Below, piece after piece: positions 1 to 64,000 of a stretch of 64,000 bases of DNA. Location: assembly GCF_004785685.1 (NCBI RefSeq), contig NZ_SRPF01000002.1, positions 930,001 to 994,000 of the forward strand, in the 5' to 3' direction. Under the pieces are notes generated by a model, which did no database searches, was not told the DNA's origin, and worked only from the letters and a program-made list of their open reading frames with translations. The position numbers and the translations under genes were made by a program. The stretch comes from Marinobacter confluentis (GTDB taxonomy: Bacteria; Pseudomonadota; Gammaproteobacteria; Pseudomonadales; Oleiphilaceae). Position 1 is the first letter of the stretch. Every line of letters begins with the position of its first letter.

Positions 1-67
1 TAGCCCACATTGTAGCGGATGATTTCCCGACCGCACGACTGGCATCTCTCACTGCCGGTTCAATTTC

Positions 68-97
68 GTGACCGGTCTGGCAGTCCTGGGCTACAAT
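68..97 (+). promoter_or_regulatory. Candidate sigma70 promoter for smpB
   Basis: A good -10 box, TACAAT, lies at 92-97. A weak -35 match, GTGACC, lies at 68-73 with an 18-bp spacer. The smpB start codon is about 60 bp downstream. This is pattern matching only; the -35 is only a 4/6 match. Confidence 0.4.
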
Positions 98-159
98 GCC
101 CGTTTTTCCGGCGACCCTACTGGCCGGTAAATTCGTATCCGACCCCGGATTATCGCTTC

Positions 160-639
160 ATGAGTAAAAAGAAACCCGGCGCCCCAAGCGCCACCATCGC
201 GCTAAATAAAAAAGCGAAACATGAGTACCACATTGAAGAACGCTTCGAGGCGGGGCTGGCCCTGCTTGGCTGGGAGGTAAAATCCCTGCGAGCCGGCAAG
301 GCCCAGCTGACCGATGCCTACGTGCTGCTCAAAGGTGGCGAAGCCTGGCTGCTTGGCTCCCACATAACGCCATTGATCGCCGCATCCACCCACGTGATTG
401 CAGACCCGACGCGCACTCGCAAATTACTGCTGCACGCGAAGGAAATTGCCAAGATTGTCGGCCAGGTCAACCAGGCTGGCTATACCTGCATTCCGCTGGC
501 ACTTTACTGGAAGAAAAACAGGGTGAAGTGCGAGATTGCGCTGGTTAAAGGCAAAAAGCTGTTCGACAAGCGCGCCACCGAAAAAGAGCGCGACTGGAAC
601 CGCCAGAAGCAACGCATTCTCAGGGATACCAATCTCTGA
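160..639 (+). CDS. smpB: SsrA-binding protein SmpB
   Basis: SmpB binds tmRNA and delivers it to stalled ribosomes for trans-translation in the cytoplasm. The 159-residue product matches the usual family length of about 155-160. It has the conserved core seen in SmpB proteins ([15 protein letters not shown], then [11 protein letters not shown]) and the basic C-terminal tail ([19 protein letters not shown]) that enters the mRNA channel. An in-frame extension upstream to position 19 has no SmpB similarity, so I start at the ATG at 160, giving MSKKKPG. Its RNA partner ssrA is only 1.6 kb downstream, with a wax ester synthase gene between them. Function is certain from the motifs; only the exact start is inferred. 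Confidence 0.97.
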
Positions 640-760
640 CGCCATGAATCATGTCGCATCTGCATCCTCTTTCGATCAGAATCTGACCGGCCTATACTGA
701 CCTTCCTGTCGTCGCTGCCCACTGGGCAGCCTAGGGAAAACGACACTGAAGGAGCAGGTA

Positions 761-2230
761 ATGGCACCGGTTCAGACCCCGACCCATCAGACACCCATTT
801 TCCAGACACCGATGTCCTCAGTGGACCGGTCCTGGTTGCGAATGGAAAGCCCCGAGAACCCGATGATGATCTCTGCGGTTCTGATCTTTGAAGACGCGCT
901 TTCCATTAACCGCCTCAAACGCGTTCTTGATGAGCGCTTCCTTAAGTTCCGGCGGTTCAGACAACGGGTAATTCATCAGGGTGATCGTACCTACTGGCAG
1001 GATGACCCGCTTTTCCATATCGACAACCACGTTCACCGCATCGCACTGGCCGGAGACGCTGGCAAGCAGGAACTGCAGGCGCTGGTCAGCGACTTGAACA
1101 GTACATCCCTGGATTTCCGGCGACCGCTCTGGAAAATTCACTACATCGATCAGTACCAGGGCGGCTGCGCCCTGCTGGTACGGATACACCACTGCATTGC
1201 CGATGGCATATCACTGGTGCGAGTACTGCTATCGCTGACTGACCGACAGCCAGAGTCCCCCCTGCGACAGATACGCCCAACGGGCACCGCAAGTCAGCCG
1301 GGGCGCAGGGCCGGAAAGCTCGGCCACGCAGCACGCAGCCTGTTCCGCACCGGTCAGGCCGCAAAAGACCAGGCTAGCCTGTTTATGAAATCGCTTCGCA
1401 CCGAGCCTGATTACCCCATGAAACTGGCGTCGACGGCAGGCAATATCTCCCTCGACCTTCTCAAGCTGGGGCTGGCGCCAGCGGAACCAAAAACCTGCCT
1501 GAACCCGGCATTGAGCGGGCGCAAACAGGTTGCCTGGGCCGAGCCACTCAGCCTTGCGGAAGTGAAAGTCTGCGCCCGGGCCTTGCGAGGCACCGCCAAC
1601 GACGTACTGCTATGTGCCGCCGCCGGTGCCCTGCAAAGACACTTTGTGAACACCGGGGAAACCCCGCCGGAGTGTGGCATCCGGGTCGCCGTGCCTTTCA
1701 ATCTGCGCCCGTTGCATCAACCCATCGAAACGTTGGGCAACCACTTCGGGCTGGTGCTGGTGACACTGCCCGTTGAGGTCAGCAATCCGGTCATGCGGTT
1801 TCGCCAGATCCAGCACAACATGAATCGCCTGAAGCGTTCGTATCAGGCTCAGGTGACCTACAGCCTGCTGGACCTGTTCGGGCGGGGCCCGGATATACTG
1901 GAACGCCGGGCCCTGAAACTCCTGAGCGACAAGGCCTCGGCGGTTCTCACCAACGTCCCCGGCCCGAAAGAACCCGTGTACCTGGCCGGCGCCAAACTGA
2001 AACAACCGATGTTCTGGGTTCCCCAGAGCGGGCACATCGGTATCGGTATGAGCATCTTCAGCTACGCCGGCACAGTGCAGTTCGGTATTACCATCGACCG
2101 CAATATTCCGGTAGACCCGGAATCCGCCATGGAATACTTCCGCGACAGTTTCATTGAACTTTATAACTGGGCGCTGGAGAAACAGAGCCAGGACGACGAA
2201 CAATCCGTGAAAGCCCTTGAAGTTGGCTGA
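761..2230 (+). CDS. Wax ester synthase / acyl-CoA:diacylglycerol acyltransferase (WS/DGAT), copy 1
   Basis: The enzyme condenses acyl-CoA with fatty alcohols or diacylglycerol to make storage wax esters or triacylglycerols at the inner membrane. The 489-residue protein has the catalytic HHxxxDG motif as HHCIADG at residues 143-149, the PLW motif just before it (RRPLWK), and the family's C-terminal blocks (NVPGPKEPVYLAG, then SYAGTVQFG). A clear Shine-Dalgarno, AAGGAGCAGGTA, precedes the ATG. It appears monocistronic, and its last codons carry the -35 of the tmRNA promoter. A second, clearly diverged family member lies at 50399-51811. Substrate preference (wax ester or TAG) cannot be read from the sequence. 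Confidence 0.95.
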   Translation: MAPVQTPTHQTPIFQTPMSSVDRSWLRMESPENPMMISAVLIFEDALSINRLKRVLDERFLKFRRFRQRVIHQGDRTYWQDDPLFHIDNHVHRIALAGDAGKQELQALVSDLNSTSLDFRRPLWKIHYIDQYQGGCALLVRIHHCIADGISLVRVLLSLTDRQPESPLRQIRPTGTASQPGRRAGKLGHAARSLFRTGQAAKDQASLFMKSLRTEPDYPMKLASTAGNISLDLLKLGLAPAEPKTCLNPALSGRKQVAWAEPLSLAEVKVCARALRGTANDVLLCAAAGALQRHFVNTGETPPECGIRVAVPFNLRPLHQPIETLGNHFGLVLVTLPVEVSNPVMRFRQIQHNMNRLKRSYQAQVTYSLLDLFGRGPDILERRALKLLSDKASAVLTNVPGPKEPVYLAGAKLKQPMFWVPQSGHIGIGMSIFSYAGTVQFGITIDRNIPVDPESAMEYFRDSFIELYNWALEKQSQDDEQSVKALEVG

Positions 2231-2246
2231 CCCGGCCACATATACT
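2217..2246 (+). promoter_or_regulatory. Promoter of ssrA, overlapping the end of the WS/DGAT gene
   Basis: TATACT at 2241-2246 is a near-consensus -10. TTGAAG at 2217-2222 is a reasonable -35 with an 18-bp spacer. The mature tmRNA 5' end (GGGGAC) begins 8 bp after the -10. The -35 lies inside the last codons of the upstream acyltransferase gene. Confidence 0.6.
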
Positions 2247-2254
2247 GGAGTTAA

Positions 2255-2619
2255 GGGGACGACATGGCTTCGACGCTGGTGGCGAACCCTTGGGTGCATG
2301 TCGAGATGGCAGCCAATCTCGTTAATCCAAAGCTGCAACGCAATAGTCGCAAACGACGAAAACTACTCACTAGCAGCGTAAGCTGCTAGTCGTCCTGACT
2401 GGGTCGCCCGTAGCCCAGAAGCACCATCTCAGGACGTCATCGCTTACGGGATGCTCCGTTATCCAGAGTTCACTGGCTAACGGCTAAGATTTAAAGAACT
2501 CGGTTCTTGCACCCTGGCTCTCGGGTCGCTTGAACTTAAATCAATAGAGAGACGCTAAACATGTAGAGCTCAAGGCTGAGTACTGGCGGACGCGGGTTCA
2601 ATTCCCGCCGTCTCCACCA
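2255..2619 (+). ncRNA. ssrA: Transfer-messenger RNA (tmRNA)
   Basis: tmRNA rescues stalled ribosomes with SmpB and tags the unfinished protein for proteolysis. The 5' end GGGGACGACATGGC pairs with the 3' end (GTCTCC followed by ACCA) to form the acceptor stem, and the T-arm sequence GGTTCAATTCC is present near the 3' end. The resume codon is GCA at 2349 and the internal reading frame runs to TAA at 2379-2381, encoding the tag ANDENYSLAA. The usual proteobacterial tag ends in YALAA, so Ser replaces the first Ala here. Length is about 365 nt, as expected for a one-piece tmRNA. An intrinsic terminator follows directly. Confidence 0.98.
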
Positions 2620-2625
2620 AACAGC

Positions 2626-2655
2626 AAAAAGCCCCGGACTTCCGGGGCTTTTTTA
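2626..2655. terminator. Intrinsic terminator after ssrA, probably bidirectional
   Basis: An 8-bp perfect stem, GCCCCGGA/TCCGGGGC, with a CT loop is followed by six T and preceded by five A. It can end ssrA on the plus strand and the convergent phosphatase operon on the minus strand. Confidence 0.9.
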
Positions 2656-2716
2656 TGTCTGTAAATTCTCTCTGAAACTCTGATCTCGCGAGACTGCACA
2701 CCGGGGTAGAAAGCCT

Positions 2717-4681
2717 TTACCAGTCCGGTCCACCACCGGGATCCAGAAAGCGGGTTCCGCCGGAACGTGAGTTCAGTTGATGAATGCCTGTAGGCACTCC
2801 ATGCTCGTCCAGCTTAACCAATCCCACGCCTGCAGCGTTCCATAGCCTTTCGCCGGCATCCCGGCCTTGGGGTTTGCGGGGGCTTACCCGCATGCGCCTT
2901 CGTTTGGTAAACCAGTTCAATGGAGACCAGGGTGCGTAAAGCCAGCGATTGATACGGTCCAGCCACTCTATGAGAGTGTGAGGGAACTCGTTCTTGATAC
3001 CACTGCTGGTAATCTGCCAGATTCTGGGCTGGTCCGGCCGGTTACGAAGGCGCACGTCATAGGCAAAAGAGTAATGAACGTCGCCGGAAAGAATGACAAA
3101 GGTTTCCGGTGTGCGGGGATGGCGGAATATGTTTAACAGCACACTGGCTGCGCCCCGGTGGGCCATCCAGTTTTCGGCGTCTACAACCAGTGGCTTGCCA
3201 AAAAACGTAAATACGCTTTGGATTGCTTCAATCAGCTTGACGCCAAACATGGGCGCCGGTGAAACCACAATCACTGCGTTTTCGCCGATGATGTCCTGCT
3301 GGAATTCGGTGAGACCTTCCCAGTCCAGCAGGCCCGATGGCCTGGCCCGATTGGTTTCGCTACGCCAGCGGCGGGTACGCGTATCCAGCACGACAATTCG
3401 GGGCGAGGTCTGCAGGGTATAGTGCCAGTGCTGGAATTTCAGCAGGCCTTCAATCAGTTGGTCCTGCCGGTTTTCGTCGAACATTTTATCCGGTGTTCGT
3501 GCCGCCATGAAACTCTCGATCGCTGGCATGATGTCGGCAAAAGCATCGGGGTTATTACCCCAGCCCTGACATAGCAGATAGGCAAGTAGAGCGTTCCCGA
3601 CTATGCGGCGAGAGAACGGATGCTCGTAGGCGGTAAGCTCCCACAAAGCGGACAGATTCCAGTCATCCGTCACATCGTGGTCATCAAAAATCATGTAGGT
3701 GGGAAGGTTTGCCATGGCCCGCGCGGCCCGGGGCAATCCTGCTACAAATCCACTGATGGCGGTTTGCTGGCGCTGATAAACCTCTTCATCTTCCCGAGAC
3801 AGTGTCGGCGGATCCGTATTAACCAGCTCCCAGCACACCGGCGACCAGACCAGCAAATACATCGCCAACACTTCATTCAGCGATATCAGATGATTGTGCG
3901 CATTGACGGTGGTGAACACCGGCTTTCTGGCGCCGCCAAAAAACCGATCGACCAGCGCTTCGTTACTGTCGGTATCCGGCAGCAGCTTTTCCCGATGAAA
4001 ATAGGTATTCGAATCTTCCCGCAACGCCGCACTGTTACTTTTCGAGCCACCGGTGAGCGCTTCATCATAAAGACCCAGGCGCTCTATCAGGCTGTGGATC
4101 GCCCTTAGCATTGGGCCGGCCACATCATCAGCGTATATCTGGTCGCCAGTCATCAGCATCAGGGCGGGCCGTTCTGAAATGTCGGACCGGGTTTCCAGAA
4201 GCACGTCGTCAACCCGCACTAACCCATCGGCTGCTGTCGAGTGAGGTTTTCGACATGAGCCGTGCATCAGCCGGTCCAGCCGGTCCTTGATGACGAAGCT
4301 GGGGCATCGGGTTCCCGGCATGCACAGGTGTGGCGCCCACTCTTCTATCCAGGATTCAGCAGTGTCGCCGTTTTCTGCAGCCCCAGAGCGGTATACGCCC
4401 AGGTCATACCCTATGCAGGTGTTAGACGGTAGCGCCTCGTCCAGTTCAACCTCGATCAGGTGCAGGCAGGCGGAAGCCCCGAAACGCACCCGACAAACTT
4501 CTTTGTCAGTCAGTACGCAATCGAACCACGGCAGGCCGGAACCGTCTTCTGGTTGCAGCCGCATACGCAGGGTCAGCAGGCTGGACCCCACCAGCCAGAG
4601 CGTGATTCTGTTGCGGGTAGTGTGCCTGAGCACAGGCCCGGCCAACACCAATGGCAGGTCCTGTGGTGACTGTTCGCTCAC
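2717..4681 (-). CDS. PhoD-like metallophosphatase family protein
   Basis: A 654-residue protein of the PhoD-like alkaline phosphatase/phosphodiesterase superfamily. Metal-binding blocks are visible: MTGDQIYADD in the middle, then IFDDHDVTDDWN, and ILSGDVHYSF near the C terminus. These supply the Asp/Asn/His ligands of the dinuclear centre. The open frame extends back to 4759, overlapping the upstream GMC gene. A GTG at 4681, preceded by AGGAGATCGAG, is a much better start and leaves a 19-bp gap. No Sec or Tat signal peptide is evident from that start, unlike secreted PhoD, so a cytoplasmic role is likely. It is cotranscribed with the GMC oxidoreductase. Substrate unknown. Confidence 0.85.
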   Translation of the reverse strand: MSEQSPQDLPLVLAGPVLRHTTRNRITLWLVGSSLLTLRMRLQPEDGSGLPWFDCVLTDKEVCRVRFGASACLHLIEVELDEALPSNTCIGYDLGVYRSGAAENGDTAESWIEEWAPHLCMPGTRCPSFVIKDRLDRLMHGSCRKPHSTAADGLVRVDDVLLETRSDISERPALMLMTGDQIYADDVAGPMLRAIHSLIERLGLYDEALTGGSKSNSAALREDSNTYFHREKLLPDTDSNEALVDRFFGGARKPVFTTVNAHNHLISLNEVLAMYLLVWSPVCWELVNTDPPTLSREDEEVYQRQQTAISGFVAGLPRAARAMANLPTYMIFDDHDVTDDWNLSALWELTAYEHPFSRRIVGNALLAYLLCQGWGNNPDAFADIMPAIESFMAARTPDKMFDENRQDQLIEGLLKFQHWHYTLQTSPRIVVLDTRTRRWRSETNRARPSGLLDWEGLTEFQQDIIGENAVIVVSPAPMFGVKLIEAIQSVFTFFGKPLVVDAENWMAHRGAASVLLNIFRHPRTPETFVILSGDVHYSFAYDVRLRNRPDQPRIWQITSSGIKNEFPHTLIEWLDRINRWLYAPWSPLNWFTKRRRMRVSPRKPQGRDAGERLWNAAGVGLVKLDEHGVPTGIHQLNSRSGGTRFLDPGGGPDW

Positions 4682-4700
4682 CTCGATCTCCTGACACAAT

Positions 4701-6332
4701 TCAGGGCTTCGACCGGTTTTCCCTGCCAGCCCGGATAGCCTCCGCAATCTTCTCAGCAATCATGATGGTCGGCGCATTGGTGTTGCCGCCCACCAGGGTA
4801 GGCATCACCGAGGCGTCGACAACGCGTATACGCTCCAGCCCTCTGACTTTGAGTTCAGAGTCCACCACTGACTGATCATCGACACCCATTTTGCAGGTGC
4901 CTACCGGGTGATAGATGGTGTCGGCGCGGGCGCGGATGTGTTGCGCCCATTCCTCATCACTCATGTCATCGTGTATGCCGAAAAGCTCTGACTTGCGATA
5001 AGGCGCCAGCGCCGGTGCTTCCAGAATTTCACGGGTAATTTTGGCACCCTTGATGGTCAGGGCCAGGTCTCGTTGATCCGACAGGTACTTTGGGTCGATT
5101 GCCGGCTCGGCCATCGGGTCGGCGCTCTGCAGGAACACGCGGCCCCGGGACTTCGGGCGCAGATTGCATACGTGGCAGCTGAAGCCATGTCCCCAGTGCA
5201 GCTTCCGGGCATGGTCCTCCACAATGGAAACCACAAAATGAAGCTGCAGGTCCGGTATTTCCAACGCAGGGTCAGACTTTACAAAGGCTGCGCCCTCCGC
5301 AAACGGTGAGGCTACCATGCCGGTGCCATCCCGGCGCCACTGAAGGGTGTGGCGCAGCATGTCCATCATGCCCCGGGCGCTGAAACCGAAGTTGTCGGTG
5401 TCGTCAGATTTGTAAGCCAGGATGAAATCCAGATGGTCCTGCAGGTTCTGGCCGACACCCGCCAGTTCGTGAACCATGGGTATGCCGTGGGGCTCAATAT
5501 CTTCAGGGCGGCCTACGCCGGACAGCTGAAGCAGCTGCGGTGAGCCGAAAGCTCCTGCGGACAGGATCACCTCTTGATGGGCGGAGACACTGAAGGTCTG
5601 GCCTTTCAGGCGGTATTCAACGCCGGTCGCCCGCTTGCCCTCAAAAACAATCCGTGTCGCGCGGGCGCCGGTCACAACTTTGAGGTTTGACCGTTCTTCC
5701 ATGATCGGATGCAGATAGGCTGCGGCGGTCGAGCAACGCTCACCGTTTCGCTGCCGTTCATGAAACTGGGTGACTTCGTAAAGGCCCACTCCCTCATTGT
5801 CGCCGTCGTTGAAGTCATCCTTGGGCCGGTAGCCACGTTCTTTAGCCGCTTCAATGAACGCGTTCGACATGGGCCTGGGGGATTTCTGCTGGCTGACGTG
5901 AAGCGGCCCATCAGCGCCGTGGAATTCACTGGCGCCTTTTTCATGGCATTCGGCCTTGCGGAAGTAGGGTAAAACCTCGTCCCAGCCCCAGCCTTCACAG
6001 CCCTGGCTCGCCCAGCCATCGTAATCCGCCCGGTGGCCCCGGACATACAACATGGCGTTGATCAGGCTGGAGCCACCCAGGCCGCGACCACGAGGCTGAA
6101 ACCCCCGGCGCCCGTTCAGCTCGGACTGGGGCTCGGTCTGCAGGGCCCAGTTATTGATCTTGCCGTGGCCAGGCATCAGCGCGACCACCCCTGCCGGCGC
6201 ACGAATCAGAAGATGGTCGCCGCGGCCACCAGCTTCCAACAAGCAGACGCTGACGTCCGGGTCTTCGCTTAACCTTGCGGCCATCACCGCACCTGCAGAG
6301 CCACCACCGACAATCACGTAATCAAAAATCAT
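4701..6332 (-). CDS. GMC family FAD-dependent oxidoreductase (choline/alcohol dehydrogenase-like)
   Basis: The family uses FAD to oxidise alcohols or polyols, often passing electrons to the membrane quinone pool. The 543-residue protein starts with the ADP-binding motif VGGGSAGAVMAARL and carries the GMC signatures GLGGSSLINAMLYVRG and SAGAFGSPQLLQLSGVG. Near the C terminus are the catalytic His region YHPVGTCKMG and the final GGNTNAPTIMIAEKIAE. It resembles AlkJ/BetA-like dehydrogenases acting on alcohols, but the sequence does not fix the substrate. Shine-Dalgarno AGAGAGG precedes the ATG. First gene of an operon with the PhoD-like phosphatase. Confidence 0.92.
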   Translation of the reverse strand: MIFDYVIVGGGSAGAVMAARLSEDPDVSVCLLEAGGRGDHLLIRAPAGVVALMPGHGKINNWALQTEPQSELNGRRGFQPRGRGLGGSSLINAMLYVRGHRADYDGWASQGCEGWGWDEVLPYFRKAECHEKGASEFHGADGPLHVSQQKSPRPMSNAFIEAAKERGYRPKDDFNDGDNEGVGLYEVTQFHERQRNGERCSTAAAYLHPIMEERSNLKVVTGARATRIVFEGKRATGVEYRLKGQTFSVSAHQEVILSAGAFGSPQLLQLSGVGRPEDIEPHGIPMVHELAGVGQNLQDHLDFILAYKSDDTDNFGFSARGMMDMLRHTLQWRRDGTGMVASPFAEGAAFVKSDPALEIPDLQLHFVVSIVEDHARKLHWGHGFSCHVCNLRPKSRGRVFLQSADPMAEPAIDPKYLSDQRDLALTIKGAKITREILEAPALAPYRKSELFGIHDDMSDEEWAQHIRARADTIYHPVGTCKMGVDDQSVVDSELKVRGLERIRVVDASVMPTLVGGNTNAPTIMIAEKIAEAIRAGRENRSKP

Positions 6333-6438
6333 GGACGACCTCTCTGGTTTTTATTCTTTCTACGCGTTCAGGCTTGTCTTGCCAAACTCAATTCAATAAC
6401 ATATATTTTGTATGTATGTTTAAGGGTCTGGAGGAATC

Positions 6439-6654
6439 ATGGAGAAACTACTCGGCTTTGCCAACACAGCACTGCTACTGGCAACCCTTGCACTGATCGT
6501 TACCGTGCTAGTGTCCTATCCATTTGCAGCCCAATTCAACATGTCTATTCAGATCGCAGCCCATATTGGCACACTGCTTTTTGCGACGGCCATCAAGCTG
6601 TCCTACATCCTGCGGCTGGTGTCACTGAAATCTCTCGGACGTCCGGTTCACTGA
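6439..6654 (+). CDS. Small two-helix membrane protein, unknown function
   Basis: A 71-residue protein with a textbook Shine-Dalgarno (TCTGGAGGAATC) before its ATG. It has two hydrophobic stretches, roughly residues 9-30 and 38-58, separated by a short polar loop, and a basic C-terminal tail (KSLGRPVH). I do not recognise a family. The strong ribosome binding site, hydrophobic periodicity and lack of a better overlapping frame support it as real. It lies between the divergent GMC operon and pseudoazurin. Its stop codon is inside a perfect 7-bp inverted repeat, GTCCGGT/ACCGGAC (6641-6660). Confidence 0.65.
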   Translation: MEKLLGFANTALLLATLALIVTVLVSYPFAAQFNMSIQIAAHIGTLLFATAIKLSYILRLVSLKSLGRPVH

Positions 6655-6785
6655 CCGGACATCCGGGCCACTAAGCGGGTTTACCCGCCCCGGCATCCGT
6701 AGATTCACGAACCCCCGGGCGGGGTCCATAGCGGCACCCGTCCCGTATCCCATCTTGAATTCACACATCGCTGAGAGGTAATACG

Positions 6786-7229
6786 ATGAAATTCCATAGC
6801 GCAATGACTGCAGGCCTTTTTGCAGCAATGGTTTCTACCAGTGCCATGGCCGCCGAGCATGTGGTGGAAATGAAGAACTCCGGTGCCGATGGTGCCATGG
6901 TATTCGAGCCTGGCTACCTGGAAGCGGAGAAAGGTGACACGGTGAAATTCGTGATGACCGACCCCGCCCACAACTCGGTATCAGAGGTCGTTCCAGAGGG
7001 CGCGGAAAGCTGGTCCGGCGCGATCAACAAGGAAATCACGGTCACGCTGGATGCAGAAGGTGTGTACGTGTACAAGTGCACCCCCCATGCGCCGCTGAAT
7101 ATGGCAGGTGTTATCAAGGTGGGTGAGCCAACCAACTACGACGAAGCGAAAGCTGCGGTTGAGAAACTGACCGCTGCTGCGGCAACCAACAAGGACCGCC
7201 TGACGGACTACTTCAGTCAGGTCAAATAA
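6786..7229 (+). CDS. Pseudoazurin (periplasmic type I copper protein)
   Basis: A blue-copper electron carrier in the periplasm, typically feeding nitrite reductase or other redox enzymes. The 147-residue precursor has a signal peptide ending AMA at about residue 22. Type I copper ligands are all present: His62 in DPAHNSV, then Cys98, His101 and Met106 in CTPHAPLNM. The C-terminal two-helix extension (residues 115-147) is typical of pseudoazurins rather than plastocyanins. Shine-Dalgarno GAGAGGTAATACG fits the start. No nitrite reductase is in the window, so its partner is unknown; the quinoprotein dehydrogenase system 28 kb away is one possibility only. Confidence 0.94.
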   Translation: MKFHSAMTAGLFAAMVSTSAMAAEHVVEMKNSGADGAMVFEPGYLEAEKGDTVKFVMTDPAHNSVSEVVPEGAESWSGAINKEITVTLDAEGVYVYKCTPHAPLNMAGVIKVGEPTNYDEAKAAVEKLTAAAATNKDRLTDYFSQVK

Positions 7230-7246
7230 GGGTTCTGTTAAAAATG

Positions 7247-7282
7247 AAAAACCGGCAGGCCTCTCAGGCTGCCGGTTTTTTG
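7247..7282. terminator. Intrinsic terminator between pseudoazurin and the convergent lipoprotein gene
   Basis: An 8-bp stem, ACCGGCAG/CTGCCGGT, with a paired inner CCT/AGG, is flanked by A-run and T-run sides. It sits between two convergent genes and probably works in both directions. Confidence 0.85.
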
Positions 7283-7302
7283 TATCTTTCACGCCAGGAC
7301 AG

Positions 7303-7980
7303 TCAGATTGAGGCCTGTTCCAGCGTAGTCTGATCCGGTTCGCGGGAGTTCTGACGCTCTTTTTCAGCCTCGTCCAGCTTCTCTTCAATCTCTTTTCTGA
7401 AGTTCTTCAGCGATTCTCCAAAATTTTCCAGCGCCTCGCCCGCTTTCCTGCCGGTTTCTTCCGAATAGGTTTCAAAATCTTTCGCCAGTTGATCCACCTG
7501 TTCTGCAATCTGCTCAGATGAGCGACCAACCGCATCGTCGAACTGTTCACGCAACCGGCTGATATCACTCTTCAGGCCCTCAATGGGTGAACGGCTCGCC
7601 ACGGCTTCTTGGGTGCGCTGATAGTCCACCAGCCACTGGTCATTGACCCGCACCAGGTAGGTGGTAATCTCCCGACGCGCGCCTTCCGCCGCATCGCCAG
7701 CAGACTTCTTTGCCGCCAGAACTGTCTCAATGGTCGCTTTGTCAGCTTCGATGACGACACGGCCAAACTCCGGAAGAGTATTGAACGTGCCAGCATCAAA
7801 ACCTTCCAGGGTTGCGGTATCGGCCAGTGTCGATAGTTCTGCCGCAGCATCGGCCTTGCCTTCCGCCAGGGCCTGCCAGAATTCTGTGGCAACCTGCTGT
7901 GGCGTCTCGGGCCTGGAGCATCCCGCGAACACCGTAACCAGGGTCGCCAGAACAACGAGCATCAACCATCTGTACTTCAT
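7303..7980 (-). CDS. Predicted lipoprotein with DUF4878-like N-terminal region and coiled-coil tail
   Basis: A 225-residue protein starting at the ATG at 7980 (MKYRWLML); the open frame upstream to 8013 lacks support. A signal peptide ends in the lipobox VFAGC, with the lipidated Cys near residue 20. The segment after it (QQVATEFWQALAEGKADAA...) resembles the NTF2-like DUF4878 fold. Residues from about 135 to the end are highly charged and heptad-rich (EQFDDAV, EQIAEQVDQLAKDF, KEIEEKLDEAEKER), predicting a long coiled coil. Function unknown. It follows the ThDP gene by 47 bp on the same strand and could share its transcript. Confidence 0.7.
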   Translation of the reverse strand: MKYRWLMLVVLATLVTVFAGCSRPETPQQVATEFWQALAEGKADAAAELSTLADTATLEGFDAGTFNTLPEFGRVVIEADKATIETVLAAKKSAGDAAEGARREITTYLVRVNDQWLVDYQRTQEAVASRSPIEGLKSDISRLREQFDDAVGRSSEQIAEQVDQLAKDFETYSEETGRKAGEALENFGESLKNFRKEIEEKLDEAEKERQNSREPDQTTLEQASI

Positions 7981-8027
7981 CTGAGTGCCTTTTGATTCGG
8001 TATGTGCGGCCAATTATACGTCAGCGA

Positions 8028-9710
8028 TCAGAGGTTACAGGTGAGGTTTACCAATTCTTCATCGAACACCCGGCGGTTCTCGCTGTAATCCACTGGCACA
8101 TCGATCAGGTGAACGCCGCCGGCAGAAAGGGCCGATTCCAGCGTCGGCTGCAGGTCTTCGGCACGGGTCACCCGATGCCCGGCAGCGCCGTAGGCCTCGG
8201 CGTATTTCACGAAATCCGGATTGCCATAGTCCAGCCCGAAATCCTCAAAGCCTTCCTGTCCCTGTTTCCATTTGATCATGCCGTAGGCGTTGTCATTGAT
8301 GATCAGTACCACAAGGTTCAGATTCAGGCGAACTGCCGTCTCCACTTCCTGGCTGTTCATCATGAAGCCGCCATCACCGCACACCGCCATCACCTTCAGG
8401 TCGGGGTAGAGCATGGAGGCCATCATGGCGCTGGGCAGGCCCGCACCCATGGACGCCAGGGCGTTATCCAGCAACACCGTGTTGTTGTCGTAGGCGGGAT
8501 AATTGCGGGCGAACCAGAGTTTGTACATGCCGTTATCAAGGGCAATGATACCGTCATCCGGCATGACTTTGCGGACGTCGCTGACAATACGCTGGGGGAT
8601 GATCGGATATCGATCGTCGTCGGCCTTCTGGGCCAGGTGCTCGTCCACCGCCGCTTTCACTTCCATGAACCGGCTGAAGTCATGGCTTGGGCATGGCCCA
8701 CATCGCTCGGCCAGGTAATCGACACTGTTGGCAATGTCTCCCACCACTTCGTGCTGGGGAAAGTAGACCGGGTCTACATCGGCACCGGAAAAATTCACGT
8801 GAATGACCTTCTTCCCGCCGTGTTTCATAAAGAAAGGCGGCTTTTCAACCACGTCATGGCCCACGTTGATGACCAGGTCCGCATGATCAATAGCGCAGTG
8901 CACGAAATCGCCGGCAGACAGAGCAGCGTTGCCCAGATAGCGGGGATGGCGTTCATCCACCACGCCCTTTCCCATCTGGGTGGTGAAAAACGGAATCCCA
9001 CTGGCATTGACCAGGTTGATCAGCGCCTGGGATACCCGTTTGCGGTTGGCGCCGGCCCCAATCATGATCAGTGGGTGCCTGGCGTTTTTGATCATCTCGC
9101 ACGCGGTATCCAGGCTCTTGCTGCTGGCGGTAGGCCGGCGGGCATCACTGGGCTGGAAGATATGGGTATCGGGGCTTGCGATTTCAGAGGCGATGTCTTC
9201 CGGCAACTCCAGGTGGACTGCACCCGGGCGCTCCTCTGATGCCAGCCGGAAAGCTTCGCGAACCTTTGCCGGAATGGTGTTGGCGTTGCTGATCTGGCGG
9301 GTGTATTTCGTCAGCGGGCGCATCAGGTCCACCACATCCAGAATCTGGAACAGCCCCTGTTTGGAGGACTTGATGGGTTTCTGGCCGGAGATCATCATCA
9401 TGGGCATGCCGCCCAGTTGGGCGTAGGCGGCCGCAGTCACCAGGTTGGTGGCGCCCGGGCCCAGGGTAGACAGGCAAACCCCTACCCGCCCCGTCAGGCG
9501 CCCATAGGTGGCCGCCATGAAACCAGCCGCCTGTTCGTGACGGGTCAGGATCAGTTGGATACGGGACTTGCGAAGCGCTTCCAGCAGGTCCAGGTTTTCT
9601 TCCCCCGGCACGCCAAATATATAGCGAACACCCTCGCTTTCCAGCGCCCGTATAAACAGCTCGGCGCCGCTTTCACCGTTGACCTGGTTACTGCTGTCCT
9701 CTGACGACAT
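8028..9710 (-). CDS. Thiamine diphosphate-dependent acetolactate synthase-like enzyme (large subunit type)
   Basis: A 560-residue ThDP enzyme. The N-terminal block has IFGVPGEENLDLL and the activating Glu in RHEQAAGFMAA, and GDGGFMMNSQE...NDNAYGM forms the ThDP/Mg site. Overall it is closest to AlsS/IlvB acetolactate synthases. No IlvH small subunit is nearby, arguing against the ordinary branched-chain pathway and for a standalone catabolic or special role. I start at the ATG at 9710 (MSSEDSSNQ) because AGGAACCAGA precedes it; the open frame goes to 9740. It is the last of three tightly spaced genes with the papain-like and ATP-grasp genes, so its real substrates may be unusual. Confidence 0.85.
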   Translation of the reverse strand: MSSEDSSNQVNGESGAELFIRALESEGVRYIFGVPGEENLDLLEALRKSRIQLILTRHEQAAGFMAATYGRLTGRVGVCLSTLGPGATNLVTAAAYAQLGGMPMMMISGQKPIKSSKQGLFQILDVVDLMRPLTKYTRQISNANTIPAKVREAFRLASEERPGAVHLELPEDIASEIASPDTHIFQPSDARRPTASSKSLDTACEMIKNARHPLIMIGAGANRKRVSQALINLVNASGIPFFTTQMGKGVVDERHPRYLGNAALSAGDFVHCAIDHADLVINVGHDVVEKPPFFMKHGGKKVIHVNFSGADVDPVYFPQHEVVGDIANSVDYLAERCGPCPSHDFSRFMEVKAAVDEHLAQKADDDRYPIIPQRIVSDVRKVMPDDGIIALDNGMYKLWFARNYPAYDNNTVLLDNALASMGAGLPSAMMASMLYPDLKVMAVCGDGGFMMNSQEVETAVRLNLNLVVLIINDNAYGMIKWKQGQEGFEDFGLDYGNPDFVKYAEAYGAAGHRVTRAEDLQPTLESALSAGGVHLIDVPVDYSENRRVFDEELVNLTCNL

Positions 9711-9749
9711 TCTGGTTCCTCTTTGGTTGCGGTGGTGCAATCAGGCGGC

Positions 9750-11771
9750 TCAGACAACCGGCGGTTCGGCCTGAAACGTATCGGCGGGTAATCTGTCGCG
9801 GCCCCAGCTCTGGTGAACACGATCAATAACCCGAGCCAGTTCTTCTGCGCCTACTTCCGCCGGTTCGCCACGCTCTAGCGGATCGAAATGGAAGATGTAG
9901 ACACGGGACGCGAACTGCTCGAACGGCAGTGACGCTTCACCAAAACGTTCGCCCTTTCTGGCGGTGCTGACCTGTACATCACCCCCCCAGTGTTGCCCGC
10001 TGTCGTTGTTCGGGTTATAGAAATAGACCCGCATGACCCCTTCCGGGTCCCGCGCGATTCGCAGGATGGTAATGGCGTGCCAGCCGATAAACCTTGCGGC
10101 GCTGTCTGTCACCGCAACACCCGCAGGCTGTGGATGAACCAGCGGCTGATTGCCGTTGTAATCAGGATGATAGCTGGCATAAAAATGCCGCAAAAACTCT
10201 TCCAGGTTGTCCAGCTTACCGGTGGCAACGTCCACGTTGATACGAAAGCCCCGGCCCGCTGACCAGCCATGGAATTCGGGATTCACCCACCGGTGAGGAT
10301 CGCCGTCACGGCCGATGCAGAGGCGTCCCATCTCGGCGTAGATTCGGTCAAGGTGGGGCACAACCACCAGTGACACCGGATCGAGATCGATGGTTACCTC
10401 GGAGGCAACGCCTCCGCGACTGCTGGCGGATGACACCGGTGTACCCTCGAAATGCATGATGATCTCGTTATCCCGTGCTGCCCAGGTGACCATCTGCAAC
10501 AGATAATCCGGGTCATTGTAGGCCCACATGGACAGTGCCCGGGCGGCCTGACAGGTCGGGTTGTTGCCCTGCCCCACGCCCAGCGGTTGGCCCAGCATGT
10601 TCAGAACCCCCTGTATCAGCCAGGCTTTGGGCTGGGGTTGATAGCCAAAGGCCAGCTCCAGGCGGTGGCGGGCTTCCGGGCATATCGACAGTGCCGTCTG
10701 TCGCCAGAGCGCCGGCTCGACCGGTGGCTGGTACAGAATGCCCCGCTCGAGCAGCAGCGCAAGGCCATAAATACCTTGTGATGTCTCCGGGAACACACCT
10801 TCGCGAATCAGCGTCAGAACCAGGTCACGGTAACGCAGAAGGCAGTCGCGCCCGGTCATGGAAAGCCCCAGCGATTCCGCAATCAGCGAATCCTGGTTCT
10901 CAAGAATGAACCGCATGAAGCTGGCGTGATAGGGAGAGACCAGCCCGGTGTCGTGCATCGATCGGGCAAACCCGGTGGCTTCACCCTGCAGCGCGCTGGA
11001 ATCCATGTGGCTCAGGCGTTCTTCATAAACCGCCACACCCGGATCTTCGCGGCAGGCCTGGGTCGGCCCGTAAAGGCTTGAAATCAGACGTTCTGCCCCC
11101 TGACCGGCGCTGCCAAGGTCTACGCCCGGATCACTGCGGCACAGGGCGATCTGGGTAATCATCTGGCGAACACTGTTCACCTGAATCGGCCGTTGTTGAA
11201 GGATGCGCCAGATTTCGTCAATCAGGCGGTCGATGACGTGTTCATAACCGATCTGTGACGCCACATGCTGAACCAGGGAACGGCTGATCACCGCCAGCTT
11301 GCCCTGTTCACGCTCGGTCTCGCCGCCCTCACCGAACAGCATCGGGAGGTTGATGGCAAGAACCTGGGTCAGGTAATGGTGCGCCTGCTCGGCAGACACA
11401 GAGTCGTGGGCATAGTGGCCAAGGGCGACGGACAGCAGCCGCAGTTCGCTCATGGCTTCAACGATGACCGTATCGGCCTCGGTGCTTTGAAGGGAATAGG
11501 TGGTTAACTGGGGCAACAGAATGGACGGTTCCGCCCAGTCTGTGCCCAGAAAGACACCAGCCTTCTCAAGCCGCTCTGCGCGGTCCTGAATCGCCTGGCA
11601 TCCGCCCGGCTGAAGCAGCACCCGGCGAACCGTATCGAACACCCGGGGCAACTTGCCGGCTTTGGCAAAGGACCGGCTCTCATCGAGAGCCGTAATCGCA
11701 TCGTCCAGTCGCTGAACCAGCTTATCGAAATCAACGACAGGTGCCGGGTTTCCAGCGTCGGAACTGCTCAA
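9750..11771 (-). CDS. Uncharacterised protein with a papain-like Gln/Cys/His/Asn arrangement
   Basis: A 673-residue cytoplasmic protein with no signal peptide; I cannot place it in a named family. Its second half contains GQGNNPTCQAAR, with Gln401 exactly six residues before Cys407, the oxyanion-Gln/catalytic-Cys spacing of papain. GWHAITIL follows with His565, then FYNPNND with Asn586, about 20 residues later, as in calpain/papain-type enzymes. The first 380 residues are mostly helical and unfamiliar. The start codon is TTG, backed by GAGGAAATCGT upstream; no better Met lies nearby. It is 52 bp after the ATP-grasp gene and 39 bp before the ThDP gene. The catalytic assignment is my inference from spacing and context. 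Confidence 0.75.
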   Translation of the reverse strand: MSSSDAGNPAPVVDFDKLVQRLDDAITALDESRSFAKAGKLPRVFDTVRRVLLQPGGCQAIQDRAERLEKAGVFLGTDWAEPSILLPQLTTYSLQSTEADTVIVEAMSELRLLSVALGHYAHDSVSAEQAHHYLTQVLAINLPMLFGEGGETEREQGKLAVISRSLVQHVASQIGYEHVIDRLIDEIWRILQQRPIQVNSVRQMITQIALCRSDPGVDLGSAGQGAERLISSLYGPTQACREDPGVAVYEERLSHMDSSALQGEATGFARSMHDTGLVSPYHASFMRFILENQDSLIAESLGLSMTGRDCLLRYRDLVLTLIREGVFPETSQGIYGLALLLERGILYQPPVEPALWRQTALSICPEARHRLELAFGYQPQPKAWLIQGVLNMLGQPLGVGQGNNPTCQAARALSMWAYNDPDYLLQMVTWAARDNEIIMHFEGTPVSSASSRGGVASEVTIDLDPVSLVVVPHLDRIYAEMGRLCIGRDGDPHRWVNPEFHGWSAGRGFRINVDVATGKLDNLEEFLRHFYASYHPDYNGNQPLVHPQPAGVAVTDSAARFIGWHAITILRIARDPEGVMRVYFYNPNNDSGQHWGGDVQVSTARKGERFGEASLPFEQFASRVYIFHFDPLERGEPAEVGAEELARVIDRVHQSWGRDRLPADTFQAEPPVV

Positions 11772-11823
11772 ACGATTTCCTCAGGACCTGGACCAGGCCC
11801 GTTGTTGTAGATTCCTTACGGAA

Positions 11824-13056
11824 TTATACATAGAAATCCAGTTCTTCCTGGTGTTTCAGCAAATCACGCATGGTGTAGGCATCGTCGCCGAAGAAATACA
11901 CCAGGCCCCAATGGGTGCCAAAGGCGGTCCGCTTGGTGACGGTTTCTTCCAGCGGCGGTGTCAGCTCGTGAGACTCGAAGTACGGGTGGTTTTCCGTTTC
12001 TTCGGGCATTTCCAGCTTGCTGACCACACGGCGGCGCGGGTACACACCGAAGCAGCCGGCGTAACCTTTCGCGTCCACCACCTCTTTCGGGAAGAAGGCC
12101 TTGACCTCTTCTTCGGTGGTCTTCGGGTCAAAGCACATGATCATGCCCTGATAGGCATTGAAGCCATAGGATTTCTCCAGCAGTTCAAACACCTTGAAAC
12201 CGGGCGGACGATAGGCCACCTCGCCGAAGTACATGGTGCTGTCACTGGTGACAAAATACTCGGGGTGGATAAAGCCAAACTCAATGTCGAAAGTCTTGAT
12301 CAGCTTTTCGATCTCGCGGGTAATCTGCTCGCGATACTTCTCAAGATCCGGCGTCGCGGGTACGAACACTGAATAACCCAGGGTCACGTACTCGGAAATG
12401 TTCAGGAACGCGACCTTACCGTTGTGGATCCAGGCCTCAACGGCGAACTCCCAGCCGTCCAGGTGGGATTCCATCAGTACCGGGAACTCTTCTTCCGGGA
12501 TGGTATCCACCTCGTCCGGGGTACGAATCACCCGGTGGCCCAGGCAGCCAGCCTTGTCGAATGCCTTGAGGTGAATCGGGTCGTTGGGATCACCGTCCAG
12601 CTTCAGCAGGGTCTGGTTGACCCGCTTGAGGAAGCGGATGACGTCGTCTCGGTCGTGGGCTTCCTCGAAGATGCCGACGCGGATGCCGCCCAGCTGGGCC
12701 CGGCGCTTCATCAGAGCCTTGTCACGCAGCAGCATGGACTGGCCGAACAGCTTGGGCTGGTCCATCAAAACCGAGTTGATGGCGCCTGCCCATTCCACGG
12801 TTTCCTCAAATAACGGAATGGCCACATCTACGCCCATCTCCTTGAGGGTCTGCGCGATTTCTACAGAACGGTCATTGAGGCGCTCGAAGTTCCAGGGCAC
12901 ATAGGGAATGTCGTGCTCCTTACAGTAGGCTTCCGCCCAGTCCGGCGCTACGACAACGTAGCGACGATCAAACTTGTCTGCAGCTTCGATCGCATTCAGG
13001 CTCCAGCCCAGGAGCGCGACGTATCCTTTATTGGGATCGTACTTTTGCTCACTCAT
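11824..13056 (-). CDS. ATP-grasp domain protein, probable carboxylate-amine ligase type
   Basis: A 410-residue protein with an N-terminal Rossmann-like domain (GYVALLGWSLNAIEAADKF) followed by an ATP-grasp core. It has the ATP-binding Lys region HLKAFDKAGCLG (about 162-173) and the metal-binding stretch FIHPEYF...YFGEVAYRPPG, in which Glu266, Glu279 and Arg283 match the usual E...ExNxR pattern. The usual Asn is Ala281 here, a notable substitution. ATP-grasp ligases activate a carboxylate as acyl phosphate and join it to an amine or thiol. Shine-Dalgarno GAGGAGAACGCAT supports the ATG. It leads the three-gene operon with the papain-like and ThDP proteins. Substrates unknown. Confidence 0.82.
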   Translation of the reverse strand: MSEQKYDPNKGYVALLGWSLNAIEAADKFDRRYVVVAPDWAEAYCKEHDIPYVPWNFERLNDRSVEIAQTLKEMGVDVAIPLFEETVEWAGAINSVLMDQPKLFGQSMLLRDKALMKRRAQLGGIRVGIFEEAHDRDDVIRFLKRVNQTLLKLDGDPNDPIHLKAFDKAGCLGHRVIRTPDEVDTIPEEEFPVLMESHLDGWEFAVEAWIHNGKVAFLNISEYVTLGYSVFVPATPDLEKYREQITREIEKLIKTFDIEFGFIHPEYFVTSDSTMYFGEVAYRPPGFKVFELLEKSYGFNAYQGMIMCFDPKTTEEEVKAFFPKEVVDAKGYAGCFGVYPRRRVVSKLEMPEETENHPYFESHELTPPLEETVTKRTAFGTHWGLVYFFGDDAYTMRDLLKHQEELDFYV

Positions 13057-13133
13057 ATGCGTTCTCCTCGTTGAATGTTCTTATAAACTAACGCTTTGAG
13101 ATCAAATCGCAACTCACGAGCGCTCTAGAAAAC

Positions 13134-13181
13134 AAAAAGCGCTGGCACGTCAGGCTGTTTAGCCTGTGATGCCAGCGCTTT
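13134..13181 (-). terminator. Strong intrinsic terminator downstream of mqo
   Basis: Perfect 12-bp arms, AAAGCGCTGGCA/TGCCAGCGCTTT, enclose a second paired segment CAGGCT/AGCCTG with a 4-nt loop. The minus-strand transcript ends in a T-run. It separates mqo from the ATP-grasp operon. Confidence 0.9.
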
Positions 13182-13198
13182 CCGGTGTATTAGAACAA

Positions 13199-14689
13199 TT
13201 AAGAATATGAGCCCAGTTTCAGTGTAGACAGCGTCCGCCCCCTCACTGTTTTGAGCAATTGCTCATCTTCCACCAGCGACTGACCATAGGAATTCACCAT
13301 GGTTTTCATTCGCTCCTGCCATTCGGGCAACTGTATACGGTCACCGAAGCACCGCTCGATCACATCAATCATCGCGTGCACTGCGGTGGATGCGCCCGGG
13401 GAGGCCCCGAGAAGCGCCGCCAGTGAGCCATCTTTGGCGGCAACAATTTCGGTACCGAATTCCAGTTTTCCGCCGCCGCCAGGCGACTTCTTGATGATCT
13501 GAACCCGCTGCCCGGCGTCCTGCAGTTTCCAGTCGTCTTCTTGGGCGTCCGGGAAGTAGTTACGCAGCGAGTCCACACGCTCGCTGTGCGACTGGAACAC
13601 CTCGCCGATCAGGTAGCGGGTCAGATCCATGTTGGTGCGGCTGACCGACAGCATGGGGCCAAGATTGGTCGGGCTCACCGAGCCCAGAAGATCGAAGACC
13701 GAACCCTGTTTCAGGAAACGAGTGGTAAATCCGGCGAAGGGTCCGAACAGCAGTGCCGGCTTGCCATTGATAATCCGGGTATCAAGGTGAGGGACCGACA
13801 TGGGCGGCGCGCCAATCGGGGCCTTGCCGTATACCTTCGAGCGATGCTGTTCGACGATTTCCGGCTTCTGGCACACCAGCCACTGACCGCTTACCGGAAA
13901 ACCGCCATAGCCTTTCGACTCCTCGATATTGGACTTCTGAAGCATCGGCAAGGCGCCGCCGCCAGCACCCAGAAACACAAAACCCGCTTCCAGCTTGGTC
14001 AGTTCACCGGTTTTCTGGTTCTTGACCCGTACTTTCCAGCGCCCGTTGTCGCGCTGCGCAAGGTAATGAACCGGGCTGCTCAGCATCAATTCGAAATTGG
14101 TCGTTGTTTCCAGGTACTCCACCATGCTGCGGGTGAGCGAGCCGAAATCCACATCAGCGCCATGTTCTACTCGCGTTGCGGCCACCGGCTGCATGGGGTC
14201 GCGATTCCGCACCACCAGGGGCATCCACTCTTCCAGAACCCGGGGAGACTCGGTGAACTGCATCTCACGAAAAAGGTGGTGGCCGCTCAGCTTCTGGTAG
14301 CGGCGCCGCAGGTATTCGACGTTTTTCTCACCCCAGACGAAACTCTGATGCGGGGTCTGGTTGATGAAGGTTTTCGGGTCCGGAAGCATTCCCTGCTCGA
14401 CCAGGTAGGACCAGAACTGAAGAGACACTTCGAATGACGAGTTAATCTTCAGTGCCCGCTCGATGGTCACATCGCCATCGTCGGTTTCCGGGGTGTAGTT
14501 CAGCTCGCAGTAGCCGGCGTGCCCGGTACCTGCGTTATTCCATCCGTCTGTGCTTTCATGGGCAACGTGATCAAGACGCTCCACCATGACGATGTCCAGG
14601 GACGGATCCAGCTGCCTGAGCATCATGCCGAGGGTAGCGCTCATGACGCCCCCACCAATCAGCACTACGTCTGCCTGTCTAACGGCCAT
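13199..14689 (-). CDS. mqo: Malate:quinone oxidoreductase
   Basis: Membrane-associated FAD enzyme oxidising malate to oxaloacetate and reducing quinone, bypassing NAD malate dehydrogenase in the TCA cycle. The 496-residue product has the N-terminal dinucleotide motif IGGGVMSATLGMML and the family blocks DGWNNAGTGHAGYCELNYT, GAGGGALPMLQKSNI and GASPGAST near the C terminus. Length is normal for Mqo. AGGGTGATAACC precedes the ATG. It is transcribed alone between a strong downstream terminator and a divergent antiporter gene. Confidence 0.96.
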   Translation of the reverse strand: MAVRQADVVLIGGGVMSATLGMMLRQLDPSLDIVMVERLDHVAHESTDGWNNAGTGHAGYCELNYTPETDDGDVTIERALKINSSFEVSLQFWSYLVEQGMLPDPKTFINQTPHQSFVWGEKNVEYLRRRYQKLSGHHLFREMQFTESPRVLEEWMPLVVRNRDPMQPVAATRVEHGADVDFGSLTRSMVEYLETTTNFELMLSSPVHYLAQRDNGRWKVRVKNQKTGELTKLEAGFVFLGAGGGALPMLQKSNIEESKGYGGFPVSGQWLVCQKPEIVEQHRSKVYGKAPIGAPPMSVPHLDTRIINGKPALLFGPFAGFTTRFLKQGSVFDLLGSVSPTNLGPMLSVSRTNMDLTRYLIGEVFQSHSERVDSLRNYFPDAQEDDWKLQDAGQRVQIIKKSPGGGGKLEFGTEIVAAKDGSLAALLGASPGASTAVHAMIDVIERCFGDRIQLPEWQERMKTMVNSYGQSLVEDEQLLKTVRGRTLSTLKLGSYS

Positions 14690-14913
14690 TGGTTATCACC
14701 CTAGCTATGGAAAAGCCTGCGGGCCGCCTACGATCAGCAAACGGCCCCTGTACGATAGGTGGCGCGATTATCCCGGTTTTTCAACCGATAATAAAACGGG
14801 ATTCTGAATGAGTGCTTTTCTATCGGGGTCTACGACGACTAGCCGGGAGCAGGTCAACTGATTAGAATGCGTTGGCTCATGATTCTCAAGACGCATTCAC
14901 TCAAGGCTTCACT

Positions 14914-15885
14914 ATGCTTCTGGCCAGTCTCGCTATTGTCTTTGGTCTGATTCTTCTGGTTTGGAGCGCGGACCGCTTCATCGAGGGTGCCGCTGCCACC
15001 GCCAAGCATCTGGGCATGCCCTCGCTGCTGATTGGTATGGTCATTATCGGCTTCGGCACGTCCGCGCCGGAACTGGCGGTGTCTGCGATGGCGGCGCTGG
15101 ACGGTAACCCGGGGCTGGCCCTGGGCAACGGCTATGGATCAAACATCACCAACATTGCGGTGATTGTGGGCATAACGGCGTTGATCGCACCCATTGCCGT
15201 GCATTCTCAGGTGCTTCGCAAAGAACTGCCGCTGTTGCTGGCGCTCACGTTTATTGCCGGGTACCAGCTGATTGACGGCGAACTGAGCCGCCTGGACGGG
15301 TGGGTTCTGCTGGCGGTGTTTTTTGCGGTGATGGGATGGTCGATTTTTCAGGGAATTCGTGGCAAAGGCGACTCCCTGGCGGGCGATGTGGACACTGAAA
15401 TCATTGACCACCCTATGCCGCTGAACAAGGCGATCATGTGGCTGGTTATTGGCCTGGTGCTGCTATTGATCAGCTCAAGAATGCTGGTCTGGGGTGCTGT
15501 GTTTATCGCCCAGAGCCTGGGTATCAGCGACCTGATCATCGGCCTGACCGTAGTTGCCATTGGCACATCCCTGCCGGAGCTGGCGTCAGCCCTGGCCGCA
15601 GTCAAGAAAAACGAGCACGACCTGATTCTGGGCAACATCATTGGTTCCGGTATTTTCAACACGCTGGCTGTGGTTGGCGTTGCCGCCACCATTCACCCGC
15701 TTGCGGTTGAATCTGACGTTCTCTATCGAGACTGGACCCTGATGACGGCCCTGACCCTGGGTCTGATGCTGATGGGCTTCGGGCTTACCGGCAGGCCGAG
15801 AATCATCACCCGCCTTGATGGCCTGATACTCAGCCTCGTCTACGTCGGCTATGCTTCCTTTCTGGTTTCAACCATGGTTGCCTGA
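14914..15885 (+). CDS. Calcium/sodium antiporter of the CaCA family (YrbG-like)
   Basis: Inner-membrane cation exchanger, about ten helices. The two inverted alpha-repeats are clear: GFGTSAPELAVS with GNGYGSNITNIAVIVG in the first half, and AIGTSLPELASALAA with GNIIGSGIFNTLAVVG in the second. The acidic residues in the PEL motifs bind the cation. The ORF could begin at a TTG at 14872. The ATG at 14914 (MLLASLAIVFG), preceded by AAGG, gives 323 residues, the normal YrbG length, and begins at the first helix, so I prefer it. The transported ion is inferred from family membership. Confidence 0.9.
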   Translation: MLLASLAIVFGLILLVWSADRFIEGAAATAKHLGMPSLLIGMVIIGFGTSAPELAVSAMAALDGNPGLALGNGYGSNITNIAVIVGITALIAPIAVHSQVLRKELPLLLALTFIAGYQLIDGELSRLDGWVLLAVFFAVMGWSIFQGIRGKGDSLAGDVDTEIIDHPMPLNKAIMWLVIGLVLLLISSRMLVWGAVFIAQSLGISDLIIGLTVVAIGTSLPELASALAAVKKNEHDLILGNIIGSGIFNTLAVVGVAATIHPLAVESDVLYRDWTLMTALTLGLMLMGFGLTGRPRIITRLDGLILSLVYVGYASFLVSTMVA

Positions 15886-15891
15886 CCGGCG

Positions 15892-16320
15892 TTAATCGCC
15901 GGTCGCGCGGAAGGTCATGGCAACGGAGTTCAGGCAATAACGCTTGCCTGTAGGCTCAGGGCCGTCAGGGAATACGTGGCCAAGATGGCTGTCGCAGCGC
16001 GGGCAACGTACCTCTACTCGAGTCATGCCCAGACTGGAATCTTCCAGATAACGGATGTGATCGGTATCGAAAGGCTGAAAGAAGCTGGGCCAGCCAGTGC
16101 CGGAATCAAACTTTGAATCGGAACTGAACAGCGGCAGCTCGCAAAGGCGACAGTCGTAAACACCCACCGTTTTATTGTCCAGCAGGGTCCCGCAGAACGG
16201 GCGCTCAGTGCCATGATCCAGCAGCACTCTACGCTCTTCCTCCGACAAGTGTGCTGCCTTTTCCTCAATTTGTTCCCGCGTCAGCGGGGTCAGGTCGTAC
16301 CCGGCAGCAGATGTACTCAT
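15892..16320 (-). CDS. msrB: Peptide-methionine (R)-S-oxide reductase MsrB
   Basis: Repairs the R form of oxidised methionine in proteins. The 142-residue protein has both zinc pairs (CRLC and CPRC), the substrate loop SGTGWPSF, and the catalytic Cys in RYCLNSVAM near the C terminus. Shine-Dalgarno GAGGAATCACCC precedes the ATG. It lies 10 bp after msrA on the same strand, so both methionine sulfoxide reductases are cotranscribed, apparently at the end of the fumC-chrA run. Confidence 0.97.
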
Positions 16321-16330
16321 GGGTGATTCC

Positions 16331-16969
16331 TCAGGTGTTATTGGTGAACTCGGGTTTCAGACGTTCAGGAAAGCTGCTCGCCAGTTTCTCCATCTTTGGA
16401 GTGGCAACCGCTGTCACGTAAGGCTGGTAAGGGTTCCTGGCGGCAAAATTCTGGTGATATTCCTCCGCCGGATGAAAGGCTGTCAAGGGCTCAAGGGTTG
16501 TCACCAACGGCTCTTTATAAACGCCGGCCTCGTTAAGCAGACGGATGTAGGCCTCCGCGACCTGCTTCTGCTCTGCGTTCTCATAGAACACCACTGACCG
16601 GTACTGGGTGCCACGATCATTACCCTGACGGTTCAGTTGGGTGGGGTCATGCGCCACCGAAAAAAAGATCTTCAAAAGCTGACCGAAGCTTACTTTCGAC
16701 GGATCATAATGGACCGCGACCACCTCCGCATGGCCGGTCCGGCCGGAACAGACGGATTCGTAATTGGCCGTTTCCGGGGCACCCCCGGCGTAGCCGGAAA
16801 CCACACCGCTTACACCTTCCACCGCCAGAAATACCGCTTCAACACACCAGAAACAGCCGCCGCCCAGCACCAGTTGCTGCTCGCCAACGACATCGGTCAG
16901 GTCTTGCTCCGGGTCAGGAAACCGGCTGCGGGGAACATTCATTCCGGAAATATCGCAGGAACTTGTCAT
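16331..16969 (-). CDS. msrA: Peptide-methionine (S)-S-oxide reductase MsrA
   Basis: Reduces S-methionine sulfoxide. The 212-residue protein has the catalytic motif [11 protein letters not shown], then [18 protein letters not shown], and [17 protein letters not shown] toward the C terminus. The residues before the catalytic motif form a roughly 38-residue lead typical of the longer MsrA variants. AGAGGTTTAT precedes the ATG. Cotranscribed with msrB downstream and 22 bp after chrA. Confidence 0.96.
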
Positions 16970-16991
16970 ATAAACCTCTGATTTTTGCTAT

Positions 16992-18164
16992 TCAGAATAC
17001 CCACATCCCTACCAGCCCACTAAGCATCGCAAGCAGCCAGACAGGCACACGCCACAGGGCCAGGGCAATCCAGACAATCAGCGCAAAACCTACTGATGCA
17101 GGAGATGTTACGCCCGAAACCCAAACCGGATCGTAAAGGGCAGAAATTAGCAGGCCCACCACGCCAGCATTTACCCCGGCCAGAGCAGAGCGGGCAAGGC
17201 TATGGCTACGAACATACTGCCACAGCGGAAGGCCCGCAAAAACCAGCAGGGAACCCGGCAGGAACACCGCCAGAACGGCCACCAGGGCGCCGGGCCAGCC
17301 ACCCTCCACACCGCCCAGGAAGGCGGAAAAACTGAACAGGGGCCCAGGCATGGCCTGGGCCACGCCATAGCCCGCCAGAAAGGTGTCTGCAGACATGGCG
17401 CCACTACCGACAAAGCCTTCCTCAAGCCAGGGAAGAACCACGTGCCCACCACCAAACACCAGCGCACCAGCTCGATAGAGCTCAGCGGCTATGGCCGCAA
17501 AAGAGCCAGCCTGCCACGGCAGAAACGCGAGCACCAGCAGCACCGCAAAAACGGCAAAAAAAACCAGCGGTTTGCGGGTCCGGATTGCCACACCCAGATC
17601 GCCACCGGTTTTATCCGAAGGCAGGCTCAGGCAAACGCCGGCAACCCCCGCCACGATCAACGCCAGCGCCTGCATCCAGACACTGCCTGCGAATAATAGA
17701 AAAGCCGCGACCAGCACCGCAATCGTGCGCCTGGGCCGGTCCGGGCAGAGGTTACCCGCCATCTGCCAGACCGCCTGTGCGACCACCGCGATCACGAACA
17801 GCTTGAGGCCGACCACCCAGCCACCGGCGCTTGCTTCCGGCCAGAGCGCCAGGCCAGAGGCAAATAGCGCCATAATCAGCGCCGCAGGAAGGGTAAAACC
17901 CACCCAGGCCGCGACTGCGCCCGGATAACCCCCGCGCAGATAGCCGACGGTCAGCCCGACCTGGCTGGACGCTGGCCCGGGAAGCATCTGACAGAGCGCC
18001 ACGACTTCCCCATAGGCCTGATCTGACAGCCACTGCCGACGTTTCACAAATTCGTTATGAAAAAACCCCAGATGTGCCACAGGCCCGCCGAAAGAGGTGA
18101 GCCCCAGGCGCAGGAACAGAAGAAAAATCGCCAGCGCCGATTTCGGCTCCCGGGGCTCAGTCAT
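16992..18164 (-). CDS. chrA: Chromate transporter, long-chain ChrA type
   Basis: A 390-residue two-domain inner-membrane protein exporting chromate. The duplicated CHR signature is visible: LTSFGGPVAHLGFFH with QMLPGPASSQVG in the N half, and ALVFGGGHVVLPWLEEGF with AMPGPLFSFSAFLGG in the C half. Multiple hydrophobic segments cover most of the length. The ATG is 2 bp after the fumC stop, with AGGAGG inside the fumC end about 12 nt upstream, so translation is probably coupled. Chromate as substrate is from the family; other CHR proteins may move sulfate-like anions. Confidence 0.93.
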   Translation of the reverse strand: MTEPREPKSALAIFLLFLRLGLTSFGGPVAHLGFFHNEFVKRRQWLSDQAYGEVVALCQMLPGPASSQVGLTVGYLRGGYPGAVAAWVGFTLPAALIMALFASGLALWPEASAGGWVVGLKLFVIAVVAQAVWQMAGNLCPDRPRRTIAVLVAAFLLFAGSVWMQALALIVAGVAGVCLSLPSDKTGGDLGVAIRTRKPLVFFAVFAVLLVLAFLPWQAGSFAAIAAELYRAGALVFGGGHVVLPWLEEGFVGSGAMSADTFLAGYGVAQAMPGPLFSFSAFLGGVEGGWPGALVAVLAVFLPGSLLVFAGLPLWQYVRSHSLARSALAGVNAGVVGLLISALYDPVWVSGVTSPASVGFALIVWIALALWRVPVWLLAMLSGLVGMWVF

Positions 18165-18166
18165 GT

Positions 18167-19543
18167 TCAGGCAAGACCTCCTCTCGTCAGTTTCAATGGG
18201 TCCATCAACTGTTCCAGCCGCTGCCGGTCCAGGCCGCTTCGTTCTTCCGCTACATCAATGACCGGGCGTCCTGTCTGATAGGCTTCCTTGGCAATGTCAG
18301 ACGCCAGGGCATAGCCGATTTCCGGGTTCAGCGCGGTCACCAGAACCGGGTTTTTACCGACGGCTTCGTTCAGGTTATCGGCGTTAACGGTAAACCCTCG
18401 GATCGCCTTGTCCGCCAGCACCTTCATGGCGTTACTCAAAAGCGCAATCATATCCAGCAGATTGGCGCCGACCAGAGGCAGCATCACGTTAAGCTGGAAA
18501 TTGCCCGACTGACCGGCAATGGCGTTGGTGCTGTCCAGCCCCATCACCTGGGCACTGGCCATGGCCACGGATTCGGGAATCACCGGGTTGACCTTGCCGG
18601 GCATGATACTGCTACCCGGCTGCAGAGCCGGCAGGCTGATCTCCGCCAGCCCGTGAATCGGCCCGCTGTTCATCCAGCGCAGGTCGTTCGCTATCTTGGT
18701 CAGTACCACGGCCAGACCCCGCAACTGCGCCGACAGGTTAACCGGCGCATCAATCGCACTCTGGCCCACAAACCGGTGATTCAACGAACGGAAACCATAA
18801 CCGGTTTTATCTTTCAGGGATTTTACAAACTGGCCGGCAAACTCTTCCGGCGCATTCACACCGGTGCCCACGGCGGTGCCGCCCTGGGGAATCGACAACA
18901 GATCGTCAATGGCTCCGTCCAGGCGCTTTTCCGTGGCCAGCAGTTGCTCCCGCCAGGTTCGCAGTTCCTGGCCAAGGGTCACTGGCATGGCGTCCATCAG
19001 ATGGGTACGGCCGGTTTTCACCTGGTCGCTGAACAGGCCTTCACGCTCGTAAATCACGCCACATAAGTGCGTGAGCGCGGGCAGAAGCCGTTCCTGAACT
19101 TCGGTGACCGAGCTGACATGAATGGCCGTGGGAATCACATCGTTGGAGCTCTGGCTCATGTTGACGTGATCATTGGGGTTCACCTCGACCCCATCCTGGC
19201 TGGCCAGGGCCGAGATCACCTCATTAACATTCATGTTGGTGCTGGTGCCGGAGCCGGTCTGGTAACGGTCCACCGGGAACTGGTCGGCAAGTTCACCGGC
19301 GATAATCCGCTCGCCGGCGCCAACGATGGCATCCCGCTGCTGCACATCCAGCAAACCCAGGCTCGCATTGGCGTCGGCCGCGGACTGCTTGATACGCACG
19401 ACCGCTGCGATGAAGGCAGGCGGCATGGCAAGCCCGCTGACCGGAAAATTCTCCACAGCCCGCTGCGTCTGCGCGCCCCAGAGTGCATCTGCAGGCACGT
19501 GAACTTCGCCCAGGCTGTCTTTTTCTGTCCTGAAATCTGTCAT
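18167..19543 (-). CDS. fumC: Class II fumarate hydratase FumC
   Basis: Iron-independent fumarase interconverting fumarate and malate. The 458-residue product has the fumarase/aspartase signature GSSIMPGKVNP, the TGSGTSTNMNVNEV block, and TGRTHLMDAMPV. The open frame extends to 19588, but the ATG at 19543 (MTDFRTEK) has a strong Shine-Dalgarno, GGAGGATGCC, and fits FumC length. It begins 44 bp after the ErcS-like kinase stop and abuts chrA downstream. Confidence 0.96.
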   Translation of the reverse strand: MTDFRTEKDSLGEVHVPADALWGAQTQRAVENFPVSGLAMPPAFIAAVVRIKQSAADANASLGLLDVQQRDAIVGAGERIIAGELADQFPVDRYQTGSGTSTNMNVNEVISALASQDGVEVNPNDHVNMSQSSNDVIPTAIHVSSVTEVQERLLPALTHLCGVIYEREGLFSDQVKTGRTHLMDAMPVTLGQELRTWREQLLATEKRLDGAIDDLLSIPQGGTAVGTGVNAPEEFAGQFVKSLKDKTGYGFRSLNHRFVGQSAIDAPVNLSAQLRGLAVVLTKIANDLRWMNSGPIHGLAEISLPALQPGSSIMPGKVNPVIPESVAMASAQVMGLDSTNAIAGQSGNFQLNVMLPLVGANLLDMIALLSNAMKVLADKAIRGFTVNADNLNEAVGKNPVLVTALNPEIGYALASDIAKEAYQTGRPVIDVAEERSGLDRQRLEQLMDPLKLTRGGLA

Positions 19544-19587
19544 GGCATCCTCCATTATCGCCGTTGTATCGCTATCGCCGTGTATCA

Positions 19588-21372
19588 CTACATTGGCGCT
19601 CTGCCTTCATGGCAGGCACTCATCAGACTGGTCACCAGAGCCCGAAGGCGGTTTGGTTTCACTGGTTTGTTCAGCATCGGCAGCGATGCTGACGCAACCA
19701 GCCGGTGGATCTCATCGCTGCGATCGGCAGTCAGTATGGCAGCCGGGATGTCCCTGCCATAATGGTGACGCAGAGCCAATACGGCTTCGCAACCGGTCTG
19801 ATCGTCATCAAGGTGATAATCGGCCAGAATGATGTCCATTTCTCTGCGGGCTGCCACGGCCTCTTTAACGCTTGCTGCCGTCACCACGTCACAGCCCCAG
19901 AGCTCAAGCAGCGCCCGCATACTTTCCTGCACGACCTTCTCATTGTCGATAACCAGAACCAGCAACCCATTAAACGACGTGGGGTGTGTTACTGACGGTT
20001 CAACCACGGACAATACTGCCCCGGTCGAGACCGCCTGTGGCAGCGCAACCGTGAAGCGCGATCCTTTGCCGTATCGTGACGCCACACGAACCTCGTAATC
20101 AAGCACCCGCGCCATCCGATCCACAATCGCAAGCCCCAGCCCGACACCCTGACGGCCACCGTTATCCCTGTGCAGAATCTGATGGAACTCGGTGAAAATC
20201 TCTTCCAGTTTGTCAGGCTCTATGCCGATACCGCTGTCCCACACGCCGATTTCAAGGCCGTTACGGCGACGCCTCGCCGCGAATAGTACGCCCCCTTTGC
20301 GGGTATAACGAAACGCATTACTCAGAAGGTTCCGGAGTATTCGCGTCAGCATGCGCGGGTCTGTCTGCACCATGACCTGACAGGTACGTAACCGGAAATC
20401 CAGATCGGCGTTTTCCGCCAGGGGTTCGAACTCCTCGGCAAGACCTCGCATCAGGCCACCAATGTCCACCGGAACCCGCTCCGGTTGCATGGCTTTCTGA
20501 TCGAGCTTCGAGATATCCAGAAGATCCGCCAGCAGTTCCTCGGCGCTTTCCAACGATCGCTGCACGCGGTGGACAATACCGGCTTCATTTTTTGGCAATG
20601 CACTGTCTTCCAGTGCAGACACCAGGAGTCGTGCAGCGTTCAAGGGCTGCAACAGATCGTGACTGGCCGCTGCCAGGTATTTGTCTTTGCTCTCGTTAGC
20701 CTCGCGCGCAGCATTCACAGCAACGACCAGCTCCTGCTCCACCTTTTCGCGCTGTTCAATCTGATAACGCAACCCCACATTGGCGTTTTGAAGTGCTTCC
20801 GTGCGTTCTTCCACCCGGCGCTCGAGATCCGCGTTCAGCTGTTTCAGTTTTTCCCTGGCCTGGTAGCGCTCGGTAATGTCAGCCACAAAAGCTTCAACCC
20901 GCTCCGGGCCCAGGTCGGGCCTACGCAGCAGGGTAATTGCCACTGCAACGGGCGTATTGTCTTTGCGCCGCAGGTAGGTTTCTCGCAGGCTGAGGCTGCC
21001 TTCGTCCAGCAGGGCCTGCCGCAGAGCATCGAATTCGCCGGAGTGACAGAAAAGCTGCTCCCGCAACCGGATCACTTGGCTGATCAGGTCCTCGGTACTG
21101 TCATACCCGCAGATGCGTGCCATAGCGGGGTTGGCGGCAATGAATCCACCCCGGAGGTTGGCCTGGAAAATGCCGTGTAAGGCGTTCTCGAACAGCCATT
21201 TATAGCGATTGCGCTCCTGCTCCAGCTCGTCGATTCGCTCCTGAAGCACCGGATAATAGTTCTTGCGCACCGATTGGCGCCCAAGGCCAATCAGGTCACC
21301 AATACCGTAGCGCGCGGGATCACCCTCGGGCTTTCCAGATGCCTCGGCCGGTGACTCAGAGGGCTTCTTCAT
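19588..21372 (-). CDS. ercS: Hybrid sensor histidine kinase, ErcS-like
   Basis: A soluble hybrid kinase of about 594 residues: a coiled N-terminal part, one PAS domain (about 60-175), a long coiled coil, HisKA with the phospho-His in AAASHDLLQPLNAARL, HATPase (RILRNLLSNAFRYT, WDSGIGIEPDKLEEIF, GVGLGLAIV) and a C-terminal receiver with Asp in IILADYHLDDD. No membrane helix is visible, so it senses a cytoplasmic cue. The order ercA then ercS next to pqq matches the Pseudomonas ethanol-oxidation regulon, where ErcS acts above the AgmR/ErbR regulator. The ATG at 21372 overlaps the ercA stop by 17 nt; a GTG at 21390 is an alternative. Confidence 0.85.
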   Translation of the reverse strand: MKKPSESPAEASGKPEGDPARYGIGDLIGLGRQSVRKNYYPVLQERIDELEQERNRYKWLFENALHGIFQANLRGGFIAANPAMARICGYDSTEDLISQVIRLREQLFCHSGEFDALRQALLDEGSLSLRETYLRRKDNTPVAVAITLLRRPDLGPERVEAFVADITERYQAREKLKQLNADLERRVEERTEALQNANVGLRYQIEQREKVEQELVVAVNAAREANESKDKYLAAASHDLLQPLNAARLLVSALEDSALPKNEAGIVHRVQRSLESAEELLADLLDISKLDQKAMQPERVPVDIGGLMRGLAEEFEPLAENADLDFRLRTCQVMVQTDPRMLTRILRNLLSNAFRYTRKGGVLFAARRRRNGLEIGVWDSGIGIEPDKLEEIFTEFHQILHRDNGGRQGVGLGLAIVDRMARVLDYEVRVASRYGKGSRFTVALPQAVSTGAVLSVVEPSVTHPTSFNGLLVLVIDNEKVVQESMRALLELWGCDVVTAASVKEAVAARREMDIILADYHLDDDQTGCEAVLALRHHYGRDIPAAILTADRSDEIHRLVASASLPMLNKPVKPNRLRALVTSLMSACHEGRAPM

Positions 21373-22519
21373 AAACCACTTCGACGTCACGGCGCGAGGA
21401 CTTTCGTGGATTGGTCATGATGCACGGATCCTGAAGCGCGAACCCGGAAAGATAGGGAATGTCAGAAGTGGTTACCCCCAGTTCTGCCAACCTGGCTTCC
21501 AGGCCAACAGCCTGTTTCAGCGAAATAATCCGGCCCATAAGGCGTTTTTTGACCTCCGGTTTGGACATACCACGGGTGTCGATGTCCATGGCCTCGGCAA
21601 CCCGGCGGAAACGGTCCTCGGCAGAATTGAAGTTATAGGCCACCACATGCTCCAGCAACAGGGCGTTGCAGAGACCGTGGGGCAGATCCAGATAGCCGCC
21701 AAGGCTGTGGGACATCGCATGCACCGCCCCCAGAATGGCATTGGAAAACGCCAGACCAGCCTGCATGGACGCCAGCATTATGCGCTCCCGCAGCGCGGTG
21801 TCTGCGGTATTGCGCACCAGCGGCTCCAGGTTGCGGTTGATCAGCCGTATGGCTTCCAGTGCATTGGTGTCGGTTAACGGTCCGGCACCGGTTGAAACGA
21901 ACGCCTCGATGGCGTGAACCATGGCATCGACGCCAGTACAGGCAGTGAGATAAGAGTCCATGGTCTCGGTAGCTTCAGGGTCGATCAGCGACACATCCGG
22001 CACCACCGCCTTGCTGATGATCGAGAACTTGAACCGTCGATCCGGGTCGGAAATGATCGCGAACTGGGAGACATCAGCGGACGTTCCGGCGGTGGTGGGA
22101 ATCAGGATCATCGGCGGTGAGGGGATTGTTATGGTATCAACGCCTTCGAATTCCAGGATGTTGCGGCCGTGAGCACTGACAATGCCGATCCCCTTCGCGC
22201 AATCCATGGGGCTGCCACCACCGATGGCAACGATCACGTCGCACCCGGCGGAGCGATAGAGCTCCGCCCCGGTCATCACCTCTTCCACTTTGGGATTGGC
22301 GGATACGCCGGTATACACAGTAACCCGAATGCCGGCGGCCACCAGAAGCTCCTGGATTTCTCTCACCCAGCCCGCTTTTTCAACACCGGGGTCAGACACC
22401 AGAAAAACATGGCGGGCGCCAAAATTACTGGCAAAGTTAGTCACCGCCCGTCTTGAGCCTGCGCCGAAAACGATTTCAGGAGACACAAATTTTCGCAAAG
22501 CCGAAATGTCGTAGACCAT
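21356..22519 (-). CDS. ercA: Iron-containing alcohol dehydrogenase, ErcA-like
   Basis: A group III (iron-dependent, NAD-linked) alcohol dehydrogenase of 387 residues. It has the NAD-binding GGGSPMDCAKG region and the metal-binding HAMSHSLGGYLDLPHGLCNALLL block. Its position between pqqH and the ErcS-like kinase matches Pseudomonas ErcA, which is thought to act in regulation of ethanol oxidation rather than bulk catabolism. I start at the ATG at 22519 (MVYDISAL), preceded by GGAGCG, instead of the longer frame to 22624. Stop overlaps the kinase start. Confidence 0.88.
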   Translation of the reverse strand: MVYDISALRKFVSPEIVFGAGSRRAVTNFASNFGARHVFLVSDPGVEKAGWVREIQELLVAAGIRVTVYTGVSANPKVEEVMTGAELYRSAGCDVIVAIGGGSPMDCAKGIGIVSAHGRNILEFEGVDTITIPSPPMILIPTTAGTSADVSQFAIISDPDRRFKFSIISKAVVPDVSLIDPEATETMDSYLTACTGVDAMVHAIEAFVSTGAGPLTDTNALEAIRLINRNLEPLVRNTADTALRERIMLASMQAGLAFSNAILGAVHAMSHSLGGYLDLPHGLCNALLLEHVVAYNFNSAEDRFRRVAEAMDIDTRGMSKPEVKKRLMGRIISLKQAVGLEARLAELGVTTSDIPYLSGFALQDPCIMTNPRKSSRRDVEVVYEEAL

Positions 22520-22592
22520 GGGCTGGCGCTCCACTGTTATTGTTATAGGACACTTGTAGTTTAACCCAAGTTCCGGTGCGACCGCTGGAATG

Positions 22593-24590
22593 CTATTGCA
22601 AGGTTTTACAATAGAACACGGCAAGCTGCCTCAACATGTCCGCCTGATTGCCCGCTTTCCGGAAACCGTGACCTTCATCCGGATAGAGTCGCACCAGCGG
22701 CGTCTGGCCATTCTCCCGTATGGCCCGGGCTATGGCTTCAGTCTGTTCGGGCACAACCACAGGGTCCTGTCCGCCCTGAAAAAAAGCCATGGGCCTGCGA
22801 ATACGGTGGGCCTGGGCCAGCGGCGAGCGGGCCTGCCAGCTGGCCTGGGGGGTGTCGGGCGGCCCCAGCAACCAGTCCAGGTAGCCGGATTCGAAACGAT
22901 GCGTCAGCTTCCGTAACCCTGCAGGGTCACTGACCCCAAACTGGCTGACACCGGCTGCGAAAACATCGGAGGTCACCATCGCCATCAACGCCGTATAGCC
23001 GCCCGCACTGCGCCCCTGGATAGCTACCCGGCCCTCGGCCGCTTTACCGGTACTGCACAGAAACGCGGCAACGCGTTCCATGTCCTGAACATCCAGTACA
23101 CCCCATTGGCCACCAAGTGCCATACGACTGGACCGACCAAAACCACTGCTGCCACGATAATTCACTTCAACTACTGCAAGGCCCTGATGACACAGAAACT
23201 GAATCGCCGGGTTGATGGCCGCGTAAGCCATCGAGGTGGGGCCACCATGGGCGATCATGACCAGCGGTGCCGGATGTTGGGCACTCTCTGCCTGGCTGTT
23301 AGATTCGGCCCCGGTGACGGGCGAATAATAGAATCCACTTATGAGGGCGCTTTCATCGGGGTGCGGAGCCAGCGAAAAGGGCTCGGGTACCGACAGCCTG
23401 ATGTCCCCGAACGCAGATTCACCACCGGCAATTGCGGCTACTGCACCGGAACCAGCCTGGATCTGGAGGACCGTATCCAGCCGGTCAGTCGATCGGGCGA
23501 TGCAGTAGAGAGTGTCACCGCACCGTCGAAGGCAACGAAAGTCCACATACGCTTCCGCCAGCCGGGCCGGTTCTGAATCGGCCGTTCCCTGCCACCAGAG
23601 TTCGCCGATGCCCTGCCTGAAACGCACCCGCAACCAACCGCCCCCGGGCAAAGCCAGATGATGGCTCTCCCCTAGCTGCCAGGGCGCGTTGGCGCCGTCC
23701 GCCGAAACCGGATCCAGGCAACGCCAGCCGCTTTCTGACCACTGCCAGGGTTGCCACCAACCGTCGTGGTCGGACATCACGGTTACACTGGCGTCGATGA
23801 ACAGCGGCTGCTGAACACAAGCAGGTTCAGGAGTGGGGATTGTTCGCGCATTAACAAGTGAACCATCAACCGAGACCTCCGCCAGCCAGAGCGTCGACAT
23901 TACCCAGGGCATATCTGGCAGCTGCCAGCTCACCCATGCCAACTGCCGCCCGTCGGCCGAAACCGCCGGAGCACTGTAAAAGTCCTGCCCTTGATGCAGG
24001 ATCCGGGGCTGGCCGCGCTCTATACAGACCAGTTGCTGTTCCCCTGCGGATTCCCGGACGGCCAGCAAACGCCCGCCTTTTTCATCCCACACCAGCCCGC
24101 CATAACAGGCCCCGGAGTCAGCGGTCAGAGCGTCATAGGTGCCCGCGGCGGGGTGAATTGCAAGAATCTGCTGGCTGGTGGATTCGACGGCATATAGCGT
24201 GTCTGGCGAAACACACAGGGCTCCCCCGCCGTAGCCGTTTACGTTACTGCGAACGCCAACGAGATCGTTCAGCAGAGGCGCTGGCGCTACCGCTGCTTCG
24301 GCATCCTGACCGGTTAAGGCGTGGATAAGATTCAGGCCGGTGACCTGATCGGATTCCAGCCAATAAACACCGGCCCGCGATGCTACCAGTTCACTTCGCT
24401 GAATCAGTGACTGGGCGGCCTGTTCTGCAGTGAGACGACTTTCAGCCCCGGAAAAAAAGCCGGGAGTTCTCCGGGTTTCGATAGGTAAGATCCTCCAGCC
24501 CGGTGGTCGCGTGGTCGGCAGCCCGACGGGCCGCCAGAATCCGGTCGTGATGGGGTGATTTGCTGCATACCGGGTCGGCATTGTCCGCAT
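22593..24590 (-). CDS. pqqH: S9 family (prolyl oligopeptidase-like) peptidase, PqqH type
   Basis: A 665-residue serine peptidase with an N-terminal beta-propeller-like half and a C-terminal alpha/beta-hydrolase domain. The nucleophile is Ser528 in [12 protein letters not shown]; the Asp lies in [11 protein letters not shown] and the His in YPDEGHGFR. In Pseudomonas an S9 peptidase gene (pqqH) follows pqqE. The family may help free or trim the PqqA-derived intermediate, but its role is unproven. The only in-frame ATGs (24590 and 24581) lie inside pqqE, giving an overlap of about 149 nt. No ATG, GTG or TTG exists nearer the pqqE stop, so this overlap or a CTG start must be real. Confidence 0.82.
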
Positions 24591-25596
24591 TGCCCGTCAG
24601 CAGATACGCCTGACAGCGGCACCCGCCGAAGTCTTTGCCTTTCTCGTCGCAGGATCGACAGGGCTCCGGCATCCAGCTGTCACCCCTGTAATAATTAAAT
24701 CCGGCACTATCGTACCAGATGGAGCTCAGGCCGGACTCACGCACATTGGGAAAATCAATCGGTAACAGGCGGGCACTGTGACAGGGCAAGGCCGTGCCAT
24801 CCGGCGCTACGGTCAGAAACAGGCTGCCCCAGCCATTCATGCAGGCTTTGGGGCGTTCCTCGTAATAATCCGGGGTAACAAAAATCAGCTTCATCAGGGA
24901 ACCGGCGGCGGCCAGTCGTTCACGGCAGGCATTCACCTCGGCTTCCGCCTTCACCAGCTGCTCACGGGATGGCATCAGACCCTCCCGGTTCTTGAACGCC
25001 CAGCCATAGTATTGGCAGGTGGCGAGCTCAACATAGTCTGCATCCAGGCGGTCGCAGAGTTCGATGATGTCGTTCATCTGGTGAATGTTGTGCCGGTGGA
25101 TCACGAAATTGAGCACCATGGGATAGCCGGCGTCCTTCACCGCCCTGGCCATGGCCAGCTTCTGTTCAAAGGCCTTGCGCGAACCCGCCACGGCATTATT
25201 CAGCTCGGGATCGGACGCCTGAAAGCTGACCTGGATATGATCCAGACCCGCGTTCTGAAATGACTGCACTTTGGCCTCGGTCAGGCCCAGGCCGGAGGTG
25301 ATCAGGTTGCTGTAGTAGCCAAGATGCCGGGCCTCGGCAATCAGCTCTGCCAGGTCCTGCCGAACCAGCGGCTCGCCACCGGAAAATCCCAGTTGCGCCG
25401 CTCCCATTTCCCGGCCCTGGCGAAGCACCCTGACCCACTCATCCGTCGTCAGCTCCTGGCGGGTGTTGTCAAAATCCAGTGGGTTGGAACAGTAGGGGCA
25501 CTGCAAAGGACAGCGGTAGGTCAATTCCGCCAAAAGCCAGAACGGCGGACCGATCCGGCCCGAAGCCTTCGCTGTGGGGTTCGGGTTATCCGTCAT
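24442..25596 (-). CDS. pqqE: PQQ biosynthesis radical SAM protein PqqE
   Basis: Joins the conserved Glu and Tyr of PqqA, the first step in PQQ formation, using a radical SAM [4Fe-4S] cluster. The cluster-binding motif is CPLQCPYC near residue 30. The C-terminal SPASM region carries further Cys ligands ([22 protein letters not shown] and a later Cys). The 384-residue length is typical. The ATG overlaps the pqqD stop (ATGA), so translation is coupled. PqqD acts as its peptide chaperone. Confidence 0.97.
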
Positions 25597-25871
25597 CTGA
25601 TGTCAATCCAGCTTTGCTGCCGTGCATCCCTCAAAAAGTCCAGCACGTCTACCGTCAGTGGGCCTGCCTCCGGAAACCGCCGCTCCAGATTCTGGACAAT
25701 ATCAGCCACAGAGCGTTCGCCATCCACTTCACTGAGCACCGCGCCGGCACTTTCATTGAGACGGACCATGCCTTCCGGATAAAGCAGCACGTATGCGTTC
25801 TGGGCCGGCTCCCACTGAAACCGGAAGCCAACGCGAAGCCGTGGAATACCTTTTGTTTCCGCAGTCTCCAT
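25593..25871 (-). CDS. pqqD: PQQ biosynthesis peptide chaperone PqqD
   Basis: Binds the PqqA peptide and presents it to PqqE. The 92-residue protein starts at the ATG at 25871 ([10 protein letters not shown]), overlapping the pqqC stop in TGATG. It matches the family: [15 protein letters not shown], then [18 protein letters not shown] and [10 protein letters not shown]. The longer frame to 26123 only reflects open sequence inside pqqC and is not used. Confidence 0.95.
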
Positions 25872-26626
25872 CACAGCCCCCGATGCCATACCGGGTGATC
25901 GGCGACCGTATGATACGGTGGCGTCTGGTGGCGATAGGCCATAGTCAGGGCATCCAACATAGTCCATAAGATATCCAGTTTGAATTGAAGAATTTCTAAG
26001 GCGCGGGCCTGCTGGTCCGCCGTGGTAAAGTGGTCCAGCGTGATGTTCAAACCATGCTCTACATCCCTGCGGGCCTCGGACAACCGCTTGCGAAAATAGG
26101 AATAGCCCTCGGTTCTGATCCATGGGTAGTGGGCAGGCCAGCTATCCAGCCGGGACTGATGAATCTCTGGCGCAAACAGCTCCGTAAGGGAGGAGCAGGC
26201 GGCCTCCTGCCAGGTCGCTCGGCGGGCAAAATTCAGGTAGGCGTCTACCGCAAACCGCACGCCGGGTAACACGTGGCGCTGATCAATCACCTCTTCGCGG
26301 GTCAGGCCGACCGCTTCTGCCAGACCCAGCCAGGCTTCAATCCCTCCGTCATCACCATCGTGGCCGTCATGGTCCAGCACGCGCTGAAGCCAGAGACGCC
26401 GAACCTTTGCATCGGGACAGTTGGCCATGATGGCGGCGTCTTTGCGGGGAATGTTGATCTGGTAGTAATACCGGTTTGCCACCCACCCCCGGATTTCTTC
26501 CGGCGAGCACTCTCCGCCATACATAGCGCGGTGATAAGGATGGTGAATGTGATAGAACTCGCCTTTGGCCCGCAGCGACTTTTCAAAATCATCACGGTTC
26601 ATCGTGGTGTTTGCAGCTGCCTTCAT
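25871..26626 (-). CDS. pqqC: Pyrroloquinoline-quinone synthase PqqC
   Basis: Cofactor-free oxidase doing the last ring closure and eight-electron oxidation to PQQ. The 251-residue all-helical protein has the family blocks [44 protein letters not shown] and [14 protein letters not shown], which hold active-site His, Tyr and Arg residues. Length is typical. ATGA overlap with pqqB and TGATG overlap with pqqD indicate one polycistronic unit. Confidence 0.97.
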
Positions 26627-27552
26627 GACTGCCCCGCCAGATCCAGATGCATTCCGTCATAAGCCACTTCAATGCCATGGCTTTCCAGCACCGCGCGCTC
26701 TGGCGATGCCTCATTGAGAATGGGGTTGGTGTTGTTGATGTGAATCAGGATTTTACGCCGCGCGCTCAACCCATCCAGCACCTCGATCATGCCACCGGGA
26801 CCACTCTGGGCCAGGTGCCCCATCTCCTGGCCGGTGCGGGTGCCGACTTCGCAACGCAGCATTTCATCATCGTGCCACACAGTGCCATCCACCATCAGAG
26901 TGCCGGCCCTTCCCATCCATTCCAGTATGTTGTCATCAGGCTGGCCAAGACCCGGCGCGTAAAACAGCGTCTCGCCGCTGCCCGTGTCTTCAATAAACAG
27001 CCCGATATTATCCCCCGGATGGGTTTTATGACGACGCGGCGAATAAGGTGGTGCGTTGCTGATCAATGGAATGGCTGTCAGGCGGAGCGAAGGCGCACAG
27101 GGAATGCTAAAAAAGGTGTCCGGGCCGGCCTTGATCTCGTTCCATCTGGGCCCGCCGTTCCAATGCCTGAGCATGTTGAACAGCGGAAACCCTGTGCTCA
27201 GATCTTCGTGCACCTGAGCCGTACACCAGATGTCCAGCGGCATGCCCTCTCGCAGCATCAGAAGGCCGGTCGTGTGATCCAGCTGGCTGTCGAAAAGAAC
27301 AACGGCATTGATACCCGTATCGCGCAGTGTCCGGTTTGGCTGCATTGCACTGAAAGAGGCCAACTGGGCGCGGATATCCGGCGAAACGTTGCAGAGAATC
27401 CAGTGCTCCCCGTCTTCGCTGATGGCAATAGAGGACTGGGTCCTGGCCCGGGCCTTCAGGGAGCGTTTGCGGAAACCGTCGCAGTTGCGGCAGTTACAGT
27501 TCCACTGGGGAAATCCTCCGCCAGCTGCGGAGCCAAGAACGCGAATCTGCAT
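26623..27552 (-). CDS. pqqB: PQQ biosynthesis protein PqqB (metallo-beta-lactamase fold)
   Basis: A 309-residue MBL-fold protein, proposed to hydroxylate the Tyr-derived ring of the PQQ precursor. It has the typical start [19 protein letters not shown] with its Cys cluster, then [14 protein letters not shown] and the later metal-binding [10 protein letters not shown]. Shine-Dalgarno GGGAG precedes the ATG. It follows pqqA by 57 bp containing a strong hairpin, which would lower pqqB-E expression relative to pqqA. Confidence 0.96.
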
Positions 27553-27572
27553 GGTGGGAACTCCCGGAAAAC

Positions 27573-27599
27573 AATGGCCAGCGCGAGAGGCTGGCCATT
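27573..27599 (-). terminator. Attenuator-type hairpin between pqqA and pqqB
   Basis: Perfect 10-bp arms, AATGGCCAGC/GCTGGCCATT, with a 7-nt loop lie between the pqqA stop and pqqB start. On the transcript (minus) strand a short GTTTT tract follows, so it may act as a partial terminator or mRNA 3' stabiliser. This suits a gene order where the substrate peptide must be made in excess over the enzymes. Confidence 0.75.
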
Positions 27600-27609
27600 G
27601 AGAGGGTGC

Positions 27610-27681
27610 TTAACGGTTGGCGAAGTACATTGTAACTTCGAAGCCGATCCGCAGATCTTCATAAGCTGGTTTGGTCCACAT
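27610..27681 (-). CDS. pqqA: PQQ precursor peptide PqqA
   Basis: A 23-residue ribosomal peptide, [16 protein letters not shown] followed by TMYFANR. Glu15 and Tyr19 are the conserved ExxxY pair that PqqE crosslinks and that become the PQQ skeleton. AGAGGTAAGTGTT precedes the ATG. It is too short for normal gene calling but unmistakable by sequence and by its position before pqqB. Confidence 0.97.
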
Positions 27682-28025
27682 AACACTTACCTCTTTTTGT
27701 TGTTGATCGTCGCATTCAGGGTCCGTTAGCCGGGTTCCCGGTAACTCACTCACAATGCTAGCGAGTCCGTCAGCTCACTCATATGGTACTTTGGAACTGA
27801 TTTTCCGGCGTTCGGTGGCCGAACCTCCTCCTTTTGGCCCCCATAAAAAAAGGTCCCGGGAAGGACCTAATGAACGACACCAAAACCCCTGTTTTATCGG
27901 CTGGCTGACGCCGCCGGAAAACCTGGCCCGATCAGTCGCCGGGCAATAAATACACATCCCTGTGCCGACTCAACATGGGGCCCGTGTGAAAGACCCGCGG
28001 TTGCAGATATTCCGTCGTGCCGGGA
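27682..28025. promoter_or_regulatory. pqqA upstream region and end of the aldehyde dehydrogenase unit (344 bp without a gene)
   Basis: This gap separates the minus-strand ExaC-like gene from pqqA. It contains the ALDH terminator at 27845-27868 and, nearer pqqA, the pqq promoter region. A GGTACTTTGG element (27785-27794, AAAGTAC on the transcript strand) resembles sequences upstream of the Ssu-like ABC operon and nosP. I see no convincing coding frame. Confidence 0.5.
27845..27868 (-). terminator. Terminator of the ExaC-like gene
   Basis: Stem AGGTCC/GGACCT with a 6-nt loop is followed on the minus strand by seven T. It lies about 158 bp past the ALDH stop and insulates the pqq promoter. Confidence 0.75.
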
Positions 28026-29546
28026 TCAGAAGAAGCCCAGCGGGTTAATGTCATAGCTGACCAGCAGGTTCTTGGTCTGCTGGTAATGATCCAGCGCCAT
28101 CTTGTGGTTCTCGCGACCAACGCCGGACTTCTTGTAGCCACCGAAGGCGGCGTGCGCCGGGTACTGGTGATAGCAGTTGGTCCACACGCGGCCTGCCTGG
28201 ATACCACGGCCTACGCGGAAGGCGCGGTTGATGTCGCGGGTCCAGAGCCCGGCACCCAGGCCAAACTCGGTATCGTTGGCAATGGCCAGGGCTTCTTCCT
28301 CGTCCTTGAAGGTGGTAACACCCACCACCGGGCCGAAGATTTCTTCCTGGAACACGCGCATATTGTTCTGACCCTTGAACAGGGTGGGCTGAACGTAGAA
28401 GCCGTTGTTGTAATCGCCTTCCATTTCTTCGCGGCCACCGCCGGTCAGTACTTCAGCACCTTCCTGTTTGCCGATTTCCAGGTAGGACATGATCTTGTCG
28501 AACTGCTCCTTGCTGGCCTGGGCGCCCACCTGCACGTCGGTATCCAGCGGGTTGCCACGCTTGATCGACTTGGTGCGCGCGACCACTTTCGCCATGAACT
28601 CGTCGTACATGTCCTCCTGTACCAGTGCACGGGACGGACAGGTGCACACCTCACCCTGGTTAAAGAACGCCAGCACCAGACCTTCCACGCACTTGTCGAT
28701 GAATTCCGGCTCGGCTTTCATCACGTCGGAGAAGTAGATGTTGGGGGACTTGCCGCCCAGCTCCACAGTCGACGGAATGATGTTCTCAGCGGCGCACTTG
28801 AGAATGTGCGCACCCACCGGTGTAGAGCCGGTAAACGCAATTTTTGCGATACGCTTGCTGGTCGCCAGGGCCTGGCCGGCTTCGATGCCGTAACCGTTAA
28901 CAATATTGACAACGCCCGGTGGCAACAGGTCGCCAATCAGCTCCATCAGAACCAGAATACTGGCAGGAGTCTGCTCGGCAGGCTTCATCACCGTGCAGTT
29001 ACCAGCGGCCAGGCAGGGCGCCAGCTTCCAGGTGGCCATCAGAATCGGGAAGTTCCAGGGAATGATCTGACCGACAACCCCCAGCGGTTCGTGGTAATGA
29101 TAAGCCACGGTGTTGTTATCGATTGCGCTGGAGCTGTCTTCCTGGGCACGGATACAACCGGCGAAGTAACGGAAGTGATCCACCGCCAGCGGCAGGTCGG
29201 CATTAATGGTTTCGCGTACTGCCTTACCGTTGTCCCAGGTTTCAGCAACCGCCAGCATCTCAATGTTCTGCTCGATGCGATCAGCAATTTTCAGCAGGAT
29301 ATTGGAACGTTCGGTGGTTGAGGTGGCGCCCCATGCGGGAGCAGCTTTATGGGCAGCGTCCAGAGCCAGCTCGATATCTTCGGCCGTGGAGCGAGGAATT
29401 TCACAGAAAGCCTCCCCGGTGACCGGGGTGATGTTGTCAAAGTACTGGCCTTTGACCGGGGCAACCCATTCGCCACCGATGTAGTTACCGTAACGGGACT
29501 TGTAGGAGACGATTGAGCCTTCTTTACCTGGATTTGCGTAGATCAT
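28026..29546 (-). CDS. exaC: NAD-dependent aldehyde dehydrogenase, ExaC-like, copy 1
   Basis: Oxidises aldehydes from the quinoprotein alcohol dehydrogenase to acids. The 506-residue protein has the ALDH signatures: [34 protein letters not shown], the catalytic Glu in [11 protein letters not shown] and the catalytic Cys in [13 protein letters not shown]. It sits between pqqA and a NosR-like gene, as exaC does in Pseudomonas. A CCTTGGTAGTA motif lies 128 bp upstream of its start, shared with the cytochrome c promoter region. A near-identical copy is at 48776-50296, from which it differs at about 28 residues. Confidence 0.95.
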
Positions 29547-29853
29547 GGTGTCGACCTCTTGTTGTGGTTATCGCATAACGACGCGGCATTTCGCGTTCAT
29601 CGCAGTGATACAGCAATAATGTAGGTCGGCAATTGCCTGAGAGGAATGATTCGATAGGGGCGAAAAACTCATCCCTTGGTAGTAAGCGACTCCGGTATCA
29701 GTACCGGAAATGATTCGACCCTGATATCTCCAGCCGTTACTACAGGCTTTTTTCATCACAAAGTAGCAGACAGCTGGCTCCGAGGTCGCATTGAGACCCT
29801 GGGCCAGAGCCCTAGCATGGGAGGTTAAACAGAAATAACCTCAGGAGTATCCC
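29547..29853. promoter_or_regulatory. Divergent regulatory region between exaC-like and NosR-like genes (307 bp)
   Basis: No coding frame is evident. It contains CCTTGGTAGTA at 29674-29684 (shared with the 36.4 kb region), the perfect inverted repeat TCCGGTA-TCAG-TACCGGA at 29691-29708, and a hairpin GAGGTTA/TAACCTC at 29821-29842 just before the NosR-like Shine-Dalgarno. Together these suggest a regulated bidirectional promoter. Confidence 0.6.
29674..29684. promoter_or_regulatory. Candidate regulator site CCTTGGTAGTA
   Basis: An exact 11-bp match to the element at 36430-36440 and close to the one at 34817-34830. All three have the same orientation and lie 128-145 bp upstream of a minus-strand alcohol-oxidation gene. 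Which protein binds is unknown; the AgmR-like regulator is a reasonable candidate. Confidence 0.5.
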
Positions 29854-31962
29854 ATGGCGGGGCGCATCAAGCTCCTTCTTGTCTGCCTGTTTGTGCTGTC
29901 CCCGGTGAAGGCCGAACTATCCGACAGCAAGCAGGCATTGATCCAGGAGCTCTTCCCTTCTGCAACGGTGATCGAAGACGCCTTGCCGGATTTCCCTGTT
30001 TACCCGGTCTATCAGCTTCAGGAACTGCTCGGCTACGCTTATGAGTCTATGGACCATAGCCGGTTGCAGGGTTTTGCCGGCAAACCCATCAGCATGCTGA
30101 TCGGGCTTGACACCAGAGGCCGGTTTACCGGCGTCAGAGTGCTAAACCACCATGAACCGGTCTTTCTGCACGGGCTTGGGGAAGAACCCCTGTTTGATTT
30201 TGTGGAGCAGTACGAAGGCCGTTCACTGAGGGAGCAGATCATTGTCAACACCTCCAACTCCGACCGCTCGGGGCGTACCAGCCAGGGCAACGTGGTGCAC
30301 TTTGACGGGGTCAGCAAGGCAACAGTGTCTGTTCTGATCATCAATGACACCGTGCTCTCGTCAGCCTTGAAGGTGGCACGCAAAAAGCTCAACGGCTTTG
30401 CCCAGAGCGCTCCGACCCGGGCAAAGCCGGATTTTTACGAGCCGCTATCATGGCAGCAGTTAATTGACCGTGGTTATATTATCCGGTCACAGGTGACCGC
30501 AGAAGCCATTGAGGCCAGGCTGGGCCGGCCGCTCCGGGATTACCCGATAGCCATTGAACCCGCCGAAGGCGAGCTGTTCGCCGAGCTGTTTCTGGGCTAC
30601 ATCAACGCCCCGATGGTCGGCAGGAACCTGCTGGGAGACGAAGGCTACCGAAAGCTCATGCAGACCATCGGCGAACAGGCCCAGGTGCTTGCAGTCATGT
30701 CGCGTGGCGCCTATCCCCACGTGTCTGAAACCTTTGTACCCGGCAGCACACCGAACCGTATTGGGCTGACCCAGAACAATCTCTCGGTGGAAATGCGGGA
30801 TCTCAACCTGCTGGAATCCACCACGGAGTTCCGGGCGGCAGGCGCTCCCTCCTTTGATGCCCGCCATCTGTTCCGGGTTGGCGGCAACGCAGGCTTCAAT
30901 CCTGGCGCTTCCGCCGAATTCAAACTCAACGTAGAGCTTGCCCTGAATCACCTGGTGGTGGATCGCGCCGACCTCAGTATGCCAGTCAGGTTCGACGACT
31001 CCCTGTTTGAAGCCGTCGAAATCGCACCCGATCCTTCCGATTCAAGACAGCCAGTCTGGATCGGTCTGTGGAAAGAACGCTGGTGGCAGATTTCCCTGCT
31101 GGTTCTGGGGCTGACGGTTCTCACGGTATTTTTCGCCCGACAACGATCGCTGAGCCGCCACCCGGAGCTGGTTCACCGTTTTCGTTGGGGATTTCTGTTT
31201 TTCACGCTTTTCTTCATCGGTTTCTATGCTCAGGGCCAGCTGTCGGTGGTCAACATCTACACCCTGTTCCTGGCGATCTGGGATGGTTTTTCCCTGAATG
31301 TTTTCCTGCTTGACCCGGTGATCTTTATTCTCTGGATCTACACTTTCTTAACCCTTTTTGTCTGGGGCCGCGGCCTTTTCTGCGGATGGCTGTGTCCTTT
31401 CGGTGCGCTTCAGGAAATGGCGGCCTGGCTTGGCGAAAAGCTCAAGTTCCCCCAGGTCAAAATCCCGGAGCAATGGCACCGGCGTCTGATTCTGCTCAAG
31501 TACCCGATCCTTCTGGGACTGGTAGGCACGGCTTTCTACTCACTCACGCTGGCCGAACAACTGGCGGAAGTGGAACCGTTCAAAACCAGCATTACGCTGC
31601 TATTCGTACGCCACTGGCCTTTCGTTGCCTATGCCGTTGGCCTGCTGGTCATTGGTATGTTTATACACAAGTTTTATTGTCGCTACCTTTGTCCACTGGG
31701 CGCGGGCCTGGCAGTGCTTGGCAGGCTTCGTCTGTTCAGTTGGCTTGACCGTGTTGATCTTTGCGGCACGCCCTGTCAGCACTGTAAAAATGCCTGCGGC
31801 ATCAATGCCATCCGCAAGGACGGGCGGATTGATTACGACGAGTGCATCCAGTGCCTGGAGTGCGTCGTGATACTCAACGACAAAGAGCAGTGTGTGGACA
31901 AGCGCCTCGAGAACAAGAAGCAGTTGAAAGCCTCCAGAATTCTGGCCACAGACGCCGGTTGA
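29854..31962 (+). CDS. NosR/NirI-like membrane flavo-iron-sulfur protein
   Basis: A 702-residue polytopic protein. A signal peptide (to about residue 20) is followed by a periplasmic FMN-binding domain with DGVSKATVSV, where Thr157 is the likely flavinylated residue. Several helices follow (about 410-640). Two CxxxCP motifs, GLFCGWLCPFG and FYCRYLCPLG, lie before a cytoplasmic ferredoxin-like end with CGTPCQHCKNACG and CIQCLEC. In denitrifiers NosR/NirI pass electrons across the membrane. Here no nos or nir genes are present and the gene lies among alcohol-oxidation genes, so a role in electron flow from or to that system is inferred. SD is AGGAG. Confidence 0.87.
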   Translation: MAGRIKLLLVCLFVLSPVKAELSDSKQALIQELFPSATVIEDALPDFPVYPVYQLQELLGYAYESMDHSRLQGFAGKPISMLIGLDTRGRFTGVRVLNHHEPVFLHGLGEEPLFDFVEQYEGRSLREQIIVNTSNSDRSGRTSQGNVVHFDGVSKATVSVLIINDTVLSSALKVARKKLNGFAQSAPTRAKPDFYEPLSWQQLIDRGYIIRSQVTAEAIEARLGRPLRDYPIAIEPAEGELFAELFLGYINAPMVGRNLLGDEGYRKLMQTIGEQAQVLAVMSRGAYPHVSETFVPGSTPNRIGLTQNNLSVEMRDLNLLESTTEFRAAGAPSFDARHLFRVGGNAGFNPGASAEFKLNVELALNHLVVDRADLSMPVRFDDSLFEAVEIAPDPSDSRQPVWIGLWKERWWQISLLVLGLTVLTVFFARQRSLSRHPELVHRFRWGFLFFTLFFIGFYAQGQLSVVNIYTLFLAIWDGFSLNVFLLDPVIFILWIYTFLTLFVWGRGLFCGWLCPFGALQEMAAWLGEKLKFPQVKIPEQWHRRLILLKYPILLGLVGTAFYSLTLAEQLAEVEPFKTSITLLFVRHWPFVAYAVGLLVIGMFIHKFYCRYLCPLGAGLAVLGRLRLFSWLDRVDLCGTPCQHCKNACGINAIRKDGRIDYDECIQCLECVVILNDKEQCVDKRLENKKQLKASRILATDAG

Positions 31963-32149
31963 ATGAACTGCTGATTTGTCAGTGTTCGAAAATCACTGCT
32001 CCAGAACGCCTCCCGGTCTGTCTATCCTCCAAGATGACTTACAGAGCTTCCGAATACCAATGTATGAGCCGGACGGTACTTTCGACGGACAGACCGTCCG
32101 GCAAGCCGGTGTTAGCGTTGGAAACATTTGCAAAGCGACGGAGCACAGA

Positions 32150-32761
32150 ATGAACAGACGATGGTTAACGCGAACGGCCGTCCCGGCTCTGGCTTTGGGT
32201 CTGATGCTGTCCACACCGGTAGCCACGGCTGCGGATAACGAGTCCGACGATCAGGATTATGTAACACGGGACATGATTCGTTCTCTTAACGCCTATGCGG
32301 TCTACAAGATGGGGCAGTATGAATCTGCGTTTGAGCAGTATCTTGAGTTGGCGGAAGAAGGCAGTCGCCAGGGCATGGTGAACGTAGCCAATATGTTCGC
32401 TCAAGGACAGGGTGTCGAAAAAAGCCAGGAAAAAGCCTTTCAGTGGTATTTTCGGGCAGCGGAGAGCGGCGACTCCATCAGCATGGTTGAAGTGGCAAGA
32501 GCCTATGACCAGGGATTGGGCACCGACATCAACAGGCACCAGGCGGTGCACTGGTATCAAAAGGCTGCACAGGCAGGTAACAACGATGCTCGCTGGAGGC
32601 TCGGCAAAAGGCTTTATAACGAGGGCAGCACGGCTGAGGGCCTGTGCCTGATCCAGGCGGCAGAGGAAGGAGGCCAGCCATCGGCGCAACAGTTTTTATC
32701 AGCGCTGAAGCAGGACACCGGGCTCGAAGAAACATTATCCCAACTAACATGTTCCCCTTGA
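32150..32761 (+). CDS. Secreted Sel1-repeat (TPR-like) protein
   Basis: A 203-residue protein starting at the ATG at 32150 (MNRRWLTRTA) with GGAG upstream; the open frame to 31976 lacks a signal. A signal peptide ends near AATA|ADNE. It then has Sel1-type helical repeats: AFEQYLELAEEGSRQGMVNVANMF, the KAFQWYFRAAESGD unit, and the AVHWYQKAAQAGNND unit. Such proteins scaffold periplasmic complexes. It lies downstream of the NosR-like gene, perhaps cotranscribed. Exact function unknown. Confidence 0.8.
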   Translation: MNRRWLTRTAVPALALGLMLSTPVATAADNESDDQDYVTRDMIRSLNAYAVYKMGQYESAFEQYLELAEEGSRQGMVNVANMFAQGQGVEKSQEKAFQWYFRAAESGDSISMVEVARAYDQGLGTDINRHQAVHWYQKAAQAGNNDARWRLGKRLYNEGSTAEGLCLIQAAEEGGQPSAQQFLSALKQDTGLEETLSQLTCSP

Positions 32762-32863
32762 ACCACCCTGGTGCGACCAGCTTTCCTTATCAGATCGGTT
32801 GAGAGTGTCGGTTAAACGATGCTCAGGAGCTGGTCCAAACCGAATCAACTGGCACGATTCCAA

Positions 32864-32889
32864 TAAAAAAGGCTGCCCGCAGGCAGCCT
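32864..32889 (-). terminator. Terminator of the quinoprotein dehydrogenase gene
   Basis: Stem GGCTGCC/GGCAGCC with a short CGCA loop is followed on the minus strand by six T. It lies 25 bp after the dehydrogenase stop. Confidence 0.88.
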
Positions 32890-32913
32890 CTTGTAACACC
32901 GATGTTGCCAGTA

Positions 32914-34689
32914 TTATTTACTGGCTACACGGTCACTCGGCAGCTTGAAGGTCCAGACCATACCACCCTGGTTGAAGTCCTTGACTACCTTCGCGACTTC
33001 GCCACCCCACAGCGGCACAGCACCACCCCAGCCGGAGGCAACCGACACATATTGCTCGCCGTCCATGGTCCAGGTCACCGGTGTACCGACCACGCCAGAA
33101 CCGGTATTGAACTTGTAAAGTTCTTCACCTGTTTTGGCGTCAAAGGCTTTCAGAAAACCCTCGGGCGTGCCGGTAAAGACCAGATCGCCAGCCGTCGTCA
33201 TCACGCCACCCCACAAGGGTGCAGGGTTTTCATAGCGCCAGACTTCTTTGCCGGTTTTCGGGTCCATCGCACGCAGCACACCGATGTAGTCATCATTGGC
33301 TGGCTTGATGGTGAAGCCTGCGCCCAGGAAGGCAGCACCCTTCTTGTAAGACACCGGCTCGTTCCAGATGTCCATCGACCACTCGTTGGACGGCACGTAG
33401 AACAGGCCAGTCTGTTGGCTGTAAGCCATCGGCATCCAGTTCTTGCCACCCAGGAAGGACGGGAACGCCACAACGGTCTCGCCTTTGCCTTCGCTCATCT
33501 CAGCAGGGTCACCCGGGCGACCGTTTTCTGCATAGATCGGGCGACCAGTCTTCGGATCCAGGCCCTCGGCCCAGGTGATCTTGTCCACGAACGGGAAGCC
33601 GCGGATGAAATCGCCGTTCTCACGGTTCAACACGTAGAAGAAGCCGTTACGGTCAGCCGTTGCCGCCGCCATGACCTTCTTGCCGTTTTCCATGTAATCA
33701 AAGGAAATCAGCTCGTTGACGCCATCGTAGTCCCAGCCGTCGTGCGGCGTGGTCTGGAAGTGCCACTTGATGCTGCCGTCGTCCGGGTCAATCGCGACAC
33801 GAGAAGACGAAAACAGGTTGTCGCCAGGGCGCAGGTGCGAGTTCCACGGAGCCGGGTTGCCGGTACCGAAGAAGAGCGAGTCAGTGTCTGCATCGTAGGT
33901 GCCGCCCAGCCAGGTCGCTGCGCCGCCGTTCTTCCACATATCGCCGGGCCAGGTCTTTCCAGCCTCGCCGCCTGAAATACCATTCTCGACCTTCTTGCCG
34001 TCTTTGTAGACGTAGCCCATATGGCCCTCAACCGTCGGACGGGTCCAGATGATTTCGCCGGTGTTGGCGTCGTAGGCCTCAACCTTGCCCACGATACCGA
34101 ATTCACCGCCAGACACACCGGTGATGACTTTTCCCTTTACCACAATCGGTGCGGCGGTAATGGCATAACCGGCCTGATAGTCGGCTACGGTCTTGATCCA
34201 CATTGGCTTGCCGGTGTCCTTGTTAAGAGCGACCAGCTTGGCGTCCAGCGTACCGAAGATCACCTTGTCGTCATAAAGGGCAACGCCCCGGTTTACCACG
34301 TCGCAGCAGGGCATGATGCCGTCAGGCAGGCGAGCATCGTACTGCCACAGCTCTTGACCGGTGCGGGCATCGATCGCGTAGACCCGTGAGTAGGAGGCCG
34401 TCACGTACATGACGCCATCCTTGATCATCGGCTGGGACTCCTGACCGCGCATTTTCTCGCTGCCGAAGGAAAACGCCCAGGCTGGCTGCAGGAAGCGGAT
34501 GTTGTCCCTGTTCAGATCTTCAATGGTGCTGTACCGCTGCCCCTGGGTGCCCATGCCATAACTGACGATGTCCTCAGGCGTATTCTGGTCGTTCATGATG
34601 TCTTGGTCGGTCACCGCATGGGCCCCGAGAGACACCCCCAGCGCCAGGGCGCTGGTAGCAATGCGAATCCCGAACTTGTTGGTTCTCAT
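32914..34689 (-). CDS. PQQ-dependent (quinoprotein) alcohol dehydrogenase, predicted lanthanide type
   Basis: A periplasmic eight-bladed propeller dehydrogenase of 591 residues. The ATG at 34689 follows GGAGAG; a signal peptide ends near GAHA|VTDQ. The vicinal disulfide is Cys128-Cys129 (MPCCDVV). The catalytic Asp320 lies in [11 protein letters not shown], and Asp322 two residues later gives the Asp-Tyr-Asp pattern of XoxF, ExaF and PedH. Calcium enzymes have Ala (MxaF) or Ser/Thr there. Other conserved parts are GEFGIVG and [15 protein letters not shown]. It follows the XoxJ/MoxJ-like and cytochrome c genes on the same strand, the usual trio. Lanthanide use is inferred from the extra Asp. 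PQQ is supplied by the nearby pqq genes. Confidence 0.92.
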
Positions 34690-34812
34690 GGTTGCGCTCT
34701 CCAGTTTCTCTTGTTTTCGGTTTTGGCGAACCGGGAACTCTTCCCGCCTCTGCACCTGATTCTTCGCGTTGGCCGTAAAACCAACAATTACCCCCCGGCA
34801 CTGGTTTTCTAA

Positions 34813-35790
34813 TCACTTGGTATTACTACCTTGACCCTGCGAACCCTCAGCCCGGGCAATAGACTCTTCATCCAGGAATTCCCGGTAGTACTGGGGCACG
34901 CTGTAACTGAGGCCGTTCCGGGAAAACAGCTCATTCATCTGCCCGGATGTCACGATCTCGCCAATGATGGCCTCCACCGCGTAGCCCAGCTGTCGATGGG
35001 TGTGTTTGATCGCCATCCCCACATCCCAGGCCTGTTTGCCAATACCCGGGAAGCCGTTAGCCGCTTTCACGAACCTTTCATTTTCAACCTGTGCCAGTTC
35101 GTGGTCGATTTCCGCGCGCATTCCCATGACCGCGCTAACATCGCCGGCTCGCATGCCACTGAAAGCTTCTCTCAGGTTCGGGTAGTGCCGAACCTGATCA
35201 CGCATGCGCCCCTGAAGCCCGGAGCTCATGTAGAAATCCGGCAGGGTGTCAATTTCCACGCCAACAGGGTTGTACTGAAACACCGCAATTGTCTGCACCG
35301 AATCCAGCTGCTGCGGGTCATAGGCGATCTGCCAGGTTTCCTGTTGATAGGGGCCGAACATCACTACCTGCTCATTGATGTATTCGCCGGTGGAGTCCTG
35401 CATGTAGGCGTATTCTTTATCGTAAGGCACACGCAGCATCAGATCGGCCAGCCGCTGCTTGGCCAGGTAATGGCCTTTCCAGACGTTATTCCGCAGATCG
35501 TCGCCCAGGGTCTCGTCCGGGGTTATCCAGTGCACCTTGAACTCAACCCCCATCTCTTCGGCAATACGGCGTCCGATGTCCACATCTATGCCTGCCGGCT
35601 CGCCATTCCGCTCATAGGAGTAAGGAGGGAAATCCCTGTAAACACCCACTTTGATATAACCGGACTCGAGGATAATGTCGTAGGTCCGATCCGCCGGACG
35701 GTTCAATAATGGTTCGCCGTCATTCATCTCCTGGGCGCCCGCCCAGGGCCAACACATCAATAGCAGCAGACTCAGAAAAAGAGGTTTCAT
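34813..35790 (-). CDS. MoxJ/XoxJ-like periplasmic binding protein (family 3)
   Basis: A 325-residue protein with a signal peptide ending WAGA|QEM, then an SBP family 3 fold: VGVYRDFPPYSYERNG, IDVDIGRRIAEEMGV, DLMLRVPYDKEYAY and GMAIKHTHRQLGYAVEAI. In methanol and ethanol oxidation loci a protein of this type (MoxJ/XoxJ) sits between the dehydrogenase and its cytochrome and is thought to help dehydrogenase maturation rather than bind amino acids. The same order is seen here. Its final codons contain the TTGGTATTACTACC element, which is upstream of the dehydrogenase. Confidence 0.88.
   Translation of the reverse strand: MKPLFLSLLLLMCWPWAGAQEMNDGEPLLNRPADRTYDIILESGYIKVGVYRDFPPYSYERNGEPAGIDVDIGRRIAEEMGVEFKVHWITPDETLGDDLRNNVWKGHYLAKQRLADLMLRVPYDKEYAYMQDSTGEYINEQVVMFGPYQQETWQIAYDPQQLDSVQTIAVFQYNPVGVEIDTLPDFYMSSGLQGRMRDQVRHYPNLREAFSGMRAGDVSAVMGMRAEIDHELAQVENERFVKAANGFPGIGKQAWDVGMAIKHTHRQLGYAVEAIIGEIVTSGQMNELFSRNGLSYSVPQYYREFLDEESIARAEGSQGQGSNTK
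34817..34830. promoter_or_regulatory. Candidate regulator site TTGGTATTACTACC upstream of the dehydrogenase
   Basis: Related to CCTTGGTAGTA at 29.67 and 36.43 kb, with the same orientation and a matching distance (128-141 bp) from the start codon. It forms GGTA-TTAC-TACC, a small inverted repeat. It overlaps the last codons of the binding-protein gene, implying an internal promoter for the dehydrogenase. Confidence 0.5.
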
Positions 35791-35813
35791 AGCCTTTCCC
35801 CCGGAACGACAAA

Positions 35814-35834
35814 GGGCCAGCGAAAAGCCGGCCC
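35814..35834 (-). terminator. Weak hairpin between cytochrome c and the binding-protein gene
   Basis: GGGCC...GGCCC arms around a GAAAAG-containing loop, with only three T after it on the minus strand. It may reduce read-through rather than stop it. Confidence 0.35.
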
Positions 35835-35866
35835 GATTCTGAACGTTGATTGGTCACAGGCCCTTG

Positions 35867-36295
35867 TTATTCAGGCTTGGGAACCGACTCCACATAGGTC
35901 TTGATGGCCCAGATGGCATTCTGGTCCAGGTTCTCCCTGAATGACGGCATTCCCCGGCCGGTGCCATTGAGAACGCGATTGACGAAGTATTCGTCATCCC
36001 ATTCGGTCAGTTCCCGCAGATCAGGCGTCAAACCGCCGGACATGGCACGGATGCCGTGGCAAACAGCACAGTTTCCGGCATAACCGCTTTCACCGACCTT
36101 GACCGCCTGGGCGTTGAATTCTCCGAACTCATTATCTTCGCGGAACGGGTTAGAGGTGCGAACCTCCGTACCCAGTTCAGGCAGATTTCCGGTGTCCACT
36201 TCCTGCGGTGTCACGTTGCCGTGGGCGAATACCAGACCGGCAATACCGATCAGTCCGGAAGCAACAAACAGCTTCAATGAAACGTGCTGGGGCAT
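35867..36295 (-). CDS. Periplasmic cytochrome c, electron acceptor of the alcohol dehydrogenase (ExaB/PedF-like)
   Basis: A 142-residue class I cytochrome c. A signal peptide ends near VFA|HGN. Heme attaches at CAVCH (Cys76, Cys79, His80), and Met116 in GRGMPSF is the probable axial ligand. In Pseudomonas the corresponding cytochrome c550 (ExaB) takes electrons from the quinoprotein ethanol dehydrogenase. The ATG at 36295 has AGAGG upstream; the extension to 36355 has no support. First gene of the cytochrome-binding protein-dehydrogenase run. Confidence 0.92.
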   Translation of the reverse strand: MPQHVSLKLFVASGLIGIAGLVFAHGNVTPQEVDTGNLPELGTEVRTSNPFREDNEFGEFNAQAVKVGESGYAGNCAVCHGIRAMSGGLTPDLRELTEWDDEYFVNRVLNGTGRGMPSFRENLDQNAIWAIKTYVESVPKPE

Positions 36296-36429
36296 GATAA
36301 CGACCTCTTTGACTACCTGATAAAATGTGGCGGGCAGGGATCGATGTCCGTCCATCTGCCGTCAATGTCCACAAGTCTAAGGAGAGCCCCAACCGATCCG
36401 AATGCCACTTTCGAGGCCTTGGCCTAGTT

Positions 36430-36440
36430 CCTTGGTAGTA
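36430..36440. promoter_or_regulatory. Candidate regulator site CCTTGGTAGTA in the divergent cytochrome c / ABC region
   Basis: It matches the 29674-29684 element exactly. It is 135 bp upstream of the cytochrome c start on one side and 134 bp upstream of the ABC binding-protein start on the other, so one site may serve both divergent operons. A nearby CCTAAGTACTG (about 36471) resembles the AAAGTAC-type elements. Confidence 0.5.
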
Positions 36441-36573
36441 CTCAACAACGATAACCGCTGAAATCTCCTCCCTAAGTACTGCCTGATTGCAACTTTCAGA
36501 ATATTTCCGGCACCTCCCCGCTTCTCTATGCTCGGATGAGTGACAACAGAAACTTCTGACTAAAGGGGCATGC

Positions 36574-37749
36574 ATGGTTATCCGCGGTCTGAAAGCGCTG
36601 GCTCTGATGCTTGTGTCCGGTGCTATGTTTGCGCCAGCGCAGGCGCAAACCGTCGATGTCAGGATGGCCTACATACAGTGGGTGCCTGATCCGGGGCCGA
36701 TACTGTCAAACGTGATCCCCGAGCCAGAGGATGCAGGGCTGAGAGGCGCCGAGCTGGCCCTGGCAGACAATCAGACCACCGGGAAATTTCTCGGTCAGAA
36801 CTACCAGTTGGCAACCGCCCTGGCTGATTCGGCGGAATCGGCGACCCAACGCTTTGCCGAGATGCAAAGCCAGGGCGTCCGCCTGTTTGTGACCAATCTA
36901 CCAGCAGCCACACTGCTGGCGCTTACGCGACTGGCAGAACCGGACACCCTGATTTTCAACGCCGGCGCAAAAGACGATTCGCTGCGCACCGAGCACTGCA
37001 GCGCCAACCTCCTGCACACCATTCCCAGCTACGCCATGCTCACCGATGCTCTGGGCCAATGGCTGAAACAGAGGCAATGGGAGGAGGTTTTTCTGATTAC
37101 CGGCCCCACTGACGCCGACAAGCACTGGGCCAGCGCCTTCCGCCGGGCCAGCAAGCGCTTTGGCCTGGAGATTGTTCAGGACAGACTCTGGACCTTTGAT
37201 GCCGACCTGCGCCGCACCGCCTCGAAAGAGCTTCCGCTATTCACACAAGGGGCTGACTACGATGCCGTGGTGGTAGCGGACGTGCGGGGCGACTTTGGCG
37301 AGTATGTGCCCTTCAACACCTGGCTGCCCCGCCCTGTCGTGGGCACCCAGGGCATGTCACCGGTCGCCTGGCATCGGGTGGTGGAAAGCTGGGGCGCCGC
37401 TCAGTTGCAGAACCGCTTCCGGGAGCTGGCGAGTCGGGAAATGAACAGCGAGGACTATGCTGCGTGGGCGGCTACCCGGTCTATTGGCACCGCCGTGACC
37501 GCACTGGGCAAAGTCGACCCCAAAGCCATCCGCGACTTCCTGTTCAGCGATGGCTTTCAGCTCGCCGCTTTCAAGGGTCGCAAGCTGACCTATCGCGACT
37601 GGAACGGCCAGTTGCGTCAGCCAATACCGCTGGTGCATCCCCGCGGTCTGGTGGCGCGCGCCCCGTTTGAAAGTTTTCTGCACCCGGACACCACACTTGA
37701 CACCCTGGGGTTCGACCGGCCGGAGAGCGCCTGTCGAATCAACGGCTGA
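36574..37749 (+). CDS. ABC transporter substrate-binding protein of the PQQ-alcohol dehydrogenase-associated (Ped/Lut) system
   Basis: A 391-residue periplasmic protein. A signal peptide ends PAQAQ at about residue 25. Its fold resembles branched-chain amino acid binding proteins: GAELALADNQTTGKFLG, then LFVTNLPAATLLAL and DYDAVVVADVRGDFGEYVPF. Proteins of this group are found next to PQQ-dependent dehydrogenases; the P. putida PedA1A2BC and Methylorubrum lutA-F systems use them for rare-earth element acquisition. That function is inferred here by gene context. First gene of a four-gene run with a beta-propeller protein, an ATPase and a permease. Confidence 0.86.
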   Translation: MVIRGLKALALMLVSGAMFAPAQAQTVDVRMAYIQWVPDPGPILSNVIPEPEDAGLRGAELALADNQTTGKFLGQNYQLATALADSAESATQRFAEMQSQGVRLFVTNLPAATLLALTRLAEPDTLIFNAGAKDDSLRTEHCSANLLHTIPSYAMLTDALGQWLKQRQWEEVFLITGPTDADKHWASAFRRASKRFGLEIVQDRLWTFDADLRRTASKELPLFTQGADYDAVVVADVRGDFGEYVPFNTWLPRPVVGTQGMSPVAWHRVVESWGAAQLQNRFRELASREMNSEDYAAWAATRSIGTAVTALGKVDPKAIRDFLFSDGFQLAAFKGRKLTYRDWNGQLRQPIPLVHPRGLVARAPFESFLHPDTTLDTLGFDRPESACRING

Positions 37750-37790
37750 CTGCGCCTGCAGCAGCTCTTAAAATAACAAGGACCACAACC

Positions 37791-38765
37791 ATGAAGCCTT
37801 TCCTCAAAACCACATTAATGGCCAGCCTGATCGGCCTCTCCGCGCCGGCTTTTGCTGGTCTGGCCTATGTGTCGAACGAAAAAGACAACACCCTGTCAGT
37901 GATCGATACCGAGACCCATGAGGTGGTCGAAACCATTGAGGTGGGCAAGCGCCCCAGGGGCATCCTGCTCTCCAAGGATTACACCAGGCTTTATATCTGT
38001 GCCAGCGACGACGACACCGTGCAGGTGCTGGACCTGGCTACCCGTAAAATCGTGGACACCTTACCTTCCGGCGAGGACCCGGAGCAGTTCGCCCTGCATC
38101 CGAACAACAAACACCTGTATATCGCCAATGAAGACGACGCCATCGTCACCGTTGTCGATGTGACCAACAAGGATGTACTGGCCCAGATTGATGTGGGCAT
38201 CGAGCCCGAAGGCATGGCCGTCAGCCCCAATGGCAAGTGGGCTGTGAACACCAGTGAAACCACCAGCATGCTGCACTGGATCAACACCGAGACCTTCAAA
38301 ATCGAAAAGAATATCGTCGTCGGCCAGCGCCCGCGCCACGTCGAGTTCACCAATGACAGCAGAATCGCCTGGGCCTCGGCCGAAATCGGCGGCACCGTGC
38401 ACATCATTGACGTGGACAGTCTGGAACAGATCCACGAAATGTCCTTCAAAGTGCCGGGGGTGAACCAGGATCGCGTGCAGCCAGTGGGTATCGAGCTCAC
38501 CTCTGATGGTAAGTACGCTTTTGTGGCTCTGGGGCCTTCCAACCACGTCGCCGTTGTCGATGCCAGAACCTACGAGGTGCTGGATTACCTGCTGGTCGGC
38601 GCCCGGGTGTGGCAGTTGGACCTGGATAAAGACGAGAAATACCTCTACACCACCAACGGCGTCTCCGGAGACGTGTCGGTCATCGATGTTGAGGACCTGA
38701 AGGTGATCAAATCCATCAAGGTCGGCCGCTATCCCTGGGGCGTGGTCATCGACCCGTCGTCCTGA
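37791..38765 (+). CDS. YVTN-repeat beta-propeller protein, PQQ-catabolism associated
   Basis: A 324-residue protein with a signal peptide ending PAFA|GLAY, then seven-blade-type YVTN repeats: YVSNEKDNTLSVIDTET, YICASDDDTVQVLDL, YIANEDDAIVTVVDV and YTTNGVSGDVSVIDVEDL. Homologues with this architecture lie beside PQQ-dehydrogenase ABC systems, and one in Methylorubrum (LutD) binds lanthanides. No separate catalytic site is visible, so a periplasmic binding role is likely. It is 41 bp after the binding protein and 7 bp before the ATPase, in one operon. Confidence 0.88.
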   Translation: MKPFLKTTLMASLIGLSAPAFAGLAYVSNEKDNTLSVIDTETHEVVETIEVGKRPRGILLSKDYTRLYICASDDDTVQVLDLATRKIVDTLPSGEDPEQFALHPNNKHLYIANEDDAIVTVVDVTNKDVLAQIDVGIEPEGMAVSPNGKWAVNTSETTSMLHWINTETFKIEKNIVVGQRPRHVEFTNDSRIAWASAEIGGTVHIIDVDSLEQIHEMSFKVPGVNQDRVQPVGIELTSDGKYAFVALGPSNHVAVVDARTYEVLDYLLVGARVWQLDLDKDEKYLYTTNGVSGDVSVIDVEDLKVIKSIKVGRYPWGVVIDPSS

Positions 38766-38772
38766 TCCCGAT

Positions 38773-39495
38773 ATGACCATCGATGCCAGCAATCTCAGCT
38801 TTCAGTACGGCGATAAAACGGTACTCCGGGACGTCAGTTTCTCACTGACACCGGGCCGGTTCCACGCCCTGCTCGGCCCCAACGGCGCGGGCAAGTCCAC
38901 GCTGTTCGGGTTGCTGACCCGTCTGCTGGCGTTGCAGGCCGGTGACATTCTGCTGGGCGGGCAATCGCTGAACAAACAGCCTGCCGACGCCATGCGCAGA
39001 ATCGGGGTGGTTTTCCAGCAGAACGCGCTGGATCTGGACCTGACGGTACGCCAGAACCTGCAATACCACGCTGCACTGCACGGTCTGTCCAGGCACGAGG
39101 CCCGCCAGCGCGGCGACCGGGAACTGGAGCGGTTCAGCTTGCTGGACCGTGCCGATGAGCCGGTTCGACAACTCAATGGCGGCCACCGTCGGCGAGTGGA
39201 AATTGCCCGCGCCCTTCTGCACCAGCCCTCGCTGCTGCTTTTGGACGAGCCCACAGTGGGCCTGGACGTGGCCAGCCGCAGGGCTTTGAACGAGCATGTG
39301 CGAATGCTGTGCCAGCAGGATGGCCTGACAGTGCTCTGGGCCACCCATCTGATTGAAGAGGTGCGGGAGGACGATCGGGTACTGATTCTGCATCAGGGCC
39401 AGCTTCTGGCTGACGGGGCGGGCCACGCAATCTGCAGGACCGAAGGCACGCGGAACCTGGCAGAGACCTTCCATTCCCTGACCGGAGCGGGCTGA
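38773..39495 (+). CDS. ABC transporter ATP-binding protein, PQQ-alcohol dehydrogenase system
   Basis: A 240-residue ATPase with Walker A GPNGAGKST, a Q-loop (GVVFQQNALDLDL), Walker B LLLLDEPTVGLD and the H-loop WATHLIEEV. The LSGGQ signature appears as LNGGHRRRVEIARALL, where Asn and His replace the usual Ser and Gln. It belongs to the DrrA/NodI-type branch that pairs with ABC-2 permeases. It is 7 bp after the beta-propeller gene; the permease starts right after its stop. Direction of transport cannot be read from sequence. Confidence 0.9.
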   Translation: MTIDASNLSFQYGDKTVLRDVSFSLTPGRFHALLGPNGAGKSTLFGLLTRLLALQAGDILLGGQSLNKQPADAMRRIGVVFQQNALDLDLTVRQNLQYHAALHGLSRHEARQRGDRELERFSLLDRADEPVRQLNGGHRRRVEIARALLHQPSLLLLDEPTVGLDVASRRALNEHVRMLCQQDGLTVLWATHLIEEVREDDRVLILHQGQLLADGAGHAICRTEGTRNLAETFHSLTGAG

Positions 39496-39496
39496 G

Positions 39497-40294
39497 ATGA
39501 ATGCAACCCAATACTGGCACTGCTTTATCGGCATACAGACCCGGGAATGGCTGCGGTTCTGGCAGCAACGTACCCGTTTTGCCAGCGCGCTGGTGCGTCC
39601 ACTCTTGTGGCTGGTGGTGTTTGCCGCCGGTTTCCGGGCGGTGCTGGGGATTTCCATCATTCCGCCTTACGAAACCTACATCACCTATGAGACCTACATC
39701 GCGCCGGGGCTGTGCGGGATGATCATTCTGTTCAACAGTATGCAGGGTGCCTTGTCCATGGTGTATGACCGGGAACTGGGCAGCATGCGGGTGCTACTGA
39801 TGAGCCCTTTACCGCGGCCCTTTCTGTTGGTGACCAAACTGCTGGCGATGGGTGTGGTGTCCATCGGGCAGGTGTATGTTTTCCTGCTGCTTGCGCTACT
39901 GGTGGATGTAGAGCCGCCAGCCTGGGGTTATCTGGCGGTGTTACCGGCACTGATTCTGACCAGCCTGATGCTGGGTGCCCTCGGGCTTCTGATTGCGACC
40001 TGGATCAAGCAACTGGAGAATTTTGCGGGCGTTATGAATTTTGTGATTTTCCCAATGTTCTTCATGTCGTCGGCGCTTTACCCGCTATGGCGGATGAACG
40101 AGGCCAGTCCCTGGCTTTACTGGGTATGTCAGTTCAATCCGTTTACGCATGCGGTAGAAGCCATACGTTTCTCTCTTTATCTGGAATGGAATCCAATGGC
40201 GTTCGGGATTACCGCCGGGGTGACGGTGGTGCTCGCCCTGCTGGCAACAACCGGGTTTCGTCCCCAGCGCACCAGGATTCTGGGGACAGCCTAG
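39497..40294 (+). CDS. pedC: ABC-2 type permease, PedC-like
   Basis: A 265-residue inner-membrane protein with six predicted helices and the ABC-2 signature region (PRPFLLVTKLLAMGVVSIGQVYVFLLLA). Family members in the PQQ-dehydrogenase setting are named PedC. Start codon follows the ATPase stop by one base, so the subunits are coupled. ABC-2 permeases are usually exporters, but in this family uptake of lanthanide or a lanthanide complex has been proposed; transport direction is unresolved. Confidence 0.85.
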   Translation: MNATQYWHCFIGIQTREWLRFWQQRTRFASALVRPLLWLVVFAAGFRAVLGISIIPPYETYITYETYIAPGLCGMIILFNSMQGALSMVYDRELGSMRVLLMSPLPRPFLLVTKLLAMGVVSIGQVYVFLLLALLVDVEPPAWGYLAVLPALILTSLMLGALGLLIATWIKQLENFAGVMNFVIFPMFFMSSALYPLWRMNEASPWLYWVCQFNPFTHAVEAIRFSLYLEWNPMAFGITAGVTVVLALLATTGFRPQRTRILGTA

Positions 40295-40314
40295 CTTGAC
40301 CTGCCGGCTGGCCA

Positions 40315-40986
40315 TCAGATCACGGCAGCTTCGGGCTCCCTCAGCTTTGCAAGAAGTCCATCGACGACAAATGAATCACCAATGGCATCATCCCATTTCA
40401 GCGTGGCCGGCTTGCCATCGAGGTACCAGAGGCGGTTCGCCAGGGTCGACGCATCCTGGCTATCGTGGGTGACGCAGATCATGGCCATGTCAGGGTAGTT
40501 GTCCATCAGACCCGAAATCAGCATTTTGAGATCCTTCGCCATGACGGGATCCAGAGAGGCGAAGGGTTCGTCCAGTAACAGCAGGTCCGGCTTTACCGCA
40601 AGACATCGCGCCAGAGCTGCCCGTCTGGCCATGCCAAGCGAGAGTTGGTCGGGGAGGTAGGCTTCATATCCAGTCAGCCCGACTTCACTCAGGAGCCTTG
40701 TGGCGTCCTGTTCAGTCGCACCGACGAGTTTGAGATTGGCCAGCAGCGAACGCCAGGGCAGCAATCGATGCTCCTGGAACAGGTACCCCACCCGCACCTG
40801 ATCACGACCAGTCACGGCATCAGCGGGTATGGAAGTATCCAGCCCGGCAATGGCATTTAACAGGGTGGTTTTGCCAACGCCCGAGGGGCCCAGAAGGCAG
40901 ATTCGATCGCCCCGCTCGACACTGGTGAACACTTCTCCAAGCACGGGCTGGCCGAAACTGCGGCCTTTGATACTGAGCTCAAGCAT
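40315..40986 (-). CDS. ABC transporter ATP-binding protein (Ssu/Tau/nitrate type)
   Basis: A 223-residue importer ATPase with Walker A GPSGVGKTT, Q-loop GYLFQEHRLLPW and Walker B DLLLLDEPFASLD. The signature motif is LSLGMARRAALARCLA, lacking the usual Gly-Gly. It belongs to the NitT/TauT group. Last gene of a three-gene minus-strand operon; it overlaps the permease gene by 8 bp. The substrate is not determinable. Confidence 0.9.
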   Translation of the reverse strand: MLELSIKGRSFGQPVLGEVFTSVERGDRICLLGPSGVGKTTLLNAIAGLDTSIPADAVTGRDQVRVGYLFQEHRLLPWRSLLANLKLVGATEQDATRLLSEVGLTGYEAYLPDQLSLGMARRAALARCLAVKPDLLLLDEPFASLDPVMAKDLKMLISGLMDNYPDMAMICVTHDSQDASTLANRLWYLDGKPATLKWDDAIGDSFVVDGLLAKLREPEAAVI

Positions 40987-41758
40987 GGGCAGGCTCCGGC
41001 TGGCGCCAGCGGCTGGACCGGCGTTCCAGGGGCTGGAGAACGCCCAGCTCGATCAACTGAACCATGGCAATGAATGCCAGACTGTAGGCCAGAATCGCTG
41101 CAACATCGAAGACCTGAAACGCCATGTGCAGTTGAAAACCAACGCCGTTTGAGCGGCCGAGCAGTTCCACCACCAGCACGATTTTCCAGATCAGCGCCAG
41201 GCCGCCGCGGGTAGCCGCCATTAGGTAGGGAAAAAGCTGCGGTAGCCAGACATCCCGATAGCGCTGCCAGGCGGTGAAGCAATATACGGTTGCCATCTGT
41301 TCCAGACGGTAGTCCAGGCTACGGGCGCCTTCCCGAACGGTGACCGCCACGTTGGGTACCTTGTTGATGACGACCGCCATGACGGCGGCCACTTCGACCA
41401 GACCAAACCATACGTACATCAGGATGATGGTCACCAGCGCCGGCAGATTCAAAAGCAGGAGCAGCAACGGATCGAACAACGCATTGATGAGTGCGGAACG
41501 GCCCATGGCCAGACCGATGACAGCGCCCAGCAACATGGCCAGTGTGAAAGCCACCACTACCCGACCGAGCGTGGCGCCGAGGTGATGCCAGAGTTGACCC
41601 GAATTCGCCTCCTCCAAAAACCGGTTCAGAACAGACTGCGGCGAGGGCAGCAAGGCCGTTTCGAGAAGCTGGGCCACCATAGCCCACAACAGAACGAACG
41701 ACGGCAGGACGATCCAGTAGCTCCAGACCGGAGGGCGCGCGCCTGCCGGCATGTTCAC
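40979..41758 (-). CDS. ABC transporter permease (SsuC/TauC-like)
   Basis: A 259-residue permease with six helices and the BPD signature EAA loop near ARSLDYRLEQMATVYCF. A cluster of hydrophobic segments (VLPSFVLLWAMVAQLL, FTLAMLLGAVIGLAMG, LLLLLLNLPALVTIILMYVW) supports a membrane protein of the NitT/TauT group. Overlaps the ATPase gene downstream and the binding-protein gene upstream by 4 bp, so all three are translationally coupled. Confidence 0.88.
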   Translation of the reverse strand: MNMPAGARPPVWSYWIVLPSFVLLWAMVAQLLETALLPSPQSVLNRFLEEANSGQLWHHLGATLGRVVVAFTLAMLLGAVIGLAMGRSALINALFDPLLLLLLNLPALVTIILMYVWFGLVEVAAVMAVVINKVPNVAVTVREGARSLDYRLEQMATVYCFTAWQRYRDVWLPQLFPYLMAATRGGLALIWKIVLVVELLGRSNGVGFQLHMAFQVFDVAAILAYSLAFIAMVQLIELGVLQPLERRSSRWRQPEPAHA

Positions 41759-42771
41759 GGCTGGCTGCCTTGGCCGGGTCCGCGATAGAACAGGCGGTCA
41801 GGCATCAGTGTGTTGGCGTCTGCACCAGTCAATATCAGTAGCTGCTTCAGGTCAGCCAGCCGTTGGTCGGTCATGAGCGGTGGCGTACCTGCAATAAATC
41901 CCCGCCGTAACTCGTCAAATACCGGCTCAGCGGGATCGTTCATCAATTCGCGCAGCGGCTGCCAGTTGTCCGGATTTTCAGCCAGCGCCTGTTTGGTCTG
42001 TTTCAATGACAGTGCAAAGCGGTCGATCAGCGCCCGATGATCCGCCGCCCAGTCCGCCGGAAAAACATACCCCAGCACGGGCAACTGAGGGCCGAGATCC
42101 AGGGCCGCCAGCAGGTCCTCCATGGCGAAAGCGGAACGCCAGCCGCCCTCGCCTTTCAGCCGGGCGGCAAAATGCCAGTAGGTGACGATCACGTCCACCT
42201 GGCCCCGCTTCAGAGCCTGACTCAACAGGGGCGGGGCGCCGAACTGGACGTCGGTTTGCACGCCCAGGTCCAAACCCTGCTGTTCAGCAACTCGCCGGAG
42301 TAACACCCAGCCCTTGCTGTCGGGCCCTCCGGCGACGCCGACGCGGCGGCCAGCCAGATCAGCGACAGTCCCGATATCCGAGTCATCAGCCACGACAATA
42401 TCGCCGATCTGCGCCGAGAAAGGCACATACAGGTAGGGCGCACCAGCCGCGAACCGGGACTGGGCCCAGAGCAGATCGGCCACCGCGCCGTTCACGCTGC
42501 CGCTGGTGACAGCCAGCCGGGACGCCGGTAGATTTGCCACCAATCGCAGGTCAAGCCGGTAACCGTTGGCCCGGTCCAGGCCATGAGACACCAGATGCGC
42601 CAGTTCCCAGTGGGCGGTTCCGAACTGCAGAACGCTAAGGCTAAGCGCGGGTATCTCCGGCTTTGCCTGCCCGTTCTCGGCCGCTGGCAGATTCAACGGG
42701 AGCAGGCCCAGTACGAAGACCAGACAACGGGTGATTAATGAGAGGGAAGCAGGTCTGAGGAAGCGTTTCAT
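41755..42771 (-). CDS. ABC transporter substrate-binding protein (SsuA/TauA/NitT-like)
   Basis: A 338-residue periplasmic binding protein. A signal peptide precedes LPAAENG (cleavage near residue 30). The SsuA-like core has LSVLQFGTAHWELAHLVSHGLD, VNGAVADLLWAQSRF and DLAGRRVGVAGGPDSKG. It starts the operon with the permease and ATPase. A GTACTTTAGTGC element 38-49 bp upstream is identical to one upstream of nosP. Position among PQQ genes suggests a molecule related to alcohol or metal metabolism, but no substrate can be assigned. Confidence 0.85.
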   Translation of the reverse strand: MKRFLRPASLSLITRCLVFVLGLLPLNLPAAENGQAKPEIPALSLSVLQFGTAHWELAHLVSHGLDRANGYRLDLRLVANLPASRLAVTSGSVNGAVADLLWAQSRFAAGAPYLYVPFSAQIGDIVVADDSDIGTVADLAGRRVGVAGGPDSKGWVLLRRVAEQQGLDLGVQTDVQFGAPPLLSQALKRGQVDVIVTYWHFAARLKGEGGWRSAFAMEDLLAALDLGPQLPVLGYVFPADWAADHRALIDRFALSLKQTKQALAENPDNWQPLRELMNDPAEPVFDELRRGFIAGTPPLMTDQRLADLKQLLILTGADANTLMPDRLFYRGPGQGSQP

Positions 42772-42808
42772 AACCCCACCATACGAAGCTCCGGGGCCCG
42801 CAAGAATA

Positions 42809-42820
42809 GTACTTTAGTGC
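42809..42820. promoter_or_regulatory. GTACTTTAGTGC element upstream of the Ssu-like operon
   Basis: Identical 12-mer to 47339-47350. On the transcript strand it reads GCACTAAAGTAC. It lies in the 169-bp divergent gap between the ABC importer and the AgmR-like regulator gene, so either could be controlled. A partly similar AAAGTAC occurs upstream of pqqA. Confidence 0.4.
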
Positions 42821-42940
42821 CTGTTTTTTGGTGCGATGGTCTCATTCAACCGAAGACTGAAATAGACTGTAATGGGATTATCACAATAATGACTGGAAGA
42901 GAGACACGACTGTTCCCGACTTCCAGCGTCGGAGACCAAC

Positions 42941-43714
42941 ATGCTGAATGAGCTTGATGCTACGCTTGCCACGAAAACCCGCTATTCTGAAACGGACACA
43001 GTCCCCTGTAACGACAACAGAGAGGCAGAACCGTCCATGGAACCGGCCTACAAGATCCTCATCGCCGACGACCATCCTCTGTTCCGTGAAGCCATCAGCA
43101 GTGTAATCGCGTCCGGTTTTGTGGGCAGTGAAATCATTGAAACTGATGATCTGGACAAAGCCCTCGACATCACCCGCGCCACTAACGACATTGACCTGAT
43201 TCTGCTGGATCTCAACATGCCGGGCATGCACGGCCTGAACGGACTGATCGCTCTGCGCAACGAAGCGCCGACCATTCCTGTGGTCATTGTGTCTGCCGAG
43301 GAAGACAAGCAGGTAGTGTTACAGGCGATCACCTATGGCGCCGTCGGGTTCATCACCAAATCTTCTCCTCGCCAGCAGATGACCGATGCGATTCAGCAGA
43401 TACTGAACGGCAACGTCTACCTGCCATCGGACATCATTCGCACCGGTAAAATGTCTAGCCAACGCCGCAGCCGCCATGAAGATAACCCGATTTCACCGGA
43501 ACTGCTTAACTCCCTGACGCGACGCCAATTACTGGTGCTGGAGCGTATGTCCAAGGGTGAAGCCAACAAGCAGATCGCGTACAACCTCAACATTGCCGAA
43601 ACCACGGTCAAGGCTCACGTGTCGGCCATTCTGCGCAAGCTGGGTGTTCACAACCGGGTTCAGGCCATTCTCTCTGCCAGTGACGTGGATTTCAGTCAGT
43701 ATCTTAAACGCTAG
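42941..43714 (+). CDS. agmR: NarL/LuxR-family response regulator, AgmR/ErbR-like
   Basis: A 257-residue regulator with a receiver domain ([16 protein letters not shown], phospho-Asp in [10 protein letters not shown], Lys in ITKSS) and a LuxR-type helix-turn-helix ([25 protein letters not shown]...[15 protein letters not shown]). It resembles AgmR/ErbR, which activates exaA, pqq and related genes in Pseudomonas. The ATG at 42941 has GGAG 6 bp upstream. A second ATG at 43037 (MEPAYKIL), the usual family start, is possible; the extra 32 residues are not conserved-looking. The probable cognate kinases are the two hybrid kinases in the window. Confidence 0.88.
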
Positions 43715-43757
43715 GCCAGGCCGGAGGACCTCAGAGAGCGCCGCCGCGCTCTGGCAC

Positions 43758-46019
43758 TCAGTCGCCGAGGAGATGGTTCAGGGCACTGCGCAGCTTCAGG
43801 GGTTTGACCGGCTTGTTCATCAACAGATGCCCGAGTCGGCGTATGTGCTGTTTCAGTTCATTAGTGTAATTGGCCGTGATCATTATCACCGGCGCGGGAT
43901 TTTTGCGGCGGCCGTTAAGGTCTGCGACCACATCAACGCCGTTCTCGTCATTATCCAGGTGATAATCCGCCAGAATCACATCCACCGGTGCGCTCGCTGG
44001 ATCAAGCTGACGCTCCAGATCAAGCGATGACACCGCGGTCACGACTTTGCAATCCCACCCTTCAAGCAGGGTTTTCATGCCCTGACAGATACCGTGATCA
44101 TTATCGATAACCCAGATTCGAGCACCGTTCAGGCCATGGGTCATGCCGGCCGGACATGGCTGCTCCTCTACCGCCCGCTTGGGACCCAACTGACCGACGG
44201 GCACACGGACACTGAACACCGATCCCTTCCCCTCGCATGACCGAACCGTCACGTCGTGTCCCAGCATGCGTGAGATCTTGTCGACAATCGCGAGCCCCAG
44301 ACCCAGACCCTTGTCAGGCCGCGACCCCGTGGGGCGTATGCGTTTGAACTCCTGAAAAATCTCCGAGAGCTTGTCCTCGGGGATACCGGGCCCAGTGTCC
44401 CATACCTGAATCAGCGCATGGTCTGACTGCCGGCGACAGCCAAGCAGGATTCGGCCCTGGCCGGTATAGCGGATAGCGTTGGTGAGGAAATTACGCAGGA
44501 TTCGCGCCAGCAGCTGGGAGTCTGAATTCACCACGACAGAGGACGGCACAAAGTCCAGCGCCAGTCCTTCAGCAGTGGCCATCTGACGGAATTCACGGGC
44601 GATGTTGTTCAGCAAGTCGCGCAGGTCAAACGCGGTAATGTCCGGCTTGATTACCCCAGCGTCGAGTTTGGAAATATCCACCAGCGTGCCAAGCAGGTTC
44701 TCAACATCATCAAGAGAGATACTGACAGATCGCACCAGACCTTCCGCTTTCGGGCCGAAGGACTGCTCCAGCAGGGCACTGGTGAACAGCCGTGCTGCAT
44801 TGAGTGGCTGCAGCAGGTCATGGCTTACCGCAGCGAGGAATTTGGTTTTTGACAGGTTGGCTCGCTCCGCCTCCAGCTTGGCGTCCCGAAGCCGCGCCTC
44901 CACGGCCGCCCGCTCGCTGATCTCGTCACGCAACTGTTCATTCAGGCCGGTCAGTTCTGCGGTGCGTTCTTTTACGCGTCTTTCCAGATTGTCATAGGCC
45001 TGCTCAAGGGCCAGTGCGGTTTTGCGGCGATCGGTAATATCCCGAATCAGTACAAAAAAGCCGACAATGTCGCCGTGCCCGTCAAAATTCGGCACGTAGG
45101 ACCGCAACATATACCGGACTTCCCCCGACTCGCCGATTTCCTCGAATTCGAAGGTAACATTGTCGCCGGCCATGACCTCCAGAATCCGGGGCACCAGACG
45201 TGCATAGAGTTGCGGTGAATGGACCTCCTCCAGCCTTTTGCCCAGCGGCGATTCACCATTGCGACTGTACCAGTGCTCATAGACTTTATTGCAGAACCGG
45301 ATGGTCAGATCATCTCCGACGTAGGCGATCAGAGCTGGCACATGGTCGGTGACCACTCGAATCCACCGTTCGCTCTCTTCCAGGGCCTTGATGCGGCGCG
45401 CCATTTCGCTGTTCTTGACATCAGTAACGTCGGAATAGAGCACCACCAGGCCGCCTTCGCGTGTGGTGCGTTCCGTCATCTGTACCCAGCGATCATTGGA
45501 CAGCAGGAAGACCGCGCCCTCCGAATCGCCGTTGGTATGCTCTTCGCGAATCAACCCCGACTCCTGCACCCGCCGTTTAACCTCAACAACCGAAGTGCCC
45601 ACCGCGGGCACTTCCAGCCCGCAGTAATTCCAGTAGTTGCGGAAGCGGCTGTTGCTCTGGATCAGGCGATGCTGGTTATCAAACAGGACAAACCCGTCGG
45701 CAATGCTTTCGATGGCATCCACCAATCGGTGACGGATGGTTTCGGCATCTTCCCGGGCGCGATTGAGCGCCTTGTTACTGACCTTCAATTCGTCCATGGC
45801 ATGGTTGAGGGCTTCGGTACGCTCCCGGACCTGCTCCGCCAGCATCACCGAATGTTCAAACGCTGCGTAGGGCTCCGGCTTGTGTGCCGACCCCGATTCC
45901 ACACGGAAAATCAGCGCATCACGGATGGCCATGAGGCGTTCATTCTCTGCCTCAAGCTCGGCAATTCGCTGATCCCGAGGGTCCTGTGGATCAGTCTGCT
46001 TCAGGTTCGGAACCGGCAT
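43758..46019 (-). CDS. nahK: Hybrid sensor histidine kinase, NahK/ErcS'-like
   Basis: About 753 residues, no membrane helix. The N-terminal coiled coil is followed by two PAS domains (about 110-210 and 240-350), a coiled coil, HisKA (AAVSHDLLQPLNAARL), HATPase (RILRNFLTNAIRYT, WDTGPGIPEDKLSEIF, GLGLGLAIV) and a receiver with Asp in VILADYHLDND. The cytoplasmic sensing PAS and NosP next door match Pseudomonas NahK, controlled by NosP in response to nitric oxide. I start at the ATG at 46019 (MPVPNLKQ), overlapping the nosP end by 29 nt. A TTG at 46031 is possible. Confidence 0.85.
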   Translation of the reverse strand: MPVPNLKQTDPQDPRDQRIAELEAENERLMAIRDALIFRVESGSAHKPEPYAAFEHSVMLAEQVRERTEALNHAMDELKVSNKALNRAREDAETIRHRLVDAIESIADGFVLFDNQHRLIQSNSRFRNYWNYCGLEVPAVGTSVVEVKRRVQESGLIREEHTNGDSEGAVFLLSNDRWVQMTERTTREGGLVVLYSDVTDVKNSEMARRIKALEESERWIRVVTDHVPALIAYVGDDLTIRFCNKVYEHWYSRNGESPLGKRLEEVHSPQLYARLVPRILEVMAGDNVTFEFEEIGESGEVRYMLRSYVPNFDGHGDIVGFFVLIRDITDRRKTALALEQAYDNLERRVKERTAELTGLNEQLRDEISERAAVEARLRDAKLEAERANLSKTKFLAAVSHDLLQPLNAARLFTSALLEQSFGPKAEGLVRSVSISLDDVENLLGTLVDISKLDAGVIKPDITAFDLRDLLNNIAREFRQMATAEGLALDFVPSSVVVNSDSQLLARILRNFLTNAIRYTGQGRILLGCRRQSDHALIQVWDTGPGIPEDKLSEIFQEFKRIRPTGSRPDKGLGLGLAIVDKISRMLGHDVTVRSCEGKGSVFSVRVPVGQLGPKRAVEEQPCPAGMTHGLNGARIWVIDNDHGICQGMKTLLEGWDCKVVTAVSSLDLERQLDPASAPVDVILADYHLDNDENGVDVVADLNGRRKNPAPVIMITANYTNELKQHIRRLGHLLMNKPVKPLKLRSALNHLLGD

Positions 46020-47277
46020 CAGGTTGGCCAATCACCACCCCCGTAAACGTCTGGTTAATGTGCATTCCATTGAACTGCTCGCCGTAGGTGTTGAAGCCAA
46101 TGACGCGATGGTGGCGCAGAAATTCGGATACTTCGTCGGCAACTCCGGTCAACTCCGCCTCCAGTCTGCGCAGGAAACAGTCGCAACCGATGGTCACAAG
46201 GGGCAGCCCCACCACTCTTTCCGACGCCTCAATCTGGGTGCGAACGCTGGCCAGCAGAGACTGAGGGGTCATAGAGGTCATCACGATGCCGGTTTCAACC
46301 GCACAGTAAAACGTCATGCTGCGGTCCGGATTGACCCGTTGCACCGATCGCACGAAATAATGCCCGCCGATGCGAACACCCAGCGGTCTCAGCGCAAACA
46401 CTTCGCGGTTCAGAACCTCGACGCTAACGCCCATGGCGCGAGCATAGGCGTCAGCGGCGGGTTCGGCGTTCAGCTCGTAAACCGTCCGGCTTTCGGGATC
46501 CGCCCTGGTGACCACCAGCTTCTGGTCTTCCGCCACCATGTGATGGGTTGAGAAAACGCGGAAATCCAGCGTGGTATTGACCAGCATGACCGTGGCCGCA
46601 CCAGTGTGGAACTGTCCCTGGTGGTATACATGGGTGTTCGCCAGCTTTTCATCATCACCGGCGGAGCCACCAAACTGGGGAATGGTACCCAGCGCCGAAT
46701 TCAGGGTTGTCAGCACCAGCTCCTCACGACTGGAAAGCCCGTCAAGCAGGGTGATCGCAAAGGTATTGCCCTTGATGGGCGCCAGGTTGGCGTCGCGACA
46801 GGTGGACAGCAGGTCGTCAATCACAGTCTGGGCGTCCTGCAGCCGGAACTGGTCAAGTTCACGGATCAACGCACAATCAATGGAAAAGAACCGGCTATCG
46901 AAACCGATGGCCGTAATACAGCCGCGGCCATAGCCGTCCGGAGTAATCTCACCGGCCGAGGTACAGCCGCTGACCCTGATGCCTCTAAACACGTGCTCAA
47001 GCGCAATACCCAGGCGTCCCAGATCGTATTCCGCTGAGCAGAAAAACAGTACACAACCCAGATGATCCCGGTTGAGCTCGCTGGCAAGAGTTGTCGCTGC
47101 CACCATCGGATCCCGGGCGCTTGAGCTGGCAACACGGACGGCAGGAAGAGTGGTAACTGGGCGCATGGGTGCGCGCTCCTGAACAATATGGCGTCGTTCT
47201 GATTGTACGAGTTCCGCCACAGGAGCCAATTCAACTTCAGTGCTTTTAACCGGCGCGCCAAACTGCTCGTAAGTCAT
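45991..47277 (-). CDS. nosP: FIST-domain sensor protein, NosP-like
   Basis: A 428-residue cytoplasmic protein with FIST N and C domains: HLGCVLFFCSAEYDLGRLG, RVSGCTSAGEITPDGYG, GGSAGDDEKLANTHVYH and RHHRVIGFNTYGEQFNGMHINQTFTGVVIG at the end. In Pseudomonas a FIST protein of this type (NosP) binds heme and nitric oxide and inhibits the kinase encoded next to it. The same pair occurs here. Heme ligation is not visible from sequence alone. Upstream (62-73 bp) lies the GTACTTTAGTGC element. Confidence 0.86.
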   Translation of the reverse strand: MTYEQFGAPVKSTEVELAPVAELVQSERRHIVQERAPMRPVTTLPAVRVASSSARDPMVAATTLASELNRDHLGCVLFFCSAEYDLGRLGIALEHVFRGIRVSGCTSAGEITPDGYGRGCITAIGFDSRFFSIDCALIRELDQFRLQDAQTVIDDLLSTCRDANLAPIKGNTFAITLLDGLSSREELVLTTLNSALGTIPQFGGSAGDDEKLANTHVYHQGQFHTGAATVMLVNTTLDFRVFSTHHMVAEDQKLVVTRADPESRTVYELNAEPAADAYARAMGVSVEVLNREVFALRPLGVRIGGHYFVRSVQRVNPDRSMTFYCAVETGIVMTSMTPQSLLASVRTQIEASERVVGLPLVTIGCDCFLRRLEAELTGVADEVSEFLRHHRVIGFNTYGEQFNGMHINQTFTGVVIGQPDAGSEPEAD

Positions 47278-47338
47278 TGATTAAAAGCCTCCAAAATCAA
47301 TGCCGGGTTTTAGACGGACATTGCGGCGCCCCAAACCG

Positions 47339-47350
47339 GTACTTTAGTGC
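47339..47350. promoter_or_regulatory. GTACTTTAGTGC element upstream of nosP-nahK
   Basis: Identical to 42809-42820. It lies between the nosP start and the porin end, in the same orientation relative to the minus-strand operon as the copy before the Ssu-like operon. Binding factor unknown. Confidence 0.4.
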
Positions 47351-47419
47351 TAACAGAACACCGCCTGTGCCAACAGAGGTCGGACACAGACGGTCAGTCT
47401 GACGCTTCTAAACAGCGAA

Positions 47420-48517
47420 TCAGAAGGTCACAATCGCACCCAGAGCAACGGTATCGAATTCCTCAGACGCAGCGCCGCTGGAGCGGACCTGGCTTTCGTA
47501 CATGTTGTACTCAGCCACCAGTTTGAAGTTGCTGTTCACGTCGTGGAAGAAGCCGACTGTCGTGTTCTCGGTTTCAAGGTCGAGCACTTCTGCATCGGTT
47601 TCGCCATAAGACAGTACAAGCCGGTTTGCTCCGAACGTGTAGGAACCCTGCACCAGGAAGCCGTCAGCATCGTCTTCGGTGGTGGCGGCGTTCGTGATCA
47701 GCACCGGATTGTCACCGCTTGAACTGAAACCGGAGGCGGCCAGCGACAGCCCGGCCAGAGACGCTTTAACACCATAACCGACTCCCGAGGTATCCACTTC
47801 CGTTGCGCCGTTTTCAGCGCTCTGGTAGCGGCCATTGACCCAACCGGTCAGTGACACTCCCTCAAGATCCATTGCGTAGCTGACCTCGCTCTCAAGCCTG
47901 GGCGCTGAATTCTCATCGCCTGCGCCAGTGGCCGTATCGGCCGGGTCCAGCAGGCCGACTGCCACGTTCAGCCCACCCATCGCCGGTGCCCGGTAAGTCA
48001 TCTGGGCAGAAGGGGTGGGATAGGGGTAACCGGTGCGGATGTTGCCAAATGACACACCGCCGGCCGCACCCGGTGACCCGAAGCCCATCAGTATCTCATC
48101 CAGAAAGATGTTGTTACGGGCATAGAGGCCAAAGTCTTTACCAATCAGAAGCTGGCCAAAATCACCGTCGACGGTCGCATAGAACTGACGCACGTCGATG
48201 GCGGTCGCGGTAGGGCTGTCCAGGCTGTCGTTGATGGTGGTCCAGAATGAGGAACGGCCACCCAGAGTCAGGTCGCCCATGTCCTTGCTGAAATTAAAAC
48301 CAATGGTATTGGGTAGAAAACCCATCTTGATGCGTGAATCGCGGGTGTCAGCCAGTTCATCACTGCGGTTTACATAGAAGGCGTTGAAGTAACCGTCCAC
48401 GGAAAAGGATGTTCCGTCCTGGTTGTAGACTTCCACTGCGGCATTGGCACCGCCACTGGCAACCAATGCAGCTGAAAGTGCGACAGCAATCCCTGACTTT
48501 CTGAATGTTATGCTCAT
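47420..48517 (-). CDS. Outer-membrane porin
   Basis: A 365-residue beta-barrel protein. A signal peptide ends GGANA|AVEV near residue 27. The mature part alternates polar and aromatic residues in beta strands (FSVDGYFNAFYVN, GDLTLGGRSSFWTTI, GDFGQLLIGKDFGLYARNN) and ends in Phe, the barrel-assembly signal. It resembles general trimeric porins. The ATG at 48517 is preceded by GGGGGAG; the open frame to 48658 is unsupported. Last of a minus-strand run after the second aldehyde dehydrogenase; 258 bp upstream is noncoding. Confidence 0.88.
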   Translation of the reverse strand: MSITFRKSGIAVALSAALVASGGANAAVEVYNQDGTSFSVDGYFNAFYVNRSDELADTRDSRIKMGFLPNTIGFNFSKDMGDLTLGGRSSFWTTINDSLDSPTATAIDVRQFYATVDGDFGQLLIGKDFGLYARNNIFLDEILMGFGSPGAAGGVSFGNIRTGYPYPTPSAQMTYRAPAMGGLNVAVGLLDPADTATGAGDENSAPRLESEVSYAMDLEGVSLTGWVNGRYQSAENGATEVDTSGVGYGVKASLAGLSLAASGFSSSGDNPVLITNAATTEDDADGFLVQGSYTFGANRLVLSYGETDAEVLDLETENTTVGFFHDVNSNFKLVAEYNMYESQVRSSGAASEEFDTVALGAIVTF

Positions 48518-48775
48518 AACTCCCCCGGATTCTTGTTCGAGTTGGGTGTTGATCGACGAGTGATGTCTCGCGTCTCGGGCGTTTTGTCTCGCCTGAAAAC
48601 ATGGTCGATCAAGCTTCGAACGGGGGAAATGCGCCAAGGGAGCAGGTTTTCTGCTCATTTAGGAGGCCGTAAAAACAGGACTTTGGGATTAAGACTGCTC
48701 AACCCAGTCAGGATTGCGGTGCTGGTTTGCGGAAGGAAGGCGGCACGTCCCTGTGCTCGAAATCACATTGCCTGA

Positions 48776-50296
48776 TCAGAAGAAACCGAGAGGATTAATG
48801 TCGTAGCTGACCAGCAGGTTCTTGGTCTGCTGATAGTGGTCCAGTGCCATCTTGTGGTTCTCGCGGCCAACACCAGACTTCTTGTAGCCACCGAAGGCAG
48901 CGTGCGCCGGGTACTGGTGATAGCAGTTGGTCCACACGCGCCCCGCCTGGATACCACGGCCTACGCGGAAGGCGCGGTTGATGTCGCGGGTCCAGAGCCC
49001 GGCGCCCAGGCCAAACTCGGTGTCATTAGCAATGGCCAGGGCTTCTTCCTCGTCCTTGAAGGTTGTCACACCCACCACCGGGCCGAAGATTTCTTCCTGG
49101 AACACCCGCATGTCGTTGCGGCCTTTGAACAGGGTAGGCTGAACGTAGAAGCCGTTGTTGTACTCGCCTTCCATTTCCTGGCGGCCGCCGCCGGTCAGTA
49201 CTTCTGCGCCCTCCTGCTTGCCGATCTCCAGGTAGGACATGATCTTGTCGAACTGCTCCTTGCTGGCCTGGGCACCTACCTGAACATCGGTATCCAGCGG
49301 GTTACCACGCTTGATGGCCTTGGTGCGCTCGACCACTTTCGCCATGAACTCGTCATACATGTCTTCCTGCACCAGCGCGCGTGATGGACAGGTGCACACT
49401 TCGCCCTGGTTAAAGAACGCCAGCACCAGGCCTTCCACGCACTTGTCGATGAATTCAGGCTCAGCCTGCATGACGTCGGAGAAGTAGATGTTGGGGGACT
49501 TGCCGCCCAGCTCCACGGTGGACGGAATGATGTTTTCGGCGGCGCACTTGAGAATGTGTGAGCCCACCGGAGTCGAGCCGGTAAACGCAATTTTTGCGAT
49601 ACGCTTGCTGGTCGCCAGGGCCTGGCCGGCTTCGATGCCGTAACCGTTAACAATATTGACAACGCCCGGTGGCAACAGGTCGCCAATCAAATCCATCAAT
49701 ACCAGAATGCTCGCCGGCGTCTGCTCCGCCGGTTTCATTACCGTGCAGTTGCCTGCCGCCAGGCAGGGCGCCAGCTTCCACACCGCCATCAGCAGCGGGA
49801 AGTTCCAGGGGATGATCTGGCCCACAACGCCAAGGGGTTCGTGATAGTGATAGGCCACGGTGTTGCTGTCGATGGCGCTGGAGGTGTCTTCCTGGGCGCG
49901 GATACAACCGGCGAAATAACGGAAATGGTCAATGGCCAGGGGCACGTCGGCGTTGATGGTTTCCCGCACCGCCTTGCCGTTGTCCCAGCAGTCCGCGACG
50001 GCCAGCATCTCCAGGTTCTGCTCCATGCGATCGGCAATCTTCAGCATGATATTGGAACGTTCGGTGGTGGACATTTTGCCCCAGGCCGGCGCCGCCTTGT
50101 GGGCAGCATCCAGCGCCAGGTCAATGTCTTCCTGGCCCGAACGTGGAATCTCGCAGAACACCTCGCCGGTGACCGGAGTAATGTTATCAAAGTACTGGCC
50201 TTTGACCGGGGCAACCCATTCGCCGCCGATGTAATTGCCGTAGCGGGACTTGAAAGAAACGACGGAACCTTCTTTACCGGGATTTGCGTAAATCAT
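48776..50296 (-). CDS. Aldehyde dehydrogenase, near-identical copy 2 of the ExaC-like enzyme
   Basis: A 506-residue ALDH with the same signatures as the copy at 28026-29546 (catalytic Glu in [11 protein letters not shown], Cys in [13 protein letters not shown]). I count about 28 amino-acid differences, scattered and mostly conservative (for example TW to CW, AV to EV). The DNA alternates between diverged stretches and perfectly identical ones, notably 115 bp at 49575-49689. It lies 102 bp after the second WS/DGAT gene and lacks the CCTTGGTAGTA element, so it is probably expressed under different conditions. Confidence 0.94.
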
Positions 50297-50398
50297 GGCT
50301 ATGACCTTTTGTTGTGTTTATTGGCCATTTCACTGTAAACCCGGTGCTACCTGAAGAACATGATTCTGCGGCAACCGCGACTCGTCCATTGGTCTTAG

Positions 50399-51811
50399 TC
50401 AGAACGCATCGAGTTCATTCAGGCAGTCATTCAGAAAGGTTTCCGGCCGGGGCATCACGGCTTCATCCGCCACCACGCCAAACTGCACCTGTCCGGCATA
50501 GCTGACGACACTCACCCCCAAGCCAATATCACCGGCCTGGGGCACCCAGAACATCTGTTCGGTGATGCGGCAGCCCGCCAGGTATCGGGCATCGCGGGTA
50601 CCCGGCACGTTGGAAACCACTGCACTGGCCTTGCGATAGAAAAGGTCCGCCAGCGGCTGGCGCCAGGCTTCGGGGATCAGCGATGCAGACCCGGTCAGTG
50701 CCCAGGAAAGGCCGGGCTGCCAGCTTTTTTTCAGCCGCCGGGTTTCATGCTTGATGCGGAACAGGCGCTCCAGGGCGCTCTCGCCATCCACTGGCAGGGG
50801 CACAAATACCGAACCAAAATAGTTACCCAGGGCATCGGCATCCGGTTTGATCTCTTCTGGCAGCCGGCTGCGGATATCCACCGGCACAGCTGCATGCAAC
50901 ACGGCATCTTCCAGGCTCGGAAGGTCCGATTCCCGCAAGTCCCCCAGAAGGTGGGCTCGCACCGCAGACGCAACGCAGCTGAGCAGTACATCATTGATCT
51001 TGACGCCGGTCGCGTTGGCAATCCGGCGAAACCTCTCGAGTTCAACCGGTGGCGACCAGCGGCACTGGCGGCGGCCGAGCAGAGCGCGCTTGAGGGAGGT
51101 CGGAGTATCTTCCGGCTCCACCATCATCTGGCTCAACTCGTTCACCAGTTTCATGCTCTTCAGGGCCGCGCGTTCGATGGCGTTTCGAGAAGCTGTTCCG
51201 CCATTGCCGGGTATTTCCTCAACCGAAATACCATCAGAGCCGGACTCACGAGGCTCATCGGCCGCAGTCAGTTCACTCAGCCAGGCACTGGCGGCCCTCT
51301 TCCACTGCCCCAGGTCTCCGCGCTCGGCAGTCCCGTATACAGCCGGGGCCTGTTGTGGCGACGGCGGGCACAGTCGTTCGAAGATTCCCATCAGAGACAG
51401 CCCGTCTGCGTAGCAGTGGTGAACCCGCAGCAAAAGCGCAGCGCCGCCTTCTGCACCCGGCACCAGCCAGAACTTCCACAGTGGCCGATAGTCCGGCAGT
51501 GGCTGGTTGAGCCGTGCAGACACCCAGGATTGCAGAGCCGACTCATCGAAATGGCCGGGAACCACTTCCAGGTGGTGGTTCAGGGAAAATACCGGGTCTT
51601 TTTCCCACCACCAGCCAGGGGCACGGCGAACCGGCATATAGCTGAAGCGCTCCCAGGCCATCCAGTAGATTCTAACGAATTCCCGGAAGCGGGCTGCGGT
51701 AAGGTCTTCAACCCTGAGCATGACTGTAATGGTCATCGGGTTGTCCGGGCGCTCCAGGGCCAGCCACGCCGAATCCACAGGCAACAGGAGGTGCGATTCC
51801 GTTTGACTCAA
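50399..51811 (-). CDS. Wax ester synthase / DGAT family acyltransferase, copy 2
   Basis: A 470-residue WS/DGAT with the catalytic HHxxxDG motif as HHCYADG at residues 131-137, RPLWK before it, and the C-terminal NVPGTRDARYLAG and SYAGQVQFG blocks. The N terminus (LLLPVDSAWLALERPDNPM) is typical. The start codon is TTG at 51811, with GGGG about 9 bp upstream; no ATG gives the full N-terminal domain. Its sequence differs substantially from the copy at 761-2230, suggesting different substrate preference. Adjacent to ALDH copy 2, perhaps one transcript, linking aldehyde/alcohol and wax ester metabolism. Confidence 0.92.
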   Translation of the reverse strand: MSQTESHLLLPVDSAWLALERPDNPMTITVMLRVEDLTAARFREFVRIYWMAWERFSYMPVRRAPGWWWEKDPVFSLNHHLEVVPGHFDESALQSWVSARLNQPLPDYRPLWKFWLVPGAEGGAALLLRVHHCYADGLSLMGIFERLCPPSPQQAPAVYGTAERGDLGQWKRAASAWLSELTAADEPRESGSDGISVEEIPGNGGTASRNAIERAALKSMKLVNELSQMMVEPEDTPTSLKRALLGRRQCRWSPPVELERFRRIANATGVKINDVLLSCVASAVRAHLLGDLRESDLPSLEDAVLHAAVPVDIRSRLPEEIKPDADALGNYFGSVFVPLPVDGESALERLFRIKHETRRLKKSWQPGLSWALTGSASLIPEAWRQPLADLFYRKASAVVSNVPGTRDARYLAGCRITEQMFWVPQAGDIGLGVSVVSYAGQVQFGVVADEAVMPRPETFLNDCLNELDAF

Positions 51812-52122
51812 ACCTGTGTATCCCCGGCCAGATGCAGCGAATGAACGATGAAACTACCAATAGAACGAACGAGACGGAACATTGTGCCAGACATGCCAGG
51901 GCGGCTCCATATAACGCCACCCCATAACCGCGCTCAACAGGTTTACAAAACGTTACAGGCAAGTAATAGTGGCTTCATATACTCTGGATTTGAAAGCTAT
52001 TGCCTGCTGAGCAGCGTATAAGCGGTATATGGAGCCAAGAAACGTGCGCCGTTGCAGCGTCAAAGTGTAACCAGCATAGACATACACCAATAACACAAGT
52101 CAGGCGGTGCTGGAGGAAGGCC
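51812..52122. promoter_or_regulatory. Divergent gap between WS/DGAT copy 2 and the alpha/beta hydrolase (311 bp)
   Basis: No coding frame is convincing. A possible -10, TATACT (51978-51983), with a poor -35 (TTACAG, 19-bp spacer) points toward the hydrolase gene. Nothing else stands out. Confidence 0.35.
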
Positions 52123-53046
52123 ATGAAAGCGAGTCATGTTCGTAAACTGATCAAGCCCATCGAGAGCGCCTACTCCGAGATGTTCTCGGGCCGGGTCTAT
52201 CGAGTCGGCATGGGCGCGGTGTCTGTCCGCAATCACAGCGGCGATGCCGAACAGACAGTTATTGGCGTTCATGGCTTTCTGGAGAACCATTGTTATTTTA
52301 CCCAGGCCTATGAAGCACCGACCACTGAGCTGATTCTTCTTACCTGCAGCAACTATCACATACCGGTAAATGGTGTAACGCCGGAAGCACCAGAATGGGA
52401 AGCGCCGATCAAGCATCTGGAAGGCACCATTGAATACGATGCCTGTATGCTCAACCAGGCACTTGCAAACCTCCCCAGCACCGACAATATCCGCATCCAC
52501 GGTCATTCCCGGGGGGGCGCTGTCATTCTGGAGGCCGCCCGCCAGTGGCCGGACCTTTATGAGAACGTGGAAGTGATTCTGGAAGCCCCGGTTCTGCCCC
52601 ATGGTAGACTCTCGGCACTGGTAACCGCAGTGCTTGAACCGGTCAGCCACGGCATGTGGCCCTGGCTCATCCGTCTGATCAACAGCGCGCCGTCTTCAGC
52701 TTACGGCCAGACCTTCTTCGGCAAGATGAATCCTCGCAAGAAACAGCTGCTTTCCAAGCTGTTCTCGGCAACCCAGGACCACCTGACCATTGTTCGCAAC
52801 ATCGAGAACCTGATGGCCTGGATGGAGCGAACAGACGCCTCGGCCTACGACAATCTCCGTTACGGCACCTTCCTGATCCCAGCAGTCGACCGGATCCTGG
52901 ACCGCGAGGCCATGCTCAGGAGCGCCCGTCAGAGCCCAACCACCATGCGGATTGTGGAAACCGAGGCGCCCAGCCACTTTATTACCCTGGACAGCAAAGA
53001 GTGGATCCCGGGGTTTGAAACCCTGCCCCTGGCCGCCCAGAGCTAG
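52123..53046 (+). CDS. Alpha/beta hydrolase family protein
   Basis: A 307-residue probable serine hydrolase starting at the ATG at 52123 (MKASHVRKLI) with GGAGGAAGGCC upstream. The oxyanion region is VIGVHGFLEN, the nucleophile elbow is HGHSRGGAV, and a C-terminal His in APSHFITLD would complete the triad. The open frame to 52000 is unsupported. It has no signal peptide. It is divergent from the wax ester synthase, so a lipid ester is a possible substrate, but that is context only. Confidence 0.82.
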   Translation: MKASHVRKLIKPIESAYSEMFSGRVYRVGMGAVSVRNHSGDAEQTVIGVHGFLENHCYFTQAYEAPTTELILLTCSNYHIPVNGVTPEAPEWEAPIKHLEGTIEYDACMLNQALANLPSTDNIRIHGHSRGGAVILEAARQWPDLYENVEVILEAPVLPHGRLSALVTAVLEPVSHGMWPWLIRLINSAPSSAYGQTFFGKMNPRKKQLLSKLFSATQDHLTIVRNIENLMAWMERTDASAYDNLRYGTFLIPAVDRILDREAMLRSARQSPTTMRIVETEAPSHFITLDSKEWIPGFETLPLAAQS

Positions 53047-53113
53047 AACAGCTGCATAAACTTGCGGGCTTGGTTACACTGACGCGCTCTTTCAGAGCCT
53101 CAGTGGAGCCTTC

Positions 53114-53863
53114 ATGTACCGTGAGCGACTCGTTGCCACCCCAGTAACGACGCCCAGCGCCCGCCGCCTGCAACAGGTGCTGCTGGCCTACCACGATTTC
53201 CGGCAGCACAAAAACGGCCACAGACTACTCGGTGACACCTTCACGCTGGCCCAATGGCAGGCTGAACGCCTGAAAGCCACCCATCAGGACCTTTATAACC
53301 ATCCCGGTTACCACACCGGCCTGGAATTTCTGCTGACCGACCTTTACGCGCCTACCAACAACAGTGGCAGGGACGACAACATCGACCGGGTGTTCCCCAA
53401 GATGGTTAAGTGGTTGCCGGATAACCAGCTGGACACCTTTGCCGGGCTGATGGAGCTGAACCTGCTGACACAGCGGCTGGATCTGGGCCTGGTGGAAGTG
53501 CTGGCGGCCACCAATAAAGACCCCGGCGCGCTGACCGAGGACGCCTATTGCGAGGCACTTCGTAACAGTAAATGCATGGAAGAAAGAACCCGACAGATTA
53601 CGCTGGTTGCGGAAGTGGGCCGCCAGCTTGACCGCTATGTACGCAACCGTACATTAGGATGGCTACTGGCCATTAGCCGGGGCCCGGCGGAGATGGCGGA
53701 CCTGACCGACCTGCACAGTTTTCTGCATCGGGGCTATTCGGCATTTCGGAAGATGGAAGACGTAGAACGGCTGATCGATCGACTGGTGGCCAGGGAAACT
53801 CGGGTTCTGGATAACATCCTGAACCATCATGCCCAACCCTTCCGGGTACCTGACGAGCTTTAG
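53114..53863 (+). CDS. Conserved helical protein of the FFLEELY type, unknown function
   Basis: A 249-residue, mainly helical, charged protein with no signal peptide. It has a LEFLLTDLY segment (about residue 73), resembling the FFLEELY motif that names a proteobacterial family of unknown function; my identification rests on that motif and context. It is followed within 7 bp by the convergent PHA-system gene. No enzymatic motif is evident. Confidence 0.65.
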   Translation: MYRERLVATPVTTPSARRLQQVLLAYHDFRQHKNGHRLLGDTFTLAQWQAERLKATHQDLYNHPGYHTGLEFLLTDLYAPTNNSGRDDNIDRVFPKMVKWLPDNQLDTFAGLMELNLLTQRLDLGLVEVLAATNKDPGALTEDAYCEALRNSKCMEERTRQITLVAEVGRQLDRYVRNRTLGWLLAISRGPAEMADLTDLHSFLHRGYSAFRKMEDVERLIDRLVARETRVLDNILNHHAQPFRVPDEL

Positions 53864-53869
53864 CCAGCG

Positions 53870-54148
53870 TCAGGCGCCGGTTATCTGATCCAGCTGGGTA
53901 TGGATTTCCTGCTCAATCCGGGATTTGAACGCCCGCAGCATCAGACCCAGCTCCAGATGAACGTGTAATTCCTGCTCGGAAATTTCCAGCTTTCCTTTCA
54001 CGCCGCTACGTTTGAACCGCAGAAGATCCCCGTCCCATTCATAATTCACGTCAAACTGGCGGGACAGATCTTTCGCCAGCGTTTCGGCCGCTTCACGAGC
54101 ATGGGCCTTATCGAGGGCATGGGGGCGATGGATGTCGATAACGGACAT
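53870..54148 (-). CDS. Polyhydroxyalkanoic acid system family protein
   Basis: A 92-residue protein similar to the PHA granule-region family: SVIDIHRPHALDKAHAREAAETLAKDL, then YEWDGDLLRFKRSGVKGKLEI and a long amphipathic helix at the C terminus. The family occurs near PHA synthesis or ubiE-ubiJ-ubiB in several gammaproteobacteria. No phaC is in the window, so its role is unclear. Divergent from ubiE. Confidence 0.8.
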   Translation of the reverse strand: MSVIDIHRPHALDKAHAREAAETLAKDLSRQFDVNYEWDGDLLRFKRSGVKGKLEISEQELHVHLELGLMLRAFKSRIEQEIHTQLDQITGA

Positions 54149-54273
54149 GAAGCAGGTTTCTCCGGGAATTGATGATGAATTACAGTGTAAGTTGCCATTA
54201 AACCTGTAGCCAGCCTTGTAGACAATCCGGCAGCCGTTAGAATACAGGGTTCAGATTCAGCCAGGACAACGCA

Positions 54274-55059
54274 ATGAGCGAGCAGCAAGCGCCAGACAAG
54301 GCAGCGGTTGATTCCGCCGACGACGTAACCCACTTCGGTTTCCGCAATGTGCCGAAAAGCCAGAAGGCCAGCCAGGTCGCTGATGTGTTTCATTCGGTGG
54401 CGGGCAAATACGACCTGATGAACGACCTGATGTCCATGGGCATCCATCGCCTGTGGAAGCGTTTCACCATTGAGCTTTCCGGGGTTCGCAAGGGCCACCA
54501 GGTGCTGGATATTGCCGGCGGCACCGGCGACCTCACCATGAAATTTTCTGATCTGGTGGGTCCAACCGGCAAAGTGGTGCTGGCCGATATCAACGCCTCT
54601 ATGCTTCAGGTTGGTCGTGGCAGACTGGTGGACCGCGGCTACGCCGGTAATATTGAATACGTTCAGGCCGATGCCGAACATCTGCCCTTCCCTGACAACA
54701 GCTTCAATGCCGTCAGCATTGCCTTTGGCCTGCGCAACGTCACCGACAAGGATCAGGCACTGCGGGACATGACACGAACACTCAAGCCGGGCGGCAAACT
54801 GATGGTGCTGGAATTTTCCAAGCCCACCAACCCCCTGCTGAGCAAGGCCTATGACGCCTACTCGTTCAATGCCCTGCCATTGATGGGCCAGCTGATCGCC
54901 GGCGATTCCAGCAGCTATAAATACCTGGCGGAATCCATCCGTATGCATCCCGATCAGGACACCCTCAAGGTCATGATGGAAGACGCAGGGCTGGCGAACT
55001 GCAAATACTTCAACATGACCGGCGGTGTGGTCGCCCTGCACGTGGGAATCAAACCCTGA
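54274..55059 (+). CDS. ubiE: Ubiquinone/menaquinone C-methyltransferase UbiE
   Basis: SAM-dependent C-methylation in ubiquinone biosynthesis. The 261-residue product has SAM motif I ([12 protein letters not shown]), the signature [14 protein letters not shown], and [13 protein letters not shown]. It begins a ubiE-ubiJ-ubiB run; its stop overlaps the ubiJ start. AGGA lies upstream of the ATG. Confidence 0.97.
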
Positions 55060-55700
55060 TGTTTCCCGGTCCGACGCTGATGTCAGCCATCACGGCCGTT
55101 CTGGAGCGTGGGCTCAACCGGGCGCTGGCCCTGGATCCTGCGGGCCGGAAAGCATTGATGGCAGCGCTGAGCGGCCCGATTCAGTTTACGCTGGAAGCGC
55201 CTCTGAACCTGACCATGGGGCTTGTTCCGGCAGAGAACCGGGTTCAGGTTGTCAGCCAGCCACCGCAAGCCCCAGCCCTTGAATTGACTGGCAGGCCGAT
55301 GGCGTTTGCAGCCCTGGCCACCGGTGACGACCAGGTATTCAGCCAGGGCCGCATTCGCGTTGTCGGTGACATGGCCCTGGCGCACCAGTTCCAGCGGGCC
55401 ATTGACCAGCTTGACCCCGACTGGGAAGCCGCCATGGCCGAACGCATTGGCGACGTCCCCGCCCACTTTCTGGGCCAGCGGCTGCGCGGCACCATAAAAT
55501 GGAGCCGCCAGGCGTTCCAGTCCCTCAACGCCAACGTGGAGGAGTACATCCACGAGGAAAGTCGCAGCCTGCCCGGTCGTCGGGAACTGGAAGCCACTTT
55601 CGAGGATATCGATCAGGTCAGCCTTCGCGTGGAGCGCCTTGATGCCCGCATCCGGCAGATAGAAGCCGCCAATGACACTACCGGGCCGGAGCCATCGTGA
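55059..55700 (+). CDS. ubiJ: Ubiquinone biosynthesis accessory factor UbiJ (SCP2 domain)
   Basis: A 213-residue lipid-binding assembly factor that helps UbiK organise the ubiquinone complex. The N-terminal half is SCP2-like, with conserved segments such as [23 protein letters not shown], and the C terminus is a coiled coil ([18 protein letters not shown]). Overlaps ubiE (1 bp) and ubiB (4 bp), typical of the conserved order. Confidence 0.94.
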
Positions 55701-57346
55701 CGCGACTGCAACGCATTTTCCGCATCCTCTGGGTGATCTGCCGCTATCGGCTGGACACCTTTCTGCCACTGAAAGAACTGCCGGTTCCGCTGAAGGTATT
55801 GTTCATTCTGGCGCCCTGGCATCTTTTCCCCAAGCCCAACATAGACCGGGGCGACCAGTTGCGGCTGGCCCTGGAGGAGCTGGGCCCGGTGTTCGTGAAA
55901 TTCGGCCAGATCCTGTCTACCCGCCGGGACCTGCTGCCAGACGACATGGCAGATTCATTGAAACACCTGCAGGACCGTGTGCCGCCCTTCCCCGGCACCG
56001 AGGCCCAGGCCATCATTGAAAAATCCCTGGGAGCAAGCGTTGGCGACCTGTTTGCCACTTTCTCCAGAGAACCCATGGCCTCCGCGTCTGTGGCCCAGGT
56101 TCATGCAGCAACACTGAAAGACGGCCGCGATGTGGTGGTCAAGGTCATCCGCCCGGGCATCGAGCGGGTGATCAATCAGGACCTGTCGCTGATGTACCTG
56201 ATGGCCATACTGCTGGAACGCTACTGGTCCGAGGGCCCGCGGCTGCACCCCACGGAAGTGGTGGCGGACTATGATGCCACCATCCACGATGAGCTGAACC
56301 TGCAGCGTGAGGCCGCCAACGCCAGCCAGTTGCGGCGTAACTTCGAGAATTCCTCGCTGATCTACATTCCCTGGATCGACTGGGACTACACGGGCAAGAA
56401 TGTACTGGTGATGGAACGCATTCAGGGCATTCCCATCGCCGACGTTGGGGCCCTTCGCGAAGCCGGTGTGAACCTGAAGGTGCTGGCGGAAAAGGGCGTG
56501 GAAATCTTTTTCACCCAGGTCTTCCGCGACAGCTTCTTCCATGCGGACATGCACCCGGGGAATATCTTTGTCGACGTGTCCAATCCCGCTGACCCCAGAT
56601 ACATTGCGATTGATTTTGGCATTGTCGGCACCCTCGCACCGGACGACCAGAGCTATCTGGCGCGCAACCTGCTCGCCTTTTTCCGTCGCGACTACCGCCA
56701 GGTGGCGGAACTCCACATACAGTCCGGCTGGGTGCCGTCAGACACCCGGGTCAACGAGTTCGAGGCCGCCATCCGCACCGTCTGCGAGCCGATTTTCGAA
56801 AAGCCGCTGAAGGACATTTCCTTCGGGCATTTCCTCCTCGGCCTGTTCCAGACGGCACGGCGTTTCAATATGGAAGTCCAGCCGCAACTGGTGCTGCTGC
56901 AGAAAACCCTGCTGAACGTGGAAGGTCTTGGCCGCCAGCTCTACCCGGACCTGGATTTGTGGAGCACGGCCCAGCCATTCCTCGAAAACTGGATGCGCGG
57001 GCGCGTGGGCCCGGCAGGCCTGCTAAAATCCCTGAAACAACATTTGCCCGACTGGATCGAACAATCTCCGGAAATGCCTCAACTGGTGCACGATGCGCTG
57101 ATGCAACTGCGCCATTCCGGCCCGAGCGACAGCGCCAGCCGCCAGGCCATCGAACTGCTGCGGGAAAGCCGCACCCGGGCAGACCGGCGCTGGCGCCGAA
57201 GCATCGGGGCTCTTGCCCTAATGGGCATTGCCTGGCTGAGCATCGACCATGACTTGGCTCAACTGGCGCAGTCCCTGCCCGCCCACGGCTGGTTTCTACT
57301 GGCGGGTGCGGCCTGGCTGGTGACCGGTATTGGCCGCAAACATTAA
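55697..57346 (+). CDS. ubiB: UbiB, protein kinase-like ubiquinone biosynthesis protein
   Basis: A 549-residue ADCK-family atypical kinase/ATPase. The KxGQ motif appears as [10 protein letters not shown], the Ala-rich loop is [12 protein letters not shown], and the catalytic region has [11 protein letters not shown] with the metal-binding IDFGIVG. Two helices at the C terminus anchor it in the membrane. It overlaps ubiJ by 4 bp. Confidence 0.96.
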
Positions 57347-57360
57347 CGGACGTCATTGAA

Positions 57361-57819
57361 ATGCAAAAGACCAACGCTACAGTCTCATCCGCTGACTGGC
57401 TGAATGAAATCCGCTGGAACCAGGATGGCCTGATCCCGGCCATTGCACAGGACGCCGAATCCGGCGATATTCTGATGATGGCCTGGATGAATGCCGAATC
57501 ACTGCAACTGACCGCAACCGAGGGCCAGGCCATATACTGGTCCCGGTCACGGGGTAAACTCTGGCGTAAAGGAGAGACTTCCGGGCATCAGCAGGTCGTT
57601 CACGAAATCCGCCTGGATTGCGACGAGGACGTAATCCTGCTCAAGGTGAAACAGAAAGGCGGCATGGCCTGCCACACCGGTCGCAAAAGCTGCTTTTACC
57701 GCAAGCTGGAAGACGGCCAGTGGCAGAGCGTTGACCCGGTTCTGAAAGACCCGGAGGAAATTTACGGCCAGAAACACAGCAAGTCAGCTAACATGGCAGG
57801 TGGTAAACGGGATGAGTGA
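57361..57819 (+). CDS. hisI: Phosphoribosyl-AMP cyclohydrolase HisI
   Basis: Third step of histidine biosynthesis. The 152-residue protein has the metal-binding Asp/Cys region ([28 protein letters not shown]) and the substrate motif [18 protein letters not shown]. The length and split HisI/HisE pair are typical. The ATG follows ubiB by 14 bp. Overlaps hisE by 8 bp. Confidence 0.96.
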
Positions 57820-58141
57820 TATTCTTCAGCAACTGGCGCAGGTGCTTGAAGCCAGAAAGCAGGCCGACCCGGAATCGTCCTATGTGGCCAGCCTGCATCA
57901 TAAAGGGCTGAACAAGATCCTGGAAAAAGTGGGTGAAGAGTGCACCGAGACGCTACTGGCCGCCAAGGATGCAGAGCACTCCGGCGAGACCCGGGATCTG
58001 GTCAATGAAACCGCCGATCTGTGGTTTCACAGCATGGTCATGCTGTCCCGGCTGGGCCTGGGCCCCGATGACGTATTGCAGGAACTGGCTAACCGGTTCG
58101 ACCTTTCAGGGCTGGAAGAAAAGGCATCCAGAAACTCCTGA
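57812..58141 (+). CDS. hisE: Phosphoribosyl-ATP pyrophosphatase HisE
   Basis: Second step of histidine biosynthesis. The 109-residue alpha-helical protein has the MazG-like motif [15 protein letters not shown] and [14 protein letters not shown] use the ATG at 57812 (MSDILQQ), overlapping the hisI stop; a GTG at 57800 is the other option. Cotranscribed with hisI. Confidence 0.95.
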
Positions 58142-58224
58142 TCCTAGACGATGATCTAGTTTCCGGATCAGCGCCTGTTTGACGTACACTAATCTTAACA
58201 GACACGTAACGTGAGGAACCCGAC

Positions 58225-58479
58225 ATGGGTATCAGTATCTGGCAGCTTCTGATTGTTCTTGGCATTGTTATTCTGTTGTTCGGAACCAAAAAACTCCGCA
58301 ACATCGGCGGCGATCTTGGTGGCGCCATTCGTGGATTCAAGAAGTCCATGAACGAGGATGACAAAAAAGAAGAAGACGCCGACGTCATCGAAGCCAAGAA
58401 AGACGATGCCACAGTGACGTCACAGACTGAACAGCCCGCCAAGGCTGAAGAAACTTCCCGGGACAAGTCCCACAGCTGA
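58225..58479 (+). CDS. tatA: Twin-arginine translocase subunit TatA
   Basis: An 84-residue protein with one N-terminal helix ([14 protein letters not shown]), the FGxKK motif ([10 protein letters not shown]), an amphipathic helix ([16 protein letters not shown]) and a charged tail. Forms the protein-conducting part of the Tat pathway. First gene of tatABC. Confidence 0.95.
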
Positions 58480-58489
58480 GACGGGCTGA

Positions 58490-59005
58490 ATGTTTGATAT
58501 CGGCTTTGTCGAACTGCTGATCTGCGGTGTTATCGCGCTTATCGTACTGGGTCCGGAGCGCCTGCCAACGGCTGCCCGCGCGGCGGGCCGCTGGGTGGGC
58601 GCAGCGCGCCGCATGGTCGGCCAGTTTTCATCCGAGCTCGACAGCCAACTGAAAGCGGAAGAACTGCGCAAGGAGCTTCGCGAAGCCGGTGACATTGGCC
58701 TCGAAGACGTACAGAAATCCGTGCGCGGTGCGCTGGACGAAGCCAAAAAATATGAGCACATGGTGCTACCGGACAGCGAAACACCCAGGCATCGTCCAGC
58801 ACCAGCGACCCGACGGGTGAAAGAAAGTCAGGCGCAGGCCAGCGAGCCCACCCGCACGGAAGCCCCTGAAAACCTCGAGCCGGATGAAGACCCGTCAGCC
58901 GCCAACAACTCCGGCCATTCTTCCCTGGAAACGCCGGAAGATACCTCTGCCCCCCGGGAGCCGTCGGGAGGAGCGCCGGAACAGTCGCCGGATAAACGCA
59001 CATGA
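58490..59005 (+). CDS. tatB: Twin-arginine translocase subunit TatB
   Basis: A 171-residue protein with the TatB start MFDIGFVELLICGVIALIVLGPERLP, followed by an amphipathic helix and a long acidic, proline-rich tail. Receives Tat substrates together with TatC. It overlaps tatC by 4 bp. Confidence 0.95.
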   Translation: MFDIGFVELLICGVIALIVLGPERLPTAARAAGRWVGAARRMVGQFSSELDSQLKAEELRKELREAGDIGLEDVQKSVRGALDEAKKYEHMVLPDSETPRHRPAPATRRVKESQAQASEPTRTEAPENLEPDEDPSAANNSGHSSLETPEDTSAPREPSGGAPEQSPDKRT

Positions 59006-59790
59006 CCGACCCGCAAGACCGTAACGCCCGCTCCTCTGCCAACCAGGCCCAGGGCGAAATGCCCTTGGTTGAGCACCTTCTGGAACTGCGGGACCGGCTG
59101 CTGAAAATGGTTCTGGCGGTGATGATCTGCTTTGCGGCGATCTACCCCTTTGCCAACGAAATCTACCTGTGGGTATCAGAACCACTGACGTCACTGTTGC
59201 CGGTCGGCCAGACCATGATTGCCACAGACGTTACCTCACCGTTTTTTGCACCCCTGAAACTTGCCCTGGTGCTGGCGGTGTTTGGCGCTATCCCCATCAT
59301 CCTTTACCAGATCTGGAGTTTCATCGCGCCCGGCCTTTACGCCCATGAAAAACGCCTGGCCTTTCCGCTGCTGTTTACCTCTATCGTCCTGTTCTACCTG
59401 GGCGCGGCCTTTGCCTATTACGTGGTGTTCCCGCTGGTGTTCGGATTCTTCACCGCCATCGGCCCGGAAGGGGTGGTGGAGCTGCCGGATATCAGCAGCT
59501 ACCTGAATTTTGTGTTGAAGATGTTCTTCGCCTTTGGCGTGGCTTTCGAGATTCCCATCGCCACTATTCTGCTGATTCTGACCGGCGCCACCACACCTGA
59601 CGACCTGGCGGCCAAGCGACCTTATATCGTAGTGGGCTGCTTCGTGGTCGGCATGCTGCTGACACCCCCGGACATCATTTCCCAGACACTGCTGGCGGTG
59701 CCCATGTGGCTGCTGTTTGAACTCGGCATCCTGTTTGGCCGGCTGGCAGCGCGTAACACGGCGAGCGACGAAGAAACGCCAGAGCCGTGA
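59002..59790 (+). CDS. tatC: Twin-arginine translocase subunit TatC
   Basis: A 262-residue, six-helix receptor for twin-arginine signal peptides. Conserved N-terminal PLVEHLLELRDRLLK, periplasmic loop SFIAPGLYAHEKR, and FGVAFEIP in the fourth to fifth helix. Length is normal. Confidence 0.97.
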   Translation: MTDPQDRNARSSANQAQGEMPLVEHLLELRDRLLKMVLAVMICFAAIYPFANEIYLWVSEPLTSLLPVGQTMIATDVTSPFFAPLKLALVLAVFGAIPIILYQIWSFIAPGLYAHEKRLAFPLLFTSIVLFYLGAAFAYYVVFPLVFGFFTAIGPEGVVELPDISSYLNFVLKMFFAFGVAFEIPIATILLILTGATTPDDLAAKRPYIVVGCFVVGMLLTPPDIISQTLLAVPMWLLFELGILFGRLAARNTASDEETPEP

Positions 59791-59803
59791 GGTTCACCCT
59801 TCG

Positions 59804-60523
59804 ATGAATCTGGCACTTCTGTTCGAATCCGATTTTACCGCGCCCGACCGGGCCCTCTTGACCGGTCGCCGACGCGTCCATCTGGAAACCGTCCTCAGAG
59901 CCGCCGAAGGCGACCGAATCCCCGTTGGCCAGGTGAACGGCAAGATGGGCCATGGCGAAATCATCCGCCTGACAGAAACGGAAGCGGAACTGGCGGTAAC
60001 CCTGAACCGGCACCCACCCGCGCCCTTGCCATTGTCTCTTGTGATGGCGATGCCACGGCCGAAAATGTTTCGCCGGGTATTACAGACGGCGACTGCGCTT
60101 GGCGTGAAAGATCTCTGGTTACTGAACGCCTGGAAGGTGGAAAAAAGCTTCTGGCAGACTCCCTGGCTGGAACAGCCGGCGCTCACCGAAAACATGGTTC
60201 TGGGCCTGGAACAGGCCATGGACACGGTTATGCCAGAGGTGCACATCCGCAAACTGTTCAAACCCTTCGTGGAAGATGAATTGCCCCGACTGATTGGCGA
60301 CCGAACGGCGCTGGTGGCGCATCCCGGCACGTCCACCCCCTGCCCGACACATCTGAACGCGCCAACAGTGCTGTGCATAGGCCCGGAAGGTGGGTTCATT
60401 CCCTACGAAGTGGAAAAACTGGAGCAGGCCGGTTGCCAGGCCGTGCATCTGGGTCAGCGGATTCTGCGGGTAGAAACCGCTGTGCCCGTGCTTGTCTCAC
60501 GGCTATTCGACGGCTGCGTGTAG
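59804..60523 (+). CDS. rsmE: 16S rRNA (uracil(1498)-N(3))-methyltransferase RsmE
   Basis: A 239-residue SPOUT-fold methyltransferase modifying U1498 of 16S rRNA. The knotted SAM site is LCIGPEGGFIPYEVE with LGQRILRVETA; the substrate-binding RPKMFRRVLQTATALGV lies in the middle. I start at the ATG at 59804 (MNLALLFES) with GAGG about 10 bp upstream; the open frame to 59717 lies inside tatC. Confidence 0.95.
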   Translation: MNLALLFESDFTAPDRALLTGRRRVHLETVLRAAEGDRIPVGQVNGKMGHGEIIRLTETEAELAVTLNRHPPAPLPLSLVMAMPRPKMFRRVLQTATALGVKDLWLLNAWKVEKSFWQTPWLEQPALTENMVLGLEQAMDTVMPEVHIRKLFKPFVEDELPRLIGDRTALVAHPGTSTPCPTHLNAPTVLCIGPEGGFIPYEVEKLEQAGCQAVHLGQRILRVETAVPVLVSRLFDGCV

Positions 60524-60524
60524 C

Positions 60525-61445
60525 TCAGGCGCTGGCCTTTCGCGCCTGCCAGATCTTTGTGAGCGGTGTAATCACAGCCACCAGAATCGCCCCGGCGATC
60601 AGACCAATGACGCCATTGGCCAGGGTTGGCACCAGGGCACCGGAAACGCCACCCATACCACCGGCAAACTCACTGACCGCCTCATAAAGCGGCGGAACCC
60701 CGTGAACCAGAATGCCACCACCAACCAGGAACATGGCAATGGTGCCCAGAATGGAAAGCCCCTTCATCAGATAGGGCGCCACCCAGACAATGCCACTGCC
60801 CAATTTCTGCGCCATAACGCTGGATTGTTCAGACAGGTAAAGGCCGGCGTCATCCAGCTTTACAATGCCGGCCACCAGGCCATAAACCACGACCGTCACC
60901 ATAATCGCAACCACCGTCAGTACCGCCGCCTGCATGGCGAAGGTCTGGGTAGCTACTGTGCCAAGGGTGATGGTAATAATCTCAGCCGAGAGGATGAAAT
61001 CCGTGCGGATGGCTCCTTTGATCTTGTCTTTCTCCACCCCTTTGAGATCGGCATCCGGATCCTTGAGCGCTTCGCGAAGCTTTTTCTTGTGCTGCTGGTC
61101 TTCCTCACGATGAAGAAATTTATGGACCAGCTTCTCAAAACCCTCGAAACAGAGAAAAGCGCCACCCAGCATCAATACTGGCGTGACCAGCCAGGGAATA
61201 AAAAAACTGATCGCCAGTGCCGCCGGCACCAGAATTGCCTTGTTGACCGCCGAGCCCTTGGCCACGGCCCAGACCACTGGAAGCTCCCGCGCCGGCCGGA
61301 CACCTGCGACCTGTTGGGCATTCAGCGCCAGGTCATCCCCGAGCACACCTGCCGTTTTCTTGGTGGCGGCTTTGGTCATCAACGCCACGTCGTCCAGCAC
61401 TGCAGCGATGTCGTCAATCAGAATCAGTAGGCTGCTTCCTGCCAT
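60525..61445 (-). CDS. DUF808 family inner-membrane protein
   Basis: A 306-residue hydrophobic protein with several helices. It has the family's [19 protein letters not shown] start and a hydrophilic segment ([18 protein letters not shown]), and resembles YedI-type DUF808 proteins. Function not established. It is convergent with rsmE, with one base between the stops. Confidence 0.88.
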
Positions 61446-61497
61446 TTCTTGTCCCTTGTTTGAATAAAACGGTAAAAAGTAGAGAGAACTTACCAGC

Positions 61498-62721
61498 TCA
61501 GCGTTGCAATCCCATGGCCTGGGCGGCGATTCGGTGCTTCACCGGGCCCAGTCTTTCAAACCATCGCAACCCGGTGTTCCTTAGCCAGCGCAACGGCAAT
61601 TCATCCCGGGCGAAGAGCTGTTTGAAGCCTTCCATGGCCGCCATCATCGCCAGGTTTTCGCCTTTCCGGCGGCGCTGATAGCGGGCTAGCATAGCAGTAT
61701 CTGCAGGGCTGAGCCCCGCCGACCTTGAACGAGCCAGCTCTTCCAGCAAAACCCGCACATCGGAGTAGCCCAGGTTGGCTCCCTGCCCCGCCAGCGGGTG
61801 AATGCTGTGGGCCGCATCACCCACCAGGGCGATACCCCTGGCTACATAATCCTTGGCGTGGCGCTGTCGCAAGGGGAAGGCAAAGCGCTTTGACACGGCT
61901 TCAACCGCCCCCAGTTCCCGTTCAATCGCGCTCTCAAGCTTGGCGGCAAAAGCAGTGTCATCCAGCGCCATCAGCCGCCGGGCTTCTTCGGTATCCTGGG
62001 ACCAGACAATGGAACAGAAATGGTCATCGCCCTGTTCGTTCAACAAGGGCAGGAAGGCCAGGGGACCGGTCTGGGAAAAGCTCTGCCAGGCGGTTGAACG
62101 GTGGCTCTGGGCCGTCTTTACCGTGCACACAATGGCCTGCTGGTCGTAATCCCACTCCCGCGTGGGTAAACCGGCCCACTGCCTCAATCGTGAATTGGGG
62201 CCATCTGCGGCAATCACCAGAGACGCGCCCATGGACCGCCCATCATCCAGGCGGACGCCACTGCGGTCTGCATTCTGCCACCAGCCGGTGACCTTTACCC
62301 CATCGATCAGCGTAACCGGGCTTTCAAGAATTTCCCGGAACAGGCCTCTGACCACGGCCCGGTTCTCCACGATGGTGCCTAGAAGGTCCGACTGAAGCTC
62401 CGCTGCCTCAAAGTGAACCCGCCCGGTACCGTCACCGTCCCAGACCGTCATGGCCTGATAAGGGCAATGTCTGCTTTCGCGAACATGAGCCCAGACGCCA
62501 AGCTGATCCAGAAGCTTTTGGCTGGCCAGTGACAGGGCGCTGACCCGTGGCTCGAAGTCATCAACGGCAGTGGCCGGTGAAAGGGCATCAATGAGCGAAT
62601 CACGGGCCTGACCTTCCACCAGTCCAACACGCCAGCCCTGCCGGGAAAGACCCAAAGCCGCGGCAGAGCCGATCATGCCGCCGCCGATGACCAGAATGTC
62701 GAAATCCGCTGAATCAGTCAT
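61498..62721 (-). CDS. FAD-dependent ubiquinone biosynthesis hydroxylase, UbiI-like
   Basis: A 407-residue UbiH/UbiF/VisC/COQ6 family monooxygenase. It has the FAD motif [20 protein letters not shown], the DG motif [16 protein letters not shown], and the GD motif [19 protein letters not shown]. It lies directly after ubiH, as ubiI does in many gammaproteobacteria, suggesting C5 hydroxylation. I start at the ATG at 62721 (MTDSADF), overlapping the ubiH end by 8 bp; the open frame to 62826 lacks the FAD N terminus. Confidence 0.9.
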
Positions 62722-64000
62722 GGCTGGAAGACTCCTTTCCAGAGTGTACAGCACCGCCCACCGGCGAAATCTGCGATCGACGACCCCCAAGCCCCATGGC
62801 CTGACGGCCAAACCAGCGCTTGGCACCCGGCAGCAGATCCAGGCCGGTCAGCCCCATATCCCGGACTGCCGCCACAGCGGGCATGGACTGGCCGAAGATC
62901 TCAATCAATGAATCCGAGAACTGCACCGTCTGTTTCCAGTCCTGGCGGTGCCGGGCCTGATAGCGATTTAACACCGCCAGACTGCCCAGCGGCTGGTCTT
63001 CAGTAACGGCCAGCCGGAACTGCTCTACCAATGCCATCAGCCCACGCAGAGCCAGGTTGAAGCCCTGCCCGGCAACCGGGTGAAGGGTATGGGCTGCGTT
63101 ACCCACCAGCACCACGCCAGGCCGGACGGATTCGTCGACGGTCTGCAGGGTCAGCGGGTAATGGCTGCATTCGCCAATGCGGGTGAAGCGACCTAGCCGC
63201 CAGCCAAATCGTGCCTGCAAGCGACGGCACTGTTCTGCGGTATCCCGGGCGAGCAGATCATCCAGGGTATCGCCATCCAGGGTCCACACCAGCGACGAAC
63301 TGGTTTCAGCCTGATCAGCCGGGCTGTTGGGCAGCAGCGCCATGGGCCCGGCATCGGTAAAACGCTCGTAGGCCGTATTCTGGTGGCTCTGGGAGGTAGA
63401 CACGTTAGCAATCAGGGCATGCTGGCCATAGTCCTGCTGATTGACACGGAAACCGAGCTGTTCCCGCAGGCCGGAGCGCCCGCCATCGGCGATCACCAGG
63501 CACTGAGCCGTCAGCGACCGGGGGTTTGTGTCAGCGCGCTCGCCTTCCCCCAGAAAAACCTCGACGCCGTCTGCCAGCGGGTCCATACCGGTCACCGCCG
63601 CAGGTGCTTCCCAATGCACGCCGGTTTCCAGCAGCTCCTGCATCAGGCACAGACCCATCCAGCGGTTATCTGCTACATAGCCCAGGGCTTCCTGCTGGTG
63701 GTCCTTGGCATTCAGGCGGGTGGCCCCAAAATGACCACGATCCGATACGTGGATATGGCGAATGGGCGTGGCGTGTGCGGATAAGCGCTGCCACAGGCCG
63801 AGCTGTTCGAAGATCAGCCGGGAACCCCAGGCCAGCGCCGTGGAGCGGGCGTCGTAACTGGGCTGATAGGATTCCGGAACGGCATCCGCAGACAGCGGAA
63901 AAGACTCTACCACTGTTACCCGCAGTTCCGGCACACAGCGGGCAAGGGCCAGAGCCAGGGTGGCTCCGGCCAGGCCGCCGCCGGCGATGACTATGTCGGT
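62714..64000 (-). CDS. ubiH: 2-octaprenyl-6-methoxyphenol hydroxylase UbiH (5' end beyond window)
   Basis: FAD monooxygenase in ubiquinone synthesis. The visible 428 residues include the nucleotide-binding start IVIAGGGLAGATLALALAR at the right edge, then LVIADGGRSGLREQLG and LVGNAAHTLHPVAGQGFNLALRG. The start codon lies to the right of position 64000, only a few residues away judging by the GxGxxG position. Cotranscribed with the UbiI-like gene. Confidence 0.93.
   Translation of the reverse strand, partial: TDIVIAGGGLAGATLALALARCVPELRVTVVESFPLSADAVPESYQPSYDARSTALAWGSRLIFEQLGLWQRLSAHATPIRHIHVSDRGHFGATRLNAKDHQQEALGYVADNRWMGLCLMQELLETGVHWEAPAAVTGMDPLADGVEVFLGEGERADTNPRSLTAQCLVIADGGRSGLREQLGFRVNQQDYGQHALIANVSTSQSHQNTAYERFTDAGPMALLPNSPADQAETSSSLVWTLDGDTLDDLLARDTAEQCRRLQARFGWRLGRFTRIGECSHYPLTLQTVDESVRPGVVLVGNAAHTLHPVAGQGFNLALRGLMALVEQFRLAVTEDQPLGSLAVLNRYQARHRQDWKQTVQFSDSLIEIFGQSMPAVAAVRDMGLTGLDLLPGAKRWFGRQAMGLGGRRSQISPVGGAVHSGKESSSHD

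Follow-up and report, generated by a model that had tools for sequence, protein, structure and literature searches.

One PQQ alcohol dehydrogenase, of the PedH type and very probably lanthanide-dependent, was found in Marinobacter confluentis

A quinoprotein alcohol dehydrogenase with an Asp-Tyr-Asp motif is encoded at positions 32914–34689 (minus strand) of a 64,000-nucleotide stretch of Marinobacter confluentis DNA, the whole of which is called the window here. Which metal does this enzyme use, and does the organism have a calcium-dependent enzyme besides it? An earlier sequence-only reading had claimed that a lanthanide-type enzyme is the main alcohol dehydrogenase of this organism.

Family and metal site of the enzyme

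The reading frame is intact, encoding 591 amino acids with no inner stops, and starts with an N-terminal signal-like sequence (judged by eye). The protein scored 799.6 bits against TIGR03075 (methanol/ethanol PQQ dehydrogenase, NCBIfam; cut-off 480). Among solved structures it ranked closest to 6zcv (1000 bits), which we take to be PedH, and 6zcw (999 bits), followed by ExaA (1flg, 687 bits); XoxF (6dam) scored 384 bits. Entry 6ZCW is given as PedH in PMC11996626. Identity within the genus was 83–92% to genes of the PedH type and 54–60% to those of the PedE type.

Translation confirmed the Asp320-Tyr321-Asp322 motif (codons 33732–33724, minus strand), which lies within WDYDG at residues 319–323. 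In a HMMER alignment with PedH, XoxF and ExaA, the second Asp fell on the metal-site Asp of 6zcv and 6zcw (WDFDG) and of XoxF (WDYDG), and on Ser in ExaA (WDFSG), in agreement with the claim that the extra Asp separates lanthanide from calcium types. Published comparisons likewise give Ser in PedE where PedH carries Asp (PMC5487730), and Ala at this position in MxaF (PMC11996626). The adjacent cysteines C128-C129 (PCCD, residues 127–130) are present and aligned in 6zcw and 1flg. E196 (in GGEFG) and N278 (in GTGNP) also line up with the aligned structures, and we take these positions to be the remaining metal ligands.

A chance or misaligned Asp322 was ruled out by these structure alignments and by the genus. 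Among 124 Marinobacter genomes (this one included), the residue was Asp in 82 of 82 genomes with a PedH-type gene (D-Y-D) and Ser in 46 of 46 with a PedE-type gene (D-F/Y-S), seven fragment reading frames without the motif region being set aside. With Asp322 rather than Ser, Thr or Ala two residues past the catalytic Asp, the enzyme departs from ExaA/PedE, whereas the D-x-D motif, the adjacent cysteines and a stronger resemblance to PedH, compared with ExaA/PedE and XoxF, agree with PedH/ExaF. Judged by sequence, it is a close relative of PedH and belongs neither to ExaA/PedE nor to XoxF. The Asp signature by itself is ordinary, and the enzyme is a further member of the known PedH group.

A ped-type gene cluster

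The neighboring genes on the same strand encode a PedG/XoxJ-like periplasmic protein of substrate-binding protein family 3 (34813–35790; PF00497) and the cytochrome c-550 PedF (35867–36355; TIGR04494 above cut-off; N-terminus uncertain). The former had no NCBIfam match at 1e-20 and is named by synteny, from its position and its co-occurrence with pedH. Facing them on the plus strand are the genes of the PedA1A2BC lanthanide transporter, all above the cut-offs of their families: the substrate-binding protein PedA1 (36574–37749; TIGR03863), the beta-propeller protein PedA2 (37791–38765; TIGR03866), the ATPase PedB (38773–39495; TIGR03864) and the ABC-2 type permease PedC (39497–40294; TIGR03861, PF01061). 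Growth that relies on PedH is reported to require this transporter when La is low (PMC6839425). A PQQ alcohol dehydrogenase gene thus stands together with pedF, pedG and pedA1A2BC as in a ped cluster, pedG being assigned by Pfam and synteny only. The operon had been described as exa-like; among the genes tested by family models, the ExaC label fits the aldehyde dehydrogenase only (28026–29546, minus; NF050026 above cut-off), and we replaced the exa label by ped on these results.

Genes for PQQ synthesis follow exaC on the minus strand, each above its family cut-off: pqqB (26623–27552; TIGR02108), pqqC (25871–26626; TIGR02111), pqqD (25593–26123, true start further in; TIGR03859) and pqqE (24442–25596; TIGR02109). 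Beyond pedC lie genes for a second ABC importer (discussed below), an ErdR-like LuxR-type response regulator (42941–43714, plus; NF041830 at 189.6 bits, below the cut-off of 390) and a PAS hybrid sensor kinase (43758–46031, minus; Pfam).

The region between the divergent pedFGH and pedA1A2BC transcripts (36356–36573) contained neither pedE, pedD, pedR2 nor pedS2, which occupy this site in relatives with both enzyme types (pedD and pedR2 were sought at the loci only). A search of the whole genome also returned no PedS2-like kinase at E ≤ 1e-25, with 14 of 27 candidates scored. The divergent region holds TAGTTCCTTGGTAGTA at 36425–36440, upstream of pedF, a candidate regulator site kept in 14 aligned genomes (seven with PedH only and seven with both enzymes). 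A search of the window for this promoter motif gave one exact site and one with three mismatches, and 13 of 100 shuffles gave as many.

Several other genes of the window are of interest in their own right. A second exaC copy (48776–50296, minus) encodes a protein 94% identical to the first (BLAST), so that the copies flank pedH, and adjoins a gene for a wax ester synthase family protein (50399–51811, minus; TIGR02946 at 298.8 bits, cut-off 309.95). Between exaC and pedH is a gene for a NosR-like FMN-binding/ferredoxin membrane protein (29854–31962, plus; 633.6 bits, cut-off 1000), a relative of which lies close to the cluster at some of the genus loci. A 665-amino-acid frame adjoining pqqE (22593–24590, minus; no NCBIfam match at 1e-15) is putatively S9-type peptidase-like, by eye. 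Just past pqqE, 19588–22624 (minus) encodes a hybrid kinase of the NahK/ErcS type and an ErcA-like iron alcohol dehydrogenase regulatory protein, both related to ethanol-response regulators; the window contains one ErcA-like gene of the iron alcohol dehydrogenase family.

A single PQQ alcohol dehydrogenase in the genome

The genome assembly comprises 3.77 Mb in 103 contigs and is 99.99% complete. When used as a query against it, the enzyme matched itself and, weakly (27% identity over 128 residues), a 402-amino-acid frame that is putatively BamB, going by its length. A PQQ_2 family search found the same two places and one more (C58:517k), a 406-amino-acid frame whose single NCBIfam match, to a beta-propeller lipoprotein family, was far below cut-off. 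A hidden second PQQ alcohol dehydrogenase was therefore rejected on both searches of this assembly and on the poor lipoprotein match. The observation that the window holds one PQQ dehydrogenase accordingly extends to the whole genome, the weak match aside.

A calcium enzyme might have been missed in an unassembled gap, given the 103 contigs, in which case the strain would be an ordinary organism with both PedE and PedH. We regard this as extremely improbable: pedF directly adjoins pedA1 on one 1.07 Mb contig, where relatives with both enzymes hold pedE; completeness is 99.99%; and 46 of the 82 Marinobacter genomes with PedH have no PedE-type match, 39 of these being at least 99% complete (hand count). 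The enzyme is very probably a lanthanide-dependent quinoprotein of the PedH type, with no other PQQ alcohol dehydrogenase found beside it in this Marinobacter.

Two modules across Marinobacter

A PedH-type gene (partial in a few cases) was present in 82 of the 124 genus genomes and a PedE-type gene in 46 (partial or broken in G038, G091 and G117). This corresponds to 36 genomes with both (dual), 46 with PedH only, 10 with PedE only and 32 with neither. Some PedH-only genomes (e.g., G006, G063 and G112) also carry a further alcohol dehydrogenase, 41–43% identical and in a larger frame, which the genome studied here lacks.

We compared the cluster loci of 81 PedH and 10 PedE-only genomes. Dual genomes share the order pedH-pedG-pedF, then divergently pedE, pedD, pedR2 and pedS2, and then pedA1A2BC; within the inserted block, pedD encodes pentapeptide repeats, pedR2 a LuxR-type regulator and pedS2 a HAMP kinase, all three being named by homology and place. 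At 43 of the 46 PedH-only loci, the window included, pedF faces pedA1 over 253–325 bases (431 in one) with none of the block genes, pedD included. Of the remaining three, the loci of G103 and G125 break off at contig ends, and G100 has pedS2 in this place. Searched over whole genomes, a PedS2-like kinase (at least 57% identity; up to 14 candidates scored per genome) was found in all 36 dual genomes, in 2 of 46 PedH-only genomes (G100 and G125) and in 0 of 10 PedE-only genomes, the loci of the last having pedD and pedR2 and no kinase close to this PedS2. The pedS2 of G125 lies near a contig end, and perhaps an assembly gap lies behind the PedH-only label of this genome. In G100 (locus L139), pedS2 stands beside pedA1 while pedE, pedD and pedR2 are missing from the locus, as in a half-lost block.

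Of the 82 PedH genomes, 81 have pedA1 and 81 have pedG, and neither gene was found in the 10 PedE-only genomes (for pedA1, Fisher p 1.5e-12, kinship ignored). The two enzymes thus have different companions: pedE is joined by pedD, pedR2 and, in dual genomes, the pedS2 of the metal switch, and pedH by genes for lanthanide supply and maturation; this two-module reading follows from pedS2 in dual genomes and from pedA1 and pedG in PedH genomes.

Individual genes were broken in a few assemblies. pedE is in two pieces in G038 (L069) and G091 (L101), both of which have an undivided pedH; since pqqB is split too in G091, an assembly error is possible there. pedH is in pieces in G075 and G086, probably through assembly errors because other genes are split there as well. 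A contig end truncates pedH in G103, and in G096 an in-frame stop interrupts it shortly after the start.

Proposed loss and exchange of the calcium enzyme and its switch

The history of the PedE block was examined on a FastTree phylogeny of six ped proteins from 78 of the 82 PedH genomes (four were dropped by the length/gene filter). The tree required 21 state changes, of which branches with good support forced at least 17. Shuffling the labels raised the number to 26, with values as low as the observed one in 24 and 10 of 500 shuffles; the label is therefore weakly clustered. Single-gene DNA trees of pedH, pedG, pedF, pedA1 and pedA2 gave 20–22 changes and the exaC tree 9 (45 genomes; shuffled 15), while the pedC tree contained no dual genomes. 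The 130 bases upstream of pedF required 20 changes, compared with only 5 for the 120 bases upstream of pedA1, indicating that the junction sorts by state and its neighbors do not.

All 36 dual genomes have the dual-type sequence before pedA1, as do 11 of the 43 PedH-only junctions; another 21, among them that of the window (three mismatches), share a different sequence class, and 11 fall in neither. G112 retains parts of both dual flanks, which amounts to a deletion scar. Moreover, the block genes have diverged in step with the pedH locus (Mantel r 0.78 for pedE, 0.66 for pedS2 and 0.58 for pedD; each 0/999 permutations). In our reading, which is tentative as to direction, the dual locus is old, the block was lost repeatedly and a shared PedH-only allele was exchanged. 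The reverse history, in which PedH alone is ancestral and the pedE-switch block was repeatedly gained, is a possible but less favored account: the 21 junctions of one class, found in 0 of 36 dual genomes, speak for it, and the ped tree cannot separate gain from loss, yet the 11 dual-like junctions, the scar in G112, the parallel divergence of pedE, pedS2 and pedD with the pedH locus, and the pedE genes in two pieces in G038 and G091 all argue for loss. If loss and exchange is right, the calcium enzyme and metal switch behave as a unit that lineages dropped or regained many times, and the genus offers a natural comparative system for the purpose of the rare earth element (REE) switch.

PedH-type enzymes beyond the genus

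Among 377 Gammaproteobacteria (completeness of at least 95 requested), 18 had a PedH-type gene, M. confluentis included, and 6 a PedE-type gene (match at E 1e-170). No PedE-type match was found in 13 of the 17 others with PedH among the best three candidates scored per genome. The motif pattern extended outside the genus, with D-x-D read in 14 of 17 PedH-type loci and D-x-S in 4 of 6 PedE-type loci. We also scanned 398 genomes of the Pseudomonadaceae, the family of Pseudomonas benzenivorans, scoring the best 3 to 5 candidates per genome in such large-scale scans; here the types were told apart by E-value (1e-286 or better for PedH, 1e-202 to 1e-211 for PedE) and not by residues. A PedH-type gene was found in 161 genomes, 43 of them with a single match, and 41 genomes had the PedE type only. 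PedH alone is thus common in both samples. In the ocean, lanthanide-motif PQQ dehydrogenases are reported to dominate (61% of 6,328 proteins, PMC11996626).

Among the matches listed in a search of the open-access literature, we found no description of a lanthanide-only ped cluster or of a tie between PqqT and PedH. PedH itself is already published. The cluster without calcium enzyme and switch, and with a PqqT-type importer, is a ped-cluster variant that is new as such. The leads worth following are the link to PqqT and the calcium-plus-switch module with its repeated losses or exchanges.

A PqqT-type importer

The second importer, encoded on the minus strand at 40315–42771 between pedC and the regulator gene, comprises an ATPase (40315–40986; PF00005), a permease (40979–41758; BPD_transp_1, PF00528) and a substrate-binding protein (41755–42771). 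At first these proteins matched only general ABC families or, with scores under the cut-offs, families of the NMT1/sulfonate/taurine type. A 23-sequence profile searched against the PDB (hmmsearch) then matched 9b1u (6.5e-75) and 9ooz (6.6e-74). The AlphaFold model of the binding protein (pLDDT 87.9) matched "PqqT with PQQ bound" (E 2.6e-29) and "PqqT with PQQ and Gd3+ bound" (4.5e-29) in Foldseek, and VIA aligned it with 9b1u at Z 35.1 over 287 residues (rmsd 2.4), the next entry being SsuA at Z 25.2. The label "sulfonate (Ssu) transporter" was replaced after these profile and structure matches. Lys142 of PqqT aligns with Lys153 of the window protein (numbering offset 27), a column in which 18 of the 23 aligned sequences have Lys and the five from Pseudomonas have Leu; Tyr198 does not vary. 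By fold and sequence the protein belongs to the PqqT family, and it is predicted to bind PQQ. PqqT of Methylorubrum extorquens is reported to bind PQQ with a Kd of 50 nM (PMC12124388); PqqT-PQQ is reported to bind La and Ca, with K142D shifting the preference towards La (PMC12828617).

In Marinobacter, a PqqT-type protein occurred in 70 of 82 PedH genomes (missing from 12), in 0 of 10 PedE-only genomes and in one further genome (G104). In G104 (91% complete), a single contig (C46) encodes both PedA1 and the PqqT-type protein, with no PQQ alcohol dehydrogenase match in the genome at 1e-60. In the Pseudomonadaceae sample, the protein occurred in 39 of 161 PedH, 0 of 41 PedE-only and 2 of 196 other genomes (G566 and G778). 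Two Halomonas loci have it within the ped cluster. In two Marinobacter (L230 and L231) it lies apart from pedC, and seven Pseudomonas loci have no ped gene within flanks of ~10 kb; the genomes concerned still carry a PedH-type gene (76–78% in all seven Pseudomonas). Neighbors of unlinked PqqT operons at four loci (L214, L219, L230 and L238) gave no hint of function. Of 15 PqqT genomes checked for PQQ alcohol dehydrogenases, 12 had the PedH type, two Methylococcales, with a PqqT relative at 32–33% identity, had only a 41% relative, and one Oleiphilaceae MAG (G525) had none.

PQQ salvage alone would not explain this bias, since both enzyme types need PQQ. Shared ancestry may underlie it: the importer genomes are suspected to cluster within the Pseudomonadaceae, and Fisher values overstate the association because genus and family counts are phylogenetically non-independent. 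Import of lanthanide-loaded PQQ would account for the presence of PqqT in PedH genomes and its absence from PedE-only genomes in both samples, even where it is unlinked to ped genes, as in Pseudomonas. Permeases of the ABC-2 type, to which that of PedA1A2BC belongs, are usually exporters. We raise, as a speculative and rather doubtful suggestion, that the importer serves the lanthanide system itself and takes up lanthanide-loaded PQQ, or PQQ as a lanthanide carrier, beyond PQQ salvage. If true, lanthanide-only bacteria would have a second metal and cofactor route besides PedA1A2BC. The pairing of importer and lanthanide enzyme would also make lanthanide/PQQ uptake by non-methylotrophs testable by gene removal.

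Metal dependence and proposed physiology

PedH of Pseudomonas putida is reported to show zero activity under 1 mM Ca2+ conditions optimised for PedE, to be active with La, Ce, Pr, Nd and Sm and very low with Gd and Tb, and to have a lanthanide Kd of 25–75 nM (PMC5487730). Because the M. confluentis enzyme is of the PedH kind, we infer from these metal data, strongly, that it too depends on lanthanides. Homology and context thus support the earlier claim as to a lanthanide type and a sole PQQ alcohol dehydrogenase; that it is the main alcohol dehydrogenase is a further step, which we would put as a presumption.

In the proposed scheme, the exported enzyme would bind a light lanthanide together with PQQ; Asp320 would act as catalytic base, and Asp322 would supply the additional ligand. 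It would oxidise short-chain alcohols to aldehydes, passing electrons to the cytochrome PedF. ExaC would complete aldehyde oxidation. PedG is the presumed insertion partner, PedA1A2BC would take up lanthanides, and the PqqT-type ABC importer would recapture PQQ. Since neither a calcium enzyme nor a PedS2/PedR2 switch was found, alcohol oxidation by the PQQ route is expected to require lanthanides permanently.

By itself, a D-x-D motif perhaps does not preclude calcium. XoxF1 carries D-x-D. As evidence counter to the motif, an XoxF1-MxaI complex has been reported with Ca only (PMC6028718), and a PedE-type enzyme is reported to have retained 60–80% activity at 10 mM lanthanides (PMC10409515). 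The sole PQQ alcohol dehydrogenase could accordingly have drifted to accept calcium too, leaving the strain not lanthanide-obligate despite its Asp. Besides the Ca-only complex, such facultative use would suit seawater with Ca at ~10^-2 M and lanthanides at ~10^-11 M (PMC11996626) and the missing switch, which could be lost if the metal ceased to matter. Nonetheless, near-universal retention of the lanthanide transporter gene pedA1 and of pedG in PedH genomes, a D-x-D motif invariant in PedH-only and dual genomes alike, and the inactivity of P. putida PedH under Ca2+ conditions make it quite unlikely. If lanthanide dependence is right, many Marinobacter would be natural counterparts of the laboratory delta-pedE strain, and their PQQ-linked alcohol oxidation would depend on roughly ten-picomolar seawater lanthanide.

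Comparison with known systems

The nearest known system is that of PedH in P. putida KT2440 (6zcw; 6zcv). The window enzyme is a full-length close homologue that shares the D-x-D motif and adjacent cysteines and likewise stands beside pedF, a pedG-like gene and pedA1A2BC. KT2440 differs in that it is also reported to have PedE and PedS2/PedR2 (PMC5487730, PMC6115532), neither of which was found here, whereas the window cluster adds the PqqT-type importer. ExaF of M. extorquens AM1, a lanthanide ethanol dehydrogenase grouped with PedH in type 2b (PMC11996626), is similar by description. The calcium ethanol dehydrogenases ExaA/PedE (1flg) share the family and overall alignment with the window enzyme but are set apart by Ser at the Asp322 position, by the lower score of ExaA (687 against 1000 bits) and by 54–60% identity for Marinobacter PedE-type proteins. 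XoxF (6dam) has D-Y-D and the E and N ligand positions in common with the enzyme, but scores 384 bits and belongs to the methanol dehydrogenase clade, outside which the enzyme falls. Finally, PqqT of M. extorquens (9b1u, 9b1v) is 34–35% identical to the window binding protein, for which PQQ binding is predicted, and the five Pseudomonas sequences of the alignment have Leu in place of Lys153; nonetheless, the two proteins share fold and sequence family, with Lys142 corresponding to Lys153 in the alignment.
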